From: an uncultured Alphaproteobacteria bacterium
GTDB lineage: Bacteria; Pseudomonadota; Alphaproteobacteria; Rhizobiales; Aestuariivirgaceae
Length of the DNA: 40,033 nt
Assembly: GCA_937870685.1 (NCBI GenBank)
Contig: CALMZX010000101.1
Span: 1 to 40,033 of the forward strand
Reading direction: 5' to 3'
Part shown: in pieces, positions 1 to 40,033 of the stretch
How positions within the stretch are numbered: position 1 is the stretch's first letter
Layout of the letters: each line of letters starts with the position of its first letter
Made by a program: the position numbers and the translations under genes
The notes under the pieces: model-generated
Told to the model about the DNA's origin: nothing
Databases searched by the model: none
Seen by the model: the letters and a program-made list of their open reading frames with translations, nothing else

Positions 1-543
1 AATCCCGTGCCCAAGCTGGCGCGTCTGGTGGACCGCCTGGCCAACAAGAAGATCGATGACGGCAACGCCCATTTCGATCCGTCAACGCTGGCCTTCACCA
101 GTTTCGACGTGGGCAATCCGGCCGGCAATGTGATCCCCTCGCGGGCCGTGGCCAAGTTCAACATCCGCTTTTCCACCGAACACAAGTTCCAGTCCCTGAA
201 GGAACTGGTGCAGATGGAAATCGAGGCGGTGCGCAAGGAGATGGGCGGCAAGTGGCACATGCGCGCCATCGAAGGGGCGGACGCCTTCATCACCGAACCC
301 GGCGACTTCGTGGCGCTGGTGCAGGATGCGGTGAAGGAAGAAACGGGTGTCACGCCTGTGCTCTCCACCTCCGGCGGCACCTCGGATGCGCGCTTCGTCA
401 AGGACTATTGCCCCGTCCTCGAATTCGGCCCCACCAACGCGACGATCCACCAGACGGACGAGCGCATTTCCGTGGACGAACTGAAAGCGACGGCGAAGGT
501 GTACCGGCGGGTGCTGGACCGCTACTTCGGCGTGACGGCGTAA
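1..543 (+). CDS. dapE: Succinyl-diaminopimelate desuccinylase, C-terminal part (5' end outside window)
   Basis: This is the 3' part of the M20-family zinc amidohydrolase that removes succinate from N-succinyl-LL-2,6-diaminopimelate in lysine and peptidoglycan-precursor synthesis. The frame is open to base 1, and the first visible residues (NPVPKLARLVDRLA) lie before the dimerisation (lid) domain, so the true start is upstream. About 180 residues are visible. They include the lid domain, the STSGGTSDARF segment near residues 120-130, and FGPTNATIHQTDERI, which carries the late metal-binding His of the M20 fold. The gene ends 3 bp from the convergent truA stop with no room for a terminator hairpin. 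The family call is secure. The catalytic N-terminal half cannot be checked here. Confidence 0.93.
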   Translation, partial: NPVPKLARLVDRLANKKIDDGNAHFDPSTLAFTSFDVGNPAGNVIPSRAVAKFNIRFSTEHKFQSLKELVQMEIEAVRKEMGGKWHMRAIEGADAFITEPGDFVALVQDAVKEETGVTPVLSTSGGTSDARFVKDYCPVLEFGPTNATIHQTDERISVDELKATAKVYRRVLDRYFGVTA

Positions 544-546
544 GGC

Positions 547-1284
547 TCAGTACCCCACACTCACCAGATAAAGGCCCTGCGGCGGAGCGACGACGCCGCA
601 GGCCGCTCGGTTACGGGCTTCCAGCGCCTTCCTCATCTTGAGCGGCGGCCACTTGCCCTCACCCACATATTTGAGAGAGCCCACCATGGAGCGCACCTGA
701 TGGTGCAGGAAGCTGCGGGCCTCGGCGCGGATTTCGATTTCCTCGCCGTAGCGTGCCACCTCGAAGCGGTCCAGCGTCTTGACCGGTGACTGCGCCTGGC
801 AATCGGCAGCGCGGAAGGTGGTGAAGTCGTGCTTGCCCACGAGATGCTGCGCGGCCTCGTGCATGGCATCGGCATCCAGCTCCACCGGCACGTGCCAGAC
901 CCGGCCACGATCCAGCGCCGGGGCGGCACGGCGGTTGAGGATGCGGTAGAGATAGCTGCGCTTCGTCGCCGAGAAGCGGGCGTGGAAATCCTCCGGCACT
1001 TCTTGCGCCTCCAGCACGCTGACGGGATGGGGCCGGACATTGCCGTTGATGGCATTGCGCAATACGAACGGGTCCCAAGATTTCGGCAGGTCCACATGGG
1101 CCACCTGTTCCAGCGCATGAACCCCGGTGTCGGTGCGGCCCGCCCCCTGCACCAGAATGTGCTGGCCGTGAATGCGCTCCATGGCGGATTCGAGCACGCC
1201 CTGAACAGTGGTGTGATCGGCCTGGAACTGCCAGCCGTAGAAGCCGGTGCCGTCATATTCGATGGTGAGCCTGTAGCGCGGCAT
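547..1284 (-). CDS. truA: tRNA pseudouridine synthase A
   Basis: TruA converts U38, U39 and U40 in the anticodon stem-loop of many tRNAs to pseudouridine in the cytoplasm. The 245-residue protein has the usual family length. It carries the catalytic motif [11 protein letters not shown] with the nucleophilic Asp at residue 52, and a C-terminal [11 protein letters not shown] segment. Its ATG overlaps the fmt stop by one base (TGATG), so translation is probably coupled, and it is the last gene of a def-fmt-truA operon. This order is common in Rhizobiales. Nothing looks damaged. Confidence 0.95.
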
Positions 1285-2189
1285 CAGCCAAACCTCGTGC
1301 CAGCGAGAACGGGAAGCCCGCGCAACAGGTGCTCTGCCGTCATGGCGCCCTTGCCCTCGCGCTGCACTTCGAGCAAGCGGATGGCGCCTGTGCCGCAGGC
1401 GATGCTCAATTTTTCGTCCAGCGCCGTGCCGGGCTCGCCCGCGCCGTCAACAGCTTCGGCCTTCAGCACCTTGACGCGCACATTGCCGATCATGGTCCAT
1501 GCGCCGGGGAAGGGCGAGAGACCATGGATGTGGTTGCGCACCTCCGGGGCAGGCCGGATGAAATCAATGCGGGCCTCGGCCTTGTCGATCTTGCGGGCAT
1601 AAGTGACACCTTCCGCCGGTTGCGGCGTGCCGGGCTGATCCGGCGCCTGCAAGGCCTCGACGATCAGGCGCGCGCCCAATGCCGCGAGGTCATCATGCAG
1701 CGAGGCCGCCGTCGTCTGCGGCGTGATGGCAAGGCGTTCCACCTTCATCATTGGCCCCGTATCCAGCCCCTCCTCCATGCGCATGATGGTAACTCCTGTC
1801 TCGGCATCACCTGCCATGATGGCGCGCTGGATCGGAGCGGCACCGCGCCAGCGCGGCAGCAGCGAGGCGTGGATGTTGAAGCAGCCGAAGCGGGGTGCCA
1901 CAAGTACGGGCCGGGGCAGCAGCAGGCCATACGCCACGACGACGGCCGCATCTGCCTGCAAGGCGGCAAAGGCCTGCTGCTCTTCGGCGGACCTGAGGGA
2001 GTGCGGCGTGCGGACGGGAAGCCCAAGGCTTTCGGCGAGTGCGTGCACGGGCGACGGCTTCACTGCGTAGCCGCGGCCTGCGGGCCGTGGCGGCTGGGAA
2101 TAGACAGCGGCAATCTCGTGGCCCGCTGCCCGCAGCGCCTGCAACGCGTGGGTGGCGAAATCGGGCGTGCCCATGAAGACAATGCGCAT
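1284..2189 (-). CDS. fmt: Methionyl-tRNA formyltransferase
   Basis: Fmt transfers a formyl group from 10-formyl-tetrahydrofolate to initiator Met-tRNA. The start chosen at 2189 gives [12 protein letters not shown], the standard N-terminus, and a 301-residue protein of normal length. A much longer upstream reading frame exists but only overlaps def. Catalytic residues Asn105, His107 ([17 protein letters not shown]) and Asp143 (GLDTGP) are present and fall almost exactly where the E. coli enzyme has them. The gene begins 5 bp after the def stop and overlaps truA by one base. Pairing with def is functional: one adds and the other removes the formyl group. Confidence 0.96.
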
Positions 2190-2194
2190 GGCGC

Positions 2195-2713
2195 TCACAG
2201 CTTGCCCAGCTTGGCAGCCTTCTGGAATTTCTTGACGACGCGGTCGCGCTTGAGCTTGGAAATATGGTCGATGAACAGCACGCCATTGAGGTGGTCGATC
2301 TCGTGCTGCAGGCAGGTGGCGAGCAGGCCCGTGGCCGTCAGTTCCATGGCCTCGTTGTTGCGGTCGAGGTAGTGCACGGTGATATCCCGCGGGCGCTGCA
2401 CCATTTCGTAGAATTCCGGGATGGAGAGACAGCCCTCTTCGTAGTCGGACAATTCCGCCGAACTGGCCACGATCTCGGGATTGGCGACAAAAAGCGGTTT
2501 CTTGTCCTCGCCCTCCTTGGCGAGGTCCACCACCAGCGCGCGCAGGGGCACGCCGATCTGAATGGCGGCAAGGCCGATGCCCGGCGCGTCGTACATGGTT
2601 TCCAACATGTCGTCGAAGAGGGTGCGCGCGGCAGCATCCACCTGTTTCAGGGGCTTCGAGACCTGACGCAGGATCTTCTCGTCCGGCAGGGTGATGATGG
2701 AACGGGTTGTCAT
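2195..2713 (-). CDS. def: Peptide deformylase
   Basis: Def removes the N-formyl group from nascent polypeptides and uses a Cys/His/His-bound metal. From the ATG at 2713 the protein has 172 residues. The three family motifs are in order: GIGLAAIQ (45-52, with Ile where Pro is more common in GLAAPQ), EGCLS (93-97, metal Cys95) and HEIDH (137-141, two metal His and catalytic Glu138). An ATG-less extension to 2743 is possible but would run into the promoter, so 2713 is preferred. It is the first gene of the def-fmt-truA operon, with a good sigma-70-type promoter just upstream. Confidence 0.96.
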
Positions 2714-2721
2714 GTCCGGGG

Positions 2722-2750
2722 GAGATAGTTGGCCCCTCGGCAAAGGTCAA
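2722..2750 (-). promoter_or_regulatory. Sigma-70-type promoter of the def-fmt-truA operon
   Basis: Read on the minus strand, TTGACC (2750-2745) and TATCTC (2727-2722) are separated by exactly 17 bases. Both hexamers are close to the TTGACA/TATAAT consensus. The predicted transcription start is near 2715, only about two bases before the def ATG at 2713, so the transcript may be leaderless or nearly so. This is a prediction from sequence only. Confidence 0.55.
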
Positions 2751-2841
2751 CAAAGGCCGGGAAAGGAGCGGCGGCAGCGCCATGCCGGGTTGCGGGGAGG
2801 CTGCGGTTTAAGGCATAAGGCTTGCGGCAAACGGAATTTTC

Positions 2842-4866
2842 ATGAGCAAAGACATCAAGGCCGTCACCTCCTTCCCGCGCAAGGTGAAGGAAATCGAGAA
2901 CCTGTTCATCCCGCTTTCGGATGGAACGAAGCTGGCGGCGCGCCTCTGGCTTCCTGTGGATGCGGAGAAGAACCCGGTTCCGGCCCTTCTCGAATACCTG
3001 CCCTACCGCAAGCGCGACGGCACCATCGTGCGCGACCAGCTCACCCACCCCTATTTTGCGGGCCATGGCTATGCCGCGATCCGCGTTGACATGCGCGGCA
3101 ACGGTGACAGCGACGGGCTGATGCTGGACGAATACACGCAGCAGGAACAGGAAGACGCCCTTGAGGTGATCGCCTGGCTGGCGCGGCAGAAATGGTGCTC
3201 CGGCAATGTCGGGATGTTCGGCATCTCCTGGGGTGGTTTCAACGCACTGCAGGTGGCCGCCCTGCGTCCGCCCGCCCTCAAGGCCATTGTCTCGATCTGC
3301 TCCACCGACGACCGCTATGAGGATGACGTGCACTACAAGGGCGGCACGGTCCTCAACGAGATGCACGGCTGGGCCGCCACCATGCTGGCCTATTCGGCCC
3401 GCCCGCCGGACCCCAAGATCGTCGGACCGCGCTGGAAGAAAATGTGGATGGAGCGACTGAAGAACGAGCCCTTCCTGCTCATCGACTGGCTGAAGCATCC
3501 ACACCGCGATGCCTACTGGAAACATGGCTCCGTTTGCGAGGACTGGAACAAGATCCAGACGCCGACCCTGCTGATCGGCGGCTGGAACGATGCCTATTCC
3601 AACGCCATTCCGCGGATGATGCGGAACCTCAGGGTGCCACGCAAGGCGATCATCGGGCCGTGGGCCCACAAGTATCCGCATTTCGCCGTGCCGGGACCGC
3701 GCATCGGCGGCCTGCAGGAGATGCTGCGCTGGTGGGATTTTTACCTCAAGAACATCAACACCGGTGTGACGCTCGATCCCGACTACCGGGTTTATCTCAT
3801 GGATTCCTACAAGCCCGGCACGTTCCCGGAGGACATCTCCGGGCGCTGGATCGCCGAAAGCTTCTGGGGCCATGGCACGGTGGACAACCGCACCTGGAAC
3901 CTCACCGCCAGCGGCATTGCGCCGAAGCCGGGCACGGAAAAGGACCTCAAGATTTCATCAAGTCAGACCTGTGGTTTTGATGGCGGCGAATACTGCATCA
4001 TCTGGCTTGGTCCGGAGTTCCCCGGCGACCAGCGTGATGATGACGCGCAATCCCTCACTTTCGACTCGCCGGAACTGGCCGAGGACATGGAGATTGTCGG
4101 TCAGCCCACGATCGACCTGCATTTCACCCCGGACAAGCCGGTGGCGCATGTGGCGGTTCGCCTGAGTGATGTCTGGCCCTCGGGTGAGACGACACGCATC
4201 ACCTATCACCTGCAGAACCTCTGCATGCGCGACAGCCGCGAGACGCCCAAGCCGCTGGAACCCGGCAAGCGCACGAAGATGAAGATCAAGCTGGATGACA
4301 TCGCCTGGAAGGTGCCGAAAGGGCACCGCTTGCGTGTCTCCATTTCTACCACCTATTTCCCGATGATGTGGCCGGTGGCGGAAGCGCCCACACTCACCGT
4401 CCATGCCGGGCCGTCCTCGCTCACGCTGCCCATCCGCAAGCCGCAGAAGAACGAGAAAGAGATCGTCTTCCCCGGGCCGCAGTCGGCAGCACCGCTCAAG
4501 CAGACCGAGGTGAAAAAGGGTTCGCACAAGCGCGAGAAGACGATCGATCCCAAGACGGGAGAGGTGCGGCTGGACATCGTCGATGATTTCGGCACCCAGA
4601 AGGTCACCTCCCATGGCCTTGAAATCGGCGCGGTGGGGCGCGAATTCTACTCCATTCTTCCCGATGATCCTCTCTCGGCGAAAATGGAGACGCACTGGAC
4701 CGAAACCCGCAAGCGCGGCACCTGGTCGGTGCGCACCGAGACGAAAGGCCGCCTGACTTCCACAAGAACCCACTGGATCGTCTGGGGACAGATTGAGGCC
4801 TTCGAGGGCAAGAAGAAGGTTTTCTCCAAGGAGTTCAATGAGGAAATCGAGCGCAAGCTGCAGTAA
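2842..4866 (+). CDS. CocE/NonD family (peptidase S15-like) alpha/beta hydrolase
   Basis: A serine hydrolase of the CocE / X-Pro dipeptidyl-peptidase S15 superfamily, which includes cocaine esterase, glutaryl-7-ACA acylase and alpha-amino acid ester hydrolases. It has 674 residues and no signal peptide, so it is probably cytoplasmic. The nucleophile motif is GISWGG with Ser129. Asp250 (GGWNDAY) and His276 (GPWAHKYPH) complete a plausible triad. A beta-rich C-terminal PepX_C-like domain follows from about residue 310 to 530. The last ~140 residues are an extra Lys/Glu-rich extension beyond the usual fold. The start is ATG at 2842; no strong ribosome binding site is visible. The gene stands alone between divergent def and the sigma operon. 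The substrate cannot be assigned. Confidence 0.85.
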   Translation: MSKDIKAVTSFPRKVKEIENLFIPLSDGTKLAARLWLPVDAEKNPVPALLEYLPYRKRDGTIVRDQLTHPYFAGHGYAAIRVDMRGNGDSDGLMLDEYTQQEQEDALEVIAWLARQKWCSGNVGMFGISWGGFNALQVAALRPPALKAIVSICSTDDRYEDDVHYKGGTVLNEMHGWAATMLAYSARPPDPKIVGPRWKKMWMERLKNEPFLLIDWLKHPHRDAYWKHGSVCEDWNKIQTPTLLIGGWNDAYSNAIPRMMRNLRVPRKAIIGPWAHKYPHFAVPGPRIGGLQEMLRWWDFYLKNINTGVTLDPDYRVYLMDSYKPGTFPEDISGRWIAESFWGHGTVDNRTWNLTASGIAPKPGTEKDLKISSSQTCGFDGGEYCIIWLGPEFPGDQRDDDAQSLTFDSPELAEDMEIVGQPTIDLHFTPDKPVAHVAVRLSDVWPSGETTRITYHLQNLCMRDSRETPKPLEPGKRTKMKIKLDDIAWKVPKGHRLRVSISTTYFPMMWPVAEAPTLTVHAGPSSLTLPIRKPQKNEKEIVFPGPQSAAPLKQTEVKKGSHKREKTIDPKTGEVRLDIVDDFGTQKVTSHGLEIGAVGREFYSILPDDPLSAKMETHWTETRKRGTWSVRTETKGRLTSTRTHWIVWGQIEAFEGKKKVFSKEFNEEIERKLQ

Positions 4867-4891
4867 TCCGCACCCCTTCCGGCACCGTAAT
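4864..4891 (+). promoter_or_regulatory. Candidate ECF11 (RpoE/ChrR-type) autoregulated promoter of the sigma operon
   Basis: TAATCC (4864-4869) and CGTAAT (4886-4891) are separated by 16 bases, similar to the TGATCC / CGTA pattern known for RpoE-ChrR-type sigma factors. The same arrangement recurs upstream of the lipid operon and the photolyases in this window. The element overlaps the stop codon of the preceding hydrolase gene. The predicted start near 4898 leaves a short leader with GGAG at 4901-4904. Confidence 0.5.
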
Positions 4892-4913
4892 CCTGTCATC
4901 GGAGAAATGGTGC

Positions 4914-5510
4914 ATGACGTCATTGGTCTTGAGCATGATGAGCAGCGGCAAAAGCCCTGAACCGGCCGCCAGCGTGCATGCCGAACTTCTGGCGCTGGTG
5001 GCGGCCTCCAAGGACCGGGAGGCCTTTGCCACCCTGTTTGACCACTTTGCACCGCGCGTGAAGAGTTTCATGATGCGCAAAGGGGCATCTGCCGAGCAGG
5101 CGGAAGACCTCGTTCAGGAGACCATGATCGCGGTGTGGTCGAAGGCTGCCCTCTATGTTGCTGACCGGGGATCGGTCGCAACCTGGGTGTTCACCATCGC
5201 GCGCAACCTTCGGATTGACCGGCTGCGGCGCGAGAAGCCGAACCAGTTCACCGACCTCGACGACTATGACGCACCGTCGGATGAGCCGGGGCAGGATGAG
5301 GCCCTGCACCGCCTCCAGGAAGACAGTGCCGTGGCCCAGGCGCTGGCGCAAATCCCGCATGAGCAGCGTGAACTCCTGATCCTGAGCTATGTGGAAGACC
5401 TGCCGCAGAGCGAGATCGCGGCACGCCTGCAAATTCCGCTGGGCACGGTCAAGAGCCGCATGCGGCTGGCCTACCGCCGCCTGAAGAAACTTCTGGAGAC
5501 CCTGACGTGA
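4914..5510 (+). CDS. rpoE: ECF sigma factor, RpoE/ChrR-type (ECF11 group)
   Basis: An extracytoplasmic-function sigma factor of 198 residues with only sigma regions 2 and 4. Region 2 spans roughly residues 38-105 (FDHFAPRVKSFMM, DLVQETMIAVW, WVFTIARNLRIDRLRR). Region 4 spans about 140-195 (LPQSEIAARLQIPLGTVKSRMRLAYRRLK), the helix-turn-helix that reads the -35 element. Group assignment rests on the translationally coupled ChrR-like partner (GTGA overlap) and on photo-oxidative-stress genes nearby. In Rhodobacter and Caulobacter such sigma factors respond to singlet oxygen. The start at 4914 has GGAG nine bases upstream. Later ATGs at 4935 and 4938 are alternatives. Family certain, subgroup very likely. 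Confidence 0.92.
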   Translation: MTSLVLSMMSSGKSPEPAASVHAELLALVAASKDREAFATLFDHFAPRVKSFMMRKGASAEQAEDLVQETMIAVWSKAALYVADRGSVATWVFTIARNLRIDRLRREKPNQFTDLDDYDAPSDEPGQDEALHRLQEDSAVAQALAQIPHEQRELLILSYVEDLPQSEIAARLQIPLGTVKSRMRLAYRRLKKLLETLT

Positions 5511-6157
5511 AGATCACCCATCACCTTGATGACGCGACACTGGTAGCCTACGCCGCTGGCACGCTGGGCGAGGCCCATCGCGTTGTCGTTGCCGCCCACG
5601 CCGCCATGTGCGGGGACTGCCGCACCGCCATCCGCGCAGCAGAGCGTGTCGGCGGGATGTTGTTGGAAGACCAGGATGCAAGTGCCGTGAGCGACACCTG
5701 CCGCGCCGCCACACTGGCGAGCCTTGATGGCGTGACACGGGCGGTACCACGCCGGGGGAAACCCTCAGGTGAACTGCCATTGCCGCTGGCATCAGTGCTG
5801 GGTGAGCGCGGATTGCCGGGGGTGAAATGGAAGACCAAGGCGCCGGGCATTGCCAAGGCTGACATCAGCCTGTCGCCGGGTGCCCGAACCCATCTCCAGC
5901 TGCTGCGCATCGCACCCGGCAAGGCGTTGCCAGACCACGGCCATGGCGGAGGGGAACTGACGCTGGTGCTCAAGGGCTCATATTCCGATCACACCGGACG
6001 TTATGGTGCCGGAGACGTGGCTGATTTGGACGAGGATATCGAGCACGCGCCGCGGGTCGATTCCGACGTGGAGTGCATCTGTCTGGTGGCGACCGAGGCG
6101 CCGACTCGGTTCAAGTCCATCTGGGCGCGGCTGGCGCAGCCCTTCGTCGGCATCTGA
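5507..6157 (+). CDS. chrR: ChrR-type zinc anti-sigma factor (ASD domain plus cupin)
   Basis: A 216-residue anti-sigma factor that should hold the upstream ECF sigma factor inactive until singlet oxygen or organic peroxides appear. The N-terminal anti-sigma domain has His6, His31, Cys35 and Cys38, the same positions as the zinc ligands I recall for Rhodobacter sphaeroides ChrR. The C-terminal cupin keeps a second metal site: His144, His146, Glu150 (PDHGHGGGE) and His180. Both functional halves therefore look intact. The GTG start overlaps the sigma stop (GTGA), implying coupled, near-equimolar synthesis. The SDR gene begins two bases after its stop. Conservation of all eight ligands makes this call strong. 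Confidence 0.93.
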   Translation: MKITHHLDDATLVAYAAGTLGEAHRVVVAAHAAMCGDCRTAIRAAERVGGMLLEDQDASAVSDTCRAATLASLDGVTRAVPRRGKPSGELPLPLASVLGERGLPGVKWKTKAPGIAKADISLSPGARTHLQLLRIAPGKALPDHGHGGGELTLVLKGSYSDHTGRYGAGDVADLDEDIEHAPRVDSDVECICLVATEAPTRFKSIWARLAQPFVGI

Positions 6158-6159
6158 CC

Positions 6160-6927
6160 ATGGCGGCGCCACCGGCCCTGCCGTGGCGGGTGGTCTGGAT
6201 CACAGGAGCGTCAACGGGCATCGGCGCGGAAATTGCACGACAGCTTGCGGCGCGCGGGATCACCGTGGCGGTTTCGGCGCGCTCCGCCGACAAGCTCTCG
6301 GCGCTGGCTCAGGCCAATCCCCGCCTCAAGCCTTACCCCCTGGATGTGACAGACGCAGAGGCCGTCATCGCCACCTTTGCGGCCATCGAGCGCGATTGTG
6401 GCGTCGTGGACCTCGTCCTGGCGGCGGCAGGCACATATGCGCCCGTGCAACTGGATGCACTTTCTCCGGCCCCGTTCCGCAGCATGTATGAAACCAACTA
6501 TCTGGGCGTGGTCAATGTGCTGTCGGCAGTGCTGCCCGCCTTTCGCGCTCGCCGCAGCGGCCATTTGGCGTGGATTGCCTCGGTCGCGGGCTACCGCGGC
6601 CTGCCCAAGGCAGCCGCCTATGGTCCCACAAAGGCGGCACTGATCAATCTGGCGGAAAGCCTGAAGCCGGAACTTGAGGCAGACGGCGTTCGGGTGAGTG
6701 TCATCAATCCCAGCTTCGTTCGCACCCCGCTCACCGCGCAGAATGATTTCCCCATGCCCTTTCTCATGGATGCTGACGAAGCTGCCCGGCGCAGCATCGC
6801 GGGCCTTGCCGCAGGTCGGTTTGAAGTCGCCTATCCCATCCGTTTCGTGGCGCTCTTGAAGTTTGCCCGCCTGTTGCCCTATCGCCTGTACTTTGCGCTC
6901 ATCCGGCGCAATGTGCTGAGGCGATAA
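6160..6927 (+). CDS. Short-chain dehydrogenase/reductase in the sigma operon
   Basis: A classical SDR of 255 residues. It has the NAD(P) motif ITGASTGIG near residues 14-22, the structural motif AAAGTY near 88-93, and the catalytic YGPTK (Tyr and Lys) near 154-158. The start at 6160 lies two bases after the chrR stop. Upstream extension would only overlap chrR. An SDR is also found in the RpoE regulon of Rhodobacter, where its substrate is unclear. Co-transcription with the sigma pair suggests a role in repair or detoxification of oxidised lipids or carbonyls. That role is inferred. The basic C-terminus (RRNVLRR) may associate with membranes. Confidence 0.86.
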   Translation: MAAPPALPWRVVWITGASTGIGAEIARQLAARGITVAVSARSADKLSALAQANPRLKPYPLDVTDAEAVIATFAAIERDCGVVDLVLAAAGTYAPVQLDALSPAPFRSMYETNYLGVVNVLSAVLPAFRARRSGHLAWIASVAGYRGLPKAAAYGPTKAALINLAESLKPELEADGVRVSVINPSFVRTPLTAQNDFPMPFLMDADEAARRSIAGLAAGRFEVAYPIRFVALLKFARLLPYRLYFALIRRNVLRR

Positions 6928-6933
6928 CAGGAC

Positions 6934-7371
6934 TTGCCAGAACTTCTTGCCCATTTCGCGCTTGCCGCGTCAGCCTTCCTGTCGGCGACCCTGTTGCCCG
7001 GCACATCGGAAGCCGCACTGGTGGCCACCGCAACGGAGTGGCCCGGCGCCATCGTGACGCTTTTCCTTGTGGCCACGATTGCCAACACGGCGGGCTCGAT
7101 CGTCAACTGGTGGCTCGGCAGCCATGTGGAACGCTTTGCGGGTGCGCGCTGGTTTCCGGTCTCGCCGGAGCGACTCGGCAAGGCCCGCGACCTTGCCCAG
7201 CGCTATGGCTGGTGGACACTCCTGCTCGCCTGGATTCCCGTGCTTGGCGATCCGCTGACCCTTGCGGCCGGACTGATGCGGGTGCGCTTCCTGCCCTTCC
7301 TCGCGCTTGTGGGAACAGGCAAGGCGCTGCGCTACGCGGCCATTCTGTGGGGGCTTTCGGCGCTCGGCTGA
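6934..7371 (+). CDS. YqaA-family (DedA-like) small membrane protein
   Basis: A 145-residue integral membrane protein resembling YqaA of the DedA/SNARE-associated group. Hydrophobic segments lie at about residues 5-22, 40-60, 88-108 and 115-140. The family segment SATLLPGTSEAAL is at about 17-29. The start is unusual: the best family alignment begins at TTG 6934, seven bases after the SDR stop, with AGGA too close to act as a normal ribosome binding site. Translational coupling from the SDR gene is therefore likely. It is the last gene of the sigma operon, and its TGA abuts the stop of the convergent methyltransferase gene with no gap. A lipid-related role would fit the locus but is not shown. 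Confidence 0.75.
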   Translation: MPELLAHFALAASAFLSATLLPGTSEAALVATATEWPGAIVTLFLVATIANTAGSIVNWWLGSHVERFAGARWFPVSPERLGKARDLAQRYGWWTLLLAWIPVLGDPLTLAAGLMRVRFLPFLALVGTGKALRYAAILWGLSALG

Positions 7372-8562
7372 TCAGGCAGGCTTGCGCAGCTTGTAGATGC
7401 CCACATCGATGATGCCCTCGGTGAAGCCCGCCTCGCAGTAGCAGAGATAGAGCTTCCAGAGCTTGCGGAAGCGCTCGTCGAAGCCTAGCGGCTGGATGCG
7501 CGGCCAGGCTTCTTCAAAGCGGTCGTGCCACATCTTCAGGGTGCGGGCGTAGGACAGGCCGAAACATTCCATCTTCTCGAAGATGAGCCCGGCCTTGCGC
7601 GTCTGTTCGCGGATGATGTCCTTGGTGAGCAACATGCCGCCGGGAAAGACGTAGCGCTGGATGAAATCAACGCCGTTCTTGTAGGCGTCGAAGTTCTCCT
7701 CGGCGATGGTGATGCCCTGGATGGCAGCGGACCCTCCCGGCTTCAGGCGGTCAAAGAGCGTGCGGAAATAGACCGGCCAATGCGCCTCGCCCACGGCCTC
7801 GATCATTTCCACCGATGCGATGCCGTCAAAGGTGCCCTTGGTGTCACGGTAATCCTCGAAGACAAGCTCAACCTTGTCGTCAACGCCTTCGCGCTTCATG
7901 CGCTGCTGGGCGAACTGCAACTGCTCCCTCGACAGCGTGATGCCGCGCAGCGTGCCGCCGCGCTTTCCCACGGCCTCGGCAACTCCGCCCCAGCCGCAGC
8001 CGATTTCGAGGATCGACTTGCCCGGTCCTGCCCCGGCGGCGTCCAGCACCTTGTCGATCTTGCGGCGCTGGGCGGCCTCAAGGCTGTTTCCCGTGCCGTC
8101 AAAGACGGCGGACGAGTAACTCATCGTGTCATCGAGCCAGAGCCTGTAGAACTCATTTCCGAGATCGTAGTGGGCGGAAATGTTCTCTCTTGAGCCATCC
8201 TTGGTGTTGTCACGCAGCTTGTGCCAGAACTTGTCGAGGAGGCTTGCGAAGAACACGCCCGTCGAGGCCTTGTCGAGGCCGGAGCGGTTTTGCAGGTAGA
8301 AGCGGAAGAAGGCCGTCGGATCACGGCTTTCGATGTCACCGGCGAGATAGCGCTCGAAGAAGCCAAGCTGGCCGCGGCGCACCGATGCCCAGATCACCTT
8401 GAAATTGCGCAGGCTGAGGTCAGCCTCAAGGCCGGTGCCCTTCTCACCAAGCACAACGCTGCGACCCGACGGCAAGGTCAGCTCCAGCGAGCCCTTGTAG
8501 CTCTTGGGCAGCAGGCGCCGTGCCGCTTCGATGATGAGATTGCCGAGTATCCCCTCGCTCAT
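7372..8562 (-). CDS. Cyclopropane-fatty-acid-synthase-like SAM methyltransferase (candidate UfaM)
   Basis: A 396-residue enzyme of the CFA synthase family, which transfers a methyl group from S-adenosylmethionine to cis-unsaturated acyl chains of membrane phospholipids. The SAM-binding motif LEIGCGWGG is near residues 175-183, preceded by GNEFYRLWLDDTMSYSSA, the typical CFA-synthase segment. The ATG at 8562 has a GGGA-type site just upstream; a TTG at 8571 is an alternative. It is the third gene of an operon with a DUF1365 protein and an FAD amine-oxidase-like protein. In Rhodobacter, an RpoE-controlled set of these three protein types makes methylated furan fatty acids, with the methyltransferase acting first (UfaM). 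A plain cyclopropane synthase is the alternative. Confidence 0.88.
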   Translation of the reverse strand: MSEGILGNLIIEAARRLLPKSYKGSLELTLPSGRSVVLGEKGTGLEADLSLRNFKVIWASVRRGQLGFFERYLAGDIESRDPTAFFRFYLQNRSGLDKASTGVFFASLLDKFWHKLRDNTKDGSRENISAHYDLGNEFYRLWLDDTMSYSSAVFDGTGNSLEAAQRRKIDKVLDAAGAGPGKSILEIGCGWGGVAEAVGKRGGTLRGITLSREQLQFAQQRMKREGVDDKVELVFEDYRDTKGTFDGIASVEMIEAVGEAHWPVYFRTLFDRLKPGGSAAIQGITIAEENFDAYKNGVDFIQRYVFPGGMLLTKDIIREQTRKAGLIFEKMECFGLSYARTLKMWHDRFEEAWPRIQPLGFDERFRKLWKLYLCYCEAGFTEGIIDVGIYKLRKPA

Positions 8563-8592
8563 GTTTCCCAACCCCGCTTGTTCGCCCCTTCT

Positions 8593-9327
8593 TCACGGGG
8601 GCGTTTGCAGATTGAGGCCCTTCAGCCAAAGTTTCAAGGCCTCCCAGTGAATGCCCCCGATGACCTTGAGGGACTGGAAAGGCAGGCGGGCAAAGACCGC
8701 CAAAAGCCCGGCATTGGTCAGCGGGTGGCGGCTGCCACTGAACCACGCCTTGAGCAGCGGGCCATCTGCCGTTGTCAAGGTCACGCCGACAGAAATGGTC
8801 TCTCCCGGCAGGGAAGCCCTGAGCCCATAGCTTCCGTCCACCCCGTTGAACGGCGACACCCGTAACACCTTGTCGACAAGGCCGAAGCTGGAGCCGCCGT
8901 CTGCCGCCGCGTCTGCGCAGGGCCTGGTCAGGTAGGTGTGGCGGCCACCGAAGGTATTGTGCACCTCATAGATCATGAGCTGCACATCGCCCTCGCCGTC
9001 CACGGCGAAATAGGTGGTGAGCGGGTTGAAGGCGTAACCGAGGATGCGGGGGTAAACCAACATGTAGATGCGCCGCACTTCCCCGCCAAGGCCCTGCTCG
9101 CGGACCTTGCCCCAGGCGAAATCCCGGATGCTGCCTGCTTCGCCGTGGTCCCCGTCACGGATGGCAAACAGGTTGAAGCGGTTGTGAGACAGGAGGAGTG
9201 GCGTGCGGCCATCCGCGAGGTCGTCGATGTCCACCAGCAGGCTTGCGACCTCATAGTCCAGGGCGTGGTTCACCGGGCGCAGGCGGCGGTGGCTGACGGT
9301 GCCCCGATATATGGCAGACCTGATCAT
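8593..9327 (-). CDS. DUF1365 family protein (candidate furan fatty acid oxygenase, UfaO-like)
   Basis: A 244-residue DUF1365 protein. The start at 9327 gives MIRSAIYRGTVSHRRLRP, the normal N-terminus of the family. The segment FNPLTTYFAVDGEG near residues 95-108 is also typical. Its ATG overlaps the stop of the upstream FAD protein gene (ATGA), and the methyltransferase follows after about 30 bp. DUF1365 proteins are nearly always next to CFA-synthase-like and amine-oxidase-like genes. By analogy with the Rhodobacter furan fatty acid pathway it could insert oxygen into the methylated diene, but I am not certain which of the two partner proteins carries that step. No classical cofactor motif is visible. 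Confidence 0.85.
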   Translation of the reverse strand: MIRSAIYRGTVSHRRLRPVNHALDYEVASLLVDIDDLADGRTPLLLSHNRFNLFAIRDGDHGEAGSIRDFAWGKVREQGLGGEVRRIYMLVYPRILGYAFNPLTTYFAVDGEGDVQLMIYEVHNTFGGRHTYLTRPCADAAADGGSSFGLVDKVLRVSPFNGVDGSYGLRASLPGETISVGVTLTTADGPLLKAWFSGSRHPLTNAGLLAVFARLPFQSLKVIGGIHWEALKLWLKGLNLQTPP

Positions 9328-10670
9328 GCGGCGGATTCCGGCACAGGATGAGACAGATCTTCCGCCCCCCCGGACACGTGGATGCGCCCCGAAGGGCTGG
9401 TCACGCGCCACGGACGGGACAGACCACCCAGCTGCTCGGCAACCGCGAGGCCTGCCTGCAAGCCGTCCTCGTGGAAGCCGGACCCGAACCAGGCCCCGCA
9501 GAACCATGTGCGGTTCACCCCCTGCAGGGACCACAGTTCCTTCTGGGCCGCGAGCGTTTCCGTGTTGAACAGGGGGTGGCGATAAAGCCAGCTTCCATGG
9601 GTCAACTCAGGTGCGGGCTCTGCCTGGGGATTGAGCGACACGAAATACTGGTCGGGGGTTTCCAGCTTCTGCAGGGCATTCATCCAATAGGTGACCGAGA
9701 GACGGCTGTCGTGCCCGCTGTCATCGCCTCGGTAGTTCCACGCGGACCAGAACCGCCTGTTGCGCGGCATCAGGCGGGGATCACGATGCAGGAGAACGCG
9801 GTTGGGGGAGGTCTTGAAGGGGCGCAACAGGTCAAGTTCTTCCGGCGAGGAATCGGCCAGCAGGCGGAGCGCCTGGTCGGCGTGAGTGGCCAGCACCACC
9901 GCGTCAAAGTCCAGCGTTTCTCCGGCCTGCAAGGTGACAAGCGCCGCGCCGCGTTCCCGCCGGATGCGCGCCACAGGGGCCGACAGTCGCGCGGAAAAGC
10001 GGCTGTCCGCCACAAGACGCTTCACATATTCCTGTGAACCTCCCGTGACGGTGCTCCAATCCGGACGGTTGCCGAGGGCGAAGAGCTTGTGGTTGGCAAA
10101 GAAGCGCACGAAAGCCCGCAAGGGATAGGCGGCGACCTCGTCGGGCGTTGATGACCAGATGGCGCCCGCCATGGGCAGGATATGGCGGCGCATGAAGGTG
10201 TCGCCGTAATTCTCCAGCATCAGGAACTCGCCCAGCGTCATGCAGTCAGGGAGCAGCGGGGCCTTGCGCTCGGCGGTGCGGTAGAAGCGGACAAGATCGG
10301 CCATCATCCGCCAGTGCCGGGGTGAGACCCATTGCCGCGCTGTTCCCAGCAAGGATCCCATGCTGCTGCCTGAATATTCGTAGCGGCCGTCTTCGGCACT
10401 GACCGAAAAGGACATGGCCGTGTCAGTCATCGCCACGTCCAGATAATCCATGAGCGCGGTGAAATTGGGATAGGTCCAGGTGTTCGAGACGATAAAGCCC
10501 GTGTCGACCGCTAACTCACGGATGCCGTCGTTCAGGGTTACGGTGTTGGAATGGCCGCCAAGGCGGGCCTCGGATTCAAGAAGTGTCACGTCATGACGTT
10601 GCGACAGAAGCCATGCGGCCGAGAGGCCGGAGATGCCGCTGCCGACCACTGCGATACGAATTTTTTTCAC
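9324..10670 (-). CDS. FAD-dependent amine-oxidase-like oxidoreductase (candidate UfaD-like acyl desaturase)
   Basis: A 448-residue flavoprotein of the NAD(P)/FAD amine-oxidase superfamily. The dinucleotide-binding motif VVGSGISGLSAAWLLS begins at about residue 7, followed by LLESEARLGGHSNTV, the acidic end of the Rossmann strand and the GGHS motif. A second flavin-contact region, FDAVVLATHADQ, is near residue 260. The GTG at 10670 is preferred because the predicted stress promoter places the transcript start near 10696; a TTG at 10694 would be almost leaderless. It heads a three-gene operon with DUF1365 and the CFA-like methyltransferase. In the furan fatty acid pathway a flavoprotein desaturates the methylated acyl chain, and that is the role I infer here. 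Confidence 0.85.
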   Translation of the reverse strand: MKKIRIAVVGSGISGLSAAWLLSQRHDVTLLESEARLGGHSNTVTLNDGIRELAVDTGFIVSNTWTYPNFTALMDYLDVAMTDTAMSFSVSAEDGRYEYSGSSMGSLLGTARQWVSPRHWRMMADLVRFYRTAERKAPLLPDCMTLGEFLMLENYGDTFMRRHILPMAGAIWSSTPDEVAAYPLRAFVRFFANHKLFALGNRPDWSTVTGGSQEYVKRLVADSRFSARLSAPVARIRRERGAALVTLQAGETLDFDAVVLATHADQALRLLADSSPEELDLLRPFKTSPNRVLLHRDPRLMPRNRRFWSAWNYRGDDSGHDSRLSVTYWMNALQKLETPDQYFVSLNPQAEPAPELTHGSWLYRHPLFNTETLAAQKELWSLQGVNRTWFCGAWFGSGFHEDGLQAGLAVAEQLGGLSRPWRVTSPSGRIHVSGGAEDLSHPVPESAA

Positions 10671-10702
10671 GTGTAGGGAGGCCTTGCTATGCAAACGACC
10701 TG

Positions 10703-10731
10703 TTTACGCCGCAAACCGTCATACTGGATCA
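10703..10731 (-). promoter_or_regulatory. Candidate ECF11/RpoE-type promoter of the lipid operon
   Basis: On the minus strand TGATCC (10731-10726) and CGTAAA (10708-10703) are separated by 17 bases. The -35 element is the exact TGATCC expected for RpoE-ChrR-type sigma factors, and CGTA recurs at the other two candidate promoters of this window. The predicted start near 10696 is about 26 bases before the GTG at 10670. Confidence 0.6.
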
Positions 10732-10952
10732 CCCCCTCGGATTTCCCTTCACCTCTTAGAGAATTGACGGCTGAACAATGCCGTGCAAGGTTTGCTCCCA
10801 AGTCCGGGCAACGGACTGGCCTCGATTGGAGCCATAAGAAAAATATGTGGGGAGCATCTCGCGTCAGGACTGCGGCACAGGGTTCGCCGGTGTCCACGCG
10901 CCGTCCACTTCCCCAAGATCAAAATACCCAAGACACTTGAACGGAGTGAAAC

Positions 10953-12545
10953 ATGACTGAATTTGAATATAAACTCGAGCTCGCGAAGCGGGCGGTCACG
11001 AAGGGAAAGCTCTCCCGCCGTGACTTCACCAAGTTCGCGCTGGCCGGTGGCCTGACGCTGACTTCGGCCAATACGCTGTTCATCAAGGCGGCCCGCGCCG
11101 AAGCCAAGCAGGGCGGCCACTTCCGCGCCGGCCTCGGCCACGGCAACACCACCGACACCTTTGACCCGGCAACCTATGCCCACGGCCTGAACTTCGGCTG
11201 GGGCCGCAGCCTCGTCGGCGCACCGCTGACCCGCACCGACCAGAAGAACAACGTGGTGCCCTATCTCGCCGAAAGCTTCGAGCCTTCGGACGGCGCCAAG
11301 AAGTGGGTGTTCAAGATCCGCAAGGGCGTCACTTTCCACAACGGCAAGACGGTGACCTCGGACGACGTCGTGGGCACCATCAACTACCACAACGGCCCGG
11401 ACTCCAAGTCGGCCGGCAAGGCCTATCTGGGCGGCGTCGTCTCGGTCAAGGCGGATGGACCGGACACAGTGGTGTTCGAACTCAAGGGCGCTGACGCGGA
11501 CTTCCCCTATGCCTTCGCGCAATACCAGTTCCCGATCCTGTCGATCACCGACGGCAAGCCGGACCTGACCGGTCTGGGTGCCGGCCCCTACGTGCTCGAC
11601 GGCTTCGAACCGGGCGTGCGCGCCCACTTCAAGCGGAACCCGAACGCCTTCGCGCCGGGCAACTTCGATGAAGTGACGCAGCTCACGATCCTTGACGCCG
11701 CCGCCCGCACCAACGCCTATCTGGCCGGCGAAGTGGACTACATCGACAAGGTCGATCTCAAGACCATCGACATGCTGAAGTCCGCGCCCGACACGGCGAT
11801 CTACGACGTGTCCGGCATGCAGCACTACACCGCGCCGATGCTGACGGACACTGCGCCCTTCGACAATCCGGAATTGCGCAAGGCCCTGAAGTGGGCAATC
11901 AACCGCCAGGAATTGGTGGACAAGGTGCTCTTCGGTTACGGCAAGCCCGGCAATGACTCGCCGCTCGCTCCGTCGCTGAAGTTCGCCACCAGCCCGGACC
12001 CGGTTCACACCTATGACCCGGAAAAGGCCAAATCCATCCTCGCCAAGGCTGGCCTGTCTGGCCTGAAGTTGGACATCTCCGCTGCTGACGCCGCTTTCGC
12101 AGGCTCTGTTGACGCCGCCCTGCTGATGGCTGAACACGCCAAGGCGGCTGGCATCGAGATCAACGTGGTCCGTGAGCCGAACGACGGTTACTGGGACAAC
12201 GTCTGGATCAAGAAGCCCTGGTGCCATTGCTATTGGGGCGGCCGTCCGACGGCTGACACGATGCTCTCGGTCTCGCTGTCCGAAGGTGCTGCCTGGAATG
12301 ACACGCACTGGAAGAACGCCCGCTTCAATGAAATCCTGCCGATCGCCCGTGGCGAAACGGACGATGCCAAGCGTGCGGCGCTCTATGCCGAAGCCCAGCA
12401 GCTCGTCCATGACGACGGCGGCCAGATGGTTCTCATGTTCGCCAACTATGTTGGTGCCATGTCGACCAAGCTCGGCCACGGCGATTTCAACTCCGACAAC
12501 GACTTCGACGGCGGTTACATGTACGACCGTTGGTGGTTCGTCTAA
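10953..12545 (+). CDS. Peptide-type ABC transporter substrate-binding protein (SBP_bac_5), Tat-exported
   Basis: A 530-residue periplasmic binding protein of the DppA/OppA/nickel family (cluster C). The N-terminus carries a twin-arginine signal, SRRDFTKFALAGG at about residues 24-36, then a hydrophobic stretch and a likely AxA cleavage at ARA/EA near residue 50, so it should be exported folded by Tat. The mature part begins with GGHFRAGLGHGNTTDTFDP and contains typical SBP_bac_5 features such as VFKIRKGVTFHNGKTVTSDDV near residues 113-135. ACGGAGTG precedes the ATG by a few bases. A strong terminator lies directly downstream, so the protein is probably made in excess over the permeases. The substrate (peptide, opine or other) cannot be named. 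Confidence 0.92.
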   Translation: MTEFEYKLELAKRAVTKGKLSRRDFTKFALAGGLTLTSANTLFIKAARAEAKQGGHFRAGLGHGNTTDTFDPATYAHGLNFGWGRSLVGAPLTRTDQKNNVVPYLAESFEPSDGAKKWVFKIRKGVTFHNGKTVTSDDVVGTINYHNGPDSKSAGKAYLGGVVSVKADGPDTVVFELKGADADFPYAFAQYQFPILSITDGKPDLTGLGAGPYVLDGFEPGVRAHFKRNPNAFAPGNFDEVTQLTILDAAARTNAYLAGEVDYIDKVDLKTIDMLKSAPDTAIYDVSGMQHYTAPMLTDTAPFDNPELRKALKWAINRQELVDKVLFGYGKPGNDSPLAPSLKFATSPDPVHTYDPEKAKSILAKAGLSGLKLDISAADAAFAGSVDAALLMAEHAKAAGIEINVVREPNDGYWDNVWIKKPWCHCYWGGRPTADTMLSVSLSEGAAWNDTHWKNARFNEILPIARGETDDAKRAALYAEAQQLVHDDGGQMVLMFANYVGAMSTKLGHGDFNSDNDFDGGYMYDRWWFV

Positions 12546-12571
12546 GCCACGTTACAGGTTCGCCTGTCATG

Positions 12572-12604
12572 CACCCCGCCGGAAACGGCGGGGTGTTTTG
12601 TTTT
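12572..12604 (+). terminator. Rho-independent terminator after the binding-protein gene
   Basis: A perfect 10-bp stem (CACCCCGCCG at 12572-12581 with CGGCGGGGTG at 12586-12595) closes a GAAA tetraloop and is followed by TTTTGTTTT. It lies 27 bp after the binding-protein stop and 122 bp before the first permease gene. Partial read-through would give the usual excess of binding protein over membrane subunits. A separate weaker promoter for the permeases is also possible, but I could not identify one. Confidence 0.88.
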
Positions 12605-12726
12605 GCAGGCGTCGCAAATGTGAAAGCGGAGGTGAAAAAGCGCTGGCAATGACGTGTCAGTCTGCTAGCATTTTGCGGACCGGGACAGAGAAGCCCGGCC
12701 CGAGAAAAAAACTGGGGAGTGTGCCA

Positions 12727-13773
12727 ATGCATCCGGTCATCCGAACCGTGCTGCAACGTTTGGGGTTGGGGCTGCTGACACTGTTCGCGGTGTCGGTGAT
12801 CATCTTTTCGTCGCTGGAGCTTCTGCCCGGTGGGTTTGCCGAAGCCATTTTGGGCCAGGGCGCCACTCCAGAAACGGTTGCGGCTTTCAACAAATCTCTC
12901 GGCTTGGATCGTCCTCCCGTGACGCGTTACGTTGAATGGTTGGGCGGCGCGGTGCAGGGTGACTTCGGCAAGTCGTTCGCCGGCGCAGGCGGTTGGCGCG
13001 AAGAAAACGTACGCTTCGTTTCCGACATCATTGGGCCGCGTTTCTACAACACTTTCTTCCTTGCAGCGTTGACTGCCCTTATTGCAGTTCCCATCGCAAT
13101 TGCGCTGGGACTTTTCGCGGCTCTCTATCGAAACGGCTGGTTTGACCGCATCATCAACTCGGTCACCTTGACCACGATTGCGTCTCCAGAGTTTTTTGTT
13201 GCCTATGTCTTGGTCCTGATTGCAGTAGGCAACAAGAACGGTTTTGCGGCGGTCCTTCCCGATGGCTGGGGCCCCATGGTCAAGCCCTTCGTGTCCTGGA
13301 TACCGGACCTTCCGCCGCTTGCCACGGTATCAAAGGGCACACCGTTTTGGGAGCATGTCTGGAAGGCGATTTTGCCGGCCATTACCCTCACCCTCGTGAT
13401 TGTGGCGCACATGATGCGGATGACGCGCGCTTCAATCATCAGCCTGCTCGCCAATCCCTATATTGAAATGGCGAAACTCAAGGGCTTGTCGCCACGGCAG
13501 GTGATTGTTCGTCACGCCCTGCCCAATGCCTGGGCGCCGATTGCCACCGTCATTGCCTTCAACCTTGCCTATCTCGTGGTGGGCGTTGTGGTGGTGGAGG
13601 TGGTGTTCACCTATCCCGGCATCGGCCAGTTGATGGTCGATTCCGTGGGTAGCCGCGACATGCCGGTGGCGCAGGCCTGCGCCCTCATTTTCGCGGCCAC
13701 CTACATCCTGCTTAACCTGGTGGCTGACATCATCGCCATCGTCACCAACCCCAGACTGTTGCATCCCAAATGA
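12727..13773 (+). CDS. ABC transporter permease, DppB-like
   Basis: An inner-membrane permease of the peptide/nickel importer family with 348 residues. The first transmembrane helix follows MHPVIRTVLQRLGLG, with further helices near residues 100-125, 140-160, 210-235, 275-305 and 315-340. The coupling-helix EAA-type segment, ANPYIEMAKLKGLSPRQVIVRHALPNA, is near residues 243-265. The start at 12727 has GGGGAG eight bases upstream and gives the normal family N-terminus. The stop overlaps the next permease start (ATGA). It pairs with the DppC-like permease to form the channel. Confidence 0.93.
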   Translation: MHPVIRTVLQRLGLGLLTLFAVSVIIFSSLELLPGGFAEAILGQGATPETVAAFNKSLGLDRPPVTRYVEWLGGAVQGDFGKSFAGAGGWREENVRFVSDIIGPRFYNTFFLAALTALIAVPIAIALGLFAALYRNGWFDRIINSVTLTTIASPEFFVAYVLVLIAVGNKNGFAAVLPDGWGPMVKPFVSWIPDLPPLATVSKGTPFWEHVWKAILPAITLTLVIVAHMMRMTRASIISLLANPYIEMAKLKGLSPRQVIVRHALPNAWAPIATVIAFNLAYLVVGVVVVEVVFTYPGIGQLMVDSVGSRDMPVAQACALIFAATYILLNLVADIIAIVTNPRLLHPK

Positions 13774-14708
13774 CAACGGAAAATGTCGATATCCGGTCGG
13801 TCCGGACACGCCGCAGCTTCATGCAGAACGCATGGCGCGCACTGAAATCCGCCCCTCCCAGCGCCATTTTCGGCATGACCGTCATTGCCGTTTACGTGTT
13901 GTGCGCCATTTTTGCCCCTCTCATCGCCCCCTATGGCGAAGCCGAGGTGGTCGGCAAGGCCTATGCCCCAGCATCCGCACAAAACTGGTTCGGTTTGGAC
14001 CAGATCGGGCGTGACGTGTTCTCGCGCGTGCTTTACGGCGCGCGCAACACCATGGGCATTGCCTTCCTGACGGTGTGCATCTCTTTCACGCTTGGCGGTT
14101 TGCTCGGAATCTACGCGGCGGTGACCCGCGGCATACTTGACCAAGTGCTGTCGCGCATTGTCGATGTCTTCATGTCGATTCCCGTGCTGATTTTCGCGCT
14201 GATGCTTCTGGCCATGCGGCCTTTCGATGCGGTCGAAAACTGGTTTGGTCTGCACGGAACGTTCAGCCAGGGTGTCAAAACAATTCTGAACCTCATCTTC
14301 ATCCTCGCCGTCCTCGACTCGACGCGTGTCTTCCGCCTGGCCCGCAACACAGCCCTCTCGGTCGCCGTGCAAGATTTCGTGGAAGCGGCACGGTTGCGCG
14401 GCGAAGGCCTGCGCTGGGTGGTGCTGCGCGAGATCGTGCCGAACATCCTGCCGCCGCTCATCGCGGAATTCGGCCTGCGCTTTTCCTTCGTCTTCCTCAC
14501 CATCGCGGCGCTCTCCTTCCTCGGTGTCGGCATCCAGCCGCCCACGGCGGACTGGGGTTCCATGGTGGCGGAAAGCAAGACGCTGATCACCTTCGGCCGC
14601 CCTCAACCGCTCATTCCGGCGGCTGCCATCGCCCTTCTCACCGTGGCGGTGAATTTCGTGGTGGACTGGTTCCTGCACAAGACTTCGGGGCTGCGCGATG
14701 ACAAGTGA
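13770..14708 (+). CDS. ABC transporter permease, DppC-like
   Basis: The second inner-membrane subunit of the importer, 312 residues. It shows the N-terminal OppC-type region and first helix at about 35-55, then LFGLDQIGRDVFSRVLYGARNTM-like sequence near 70-92, which is diagnostic of DppC proteins. The EAA loop is VQDFVEAARLRGEGLRWVVLREIVPNI near residues 200-226. The ATG overlaps the previous stop (ATGA) and the gene end overlaps the ATPase start by 11 bases, so all three membrane/ATPase genes are translationally linked. Confidence 0.93.
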   Translation: MTTENVDIRSVRTRRSFMQNAWRALKSAPPSAIFGMTVIAVYVLCAIFAPLIAPYGEAEVVGKAYAPASAQNWFGLDQIGRDVFSRVLYGARNTMGIAFLTVCISFTLGGLLGIYAAVTRGILDQVLSRIVDVFMSIPVLIFALMLLAMRPFDAVENWFGLHGTFSQGVKTILNLIFILAVLDSTRVFRLARNTALSVAVQDFVEAARLRGEGLRWVVLREIVPNILPPLIAEFGLRFSFVFLTIAALSFLGVGIQPPTADWGSMVAESKTLITFGRPQPLIPAAAIALLTVAVNFVVDWFLHKTSGLRDDK

Positions 14709-16347
14709 CGTGAAACCGGCGGACAAGTCCCGCGTCAAGGGCTCCACCCTCGTCGAAATCAAGGGCCTCAAGATCGATGGCTATTCCGACGACAAGTGGC
14801 ACCCCATCATCAAGGGCCTCGACCTCACCCTGAAGCGCGGCGAGGTCATCGGGCTGATCGGTGAATCGGGTGCCGGCAAATCCACGCTCGGCCTTGCCGC
14901 CATGGGCTACACCAAGCCCGGCTGCAAGATCACCGCAGGATCGGTGACATTCGATGGCATCGATCTGGTGAATGCCTCGCAGGACAGGCTGCGCGAACTC
15001 TGGGGCTCTCGCATTTCCTACGTGGCGCAGAGTGCATCCGCTTCCTTCAATCCGGCCCACAAGCTGATGGAGCAGGTGACGGAGAGTGCCCTCAACCACG
15101 GCGTCATGGACAAGGCTGCCGCCGAGGCCGACGCCAAGGACCTGTTCAAGCGCCTGCAGTTGCCCAACCCGGACACGATCGGCGGGCGCTATCCGCACCA
15201 GGTTTCCGGCGGCCAGCTGCAGCGGGCCATGACGGCCATGGCCATGTCGTGCCGCCCTGACCTGATCATTTTCGACGAGCCCACCACGGCGCTGGACGTG
15301 ACCACGCAGGTGGAAGTGCTGGCCGCCATGCGCCGCATCGTGGAGGAGTTCAACACCGCCGCCATCTACATCACGCATGACCTCGCGGTGGTCGCCCAGA
15401 TGGCGCACCGCATCATGGTGCTGCGCTATGGCAACCTCGTCGAGGAAGCCGAAACACGCGCCATGCTGAAAGCTCCGACGCAGGACTACACCAAGTCGCT
15501 GTGGGCGGTGCGCAAGCTGGAAAAGAAGGAAGAAAAGAGCGACGACATCGCGCTCTCGGTCAGCAACGTGGATGCCAGCTATTCCGGCGTCGTCAAGGTG
15601 CTCGACAATGTGACGGTGCGCATCCCGCGCGGCAAGACGGTTGCCGTTGTGGGTGAATCCGGTTCCGGCAAGTCCACGCTGGCGCGCGCCATCACCGGCC
15701 TTCTGCCTCCGTCCAAGGGCCGCATCAGTTTCAACGGCAAGGACCTTCCGGCCCGCCTGCAGGACCGCGACCGCGACACGCTGCGGCGCATCCAGATGAT
15801 CTACCAGTCCGCCGACACGGCCCTCAATCCACGCCAGACGGTGCGTGACATCATCGGCCGCCCGCTGGAATTCTATCTCGGCCTCACGGGTGCGGAAAAA
15901 GACCGGCGCATCGTCAAGCTGCTGGACGCCATTGAACTGAACGAGGATTTCATCGACCGCTATCCCGGCGAAATGTCGGGCGGGCAGAAGCAGCGCATCT
16001 CCATCGCGCGCGCCCTTGCGGCGGAACCCGAAATCATCATCTGTGATGAAGTGACCTCGGCGCTCGACCAGATCGTGCAGGAGGAAATCCTCAAGCTGCT
16101 GATGAAGCTGCAGAAGGAAACGAAGGTCACCTATCTTTTCATCACCCACGACATTGCCACGGTGCGCGCCATCTCGGACGAGATCGTGGTCATGTACAAG
16201 GGCAAGGTGGTGCAGCAGGGCCTGAAGTCGGACGTCCTGAACCCGCCCTATCCCGCCTACACCGAACTGCTGCTCTCCTCCGTGCCGCAGATGGATCCGG
16301 ACTGGCTGACCACGCTGCTCAGGAAGCGTTCGGGGGCTGCGGCCTAA
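14698..16347 (+). CDS. Fused double ABC ATPase of the peptide-type importer (DppD-DppF-like)
   Basis: A 549-residue cytoplasmic ATPase joining both nucleotide-binding domains in one chain. Domain 1 has Walker A GESGAGKST (55-63), signature VSGGQLQRAM and Walker B LIIFDEPTTALD. Domain 2 has Walker A GESGSGKST (319-327), signature MSGGQKQRISIARAL and Walker B IIICDEVTSALD. Both sites look catalytically complete. In many bacteria these domains are separate DppD and DppF proteins. The start overlaps the permease gene by 11 bases. The 3' end overlaps the convergent photolyase gene by 29 bp. Confidence 0.94.
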   Translation: MTSDVKPADKSRVKGSTLVEIKGLKIDGYSDDKWHPIIKGLDLTLKRGEVIGLIGESGAGKSTLGLAAMGYTKPGCKITAGSVTFDGIDLVNASQDRLRELWGSRISYVAQSASASFNPAHKLMEQVTESALNHGVMDKAAAEADAKDLFKRLQLPNPDTIGGRYPHQVSGGQLQRAMTAMAMSCRPDLIIFDEPTTALDVTTQVEVLAAMRRIVEEFNTAAIYITHDLAVVAQMAHRIMVLRYGNLVEEAETRAMLKAPTQDYTKSLWAVRKLEKKEEKSDDIALSVSNVDASYSGVVKVLDNVTVRIPRGKTVAVVGESGSGKSTLARAITGLLPPSKGRISFNGKDLPARLQDRDRDTLRRIQMIYQSADTALNPRQTVRDIIGRPLEFYLGLTGAEKDRRIVKLLDAIELNEDFIDRYPGEMSGGQKQRISIARALAAEPEIIICDEVTSALDQIVQEEILKLLMKLQKETKVTYLFITHDIATVRAISDEIVVMYKGKVVQQGLKSDVLNPPYPAYTELLLSSVPQMDPDWLTTLLRKRSGAAA

Positions 16348-17875
16348 GCTGCGGCCTGGGCCACGGCTCAAGCCGGTCAAGGAAGGCCGCCGCGCTCTCT
16401 CGGACGCTCTCCTTTTCCGTGTCGCTAAACCTGTCATAGCCTCGGCAGATGTTGGCCATGCGCGGGTTGAGCAAGAAGCGCTCGCGGTGGCGGGCGATGA
16501 AATCCCAGTACAGCGCATTGAAGGGGCAGGCATCCGGGCCGGTGCGTTGCTTCACATCATAGCGGCAGGTGCCGCAATAGTCCGACATCCGGTTGATGTA
16601 GTTGCCGGATGCGGCATAGGGCTTGGAGGCCAGCAGCCCGCCATCGGCATGCAATGCCATGCCAAGGGTGTTGGGCAGTTCCACCCACTCATAGGCATCG
16701 GCATAGACGGCGAGATACCACTCGTGCACCTGTTCCGGGTCCAGCCCCGCCAGCAGGGCGAAATTGCCCGTCACCATCAGGCGCTGGATGTGGTGGGCAT
16801 AGGCCTCCTCACGCGTCTGCCGCACCACATGTGCGATGCAGTTCATGTCCGTGTCGCCGGTCCAGTAGAAATCCGGGATGGGCCGCGTGGCTCCGAGCGC
16901 ATTGCGGTTCACATAGTCAGGTGCCGTCAGCCAATAGACACCGCGGACATATTCGCGCCAGCCGATGATCTGACGGATGAAGCCCTCCGCTGCCGCCAGA
17001 GGCACACGGCCTGCGCGCCAGGCCTCTTCGGCGCTGTGGCACACGGCCAGCGGATGCAGGAGGCCCGCGTTGAGGTAGGCCGAGAGCAGGGAATGATGCA
17101 GGAAGGGCTCGTCCTGCAGCATGGCGTCCTGGGTTTCACCGAAGCGGGGCAGCGCATGGGTGATGAAATGTGTCAGCGCCGCTTCCGCCTGTTCTTGCGT
17201 CACCGCAAACCAGAAAGGCGTGATGTCACCAAAGCCATCCGGGGCGATGCGCGCCACCAAAGCGATGCAGGCTTGCGTGATGCTGTCCGCTTCAAAGCGG
17301 GGCGGCGGCGGAAAGCGTGTGCCGCGCCTGGGCGGAGACCGGTTCTCGGCGTCGAAGTTCCATTTGCCGCCCTCCGGCTTGTCGCCGTCCATGAGCAGGC
17401 CGGTCTGGCGGCGCATGTCGCGGTAGAAGAACTCCATGCGCAACTCACGCCGCCCTTCGGCCCACTGCCGGAAGGTGGCATGGGAGCAGAGAAAGCGCGT
17501 GTCTTCCAGCATGTCGATGTCCGCAAGTTCCTGCTTCAGGCGCCATTCGCCGGGTTCCGTCATGATCACGCGGGTGATGCCGTGACGGGCGCAGGCGCGG
17601 GCAATTTCGCCCTTCAGGCTATGGCTGTTGGCAGGCTCATCCAGCGTGACGTAGTCCACTGTCCAGCCCTCAGTACGCAAGCGCTCGGCAAAATGGCGCA
17701 TGGCCGAAAAACAGAAGACCAGCTTCTTGCGGTGGTGTCGCACGTAAGTGGCCTCGGCCATCACCTCCGCCATCAGCACCACGCTGCGGGCCTTGTCGGC
17801 TGCGAGGAGGCTCGGCAGCGCCAGACTGAGCTGGTCACCGAGGACAGGAATAAGGCATTGATCCGGTTTTGGCAT
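16319..17875 (-). CDS. phrB: FeS-containing bacterial cryptochrome/(6-4) photolyase (FeS-BCP)
   Basis: A 518-residue member of the FeS-BCP family, which includes Agrobacterium PhrB, a (6-4) photolyase, and Rhodobacter CryB. It binds FAD, a lumazine-type antenna and a [4Fe-4S] cluster. The four expected cluster cysteines are present at 346, 434, 437 and 450 (NCIAH, YCGTC, ACPFN), a constant offset of four from the positions I recall in PhrB. The start at 17875 gives MPKPDQCLIPVLGDQL, the family N-terminus. The C-terminal Pro-rich tail overlaps the end of the ABC ATPase gene. Its 5' end is interlocked with the promoter of the divergent class I photolyase. Repair of (6-4) photoproducts is likely; a signalling role is the alternative. 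Confidence 0.92.
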   Translation of the reverse strand: MPKPDQCLIPVLGDQLSLALPSLLAADKARSVVLMAEVMAEATYVRHHRKKLVFCFSAMRHFAERLRTEGWTVDYVTLDEPANSHSLKGEIARACARHGITRVIMTEPGEWRLKQELADIDMLEDTRFLCSHATFRQWAEGRRELRMEFFYRDMRRQTGLLMDGDKPEGGKWNFDAENRSPPRRGTRFPPPPRFEADSITQACIALVARIAPDGFGDITPFWFAVTQEQAEAALTHFITHALPRFGETQDAMLQDEPFLHHSLLSAYLNAGLLHPLAVCHSAEEAWRAGRVPLAAAEGFIRQIIGWREYVRGVYWLTAPDYVNRNALGATRPIPDFYWTGDTDMNCIAHVVRQTREEAYAHHIQRLMVTGNFALLAGLDPEQVHEWYLAVYADAYEWVELPNTLGMALHADGGLLASKPYAASGNYINRMSDYCGTCRYDVKQRTGPDACPFNALYWDFIARHRERFLLNPRMANICRGYDRFSDTEKESVRESAAAFLDRLEPWPRPQLRPQPPNAS

Positions 17876-17884
17876 GCTGCGTAT
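17859..17884 (+). promoter_or_regulatory. Candidate ECF11/RpoE-type promoter of the class I photolyase operon
   Basis: TGATCC (17859-17864) is followed after 15 bases by CGTAT (17880-17884). The predicted start near 17892 leaves a leader of about 19 bases that contains AGAGGA just before the GTG at 17911. The -35 region lies inside the first codons of the divergent FeS-BCP gene. The spacer is one to two bases shorter than at the other two candidate promoters. Confidence 0.6.
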
Positions 17885-17909
17885 ACGTCTTTGACAAGAC
17901 AGAGGATTT
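17882..17909 (-). promoter_or_regulatory. Weaker candidate promoter of the FeS-BCP gene sharing the palindromic -10
   Basis: The CGTATACG at 17880-17887 is a palindrome, so the minus strand also reads CGTATA (17887-17882). Sixteen bases upstream on that strand is AAATCC (17909-17904), matching four of six bases of TGATCC. The predicted start falls on about 17875, the A of the FeS-BCP ATG, which would give a leaderless mRNA. The -35 match is imperfect, so this is tentative. Confidence 0.3.
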
Positions 17910-17910
17910 T

Positions 17911-19317
17911 GTGAACGCACCCGTCATCATGTGGTTCCGTCAGGACCTGCGCCTGTCGGATCATCCGGCCCTTCATGCGGCGGCTGCGGCGGGGCCCGTG
18001 ATACCCGTGTTCATTCTCGATGACGAGACTCCCGGGGAGTGGCGCTGGGGCGGTGCTTCGCGCTGGTGGCTGCATCATTCACTCGCTGCCTTGGGAAAGG
18101 ACGTCCCGCTGGTCCTGCGCAGGGGCAGGCCCGAGGCGGTTTTGGCTGCGTTGCTGCGTAAGACGCAGGCGTCAGCGCTTTACTTCACCCGCGACTACGC
18201 ACCTTGGTCCGGCAAACTGGAACAGCGGGTGAAGGACGCCTGCGACGCGGCAGGAGCTGCGTGCCACCGCTACGGTGGCTTCCTGCTGCATGAACCGGAA
18301 TCGGTGCGCACCGGGGCGGGCGACTACTTCAAGGTTTACACGCCCTTTTCCCGCGTCTGCTTCGGCAAGGGCGAGCCGCGCGCTGCCAAAGGAACAGTTT
18401 CGGCCACATGGGCCACGCATGGACTTGAACGCCGATCACTGGACAATCTCCGCCTCCTGCCCACTCAGCCCAACTGGGCCACAGGATTCGGGCCGGTGTG
18501 GCAACCGGGAGAGGCCGGTGCGAAGGCCCGCCTCGTGCGTTTCCTTGAAGATGGCCTCAAAGGCTATGCCGAGGGCCGCGACCGCACCGATCTGGCGCAC
18601 ACCTCGCAATTGTCGGCGCATCTGCACTGGGGTGAAATCTCGCCCTATCAGGTCTGGCAGGCGACGCGCCAGGCCATGGAGGCCGCTGGCGGCGTGCTCG
18701 ACCGGGATGGCGAGAAATTCCTCAAGGAGGTGCTGTGGCGGGAGTTCGCCTATCACCTCGTGCATCACGTGCCGAACTTCCCGGAACAGCCGTTCCGTCC
18801 GGAGTTCGCGGCCTTCCCGTGGAGGCCCGACGACAAGGCGCTGGCGCGCTGGCAGCGTGGCGAGACTGGATACCCGATCGTCGATGCAGGCATGCGTGAA
18901 CTCTGGGCCACCGGCATCATGCACAACCGGGTGCGGATGATCACGGCATCGTTTCTCATCAAGCACCTGCTGCAGCCATGGCAGGCGGGCGAGCGCTGGT
19001 TCTGGGACACGCTGGTTGATGCCGACATCGGCAACAACGCCGCAAGCTGGCAGTGGGTGGCGGGCTGCGGGGCGGATGCTTCGCCCTATTTCCGCATTTT
19101 CAATCCCGTTCTGCAGGGTGAGAAGTTTGACCCGCGCGGGGACTATGTGAAACGCTGGGTGCCGGAATTGCGCGATGTGCCTGCCGAAATGATCCACCGC
19201 CCGTGGGAGATGACGCTTCCGCCCAAATCCTATCCGCCTCCCATGGTCGATCATGCACGGGCCCGCGCGCGGGCGCTGGCGGCTTTTGCGGCTCTCAAAA
19301 CAGGAGAAAGTCCATGA
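17911..19317 (+). CDS. phrA: Class I deoxyribodipyrimidine (CPD) photolyase
   Basis: A 468-residue flavoprotein that should use blue light to split cyclobutane pyrimidine dimers. The N-terminus, APVIMWFRQDLRLSDHPAL, is the standard photolyase antenna domain. The C-terminal FAD domain contains WREFAYHLVHHVPNFPEQPFR near residues 274-294, GYPIVDAGMRELWATGIMHNRVRM near 320-343, and DADIGNNAASWQWVAGCGADASPYFRIFNP near 369-399, all hallmark segments. The GTG start at 17911 has AGAGGA just upstream and lies downstream of the predicted stress promoter. The stop overlaps the FMN reductase start (ATGA). Its class I type fits the RpoE regulon photolyase of Rhodobacter. Confidence 0.94.
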   Translation: MNAPVIMWFRQDLRLSDHPALHAAAAAGPVIPVFILDDETPGEWRWGGASRWWLHHSLAALGKDVPLVLRRGRPEAVLAALLRKTQASALYFTRDYAPWSGKLEQRVKDACDAAGAACHRYGGFLLHEPESVRTGAGDYFKVYTPFSRVCFGKGEPRAAKGTVSATWATHGLERRSLDNLRLLPTQPNWATGFGPVWQPGEAGAKARLVRFLEDGLKGYAEGRDRTDLAHTSQLSAHLHWGEISPYQVWQATRQAMEAAGGVLDRDGEKFLKEVLWREFAYHLVHHVPNFPEQPFRPEFAAFPWRPDDKALARWQRGETGYPIVDAGMRELWATGIMHNRVRMITASFLIKHLLQPWQAGERWFWDTLVDADIGNNAASWQWVAGCGADASPYFRIFNPVLQGEKFDPRGDYVKRWVPELRDVPAEMIHRPWEMTLPPKSYPPPMVDHARARARALAAFAALKTGESP

Positions 19318-19859
19318 ACCTCATCGGCATCAGCGGCGCCTTGCGCAAGGCCTCCACCAACACCGGACTCTTGCGCGCCCTGAAGTCACTGCTGCCGGAT
19401 GGGGTCGGCATGGAGATCGTGACGCTGCACGGCATTCCCCTGTTCGACGAGGACGTGATCGCCGCCAGCGGCAAGCCTGCGGTGGTCACGGAACTTGCTG
19501 ATCGCATTCGTGCCGCCGATGGCCTCATCATCGCCACGCCGGAATACCAGTTCTCGGTTCCCGGCGTGTTGAAGAATGCCACCGACTGGCTGTCCACCTG
19601 CAATCATCCGTTCCGCTGGAAGCGCACAGGTGTAGTGGGGGCGAGTGCGGGCGCCTTGGCCGGCACGGCGCGGGCGCAGTATCACCTCAGGCAGAACCTG
19701 CAGGCGCTGGAAGCCATCACCATGCCCCGGCCCGAGATCATGATCGTCCACAATGAAGAGAAGTTTGACGGCAACGGCGAACTCACGGACGGGGAGACAC
19801 GGCAGCGTCTGGGCAAGTGGTTGAAAGCCTATCTGGACTGGGTCGAGAAGAAGCCCTGA
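19314..19859 (+). CDS. NAD(P)H-dependent FMN reductase family protein
   Basis: A 181-residue flavodoxin-like reductase of the NADPH-dependent FMN reductase family (chromate reductase/azoreductase-like). Phosphate-binding residues lie in GISGALRKASTNTGLL at about 4-19, and the flavin-contact segment ATPEYQFSVPGVLKNATDWL is near 72-91. CAGGAGAAAG precedes an ATG that overlaps the photolyase stop (ATGA), so the two are translationally coupled. It may supply reduced flavin or remove quinones and redox stressors in the same response. That link is inferred from position. The substrate is not predictable from sequence. Confidence 0.87.
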   Translation: MNLIGISGALRKASTNTGLLRALKSLLPDGVGMEIVTLHGIPLFDEDVIAASGKPAVVTELADRIRAADGLIIATPEYQFSVPGVLKNATDWLSTCNHPFRWKRTGVVGASAGALAGTARAQYHLRQNLQALEAITMPRPEIMIVHNEEKFDGNGELTDGETRQRLGKWLKAYLDWVEKKP

Positions 19860-19883
19860 GACGGACGGAAGGGCAGGCTGGTC

Positions 19884-20693
19884 TCAGCCCTGGCCTTCCT
19901 GCAACTGTTTCCAGGTGTTGGGCTGAGAGAGCATCTGCTGGAGATAGGCAAGGTTTGCCTCCACCTCGTTGGGCGGCAGGTCTTCCGAGGCGATCTTGCG
20001 GGCCTCGTCGAAGCGGCCCTGCAGGCCCACGACTAGTGCGAGGTTCTGGCGCACGCGCGGGGCGTTGGCACCCGTGGCATTCATCAGCTCACGGAGCATT
20101 TTCTCGGCTTCCGGCAGCTTGCCCTGAAGCGCATAGGACATGGCGTAGTTGTTGCGTACCGGAATGGCGTCCGGCTTGACCGCCAGCGCCTGCTGGTACT
20201 TTTCGCGCGCCTCGGAATGGCGGGACATCTGGTCGTAGGCCGAGCCCAGTGCCGACAGGGCCTGCCAATCCTTCGGATCAGCGGTGGTGGCCCGCTCAAG
20301 TGCCGCCGCTGCTCCATTGGCATCACCGGACGCCAGAAGCGCCTTGCCGATTCTCGCCTGCACCTGCGCATTGGAAGGATTGGCGGCGGCCACTTCCTGA
20401 AGCACCTGCATAGCCTGCGGCTGCTGGCCGAGGCGCTGCAAACTTGCGGCATAGGCGAGACCAGTTGCGGCATCGCCCCGCTTCTTCTTCCAAGCTTGCG
20501 CCAGTTCTTCCGTTTTCTTGAACGAAACATCCTCTCCGGACGATCCGATACTGCCGGTGGTCAGCTGGTCTCCGCCGGAAATGCCCGCCTTGTTCTGGCA
20601 GCCTGCCAGCAGAAGGGCCGCTGACAGGGCCGCAACCATGAGGGTTGCGGACCGCATCCTTGGCGCGGACTGCAAATACTGGGCAGGCAACAT
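19884..20693 (-). CDS. TPR-repeat lipoprotein (TadD-like)
   Basis: A 269-residue lipoprotein precursor. The signal sequence MRSATLMVAALSAALLLAGCQN ends in a lipobox (LLAGC), so the mature protein starts at Cys33 and is membrane-anchored. The rest consists of tetratricopeptide repeats from about residue 60 to 235, with phrases such as AAALERATTADPKDWQALSALGSAY and EAREKYQQALAVKPDAIPVRNNYA. The C-terminal LAYLQQMLSQPNTWKQL matches what I recall of rhizobial TadD-like proteins tied to Flp pilus assembly. No other tad gene is in view. The start at 20693 has GGGAG six bases upstream; 20657 is the alternative. Confidence 0.8.
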   Translation of the reverse strand: MLPAQYLQSAPRMRSATLMVAALSAALLLAGCQNKAGISGGDQLTTGSIGSSGEDVSFKKTEELAQAWKKKRGDAATGLAYAASLQRLGQQPQAMQVLQEVAAANPSNAQVQARIGKALLASGDANGAAAALERATTADPKDWQALSALGSAYDQMSRHSEAREKYQQALAVKPDAIPVRNNYAMSYALQGKLPEAEKMLRELMNATGANAPRVRQNLALVVGLQGRFDEARKIASEDLPPNEVEANLAYLQQMLSQPNTWKQLQEGQG

Positions 20694-20777
20694 GGAGAAC
20701 TCCCGGACATCACACAGACACCCGACCATGGCCCAGCACTGGTCAACAAAGGCTTAACCATGAATATTAAGGACTTA

Positions 20778-21854
20778 TCAGGCGCGGGCCCAGTCGGCCG
20801 ACTTGAGGCCCACAGCCTCGGAGAGGCTGATCAGATGGTGCTCGCGCAGCTTGTGGGCGAGGCCATCGAGAATGTCCGTCACCAGTCCGGGGCCCTGATA
20901 GACCAGCGCGGAATAGACCTGCAGCAGGCTGGCGCCCGCCAGCACCTTTTGCCAGGCCGTCTCGGCGTCGGAAATGCCGCCGACACCGATGAGCGGCACC
21001 CTGCCGCCCGAGAGCTGGTGGAATTTGGCGAGTTGCCGAGTGGAGAGATGAAACAGCGGCTTGCCCGAAAGTCCACCCTGCTCGCCTGCCTGCCGCGACC
21101 TGAGAGAAGGGCGCGAGAGCGTGGTGTTGGAGATGATCACGGCGTCCACTTCGCCTTTTGCCGTGCAGGCCACGATGTCCGCCAGTTCCGCATCCGAAAG
21201 GTCGGGGGCGATCTTCAACAGAACAGGCAGGCGGCGCGGCAGGGCGAGGCGTGCCTCGTTGACGCGGTCCAGAAGCCGCGTCAGCTCATCACGCGATTGC
21301 AGGCCGCGCAGGCCCGGCGTGTTGGGCGAGGAAATATTGACCGTGAGATAGGAGGCGCGCGGACCGAACCAGCGTACGCCTTCGGCATAATCCGCCATGC
21401 GGTCTTCGGAGTCCTTGTTGGCGCCGATGTTGACGCCGACGATGCCACCCCTTGCGCGGCGCGCATCCAGCCTGCGGGCCACGGCGGCGGCCCCTTCATT
21501 GTTGAAGCCCATGCGGTTGATCACGGCTTCGTCTTCCCTCAGGCGGAACAGCCGGGGCTTCGGGTTTCCCTCCTGCGGGCGCGGCGTCACGGTGCCGACC
21601 TCAACAAAGCCGAAGCCCTGTGCCAGCATCGGGTCCGGCACTTCGGCATTCTTGTCGAAACCGGGGGCAAGGCCCAGCGGATTGGGGAAGGCGATGCCAA
21701 AGACGGTCTGCGCCAGCGCCTGATGCCGCGGCGTGTTGCGCTGCATGGCGGGTGCCGCGCACAGCGCCTTGATGGTGAGGCGGTGGGCCTGTTCAGCATC
21801 CAAGGCATGCAGCACGGGACGCAACATGCCAAAACCGCGCGAAAGCAGCGTCAT
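20778..21854 (-). CDS. pyrD: Dihydroorotate dehydrogenase (quinone), class 2
   Basis: PyrD oxidises dihydroorotate to orotate in pyrimidine synthesis, passing electrons through FMN to membrane quinones. The 358-residue length and the N-terminal helix region (LLRPVLHALDAEQAHRLTIKAL-like) place it in membrane-associated class 2. The catalytic segment NISSPNTPGLRGLQ is near residues 175-188, and FMN-binding segments such as LIGVGGISDAETAWQKVLAGASLLQVYSALVYQGPGLV are near 288-325. Its ATG overlaps the stop of the DUF952 gene (ATGA), a common pairing in alphaproteobacteria. Confidence 0.95.
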   Translation of the reverse strand: MTLLSRGFGMLRPVLHALDAEQAHRLTIKALCAAPAMQRNTPRHQALAQTVFGIAFPNPLGLAPGFDKNAEVPDPMLAQGFGFVEVGTVTPRPQEGNPKPRLFRLREDEAVINRMGFNNEGAAAVARRLDARRARGGIVGVNIGANKDSEDRMADYAEGVRWFGPRASYLTVNISSPNTPGLRGLQSRDELTRLLDRVNEARLALPRRLPVLLKIAPDLSDAELADIVACTAKGEVDAVIISNTTLSRPSLRSRQAGEQGGLSGKPLFHLSTRQLAKFHQLSGGRVPLIGVGGISDAETAWQKVLAGASLLQVYSALVYQGPGLVTDILDGLAHKLREHHLISLSEAVGLKSADWARA

Positions 21855-22195
21855 GACATCCAGCCTTCCGGAAAGATGTGTGCCGTGCCGTCCCAGGGGA
21901 GTGGCTTCACCCAGCAGGCGGCGGCGGTGGGGAGGGAAGCATAGAGATGAGGAAAGAGATCACCCCCACGCGAGGCTTCCCAGCGCAGCGCTGCCCCCAG
22001 CGCTCCGGCATCACAGGCGGCCAGCAGCAGGCCGGCCTGCCCGTGGAAGTGGCGGCGGGCCGTTTCCGGGGCCTGCGCGACCGTGGAGAAGTGAATATAG
22101 CCGTCTGCCAGATCGACGGGTGAACCGGTGAACACGCCCGCCTCCACGGCCTGCCGCCAAAGATCCTGTGGCACAATCTTGTAGATGAGGGGCAT
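21851..22195 (-). CDS. DUF952 family protein
   Basis: A 114-residue DUF952 protein. The start at 22195 (MPLIYKIVPQDLWRQA) and the phrase DLADGYIHFSTVAQAPETARRHF near residues 28-50 are characteristic. Longer upstream frames would overlap the repressor promoter. DUF952 genes are often coupled to pyrD, as here (ATGA overlap), but the biochemical role is unknown to me. The fold is related to glutathione S-transferase-like or RNA-ligase-like small domains in some annotations, which I cannot verify from sequence. Confidence 0.88.
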   Translation of the reverse strand: MPLIYKIVPQDLWRQAVEAGVFTGSPVDLADGYIHFSTVAQAPETARRHFHGQAGLLLAACDAGALGAALRWEASRGGDLFPHLYASLPTAAACWVKPLPWDGTAHIFPEGWMS

Positions 22196-22254
22196 GGCTG
22201 CTGCTGTTTTCCGGGGTTTGCCTGACGGCGCTTCCCATAGCAGGGAATTCCCGC

Positions 22255-22283
22255 TTGCCAAGCGGGCCACTAGCTCGTATTCT
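22255..22283 (+). promoter_or_regulatory. Sigma-70-type promoter of the S24 repressor gene
   Basis: TTGCCA (22255-22260) and TATTCT (22278-22283) are separated by 17 bases. The predicted start near 22290 is directly followed by a tandem GCGGGATT repeat, then AGGAGAGA and the ATG at 22325. Confidence 0.6.
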
Positions 22284-22292
22284 ATTCCTAGA

Positions 22293-22315
22293 TGCGGGAT
22301 TAGTGCGGGATTTAG
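22293..22315 (+). repeat. Tandem 11-bp repeat, candidate autoregulatory operator
   Basis: TGCGGGATTAG (22293-22303) is followed at once by TGCGGGATTTAG (22304-22315). The 11-bp period is about one helical turn, so two protein subunits could bind on the same face. Its place between the predicted transcription start and the ribosome binding site of a repressor gene suggests autoregulation. This is inferred from position. Confidence 0.4.
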
Positions 22316-22324
22316 GAGAGAGCC

Positions 22325-22960
22325 ATGTTCACCCACAAGCAGGTCTGGAATGCCATTGATGTGATTGCCGAACGCTACGGATTTTCGGCGTCAGGTCTGG
22401 CCAAGAAGGCGGGGTTGGACCCCACCTCGTTCAATCCGTCGAAGCGCAACGGGCCGGATGGCCGGCCACGCTGGCCAACCATGGAAAGCATCTCCCGGGT
22501 GCTCAACGCCTCCGGCGCGCCGGTTGAGGAATTCATGGAACTGCTGATGGGCCGCAAGGGCGCTCCGGCGAAGCTCAGGGTGCTGCCGCTTCTGGGCTTT
22601 GCCAAGGCGGGCAAGGGCGGCTTCTTCGACGATTCAGGCTTCCCCGCCGGCAACGGCTGGGATGAGGTCGATGTTCCCGGCGTCACCGACAATTCGGCCT
22701 ATGCCCTCGAGATCACCGGAGATTCCATGCAGCCCGTGTACCGCGAGGGCGATACCATCATCGTCTCGCCGTCAGCGACGGTGCGCAAGGGCGACCGCGT
22801 GGTGGTGCGCACGACAGACGGACAGGTCATGGCCAAGATCATGCAGCGGCAAACCGCCAAGAGCATCGAACTCGCCTCGTTCAATGCCAGCCACCCCAAC
22901 AAGGTGCTGGACATGAAGAACGTGGATTGGATGGCACGCATCATCTGGGCCAGCCAGTAA
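22325..22960 (+). CDS. LexA/CI-like repressor: helix-turn-helix plus S24 peptidase domain
   Basis: A 211-residue regulator. The N-terminal helix-turn-helix spans about residues 8-60 (YGFSASGLAKKAGLDPTSFNPSKR). The C-terminal S24 domain starts near 85. The Ser of GDSMQP (~residue 136) and the Lys of VMAKIMQ (~residue 177) form the self-cleavage dyad, and an Ala-Gly pair in GFAKAGKGG near 96-104 is a plausible cleavage site. The protein may therefore be inactivated by RecA-stimulated autocleavage. No phage genes are nearby, and chromosomal copies of this repressor type are common in Rhizobiales. AGGAGAGA gives a strong ribosome binding site. Targets are unknown. Confidence 0.88.
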   Translation: MFTHKQVWNAIDVIAERYGFSASGLAKKAGLDPTSFNPSKRNGPDGRPRWPTMESISRVLNASGAPVEEFMELLMGRKGAPAKLRVLPLLGFAKAGKGGFFDDSGFPAGNGWDEVDVPGVTDNSAYALEITGDSMQPVYREGDTIIVSPSATVRKGDRVVVRTTDGQVMAKIMQRQTAKSIELASFNASHPNKVLDMKNVDWMARIIWASQ

Positions 22961-22989
22961 GGACGGCCCGGAGCCGGGTTTCCGGCGCG

Positions 22990-23502
22990 CTACTGCCTGG
23001 CGCGCCAGAGCCTGAGTGACGAATTCTTTTCGTAGCCCAGCCTGTCGAAGCTGGCGATCTCGAGGATCTGGCCCCACGGGGCACGGAAGTAGATCCACTT
23101 GAAGCCTTCCAGCGGCCCGGCATCAACCACGTTGGGCCCATCCAGCATCTCGACACCCATGGCCGTCAGCCGTTCGGCAGATGCAAACACGTCTTCCACT
23201 TCAAAGCAGATGTGTGAGCCGCCAACCTCCGATGAGCGTTTCTGCGGCGCCTTCTTGTCTTCGCCATCATATTCGAACAGCTCGACGCTGGTGCCGTTGC
23301 CACAACGCAGGAACACAAGGTCCTTGATGCGCGCATTGGGTGCGGCGCCAAGCTTGCCCTTCATGAAGGTGTCATCGACATTGAACGGCCCGGTCCGGAA
23401 CACCTCTTCCGCCCCCAAGACCTTCTTGAAGAAGGCGATTCCCTCCTCGATGTCAGGCACGGTGATGCCGATGTGATGCATGCCAAGAACTGTCTCCGCC
23501 AT
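22990..23502 (-). CDS. VOC (glyoxalase/dioxygenase-fold) family protein
   Basis: A 170-residue vicinal-oxygen-chelate protein. It has two beta-alpha-beta-beta-beta modules: the first begins MHHIGITVPDIEEGIAFFKKVLGA (8-31) and the second GGSHICFEVEDVFASAERL (~94-112). Metal-ligand candidates are His9/10, Glu75 (SVELFEY), His97 and Glu149 (ILEIASF). The arrangement fits glyoxalase I-like or dioxygenase-like members, and exact chemistry is not predictable. GGAGG precedes the ATG by five bases. It is divergent from the winged-helix/solute-binding regulator and shares with it a perfect inverted repeat at 23519-23546, so it may be a direct target of that regulator. Confidence 0.85.
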   Translation of the reverse strand: MAETVLGMHHIGITVPDIEEGIAFFKKVLGAEEVFRTGPFNVDDTFMKGKLGAAPNARIKDLVFLRCGNGTSVELFEYDGEDKKAPQKRSSEVGGSHICFEVEDVFASAERLTAMGVEMLDGPNVVDAGPLEGFKWIYFRAPWGQILEIASFDRLGYEKNSSLRLWRARQ

Positions 23503-23518
23503 GGGTACCTCCGCATTC

Positions 23519-23546
23519 GTGTTGATTGGCCATTCGGCATCAACAC
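23519..23546. promoter_or_regulatory. Perfect 8-bp inverted repeat, candidate operator
   Basis: GTGTTGAT (23519-23526) and ATCAACAC (23539-23546) form a perfect inverted repeat with a 12-base spacer, centres 20 bp apart (two helical turns). It lies between the divergent VOC gene (start 23502) and the winged-helix regulator (start 23583), a classic place for an autoregulatory operator. Confidence 0.5.
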
Positions 23547-23582
23547 TTGACCATCACTGCGGGATTTGCGCAACTGCCGGGC

Positions 23583-25286
23583 ATGACGGAATATGAACTT
23601 TTGCGCATCATCACATTCCTTGAGCGCATGAGAAAACCCTACGACGACCTGCTGCGGACGGCGGAACCCGACCCGCACTGGAACATCGTACTGTACCTGA
23701 TGAAGCATCACCTGAGGGGCGAGAACGTCACCATGTCGTCACTGGCTTCGGCCGCCGACATCCCCTTCGCTAGCGCCATGCGGCGCATCCACCAGCTGAT
23801 TGACCGGGGCGACATCCAGCTTCGCAAACGCGGAACGACGGGACGGTCACACTTCCTCGAGCCCAGCCGGAAGCTGGTGATCAGCTTCACCGAATATGCC
23901 TCCCGGGTGAAGGCGCTGCTTGCCGACACTTTCGGCCTGCGCAGCGGCAGCGGTGACGCCGAGGATTACTATTTTGGCGGTTCCTATTTTGCCGGGCAGA
24001 TCATTCCGCCGCTCGAAATCATGGAAAAGAAGCCGCAGGCGGGCCCCGAACTCCGCTTCCTGCTCCATGACGACAACTATTTCTCCAGCATGCGCAACAT
24101 GTGGTCGGACTTCCGCAGCAAGCTTTCCGCCCGGAAGAACTTCACCCTCATGGGCCTCCCGGAACTGCGCGCCGAAGTGTTCGCCAACGCCGCCCGCAAG
24201 GAAAGCGAGTATGACGTCATTGCCATCAACATGCCCTGGCTCGGCGAGTGTGTTGCAAATGATGTGGCCCAGCCGCTGACCCAGCACCTCAAGAGCAGCA
24301 GCATCAATCCGATGGACTTCCATCCCGCGATCTGGGCCACGGGCAGCTGGGACAAGACCCACTATGGCATACCGATCTACTGCACCATCGAGGCGCTTGC
24401 ACTTCGCAAGGACCTGTTCGAATCCCGCAAGCTCCAGCATCCCGCAAGCTTCGAGAAAGTGATCCAGTCGGCAAAGACACTTCACAATCCGAGGCGCGGC
24501 ATGCACGGGGTGGTCTGGAATGCCGCCCGCGGCATGCCCGTGTCGCATTCCTTCATGTTCTTCATGGGTGACTGCGGGAGCCCGGTGATCAGCATTCCGA
24601 CCCCCCGCCTGCACCTCGACTACAGCCGCATCAAGAACGAGGCGATGCGGCCGCAAATCCTCAGCGAGGCGGGTCGGCAGACGCTCAAATACATGCATGA
24701 ACTGCTGGCCTATTCCCCTCCGGATATTCTCTCCATCGACTGGAACCGGGCGCTCGAATATTTCATGGGTGGCCAGGCGGCCATGATCTACTGCTGGACG
24801 ATGCGGGCGGCGCGCTTTGAATATGACATCCATTCAGTGGTGAAGCGGAAAGTGTCCTACCACCCCCATCCGGCTGGGCCGGGTGGAAGCAGCCTGTCGC
24901 CCATCGGCGGTTTCCTTCTCGCCGTGCCCGCCTCCCTGCCGCCGGAACGGGCACACCTCGCGTTCGAAGCCATCTCGTGGATGGCCTCGCCCGCCGCCAT
25001 GAAGGAACATGTGAAAAACGGCATTCCGGCAGCACCACGCTTTTCCGTGAGCGCCGACCCGGAAGCCGCCGCAAGCACGCCGATCGTGAGCTTCGTGGAC
25101 CGGCTCGCGAAACAGAACCGCATCCAGAACTGGCAGCGCCCGCCGGTCAGGGAGTATCACGTCATCGAGGAAATCCTCGGCGAAGAGATCTTCGCGGCCC
25201 TCAATGGCGACGTGTCGGACGAACAGGCCCTCACCCGCAGCCAGAACCGCATCGATGCGGCCATGCGCGCCGCTGGCTACTATTGA
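23583..25286 (+). CDS. Putative regulator: winged-helix domain fused to MalE-like solute-binding domain
   Basis: A 567-residue protein with no signal peptide. Residues ~1-115 form a MarR-like winged helix: HWNIVLYLMKHHLRGENVTMSSLASAADIPFASAMRRIHQLIDRGDI, then a TTGRSHFLEPS wing. Residues ~140-560 resemble an extracellular (SBP_bac_1, MalE/UgpB-like) solute-binding protein: DVIAINMPWLGECV, YGIPIYCTIEALALRKDLF, LEYFMGGQAAMIYCW and GGFLLAVPASLPPERAHLAFEAISWM. Lack of a secretion signal plus a DNA-binding head suggests a cytoplasmic, ligand-sensing transcription factor rather than a transporter subunit. The neighbouring importer and catabolic genes are obvious target candidates. The start at 23583 is preferred; a TTG at 23526 would overlap the inverted repeat. 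Domain calls are from sequence; the regulatory role is inference. Confidence 0.8.
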   Translation: MTEYELLRIITFLERMRKPYDDLLRTAEPDPHWNIVLYLMKHHLRGENVTMSSLASAADIPFASAMRRIHQLIDRGDIQLRKRGTTGRSHFLEPSRKLVISFTEYASRVKALLADTFGLRSGSGDAEDYYFGGSYFAGQIIPPLEIMEKKPQAGPELRFLLHDDNYFSSMRNMWSDFRSKLSARKNFTLMGLPELRAEVFANAARKESEYDVIAINMPWLGECVANDVAQPLTQHLKSSSINPMDFHPAIWATGSWDKTHYGIPIYCTIEALALRKDLFESRKLQHPASFEKVIQSAKTLHNPRRGMHGVVWNAARGMPVSHSFMFFMGDCGSPVISIPTPRLHLDYSRIKNEAMRPQILSEAGRQTLKYMHELLAYSPPDILSIDWNRALEYFMGGQAAMIYCWTMRAARFEYDIHSVVKRKVSYHPHPAGPGGSSLSPIGGFLLAVPASLPPERAHLAFEAISWMASPAAMKEHVKNGIPAAPRFSVSADPEAAASTPIVSFVDRLAKQNRIQNWQRPPVREYHVIEEILGEEIFAALNGDVSDEQALTRSQNRIDAAMRAAGYY

Positions 25287-25300
25287 CCCCCTCCAACAAC

Positions 25301-26083
25301 CTAGACCAGCACCATGCCGCCATCAGACATGATCACCTGGCCGGTGATGTAATCGGAATCGGACGAGGCGAGGAACGCGGCAATGCCCGAGAGATCAACC
25401 GGCTTCGAGGGGAAGCCCAGCAGGATGCTGGACGAGAAGCTGTCGATGAACTCGCCCTTCTTCTTGATGACGCCTTTGTCGATCATGTCCTGCTCAAGGC
25501 CATCCCAGAGCGGTGTCACGACCACGCCTGGCGCGAAGGCATTGACGGTGATCTTGTGTTTGGCGAACTCCCGGGCGCCTGCCTGCGTGAGCGAGATGAC
25601 GGAGGACTTGCTGGCGCAATAGGGCGCGAACTCGGCATAGCCCTGGCGGCCCGCGATCGAGGCGGTGTTGATGATCTTGCCGCCGTGACCCTGCGCCATC
25701 ATCTGGCGCGCTGCCTCCTGCGTGCACAGCATCACGCCCCAGGCATTCACCCGCATGATGCTGTTGAAGTTCTTCTCGTCCACTTCCATGAACGGCACGG
25801 GCTTGTTGAAGCCGGCGTTGTTGAACATCACGTCCAGCTTGCCGAATGCCTCTACGGTCTTACGGATTGCGGCCTGCACCTGGCTGCGCTCTGCCACATC
25901 CACCTTCACCGCAAGGGCGCGGTGGCCCTTGCCCTTCAGGTCAGCGGCGACGGCTTCCGCCTTCTCGCCGTTCGTGTCGGCGATGACGATCGAGGCACCA
26001 TCGGACGCGAGCCGCTGTGCAATGCCCTCGCCCAGGCCCTGGGCCCCGCCGGTGATCATGACAACACGGTCTTTCAGTCTCAT
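25301..26083 (-). CDS. Short-chain dehydrogenase/reductase of the catabolic operon
   Basis: A 260-residue classical SDR. It shows ITGGAQGLGEG (10-20) for NAD(P) binding, FNNAGF (87-92), catalytic Ser in NTASIAG (~139-145), and YCASK (Tyr154/Lys158 region). The C-terminal YITGQVIMSDGGMVLV is typical of acetoin/diol or sugar-alcohol dehydrogenase-like SDRs. It lies 23 bp after the fused ATPase-permease gene and is the last gene of the minus-strand operon. The convergent regulator gene ends 14 bp away with no terminator visible. Oxidation of a hydroxyl on the imported substrate is the likely role. Confidence 0.88.
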   Translation of the reverse strand: MRLKDRVVMITGGAQGLGEGIAQRLASDGASIVIADTNGEKAEAVAADLKGKGHRALAVKVDVAERSQVQAAIRKTVEAFGKLDVMFNNAGFNKPVPFMEVDEKNFNSIMRVNAWGVMLCTQEAARQMMAQGHGGKIINTASIAGRQGYAEFAPYCASKSSVISLTQAGAREFAKHKITVNAFAPGVVVTPLWDGLEQDMIDKGVIKKKGEFIDSFSSSILLGFPSKPVDLSGIAAFLASSDSDYITGQVIMSDGGMVLV

Positions 26084-26106
26084 TTCCCGCTTCCTTTCAC
26101 TTGCAC

Positions 26107-28611
26107 TTACGCTTCCGACCCGGCACGCCTTCGGACTGTCGAGTAGATCAAGGCCGCCACCACGATGAGCGATCCCTGGAAAATGTACTGATAGGTCTGG
26201 CTGAGACCCAGGAATGTGACGGCGCTCAGCACTTCGGTGAGAAGGACCGCGCCCAGCACGGTACCGATGAAGCTGCCCCTGCCGCCCGAAAGAGCGGTGC
26301 CGCCAAGAACGACGGCGGTGATGCTGGACAGCGTGTAGTTGATGCCCTGGCGCGGGTCGCCCACACCGATCTGCGTCATCAGCATGATGGCGCCCAGAGC
26401 CGTGAGCAGCGAACAGGCCACATATCCCGCGATGAAGGTACGGTCGACGCGCATGCCCATGCGGCGCGACGACTCTTCGTCCGACCCGACAGCGCGCAGG
26501 CGCCAGCCTGCCCGCATCTTGCGCAATACATATTCAAGCGCCACCGCTACGGCGGCCAGCACGATGAAGGCGACGGGAACAGGCCCGAGTTGCCAGTTGA
26601 TCCAGTCTGTCACCGGGAAACTGATGTAGCCGTCGGGCGCGTTGCGAAGCAGGAAGCTGGCACCCTGGATCGCAATGTACATGGCGAGTGTTGCGGCAAT
26701 GGGCGTGAAGTTGGCAAAGCGGATGAGCACGCCATTGATGGTTCCGACGACAAGCGCACCCAGAAACATCAGCACAAAGCCGGTCAGCACCATGGCCGCC
26801 GACTTGTCGTCATTGATGAAGAAGGATGCAACGACCACAAGGAACCCGGCGAGCGGACCAACCGACAGGTCAATGCCGCCCATGAGCAGCGCCACCGTCT
26901 GGCCAAGCGCAATGAAGCCCAGCGCCGTTGCCAGCAGCAGGATGTTATAGACGTTGTATGTCGACAGGAAGTTGTCGTTGTGGAAATTGACGTAGAGGCC
27001 AAGCAGCGCGGTGACGACAGCCAGCGCGACTGCGGGAGCATTGTCGGTTTGCAGGAAATGCCTCAGCCCACTCATGGCGCTGCCGGCCGTGGCACCAAAG
27101 ACACTGTCGCCCACGTGCGATACCGCGCCAACGGCGGCGGCGATGATCTTCTCTTCCGTGACATCGGCCCCGGTGAGGGTTGCAACCGCGCGCCCGCGCG
27201 ACATGACAATAACCTTGTCGCACAGGCCCTCAAGCTCGGCCGCATCCGATGAATTGACAATCACGGCCGTACCGGCGTTCGAGACATCGCGCAGGATGCG
27301 GTAGATTTCTGCCCGCGCGCCGACGTCCACGCCCTGCGTCGGTTCATCGGCGACGATGAGAACAGGCTCGGACAGGAGGGCGCGCGACATCACGATCTTC
27401 TGCTGGTTGCCGCCCGACAGCGACAGGATGGGCGCCTCAATGCTGGGAGCCTTGACGGCAAGGGACTCGAAGGTCCGGCCGACAAGTTCCAATTCCTTCT
27501 TGTGGCTCACCAGGCCGTTCCGGGCAAATTTTTCGAGTGCGCCGAAGGCGGCGTTCTCGCGCACCGTGAGGCCGCTGGCCAGTCCTTCGGTGTGGCGGTC
27601 CGATGGCATGTAGGCGGACTTGCCGAGCAGTTCCTTCAGGCTCACGGGCGCACCGTGCACCGCGACCTCACCACTTGCCGATAGCAGACCGGCAAGGGCG
27701 CGCATGAGATGCGACTGGCCGTTTCCGGCAACGCCCGCAATTCCAAGGATCTGGCCGCGCGGCACGTCAAAGGACACATCCTTGAAGCCGCGGCCGCTGA
27801 AACCCGACACGGAGAAGCTGATGTCCTTGCTGGTGTCCGCCGCCTTCGGGGGGAAGGTGGAGCCAAGTGTGCGGCCCACGATCAGGGCGAGCAATTCGGA
27901 GTCGCTGATGTCCTTGACCAGCGATGAACCGCGCCAGCGACCATCGCGCAACACCGTCACGCGGTGGGCAATCTGGCGGATCTCGGCAAGGCGGTGGGTG
28001 ATGTAGATGACCGATGTGCCGGCCTTGACGATGTCACGGACACGGCCAAAGAGCATGTCTGTGGCCTCCTGGTCGAGAGAGGCCGTGGGTTCGTCGAGGA
28101 TCAGCAGCTTTGGCTTGACGGCGAGCGCCTTGGCCAGTTCGAGCAGATGCTTCTGCGCGACAGTCAGCGCTTCCGCCCGCAGGCGCAGCGGGACATGCAG
28201 GCCAACCGCATCCAGCATCTCCTTGGCCACAACCATTGCCGGACGTCCGGCAAAAACCGATTCTGGAAGTGCCACGCGCAGGTTCTCCAGCACGGAGAGG
28301 TCTTCGAGAATGGCGGGATGCTGGAAGGAAATGGCGATGCCGAGATTGGCGGAGAGTTCCGGGCTCATGTCCGGAATGCGCGTACCCTCAAACCAGATTT
28401 CGCCGAGTGTTGGCTGGAGCGTACCCGAAATGATGTTCATCAGGGTGGACTTGCCGGCCCCGTTTTCACCGAGAATGGCGTGGACTTCGCCGGGATGGAA
28501 CTCGACCGACACTTCGCGCAGCGCCAGAACGCCGGAGAATGCCTTTGAAATGTTGGCAAGCCGGATTGTTGGCGTGCCCGTGGCATCCGCGCCTCTGGCT
28601 TCACTGCCCAT
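26107..28611 (-). CDS. Fused sugar-type ABC ATPase (two NBDs) and permease (RbsA-RbsC-like)
   Basis: A single ~834-residue chain joins an RbsA-like double ATPase to an RbsC-like permease. NBD1 has Walker A GENGAGKST, a divergent signature (LTVAQKHLLELAKAL) and Walker B LLILDEPTASLD. NBD2 has the usual degenerate Walker A (GVAGNGQSH) and a canonical LSGGNQQKIVMSRAL and LIVADEPTQGVD. From about residue 515 the chain becomes a membrane protein with about eight helices and RbsC hallmarks (ALGQTVALLMGGIDLSVGPLAGF, GINYTLSSITAVVLGGTALSGGRGS). The ATG at 28611 has AAGAAGGCGG upstream; a GTG at 28641 is the alternative. A second, separate permease lies upstream in the operon, so the transporter could be a heterodimeric channel. 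The substrate is unknown. Confidence 0.9.
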   Translation of the reverse strand: MGSEARGADATGTPTIRLANISKAFSGVLALREVSVEFHPGEVHAILGENGAGKSTLMNIISGTLQPTLGEIWFEGTRIPDMSPELSANLGIAISFQHPAILEDLSVLENLRVALPESVFAGRPAMVVAKEMLDAVGLHVPLRLRAEALTVAQKHLLELAKALAVKPKLLILDEPTASLDQEATDMLFGRVRDIVKAGTSVIYITHRLAEIRQIAHRVTVLRDGRWRGSSLVKDISDSELLALIVGRTLGSTFPPKAADTSKDISFSVSGFSGRGFKDVSFDVPRGQILGIAGVAGNGQSHLMRALAGLLSASGEVAVHGAPVSLKELLGKSAYMPSDRHTEGLASGLTVRENAAFGALEKFARNGLVSHKKELELVGRTFESLAVKAPSIEAPILSLSGGNQQKIVMSRALLSEPVLIVADEPTQGVDVGARAEIYRILRDVSNAGTAVIVNSSDAAELEGLCDKVIVMSRGRAVATLTGADVTEEKIIAAAVGAVSHVGDSVFGATAGSAMSGLRHFLQTDNAPAVALAVVTALLGLYVNFHNDNFLSTYNVYNILLLATALGFIALGQTVALLMGGIDLSVGPLAGFLVVVASFFINDDKSAAMVLTGFVLMFLGALVVGTINGVLIRFANFTPIAATLAMYIAIQGASFLLRNAPDGYISFPVTDWINWQLGPVPVAFIVLAAVAVALEYVLRKMRAGWRLRAVGSDEESSRRMGMRVDRTFIAGYVACSLLTALGAIMLMTQIGVGDPRQGINYTLSSITAVVLGGTALSGGRGSFIGTVLGAVLLTEVLSAVTFLGLSQTYQYIFQGSLIVVAALIYSTVRRRAGSEA

Positions 28612-28668
28612 GTCCGCCTTCTTTGACTTGCTCGCCGCCACGTCGGTTTGTCCGTGTCCAGAATGACT

Positions 28669-28694
28669 GCTCCGGAGGGAAGACCCTCCGGAGC
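28669..28694 (-). other. Perfect 11-bp intergenic stem-loop between binding protein and transporter genes
   Basis: GCTCCGGAGGG (28669-28679) and CCCTCCGGAGC (28684-28694) form a perfect 11-bp stem around an AAGA loop (plus-strand reading). On the transcribed minus strand the stem is followed by AGTCATTCTGG, not a U-run. It is therefore more likely an mRNA-stabilising or attenuating hairpin protecting the binding-protein message than a full terminator. Confidence 0.6.
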
Positions 28695-28712
28695 CTGTTT
28701 GTGTAACCGGGC

Positions 28713-29777
28713 TTACTGGCCGCCCACAGCCTTGGCCTGGTCTTCGTCAGGGAGTTCCGAAGACAGGTAGATGGCGCCGGGCAGGTCCTTGCGGCAGGTC
28801 ACCGGGTTCGGCTTGCCGGACACCGAGTCTTCATACATCGGCGCCTGGAAGATGTTTTCAGCCGGAGGCGTTCCGCCCGTGACGGCAGCAACCGCATGCA
28901 TGACCGCGAGGCGGACGTTGTCGTTGCCTGTTGCAACCGTGAAGAGCTTGAAGTCGGGATTGGTGGCCTTCATCTCTTCCCAGAAGCAGGCAAGCGAGTT
29001 GCCGTCAGAGGTCGCGAGCGCGGGGATCGACTTGCCCTGCTTGTTGAACAGCGGAAGCGCGCCCACCAGCGACGGGCCGAAGTCGGAGATGATCACGTCG
29101 ATCTTCTCGTTCTTGGCGATTTCGGCAGTGAGGACCTTCTGCGTCAGCGCCGGATCCCAGTTCGTCACCGCGAAGGGTTCGGGGTTCACGAACTTGTATT
29201 CTGGGCCAAGCACGTTGCGCAGGCCCTTCAACTCGTCCAGACCCTGGCTGTTGCCGGCAGGGCCGGAGAGGAAGAGCAGGTTGCCGCCATTCGGCAGGAT
29301 GCCCTTGATCCACTTGCCCCAGTTCTCGCCGTCGTTCACGAACGAAGCGCCGATGAACTTGGTGTAGTTCTCGCCTTCCTTGCCGCCGACATCAACGCGG
29401 TACGGCACGATTACCTTGCCCGCCTTGAAGACGGAGGTGATGGCAGGGAGAACGGCGGGGCCCGCGTCACCAAAGACAACGAGCGCATCAATGCCCTTGG
29501 CTGCCATGGACTTGATGTCCGAGATGGACTTCTGCGTGTCGCCCTGTCCGTCGGCGTATTCATACTTGGTGATGCTGGGGCACAGCGAGGCGGTCTGCTT
29601 GCCCGAGGCGGTGGTCACCTGGCGCCAGCTGTTGCCGCCATAGCCGTCGAGGAGCGCCAGCGACGCTTCCTTGGGGCCGCACCACGAGGGGTTTTCGGCA
29701 TTGGCGATGCCTGAACTTCCAAGTGCGAGCATTGCCGTGGCTGCAGCAAGGGCAAGTTTCGTTTTCAGAGACTTCAT
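28713..29777 (-). CDS. Sugar-type periplasmic binding protein (type 1 fold)
   Basis: A 354-residue periplasmic binding protein of the RbsB-like family. A Sec signal peptide (MKSLKTKLALAAATAMLALG) probably ends at ANA/EN near residue 27. The mature protein has the two-lobe type 1 pattern: SITKYEYADGQGDTQKSISDIKSMAAKGIDALVVFGDAG (lobe 1), GNLLFLSGPAGNSQGLDELKGL and ALATSDGNSLACFWEEM (lobe 2). Cysteines at about 33, 67, 253 and 331 could form disulfides in the periplasm, which is unusual for sugar-binding proteins. Its ATG overlaps the upstream permease stop (ATGA), and a stable stem-loop follows the gene. Ligand unknown. Confidence 0.9.
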   Translation of the reverse strand: MKSLKTKLALAAATAMLALGSSGIANAENPSWCGPKEASLALLDGYGGNSWRQVTTASGKQTASLCPSITKYEYADGQGDTQKSISDIKSMAAKGIDALVVFGDAGPAVLPAITSVFKAGKVIVPYRVDVGGKEGENYTKFIGASFVNDGENWGKWIKGILPNGGNLLFLSGPAGNSQGLDELKGLRNVLGPEYKFVNPEPFAVTNWDPALTQKVLTAEIAKNEKIDVIISDFGPSLVGALPLFNKQGKSIPALATSDGNSLACFWEEMKATNPDFKLFTVATGNDNVRLAVMHAVAAVTGGTPPAENIFQAPMYEDSVSGKPNPVTCRKDLPGAIYLSSELPDEDQAKAVGGQ

Positions 29778-30784
29778 GGTTTTTCCTCCACTTTCTTTGG
29801 TTCAGTCGCTTTTCCTTGGCCTACCGTCCAACGGAACGAGTAAACCCCGATGCCAAAACCCAGAGCCAGGGCCTGGATGATGGTTTGGGCCGAATACGGC
29901 ACTCCGACTGCGAGTGCGAATTGGCTCAATTGGTTCAGGAAGAATGCGGCGATGACGGTCGAGACGGGAAAGCCGCGCCCGCCCAGCAGTGATGTGCCCC
30001 CGAGGACAACGACAGCCACCGACGGCAAAAGCAGCGAGTCACCCTGGAAGGCCGTGGGTTCGCGCGTGATGCCGGCGATGAGAACGCCCGCGAGACAATA
30101 GAGGAGCTGGGCGTAGACATAGGCCATGAACTGGTGGCGGCGGACGGCCAGCCCCGCAGCCCGCGCCGCCAACGGATTGGCACCGACCGCCTCGAAGCGG
30201 CGGCCCACGACAGTTTTCTTCAGGACAAAGGTGACGACGCCCAGCGCCAGCAGGGCAAACCAGACCGAGTTGGGCAGGCCCAGGGTTTCACCGCCGGCGA
30301 TGGTTGCAAGAAGGTCAGTGGTGATGGAGGGCGTGCCGCCGGAGACGGCGAAGACACCGCCGTAGAGCAGGGCATTGACGCCAATCGTTGCGATGATGGC
30401 GTTGAGGCGAAAGACGCTGACGAGCAGGCCGTTGAGAATACCTGCCGCGAGTGCAAAGCAGACGGCGATCAGCACCGCCGCGAGCAAGAGTGCGTTGTCC
30501 TGCTGCGGGTAGTGGGTGGCCTGCACCACCGCAAGCGAAACCGCCCCCGGCAATGACAGGTCAAAACCGCCCTGCTGCACAACCAGCAACTGTCCGAGAC
30601 CCACGATGGCGATGATGGCCGCAAACGGCAGGCTGCCCGACAGCGCGCCCATGGACACGCTGGAGGGCGCGAAGATGAAGCACACCGCCAGCAGCACGAC
30701 GGTGGACGAGAGCACCGTCACAAAGCTGCGCGCCAGCGGCATCTGCTGGAGCAGTCCCGGCTGGATGGCGGCAGCGTTGCTCAT
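29774..30784 (-). CDS. ABC transporter permease, RbsC-like
   Basis: A 336-residue inner-membrane permease of the branched sugar-importer type. Around eight to nine hydrophobic helices are visible. Hallmarks are LLVVQQGGFDLSLPGAVSLAVV (~65-86), FRLNAIIATIGVNALLYGGVFAVSGG (~130-156), AVGANPLAARAAGLAVRRHQFMAYVYAQ (~200-227) and LLPSVAVVVLGGTSLLGGRG (~258-277). Stop and start overlaps join it to the binding protein (ATGA) and to the PRISE gene upstream (one base). Together with the permease half of the fused protein it probably forms a heterodimer. Confidence 0.92.
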   Translation of the reverse strand: MSNAAAIQPGLLQQMPLARSFVTVLSSTVVLLAVCFIFAPSSVSMGALSGSLPFAAIIAIVGLGQLLVVQQGGFDLSLPGAVSLAVVQATHYPQQDNALLLAAVLIAVCFALAAGILNGLLVSVFRLNAIIATIGVNALLYGGVFAVSGGTPSITTDLLATIAGGETLGLPNSVWFALLALGVVTFVLKKTVVGRRFEAVGANPLAARAAGLAVRRHQFMAYVYAQLLYCLAGVLIAGITREPTAFQGDSLLLPSVAVVVLGGTSLLGGRGFPVSTVIAAFFLNQLSQFALAVGVPYSAQTIIQALALGFGIGVYSFRWTVGQGKATEPKKVEEKP

Positions 30785-31845
30785 CAGGGCAGAACCTTGG
30801 CCGCGCGCAGGCGGTCAAAGGCATCGGTGAACGAGCGGACCGAATTCTGGTAGGCGGTGAACCCCTTGTCGCGGCACTTGGTCATGTCGGTGAAATTCTC
30901 GAAGACGCGGCCGAGGTCGGCATCGGAGTGCCACCAAGAGGCCACGGCGCTGAGCGGGTTCTTCTGCAGCCCGTGCCGGGCCACAATCGCGTCCCAGACC
31001 GGCTCCATGCCGGCCATCTGCTTTTCGAGCGGCTGGGCATGACCGGGGTAGTCTGCCGCGGTAACGCCCAGATGTTCCGCAAGCTTTGGCCACATCCAGC
31101 TCCAGCGGAAGACTTCGCCATTGACGATGTTGAAGGCTTCATTGCGGGCCGCGGGCTTGGTGGCAGCCCAGAGGAGCTGCTTGGCGATGATGCGGCCATC
31201 GGTGATGTCCACGACCGCCTCATACTGCTGGGGCGAACCGGGAAAGACAAAAGGCCTGCCGGTTTCCTTGCAGATCGCCGCGTAGGCACCAAGGGTGGCC
31301 GCCATGTTCATCTGGTTGCCGACGGTGTAGCCGATCAGTGTGTGCGGGCGGTGGACCGACCATGTGAAGCCCTGCTTCTCGGCGGCCGCATAAAGTTCGT
31401 CTTCCTGATCATAATAGAAGTTCTGGTAGGGAAGCCTCGGCTGCTCCTCGCGGAAGGGCGTGACCATCTTCGACTTGGCATAGGCTTCGAAGGGGCCCAT
31501 GTAGTGCTTGAGGCCTGTCACCAGCGCCGCGTGCCTGATCTTCTTGCCTTCCATCGCGGACAGGAGGTTGCGCACCATGCCGGCATTGACGCGGCAGTTT
31601 TCCGCTTCTGTTGCCTGGCGCAGCCAGGTGGTGATGAACACATCGGTCGGTTTCACCCGCTTCAATGCGGATCTCACCGCCTCTTCGTCGGTGAGGTCAA
31701 CAGCAATGTGCTTCACGCCCTTCGGCAGGTCATGCTTGTGGCGCGAGATGCCCGAGACCGTCCATCCCTTGGTGCCCAGAAGGTGCTCGGCGAGATGGCG
31801 GCCGATGATTCCCGATACACCGGCGATCAAGGCGTGGCGTGGCAT
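30784..31845 (-). CDS. PRISE-family NAD(P)H reductase (progesterone 5-beta-reductase/iridoid synthase-like)
   Basis: A 353-residue extended SDR of the PRISE family, enone reductases best known from plants (progesterone 5-beta-reductase, iridoid synthase). The dinucleotide motif is GVSGIIGRHLAEHL (9-22). The two PRISE catalytic features are present: Lys113 in TGLKHYMGPF and the Tyr of NFYYDQED (144/145). Further PRISE-like sequence is WSVHRPHTLIGYTVGNQMNMAATLGAYAAICK (~164-195). Both catalytic residues are intact, so NAD(P)H-dependent reduction of an activated C=C is plausible. It overlaps both neighbours by one base and is embedded in a transport/dehydrogenase operon. The natural substrate is unknown. 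A plain sugar epimerase annotation would be the lazy alternative. Confidence 0.85.
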   Translation of the reverse strand: MPRHALIAGVSGIIGRHLAEHLLGTKGWTVSGISRHKHDLPKGVKHIAVDLTDEEAVRSALKRVKPTDVFITTWLRQATEAENCRVNAGMVRNLLSAMEGKKIRHAALVTGLKHYMGPFEAYAKSKMVTPFREEQPRLPYQNFYYDQEDELYAAAEKQGFTWSVHRPHTLIGYTVGNQMNMAATLGAYAAICKETGRPFVFPGSPQQYEAVVDITDGRIIAKQLLWAATKPAARNEAFNIVNGEVFRWSWMWPKLAEHLGVTAADYPGHAQPLEKQMAGMEPVWDAIVARHGLQKNPLSAVASWWHSDADLGRVFENFTDMTKCRDKGFTAYQNSVRSFTDAFDRLRAAKVLP

Positions 31846-32831
31846 CAGTTCAATCCTTCGGTTGACAGGGTGATCTTGATGCAGGCCTTGGGATCCTGCC
31901 CCAGTTCAAACCCCTTGACGGCATCGTTGAGAGAGAACTTGTGCGTCTGGATCGGTGACAGGTCGATGCCCGTGCGCTCCAGGAAGCGGATGGCGGCGGG
32001 CCAGACACCGGGCGACCCGATGCAGCCTCTCACCGTGAGGTTCTTCAACTGGATGAGCCCGAGGACCGATGGGATCTTCCTGCCGATGTTGATGCCGACC
32101 ATGGAGATGCGGCCATCATGGGCGACATAGTCGAAGACCGCTGCCAGGGAGGCATCGTGTCCGGCGCATTCCACGACGAGGTCGGCGCCCTTTCCGCCCG
32201 TCAGTTCGGCAATCTGCTCGGCGCCGCGGTCCGATGGGTCAATGGCCTCGGCCCCCAGCTTCTTGGCAACCTCGCGCCGCTTCGGGATCGGATCGGCCAC
32301 GATCACGCGCGCGCCCATGCCAAGTGCCGCTGCCGCCGAAACGAGGCCAATGGTGCCGCCACCAGACACGACAACCGTCTCAGAGGCGTTGGTTCCGCCG
32401 GAGCGAAGCACCGCGTAGTAGCCGCAGGTGAACGGTTCGATCAGCGAGCCGCGCATGTCATCAACCGAATCCGGCAGCTTGTGCAGCCAGTCCGGGTTGA
32501 CATTGAAATACTGCCGGTCGGCACCATCCATGGAGAAACCGAAATGATGCAGGCGCTCCGGTGTACGCACCACGCATTCACCGACCACGCGGTCACCCAC
32601 CTTGAAATTCTTCACCGCCTTGCCGACTTCGACGATTTCGCCGCACCATTCATGGCCCGGTATGACGGGGTAGGAGATCGGGATGATGTAGCGGCCTGCC
32701 AGAAGTTCATAGTCCGAGTGGCAGATGCCGATGGTGCGGGTGCGCACCAGCACTTCCGTGTCATTGATCGTGGGCATCGGCACATCGGCGATCACGGGCT
32801 TGTTCGGCGTTTCAAAAATCAGCGCTTTCAT
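31845..32831 (-). CDS. Zinc-type medium-chain alcohol dehydrogenase lacking the structural zinc lobe
   Basis: A 328-residue medium-chain dehydrogenase/reductase. Catalytic zinc ligands are present: Cys in GICHSDYELLAG (~37), the HE pair in PGHEW (~60) and Glu in IEPFTCG (~138). The Rossmann motif is VVSGGGTIGLVSAAAALG (~155-172). The four-cysteine structural zinc loop is absent and is replaced by ECVVRTPERLHHFGFSMDG. ATG 32831 has AGGAG nine bases upstream; a TTG at 32840 touches that site and is rejected. It sits between the Gfo/Idh gene (12 bp) and the PRISE gene (one-base overlap). Likely an NAD(P)-dependent oxidation of a polyol-like intermediate. Confidence 0.88.
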   Translation of the reverse strand: MKALIFETPNKPVIADVPMPTINDTEVLVRTRTIGICHSDYELLAGRYIIPISYPVIPGHEWCGEIVEVGKAVKNFKVGDRVVGECVVRTPERLHHFGFSMDGADRQYFNVNPDWLHKLPDSVDDMRGSLIEPFTCGYYAVLRSGGTNASETVVVSGGGTIGLVSAAAALGMGARVIVADPIPKRREVAKKLGAEAIDPSDRGAEQIAELTGGKGADLVVECAGHDASLAAVFDYVAHDGRISMVGINIGRKIPSVLGLIQLKNLTVRGCIGSPGVWPAAIRFLERTGIDLSPIQTHKFSLNDAVKGFELGQDPKACIKITLSTEGLN

Positions 32832-32843
32832 GGGGAGCAACTC

Positions 32844-33854
32844 CTAGAGTTTCACAACCGCGCCATCCCTGGCGGCGGACTTGATGATGGCTTCGAGAAT
32901 GGAGATATTGGTGACGAGGTCCTTGCCGCTGATCGGATAGGCGGCCTTGCGGCGCACGGCATGGGCAAAGGCCACGAGATTGTCCTTCACCGGTTCGGCA
33001 GGCGGAACCTCAGTGACGGTGATCGGGCCTCCCGCCATGGCGGAGGTGACAACCCAGCCTGCGGGCGATTCCACGTGGGCCTTGTCGCGGATTTCGATCC
33101 AGCCCTTGGAGCCGAAAACGGCAAAGCGCGAAATGAAGGGCATGGCGAGGGAGGCCGAAACATAGGCCGTACCGCCCTTCTTGAAGCGGATGTGGACACT
33201 CATGGTGTCGCCCTGCGGAATCTTGGACGAGAGTTTCTCGCAGGAGACACGCAGGTCGCGGGCCTCGCCGAGAAGCGCCGCGGCAAGGTCCGTCAGGTGG
33301 ATGCCCGTCGCGGTCATGCCGCCCACGGGTGCTTCCTTCTGGTTCAGGCGCCAGTTCTTCTTGTCGAGCGTGGTGAACTTGTCGTGGCTGAAGTTGCCTT
33401 CCACCTGCTGGATGCGGCCCAGTTCGCCGTTCCGTGCCATGGCAAGCATCCTTGCCACGGGCGGCTCCCAGCGGCGTTCGTGGCCCATGCCCAGCACCAG
33501 CCTGTTGCGGGCGCAGGCCTTGACGGCGGCTTCGGCACCCTTGCGGGTGAGCGCCAGCGGTTTCTCGCAGAAAATGTGTTTCTTCGCCGCCACTGCAAGG
33601 CGGATCTGCTCGGCATGCAGCGAATGAGGTGTGGCGAGGATCACTGCCTCAACACCGGGGTGGGCGAGCGCCTCACGCATGGTGGTGTAGTGCGCAAAGC
33701 CGTTTGTCTTGGCGAATTCCGCGCCCGCCGGGTTGGGTTCGGCGGCGCAGACGATGCGGATGTCATCGCCCGCCTTCTGCAGCACGGCGGTCATCTTCTT
33801 GCCCCACCAGCCCAGGCCGATCATCGCGACATTCACAGGACCTGACTTTGCCAT
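32844..33854 (-). CDS. Gfo/Idh/MocA-family oxidoreductase
   Basis: A 336-residue NAD(P)-dependent oxidoreductase of the glucose-fructose/inositol dehydrogenase family. The Rossmann motif is AMIGLGWWGKKM (~10-21). The family catalytic-site segment HIFCEKPLALT is near residues 93-103 with the conserved Lys. A second conserved region, GGMTATGIHLTDLAAALLG, is near 178-196 with the candidate catalytic His. The start at 33854 is shared with the upstream dehydrogenase stop (TGATG). Such enzymes act on cyclic polyols, aldoses or pseudosugars, so their presence here points to a cyclic or sugar-like substrate. Confidence 0.9.
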   Translation of the reverse strand: MAKSGPVNVAMIGLGWWGKKMTAVLQKAGDDIRIVCAAEPNPAGAEFAKTNGFAHYTTMREALAHPGVEAVILATPHSLHAEQIRLAVAAKKHIFCEKPLALTRKGAEAAVKACARNRLVLGMGHERRWEPPVARMLAMARNGELGRIQQVEGNFSHDKFTTLDKKNWRLNQKEAPVGGMTATGIHLTDLAAALLGEARDLRVSCEKLSSKIPQGDTMSVHIRFKKGGTAYVSASLAMPFISRFAVFGSKGWIEIRDKAHVESPAGWVVTSAMAGGPITVTEVPPAEPVKDNLVAFAHAVRRKAAYPISGKDLVTNISILEAIIKSAARDGAVVKL

Positions 33855-34921
33855 CACACGGTCACCAGGATTTTCATGTGGTTGACCGACTTGTCGAGCA
33901 GCGCGTCGAAGCCCTGCTTCACCACATGGTCGGCGGAGATGTTGGCCGTCACAATCTTCTCGATGGGGAAGATGCCGGCCTCGACCATGCGGATGATGCG
34001 CGGCCAGCACTGCACGGGATAACACCAGGTGGCTTCCAGGGTGATGTCCTTCAGCGCCCAGAGCATGGCATCAATGGCGGCGGGCTTCATGTGAAGGCCG
34101 GTCTGCACGACCTTGCCCTGGCGGCGCACTGCGGCCGCGCAGGTGTTCAGGCTTGCTTCCAGCCCGACGCATTCAATGGCGACATCGACGCCGACACCTT
34201 CTTCGGTCATGGAGCGGATCACCCCGGCGACGTTCTCCGCCGCGGGATCGATGACAATCGCGGAGGGCACCAATTCCTTCGCCATCTTGCGGCGGAATGC
34301 GTTGGGTTCAGAAACAAAAATCTGGCCCGCGCCCGCGGCCTTCACGGCCAGCAGGGTGAGCGCGCCAATCGGCCCGACGCCGGAGACAAGCACAGTCGAG
34401 CCGGACTGCACGCCGCCACGGTCTGCGGCGTAGACTGCAACCGCGGCAGGCTCGATCATGGCGCCCTGCAGGTCGCTGACACCCTTCGGCAGCACCGCCA
34501 CGTTGTAGTCATTGACGACGGCGTATTCGCTCATGCCGCCCCAGGCCCAGCTCAGGCCGACACAACCCATTTTTTCGCTGAGGTGATAGAGGCCGCGGCG
34601 GCCATAGTAGTCGTCGCGTGGCGAAATCAGCGGCTGGATGGAGACCCGGTCGCCGACCTTGACGTTCTCCACGGCAGCGCCCGTGTCGGCGACGATGGCG
34701 CTGAACTCATGACCCAGGATCTGCGGATTGGTTGCTCCGGTGTAGACATGTGGCGTCTGCGGCGTGACGATGGGGCCCGCGATGTACTCGTGCAGGTCAG
34801 TGCCGCAGATGCCGGTGACCAGCGGCTTGATCAGCACATCGTTGGGGCCGAGCCTTTTTGATGGTGCAGGCACATCCTCGACGCGGATGTCCTTTGCAGC
34901 GTGAAACCGCACGGCCTTCAT
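33854..34921 (-). CDS. Zinc-type alcohol dehydrogenase, (R,R)-butanediol/polyol dehydrogenase-like, altered structural-zinc loop
   Basis: A 355-residue medium-chain dehydrogenase most like 2,3-butanediol and sorbitol dehydrogenases. Catalytic zinc ligands: Cys39 in GICGTDLHEYIAGP, His in LGHEFS (~70) and Glu in IEPAAVA (~158). NAD site: LVSGVGPIGALTLLAVKAAGAG (~174-195). The loop that normally holds four structural-zinc cysteines is replaced by PLISPRDDYYGRRGLYHLSEKMGC, so only one cysteine remains. GAGGAAAA precedes the ATG at a good distance. It is the first long gene of the minus-strand operon and overlaps the end of a 38-codon reading frame (ATGA). Substrate inferred only at class level. 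Confidence 0.9.
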   Translation of the reverse strand: MKAVRFHAAKDIRVEDVPAPSKRLGPNDVLIKPLVTGICGTDLHEYIAGPIVTPQTPHVYTGATNPQILGHEFSAIVADTGAAVENVKVGDRVSIQPLISPRDDYYGRRGLYHLSEKMGCVGLSWAWGGMSEYAVVNDYNVAVLPKGVSDLQGAMIEPAAVAVYAADRGGVQSGSTVLVSGVGPIGALTLLAVKAAGAGQIFVSEPNAFRRKMAKELVPSAIVIDPAAENVAGVIRSMTEEGVGVDVAIECVGLEASLNTCAAAVRRQGKVVQTGLHMKPAAIDAMLWALKDITLEATWCYPVQCWPRIIRMVEAGIFPIEKIVTANISADHVVKQGFDALLDKSVNHMKILVTV

Positions 34922-35034
34922 GATGATTTTTCCTCGTTTGCATGGGAGACGTCCGCCTGGGCGACGCCAACGGTGTGGTTGCCGGGCAGCCCGATACCGG
35001 CAGACGCAACTCTTTCCTGCACATTGCCAGTCAC
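34918..35034 (-). CDS. Possible 38-residue leader peptide coupled to the first dehydrogenase
   Basis: A GTG at 35034 preceded six bases earlier by a perfect Shine-Dalgarno stretch AGGGAGGAAG (35050-35041) opens a 38-codon frame. Its TGA overlaps the ATG of the dehydrogenase at 34921 (ATGA). The peptide (VTGNVQERVASAGIGLPGNH and so on, ending NEEKSS) has no signal or motif that I recognise. Strong ribosome binding site plus coupling suggests it is translated. It may be a leader peptide, a microprotein, or the remnant of a larger gene. The frame is open further upstream to 35103, but no comparable ribosome binding site is there. Confidence 0.45.
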   Translation of the reverse strand: MTGNVQERVASAGIGLPGNHTVGVAQADVSHANEEKSS

Positions 35035-35351
35035 GTTGCGCTTCCTCCCTTTGGTGAACGCAGCAGCACCACAGACCCGCTCAGGCGAGCTCTTCGTTGC
35101 CAATCATCCTAACCAAGCGGGTTCAGGAGCAACGCTATAAAATTCTCATTTTGATAATTTTTGATCGGAGGCCGCGCGGGCTTTGCAGGCACACTGGCTC
35201 CAACAAGAAAACTGAACCCAGTCCCGGGAGGACATCTTGCAATCTGCCGAAGGCTTGTGTGAGTTGTGCCTCACTGCATCTGCAACCACCCGGGCCGCGA
35301 GGTTTGATCCACGCGGCTTTTCCCAGACGACACAAGATCTTCGGTGAGTGC
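34922..35351. promoter_or_regulatory. Divergent intergenic control region between the two catabolic operons
   Basis: This 430-bp gap separates the minus-strand dehydrogenase/transport operon from the plus-strand E1-E2 operon, so it must hold both promoters. Its minus-side half contains the candidate 38-codon frame. Its centre has an AT-rich patch (35131-35165) unlike the GC-rich surroundings, with a -10-like TATAAA at 35136-35141 on the plus strand and a TTTTGAT direct repeat. I could not place confident -35/-10 pairs for either direction. GGTGAG just before the ATG at 35352 is the probable ribosome binding site of the E1 alpha gene. Confidence 0.5.
35149..35165 (+). repeat. TTTTGAT direct repeat with 10-bp period, candidate regulator site
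   Basis: TTTTGAT occurs at 35149-35155 and again at 35159-35165, one helical turn apart, inside the AT-rich patch of the divergent control region. The half-site shares TTGAT with the inverted repeat next to the winged-helix/solute-binding regulator (23519-23546). A common regulator is possible but unproven. Confidence 0.35.
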
Positions 35352-36362
35352 ATGGCTTCACTTCAATCCAAAGAGAACGACGACATCGGCCACGAGACGC
35401 GCCGCGAACTCTACCGGCTGCAGATCGAGATCCGCGACGCTGAGAAGCGCGCCTATGACCTGTTCCTGCAGAACCTGATCAAGGGCACGAGCCATCTCTC
35501 GCTCGGGCAGGAAGCCGTGGCCGCAGGTTTTGGCGTTGCCATGAAGACGGGCGACAAGACCTTCTGCACCTATCGCGGCCACGCCCACACGCTGGCGCGC
35601 GGTGCCCCGGTCGAGGGTGTGCTCGGGGAATTGATGTTGCGCGACAACGGCTTGATGCGCGGCAAGGGTGGCTCCATGCATCTCACCTCCGCCGAACACG
35701 GCGTCATGGGCTCCTACGCCATTATCGGCGCCCATCTCTGCATCGCCTGCGGTTCCGCCTGGCGGGCGCAGTATCTCGGTGAAAAGGATGTGACCGTCTG
35801 CTTCTTTGGCGATGGCACCACCAACATCGGCGCCTTCCACGAAGCCCTCAATTTCGCCGCCATCTGGAAACTGCCTGTTGTGTTCGTCTGCGAGAACAAC
35901 CTCTACATGGAATATACGCCGATCGGCGACGTGACGGCGGTGCAGCATCCGGCCGCCGACCGCGCCGCGGCCTATGGCCTGCCGCGTATCCTGATCGACG
36001 GCAACGATGCAGACGCCGTGTTCCGTACCGCCCGCGAGGCCATCGCCAAGGCGCGTGACGGAGGCGGACCGTCACTGGTCGAATGCCTGACCTACCGCCA
36101 TTCCGGCCATTCCCGTGCCGACCCCGGCAAGTACCGGCCGCCCGGCGAGCTGGAGCGCTGGCTGGAGCGCGACCCGATCAAGATCTACAGGCAGCGGCTT
36201 CAGGAGTTCGGTTTCACACAGGAACAGATCGACGCCGTTGACGCGGAAAGCAAACGCAAGGTGGAAGAGGCAACCACGGCCTGCAAGGCAGCGCCGCAGG
36301 CACCGCCTGAATTGCTGACGGCAGATGTCTATGCCGATGGAGGCTGGGCATGGCGGAACTGA
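35352..36362 (+). CDS. TPP-dependent dehydrogenase E1 alpha subunit (acetoin/pyruvate dehydrogenase-like)
   Basis: A 336-residue E1 alpha subunit of a 2-oxo-acid/acetoin dehydrogenase complex. It has TYRGHAHTLARGAPVEGVLGELMLR near 77-100, the RGKGGSMHL segment (~107-115), and the thiamine diphosphate/Mg motif GDGTTNIGAFHEALNFAA...CENN starting at residue 153. Length and the GKGGSMH type fit AcoA-like and PDHA-like proteins. The start at 35352 follows GGTGAG. A longer in-frame opening upstream has no ribosome binding site and odd composition. It overlaps the E1 beta gene by 13 bases. Acetoin versus a branched or modified 2-oxo acid as substrate cannot be decided from sequence, but the butanediol-dehydrogenase-like gene opposite favours an acetoin-like compound. 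Confidence 0.9.
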   Translation: MASLQSKENDDIGHETRRELYRLQIEIRDAEKRAYDLFLQNLIKGTSHLSLGQEAVAAGFGVAMKTGDKTFCTYRGHAHTLARGAPVEGVLGELMLRDNGLMRGKGGSMHLTSAEHGVMGSYAIIGAHLCIACGSAWRAQYLGEKDVTVCFFGDGTTNIGAFHEALNFAAIWKLPVVFVCENNLYMEYTPIGDVTAVQHPAADRAAAYGLPRILIDGNDADAVFRTAREAIAKARDGGGPSLVECLTYRHSGHSRADPGKYRPPGELERWLERDPIKIYRQRLQEFGFTQEQIDAVDAESKRKVEEATTACKAAPQAPPELLTADVYADGGWAWRN

Positions 36363-37330
36363 GCTACCGTGACGCGGTGATCCGGGCGATCTCGCAGGAA
36401 ATGCGCCGCGACAACAACGTCGTGTTCCTCGGTGAGGACGTGGCCAAGGCCGGCGGCGTGTTCAAGGCAACCGTCGGGCTCTACGAGGAGTTTGGACCGC
36501 TGCGCGTGCGCGACACGCCGATCTCCGAGCAGGCCATCCTTGGTGCTGCCATGGGTGCGGCCATGACCGGGCTTCGCCCCATCGCCGAACTGATGTTTTC
36601 GGATTTTGCGGCGGTGTGCTTCGACTTCATCGCCAACGAAATGCCGAAGCTCGCCTACATGACCAACGGCCAGCTCACCTGTCCGCTCGTCATCCGCACC
36701 GGCAATGGCGCAGGCGTGCGCTTCGGCGCGCAGCATTCGCAATCGATTGAAAACTGGACAATGATGATCCCCGGCCTCAAGGTCGTTGCACCATCGTCGC
36801 CCGTCGACGTGATCGGACTTTTTGCAGCGGCGGTGCGCGACAACAACCCCGTGATCTTCCATGAACACAAGGCCCTTTATGCCACAAAGGGTGAGGTTCC
36901 TGACGGCGAGATCGTGGACACGCTGGGCACGGCAAAGATCCTGCGGCCCGGCAAGGACTGCACCATCCTGGCGCTGGCGCTGATGGTGCCGCGTGCCATG
37001 GAAGCGGCGGACATCCTGGCCCGCGAGCATGGCATCGACGCGGAGGTCATCGACGTGCGGTCGCTCGTCCCGCTTGATACCCAGACGATTCTCGGTTCCG
37101 TGGCGAGAACGGGCCGGCTGTTCACGGTGGAAGAAAACCCGCGTCTGCTGGGCTGGGGTGCGGAGATCGCCTCCATCGTGGCGGACGAAGCCTTCTGGGA
37201 CCTGGACGGGCCCATCGTGCGCATCACCACTCCGCACATTCCGCTGCCTGCTGCCGATCATCTTGAAGACCTTGCACTGCCCAACGCCGCACGCATCGTC
37301 GACAGGATCTCGCGCGTGATGAACGGGTAG
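36350..37330 (+). CDS. TPP-dependent dehydrogenase E1 beta subunit (acetoin/pyruvate dehydrogenase-like)
   Basis: A 326-residue E1 beta (transketolase-fold) subunit. It has SYRDAVIRAISQEMRRDNNVVFLGEDV (~4-30), which holds the conserved active-site Glu of GED, then FGPLRVRDTPISEQAILGAAMGAAMTGLRPI, RTGNGAGVRFGAQHSQS (~119-135) and the C-terminal transketolase domain with IDVRSLVPLDTQTIL (~237-251). GGAGG lies about six bases before the ATG, and the start overlaps the E1 alpha gene, ensuring balanced alpha2beta2 assembly. It acts with E1 alpha and the E2 protein encoded next. Confidence 0.91.
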   Translation: MAELSYRDAVIRAISQEMRRDNNVVFLGEDVAKAGGVFKATVGLYEEFGPLRVRDTPISEQAILGAAMGAAMTGLRPIAELMFSDFAAVCFDFIANEMPKLAYMTNGQLTCPLVIRTGNGAGVRFGAQHSQSIENWTMMIPGLKVVAPSSPVDVIGLFAAAVRDNNPVIFHEHKALYATKGEVPDGEIVDTLGTAKILRPGKDCTILALALMVPRAMEAADILAREHGIDAEVIDVRSLVPLDTQTILGSVARTGRLFTVEENPRLLGWGAEIASIVADEAFWDLDGPIVRITTPHIPLPAADHLEDLALPNAARIVDRISRVMNG

Positions 37331-37334
37331 CGCC

Positions 37335-38579
37335 ATGGCCGACGCCATCATCATGCCGCAGCTGGGCGAAACAGTTGCCGAGGGCAAGATCCTCATCTGG
37401 TACAAGGCTGTGGGCGACGACGTGAAGGTCGGCGACAAGCTGTTCGAGGTGGAAACCGACAAGGTCACCGTCGAGGTCGAAGCCATTGCGGCCGGCAAGC
37501 TCAGTGAAATCAGGGTGGGCGCAGGCGTCTCAGCCAAGGTCGGCGTCACGGTTGCCGTGCTCGGCGGAGAGGCGGCGGTGGCGTCGCCACCACAAGCGGC
37601 TCCCAAAGCCGCTTCTCCTGCCATTTCCGCGTTTGAGGAAGTGCGCACGCCCCTTGCCCGCCATGGCAAGGCCAAGACGGCTGAAGGACTGGCGATTTCT
37701 CCGCTGGCCCGGCGGCTCATGGCCGAACGCAACGTCCCGCTGGAGGGGATTGCGGCCCATGCCGCTGCCCAGGGCCTGCGGCGCGTGGGCGAGAAGGACG
37801 TGCGCGCGGCGCTGGCCAATGGTGGCGTGGCACAGGCGATGCCAACGGCCGTCCAGCCGGCGGTTCAGGGCGGCATACCTCTCTCATCCATCCGCCAGAA
37901 GACGGCGGCGCGCCTTGCGGATAACTGGCGCAACATCCCCCATGTGTTCCAGACGATCGAGGCCGACTTCACCAACGTCGACCGCACCCGCCTCGCCGCA
38001 AGAGACGCCTTCAAGCAGGCTCACGGAGTCTCGCTCACCTACCTGCCATTCATCGCGCGGGCGGTGTGCCTGGCACTCCGGGATTTCCCCAACATCAATG
38101 CCTTCTTCGACGGCAAGTCCCTGGGCGTGCGAAGGGACATCAACCTCGGTATCGCCATCGACCTCTCGCACAACGGTCTGGTCGTGCCCGTGGTGAAGCA
38201 GGCCGGCGACCTTACCGCCGAGGGGCTGGCCAAGGCCATCGCGCGGCTCACCGAAAAGGCGCGCGCCAACAAGCTGACCGCCGACGACCTGAGTGGCGGC
38301 ACATATTCCATCACCAACAATGGCGCCTTCGGGACGCTCTTCACCTCGCCCATCATCAATGCGCCCCAGGTTGCCATTCTCTCGACCGATGCCATCCGCA
38401 AGCGCCCGGTGGTGGTGTCCACGGCAGAGGGCGACTTCATCGCGGCGCGGACCACGGGGATCCTCGGACAGAGCTTCGACCACCGCGCCTTCGACGGGGC
38501 CTATGCCGCCTCGTTCCTGTCGCGGCTGAAGCAAGTCATCGAAACACACAACTGGTCAACGGAAACCGGCGGACACTAG
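37335..38579 (+). CDS. Dihydrolipoamide acyltransferase E2 component
   Basis: A 414-residue E2 protein. It has one N-terminal lipoyl domain with the lipoyl Lys43 in ETDKVTVEVEA, a linker rich in Ala/Pro, a peripheral-subunit-binding domain (ISPLARRLMAERNVPLEGIAAHAAAQGLRRVGEKDV, ~117-155), and a C-terminal acyltransferase domain with the catalytic HRAFDG near residue 383. It transfers the acyl group from E1 to CoA. The gene begins 4 bp after the E1 beta stop. No E3 (lipoamide dehydrogenase) gene is in the window, so E3 is probably borrowed from another complex or encoded beyond the right edge. Confidence 0.92.
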   Translation: MADAIIMPQLGETVAEGKILIWYKAVGDDVKVGDKLFEVETDKVTVEVEAIAAGKLSEIRVGAGVSAKVGVTVAVLGGEAAVASPPQAAPKAASPAISAFEEVRTPLARHGKAKTAEGLAISPLARRLMAERNVPLEGIAAHAAAQGLRRVGEKDVRAALANGGVAQAMPTAVQPAVQGGIPLSSIRQKTAARLADNWRNIPHVFQTIEADFTNVDRTRLAARDAFKQAHGVSLTYLPFIARAVCLALRDFPNINAFFDGKSLGVRRDINLGIAIDLSHNGLVVPVVKQAGDLTAEGLAKAIARLTEKARANKLTADDLSGGTYSITNNGAFGTLFTSPIINAPQVAILSTDAIRKRPVVVSTAEGDFIAARTTGILGQSFDHRAFDGAYAASFLSRLKQVIETHNWSTETGGH

Positions 38580-38598
38580 TCTCCAAGCGGAGGAAGAC

Positions 38599-39855
38599 AT
38601 GAAATACAACAGCCCCTATGCAACAGCCTCCTGGGGCCAGATGGCCAAGGATTGGGAGGAAGGCGTCGACTACAGCCGGATGTCAAAGGAACGGCTGGCA
38701 CGGGCGCAGGCCGCCGTGCGCAATGCCGGGCTTGGCGGGGTTCTCTGCTTCAACTTCGACAACATCCGCTACGTGACGGCCACGCACATCGGCGAATGGG
38801 CCCGCGACAAGTTCTTCCGCTATGCGCTCTGCCCCGGAGAAGGCAGCCCCTTCCTGTGGGATCCCGCCCCTCCGGCCAAGCGCATCTCCTCGCCCTGGAT
38901 CAAGGACAACGTGGCGGCCCCCATCACCACCATGCAAGGTGCCATTCCGCCGACACTTGGCGTGCAGCAGGAGTTTGCGAGGCAGATCAAGAAGGCGCTG
39001 GTGCACTACGGCATCGCCAACCAGCCGCTTGGCGTTGACCTGATGGAACTCGGCATGCTGCGCGCCCTGGAGGCCGAAGGCATCGAAGTGGTCGATGGCC
39101 AGCAGGCCATGCTTGATGCGCGCGAGGTGAAGACGCCGGACGAGATCGAACTCCTGAAAATGGCGGCGGGCATGGTGGATGCCACCTACGTGGACATTGC
39201 CCGCGCCATCCGCCCCGGCACCAAGGAAAACGAACTGGTGGCCATCGCCAACGACCGCCTGTTCCGCATGGGCTCGGAGCGTGTCGAATGTATCAACTCC
39301 GTGTCCGGCCGCCGCGGCCGCCCGCATTCGCACACCTTTTCCGACCGCATGATCCAGCCGGGCGACATGATCTTCCTCGACATCATGCACAGCTACAACG
39401 GTTACCGCACCTGCTACTACCGCACCTTCATCTGCGGACAGCCCAACAACCACCAGATCGATGCCTATGAAACCGCCTCGAAATGGCTCGCCGCCTCCAT
39501 GGACATGGTGAAGCCCGGCGTGACGCCCGACGAGGTCGCTTCGGTTTGGCCCGATGCCCATGAGTTCGGCTACAAGAACGAAGACGAGGCCTTCCTGCTG
39601 CAATATGGCCACGGCGTCGGCATGTCGCTGTGGGAGCGGCCGATCTTCTCCAAGCGCTTCAAGGGCCAGACACGTCCGCTCAAGGAAGGCATGGTGTTTG
39701 CACTCGAAACCTGGAAAGGGTCCAACGACGGTTCGGGCGCGGCGCGCATCGAGGAGGAGGTCGTGGTCACGAAGAACGGTTGCGAGATCATCACCAACTA
39801 CCCCTCCGACCATCTGATCTCCTGCGGCCTTCCCGGCTGCGAGGTTGTGGCCTGA
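38599..39855 (+). CDS. M24-family (creatinase/aminopeptidase P-like) protein with an altered metal ligand
   Basis: A 418-residue pita-bread-fold protein. It has a creatinase-type N-terminal domain (to ~170) and a C-terminal M24 domain. The usual five metal ligands are Asp, Asp, His, Glu, Glu. Here Asp261, His338 (YGHGVG), Glu370 (ALETW) and Glu385 (IEEEV) are in place. The second Asp, 11 residues after the first, is Cys272 (NGYRTCYYRTF, where NGYxxDxTRTF is usual). M24 includes prolidases, creatinase (metal-free) and the DMSP lyase DddP. The change argues against ordinary aminopeptidase P activity. AGGAGGAAG precedes the ATG by a few bases, and the gene follows E2 by 19 bp, in one operon. Confidence 0.88.
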   Translation: MKYNSPYATASWGQMAKDWEEGVDYSRMSKERLARAQAAVRNAGLGGVLCFNFDNIRYVTATHIGEWARDKFFRYALCPGEGSPFLWDPAPPAKRISSPWIKDNVAAPITTMQGAIPPTLGVQQEFARQIKKALVHYGIANQPLGVDLMELGMLRALEAEGIEVVDGQQAMLDAREVKTPDEIELLKMAAGMVDATYVDIARAIRPGTKENELVAIANDRLFRMGSERVECINSVSGRRGRPHSHTFSDRMIQPGDMIFLDIMHSYNGYRTCYYRTFICGQPNNHQIDAYETASKWLAASMDMVKPGVTPDEVASVWPDAHEFGYKNEDEAFLLQYGHGVGMSLWERPIFSKRFKGQTRPLKEGMVFALETWKGSNDGSGAARIEEEVVVTKNGCEIITNYPSDHLISCGLPGCEVVA

Positions 39856-39864
39856 CGTCTGCCC

Positions 39865-40033
39865 ATGGTCTCCCGGTCCAACCATCGTCCGCGCATCCCC
39901 GTCACACTCGTCACGGGCTTCCTGGGCAGTGGCAAGACCACGCTGATCAACGCCGGGCTGAAATCGCCTGACCTGGCACGGACCGTTGTCGTGGTGAACG
40001 AGTTTGGCGAAGTCGGCCTCGACCACCAGCTCT
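39865..40033 (+). CDS. CobW/COG0523-family GTPase, N-terminal part (3' end outside window)
   Basis: The first 56 residues of a G3E-family P-loop GTPase of the CobW/COG0523 group, which insert or traffic metals (zinc, cobalt, nickel-type) into target proteins. It has Walker [11 protein letters not shown] (~18-27) and [15 protein letters not shown], matching the G3E segment after switch I. The start at 39865 lies 9 bp after the M24 stop, so it probably belongs to the same operon. A link to metal loading of the neighbouring M24 or zinc-type dehydrogenases is tempting but unproven. The metal-binding CxCC motif region is not reached within this window. Confidence 0.88.

Follow-up and report, generated by a model that had tools for sequence, protein, structure and literature searches.

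A conserved alphaproteobacterial fusion of a MarR-like winged helix with a MalE-type solute-binding domain, a probable cytoplasmic regulator

The locus and its gene neighbourhood

The features found in the window, i.e., in the whole stretch of 40,033 nucleotides analysed, are collected in Table 1. At their centre lies the gene of a protein that joins a winged helix to a MalE-type solute-binding domain, hereafter called the regulator. Two start codons are available to it, ATG 23583 and TTG 23526, and the alignments of close relatives begin at the residue encoded by the ATG.

Table 1. Genes, protein domains and DNA elements of the regulator locus.
Feature	Position	Strand	Details
VOC/glyoxalase gene	22990..23502	-	divergent to regulator
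Perfect inverted repeat	23519..23546	.	GTGTTGAT-n12-ATCAACAC; 8-bp arms, 12-nt spacer
Regulator gene	23583..25286	+	567 aa, ATG start; frame open up to TTG 23526
MarR-like winged-helix domain, residues 1-118	23583..23936	+	AlphaFold, Pfam on relatives, Foldseek
Predicted recognition helix, residues 62-74	23766..23804	+	R67 invariant (81-row alignment)
Linker, residues 119-157	23937..24053	+	conserved YYFGGSYF (129-136); pLDDT <50 at 120-126 and 146-153
MalE-type solute-binding (SBP_bac_1) sensor, residues 158-567	24054..25283	+	Pfam, PDB sequence match, Foldseek
SDR dehydrogenase	25301..26083	-	between regulator and importer
Linked operon	26107..34921	-	ADH2, Gfo/Idh/MocA, Zn-ADH, PRISE-type SDR, permease, type I SBP, ATPase-permease
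Fused ATPase-permease	26107-28641	-	within linked operon
Type I SBP gene	28713-29777	-	within linked operon
Best candidate operator	35143..35157	.	TTCTCATTTTGATAA; between ADH2 (start 34921, -) and E1 alpha (ATG 35352, +)
2-oxoacid dehydrogenase-type E1 alpha, E1 beta, E2	35352..38579	+	divergent promoter region common with candidate operator

A sugar-type importer operon had been predicted next to the regulator, and Pfam bears this out: the importer is of the RbsA/RbsC type, with its own type I solute-binding protein (SBP). The fused gene of the operon encodes an RbsA-type double ATPase and an RbsC-type permease in one protein of 844 amino acids, and a second, separate permease is encoded at 29774-30784. 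Among NCBIfam models, inositol-type dehydrogenases ranked first for the Gfo/Idh protein and for one of the alcohol dehydrogenases (ADHs), and third for the other ADH. All of these scores are far below the curated cut-offs, and a polyol or cyclitol is for that reason only our best guess for the substrate of the pathway.

The neighbourhood is conserved. Homologues of the RbsA/C-type importer or of the type I SBP were found in 63 of 74 regulator loci, and in Rhodobacterales, Devosia and others much of the window's gene set is found next to the regulator. Near it, L033 and L035-L040 have homologues of E1 beta and E2; other linked genes encode 2-oxoacid dehydrogenase E1/E2 and an M24 peptidase-like protein. 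Moreover, an importer of the MalE type stands beside the regulator in L099, L101-L103 and L183 (Aminobacter), L101 and L102 having RbsA/C-type genes as well.

Intradiol dioxygenase and maleylacetate reductase-type genes, mostly together with polyol-type dehydrogenases, were observed in L179, L180, L183, L064 and L074, hinting at a sugar or cyclitol route via an aromatic intermediate. The contig of L064 is titled Terriglobia and bears an operon type otherwise seen in Devosia and Rhodobacterales records; it is possibly misbinned.

The fused protein and its relatives

Structure prediction returned the winged helix that had been proposed for the first ~115 residues. When the N-terminal 120 residues were modelled alone with AlphaFold, the pLDDT was 94.1 and the model showed a winged helix whose first and last helices are long (helices at residues 3-23, 31-44, 51-57, 62-74 and 96-117, strands at 78-82 and 90-94). 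Pfam gave no match within the first 115 residues of the window protein, and no MarR model; among the 81 aligned rows, MarR_2 was matched in 29 and MarR in 16 (E≤1), with best values of 2.5e-6 and 1.3e-6, respectively. In addition, the PDB chains at the top of the Foldseek list for the head (best 50 of 1459 matches with E≤10) were for the most part MarR proteins, joined by a few AspA centromere-binding chains. Among the matches listed, the best E was 1.3e-3, none reached 1e-3, and TM scores were about 0.4-0.57 by query length, so that the modelled resemblance of the head to MarR appears weak and lies at the level of the fold. A profile of the head domain matched SlyA/MarR chains by sequence (4mnu, E 1.8e-4; 1lj9, E 1.8e-3). 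A pentatricopeptide repeat protein, in the top row of that profile search, was taken as a chance match, since no stretch of it passes alone. A homologous winged helix was also observed as the output domain of receiver-domain response regulators from other Alphaproteobacteria, the receiver being recognised by Pfam in L164 and L168 and by reading of the sequence in L165, L166 and L171.

For the window protein as a whole, Pfam (E≤1) reported SBP_bac_1 (residues 206-474, E 1.1e-17) and SBP_bac_8 only, and no NCBIfam model was matched at E≤0.1. By sequence, 5iai (residues 147-554, E 2e-33), a sugar ABC solute-binding protein from Agrobacterium radiobacter (Arad_9887), is the nearest chain of known structure. 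The same chain was the top Foldseek match of the whole AlphaFold model (pLDDT 86.5), with a TM score of 0.90 by target length, followed by sugar-binding proteins; overall, the solved structures nearest to the sensor are SBPs for sugars and polyols. The sensor is strongly conserved over the 81-row alignment, with P218, W219, T268, W312 and G442-G443 invariant. The MalE-type solute-binding fold and its union with a winged helix in one protein, both put forward in the original prediction, are thereby confirmed by AlphaFold, Foldseek and Pfam (for the winged helix, Pfam on relatives).

The lack of a signal peptide likewise holds. None of the 81 relatives has a stretch of 11 residues near its start with a mean hydropathy of at least 2.0, i.e., a clear secretion signal, by a crude threshold (passed by just 21 of the 56 type I SBPs in the neighbourhoods) and on uncurated ORF starts. 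The highest values among the relatives were 1.99 and 1.95, and the window protein reached 1.08. SBP_bac_1 was matched in all 81 rows (80 of them distinct, L009 being identical to L044; mostly Alphaproteobacteria), so that both the fusion and the missing signal are conserved across the alignment, as had been expected.

Within the order, 30 near-full-length matches (33-100% identity) were found in 28 of 297 genomes, the genome of the window included. Scanning genome contigs yielded 54 loci, and in 52 of them the match ran from residue 1 to at least residue 540; L034 is cut by the end of its contig, and the match in L084 starts at residue 13. With the own genome set aside, full-length fusions occur in 7 of 385 class-level genomes and in 5 of 398 phylum-level genomes, these counts being lower bounds, as the best candidates per genome were scored. 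Among the phylum-level genomes with a fusion, G784 belongs to another class, and a Polaromonas record (L045) is among the fusion loci. Full-length fusions with 28-30% identity were also seen in three genomes of only ~1.4 Mb (L156, L157 and L158, from G630, G326 and G553).

In the tree of sensor domains, all 45 sampled regulators and one exported SBP, from L099, form one clade (98/97), and 33 other SBPs fall outside it; an SBP of the own genome (L002) sits on a very long, unplaced branch. In the 81-row tree, the exported SBP L099:8830-10176, present twice as rows L022 and L099, nests among the regulator sensors. The regulators as a single clade were not rejected in a 43-row test (p-AU 0.32), and we claim neither a single nor a multiple origin of the fusion.

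Candidate operators

Two DNA targets had been proposed for the protein, with different outcomes. The perfect inverted repeat upstream of the regulator is present, once, in the window, but as an operator it is unconserved. The top-ranking inverted repeats upstream of 34 relatives do not include it, and when its arms were searched in all loci (≤3 mismatches, spacer 10-14), a perfect copy was found only in the window, with no other match in a regulator promoter; two relatives have TTTCTCAATTTGAGAAA in common upstream instead. The repeat was therefore rejected, and is probably not an operator. The second target, the region 34922-35351, contains the best candidate operator, which has one mismatch to the motif of the window clade, TTCTCA-n3-TGAGAA.

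In the own genome (3.29 Mb, 92% complete), just two places match a looser pattern, TTMTCANNNTGAKAA. The second copy, TTATCAAAATGATAA at L106:3428-3442 (contig C10), has an RbsC/RbsB/RbsA-type importer on one side and an SDR on the other; nearby lies a GntR-FCD gene, which might own that site. In 1.38 Mb of loci, TTCTCA-n3-TGAGAA occurs at 28 places with at most two mismatches of 12, a total not above simple expectation, and thus the argument for this motif rests on position and on the perfect copies. Perfect copies were found in seven distinct loci (L034, L036-L039, L041 and L086), four of them closely related Mesorhizobium, and all lie 47-384 bp upstream of the regulator. In L086, of the same genus as the window, the perfect copy (L086:10383) falls in the promoter common to the VOC/glyoxalase gene and the regulator, and further TTCTCA-type copies were found in front of E1 alpha or of the type I SBP gene. 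The regulator's own promoter in the window is without the motif, the only good copy there being that at 35143, and L087, also of the same genus, has no copy at ≤2 mismatches.

In other clades, ATCCA-n3-TGGAT or ATCCG-n3-CGGAT is found at the equivalent promoters of regulator, importer and enzyme operons, and sites with mismatches lie beside MalE-type importers (L099:8706 and L102:9715). The half-site shifts together with the recognition helix: the window clade, with TTCTCA, has F62 and S64, whereas the other rows shown, with ATCCA/G, have Y, W, R or H at position 62 and T (once A) at position 64.

Sites were counted in a discovery set of 75 loci with five half-sites and at most two mismatches of 14, half-sites overlapping such that one place may count more than once. 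Of the 75 loci, 40 had promoter-zone sites, a number that dropped to 0-2 in each of 20 shuffled controls, and 35 had no in-zone site at ≤2 mismatches. In total, 58 sites lay in-zone and 52 outside, with the zone making up 6% of the bases. As the motifs had been chosen on these same loci, fresh loci were tested. The first held-out set comprised 12 loci (L152-L163) with 13 regulator genes. Exact ATCCA-n3-TGGAT was found within 400 bp upstream in 5 of the 12, with two copies outside, and ATCCA ranked first of 1024 half-sites (runner-up, three loci). With the five half-sites, in-zone sites were present in 3 of the 12 loci at ≤2 mismatches (4 places in-zone, 6 outside), where 25 of 30 shuffles gave none and one reached 5 loci, and in 7 of the 12 at ≤3 mismatches (13 places in-zone, 43 outside), where 18 of 30 shuffles gave 0-1 loci and four gave 5-6.

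The second held-out set consisted of 12 of the 32 plasmid matches, L172 and L182 being close kin. TCCA palindromes were found in five of these loci and TCCG palindromes in three others (8/12 in total), and the remaining four had neither. TCCA ranked first among 256 four-letter half-sites (5 loci), with TCCG tied for second with CCCT (3 each); among 1024 half-sites, ATCCA was first and ATCCG second. As judged from these sequence counts, the putative operator motif of ATCC type passed two held-out tests. Sites of the TTCTCA type occurred in none of the held-out loci, all of which come from clades other than that of the window.

Moreover, pairs of sites exactly 21 bp apart were found in 12 of 99 loci, many of which are related, so that sites are partly common by ancestry. 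No other in-zone spacing occurred more than three times, and no 21-bp pair was found outside promoter zones.

In the initial enumeration, the dyads GATCA-n12 and ATTTC-n11 ranked first and second, above ATCCA-n3. They were set aside as coding conservation, because 19 of 20 and 17 of 18 of their in-zone copies, respectively, sit wholly within the frame of the gene upstream of the regulator.

Proposed mode of action, alternatives and known systems

We consider it highly probable that the protein is a cytoplasmic one-component transcription factor, in which a winged-helix dimer binds palindromes and a MalE-type domain senses a ligand, and that it controls the neighbouring operons, likely by repression. 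Domain make-up, the lack of a detectable export signal, the conserved fusion and neighbourhood and the enrichment of operator-like sites were computed; dimerisation, DNA binding, the ligand and the repressive sign are what we infer. The MarR-like winged helix would most likely dimerise via its long first and last helices, and the dimer would bind palindromes of 13-17 bp with a 3-nt spacer; the two copies placed 21 bp apart in a dozen relatives suggest two dimers on one face of the DNA. Inside the cell, the MalE-type domain would close on a sugar, polyol or cyclitol, which may be the substrate or an early intermediate of the neighbouring pathway, and this closure would alter DNA binding through the conserved linker. 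The targets would be the adjacent operons for the importer, the dehydrogenases and the 2-oxoacid dehydrogenase, to which many relatives would add the regulator's own gene. Control is most likely exerted by repression that the ligand relieves. The sign proposed rests on the likeness to MarR and on TATAAAAT at 35136-35143, which touches the candidate operator, because a promoter and terminator scan of both intergenic regions returned nothing, with no sigma-70 match at 35143.

The same protein could instead work as an activator, like SgrR on sgrS, its ligand-bound form recruiting RNA polymerase at divergent promoters; this is possible, and we regard it as doubtful. A repressor is more likely, given that the winged helix resembles that of MarR proteins, most of which repress, and that TATAAAAT touches the operator, even though the scan found nothing there. 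Nevertheless, many sites do fall between divergent genes. Published work on the nearest known architecture also favours activation: SgrR induces sgrS (PMC4021124), besides repressing itself, and deletion of the putative DsvR box lowers the activity of the zapC promoter (PMC13060122).

It is unlikely that the winged helix binds DNA while the sensor has lost ligand binding and senses a partner protein or the state of the importer instead. The regulator sensors do form a branch of their own, apart from nearly all exported SBPs sampled, but their strong conservation, including the invariant residues, and the closest solved structures, those of sugar and polyol SBPs, argue against such a loss. Slightly less probable still is a role of the palindromes as promoter elements or as sites of a different regulator, with the fused protein acting elsewhere. 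The site missing from the window regulator's own promoter and the GntR-FCD gene near the second genomic copy would agree with another owner; however, such sites are found again and again next to the regulator, across many genera of two classes and alongside importers of several types, and a change in the regulator's recognition helix is accompanied by a change in the half-site. Finally, an exported SBP with a mis-called N-terminus, as the databases have it (of the 32 plasmid matches, 5 are unannotated and the other 27 all carry the name of a solute-binding or periplasmic component), is highly improbable given the winged helix conserved over the alignment, its pLDDT of 94 and the export signal that was not found.

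In rhizobia, roseobacters and further Alphaproteobacteria, entries named "extracellular solute-binding protein", as the annotated plasmid copies are, seem to encode transcription factors; transporter inventories therefore miscount them, and their regulons are missed.

Among known systems, SgrR is the nearest working likeness. Its family models combine a C-terminal SBP_bac_5 domain, which is of the oligopeptide type, with SgrR_N. The window protein shares with this family an N-terminal HTH and a class II SBP fold without export signal, but SBP_bac_5 and SgrR_N are absent from it (Pfam E≤1), its sensor being SBP_bac_1 and its head MarR-like; neither domain was found among 25 of the 31 Pfam families listed for the 81 rows. 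It would thus work like SgrR without being SgrR. In LysR-type regulators, too, a winged helix precedes a type 2 periplasmic-binding fold, but the co-inducer domain that serves them as sensor is shorter and belongs to a different family, and HTH_1 and LysR_substrate had no match in the window protein (Pfam E≤1). LacI/GalR proteins couple a LacI-type HTH to a type 1 Peripla_BP sugar sensor, neither of which was matched at the same threshold, whereas the sensor here is MalE-type. MarR proteins sense via the winged-helix dimer itself; they have the DNA-binding fold and the long flanking helices in common with the head, but among the chains listed they are ~130-180 residues long and have no SBP domain, in contrast to the 567 residues and SBP domain of the window protein. 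The polyol and sugar ABC SBPs of the MalE/UgpB type (5iai, 4rya, 1eu8) are alike in the fold of the sensor, but they are exported transporter subunits, whereas the window protein lacks an export signal and has a DNA-binding domain attached. The five response regulators described above have a homologous DNA-binding domain, with a receiver rather than a solute-binding domain as input. Altogether, the window protein is not a member of the SgrR, LysR, LacI or classical MarR families.

The fusion had been presented as a way of turning a binding protein into a sensor that differs from that of LacI-type regulators. The principle is already known: according to published work, SgrR and DsvR (E. coli, Vibrio) are transcription factors with an N-terminal HTH and a C-terminal solute-binding domain involved in sugar-related control (PMC13060122, PMC4021124), and DsvR carries SBP_bac5 (PMC13060122). 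What does look new is the MalE-type SBP_bac_1 sensor on a MarR-like head, together with the family and its operator code. In the literature covered, no description of a MarR-like helix fused to SBP_bac_1 was recognised, which is weak evidence, subscription journals being mostly uncovered; the regulator family is probably undescribed.

On balance, we are inclined to see in these proteins an undescribed regulator family in which a whole MalE-type protein serves as the intracellular sensor of the inducer, while the same solute is taken up mostly via an importer with an unrelated type I SBP, with a readable operator code of 3-nt-spaced palindromes, often paired at 21 bp, and with a sensor fold that in L099 may have returned to the periplasm. 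If so, uptake and sensing of one solute would use two unrelated binding folds, and the family would stand beside SgrR as a sugar-type case of cytoplasmic sensing by a class II binding protein. The operator motif and the conserved neighbours make it directly testable, with sugar or polyol biosensors as a possible use, and it offers a system for testing how a Venus-flytrap sensor is coupled to a MarR-like head.

The exported protein of L099 (L099:8830-10176, in G205) is encoded beside the regulator L099:6955-8697. It is a MalE-type SBP with a clear signal peptide and 33% identity to the sensor, and may have arisen from a sensor that went back to the periplasm or may be the nearest living representative of the ancestral type; an operator-like palindrome precedes its gene.
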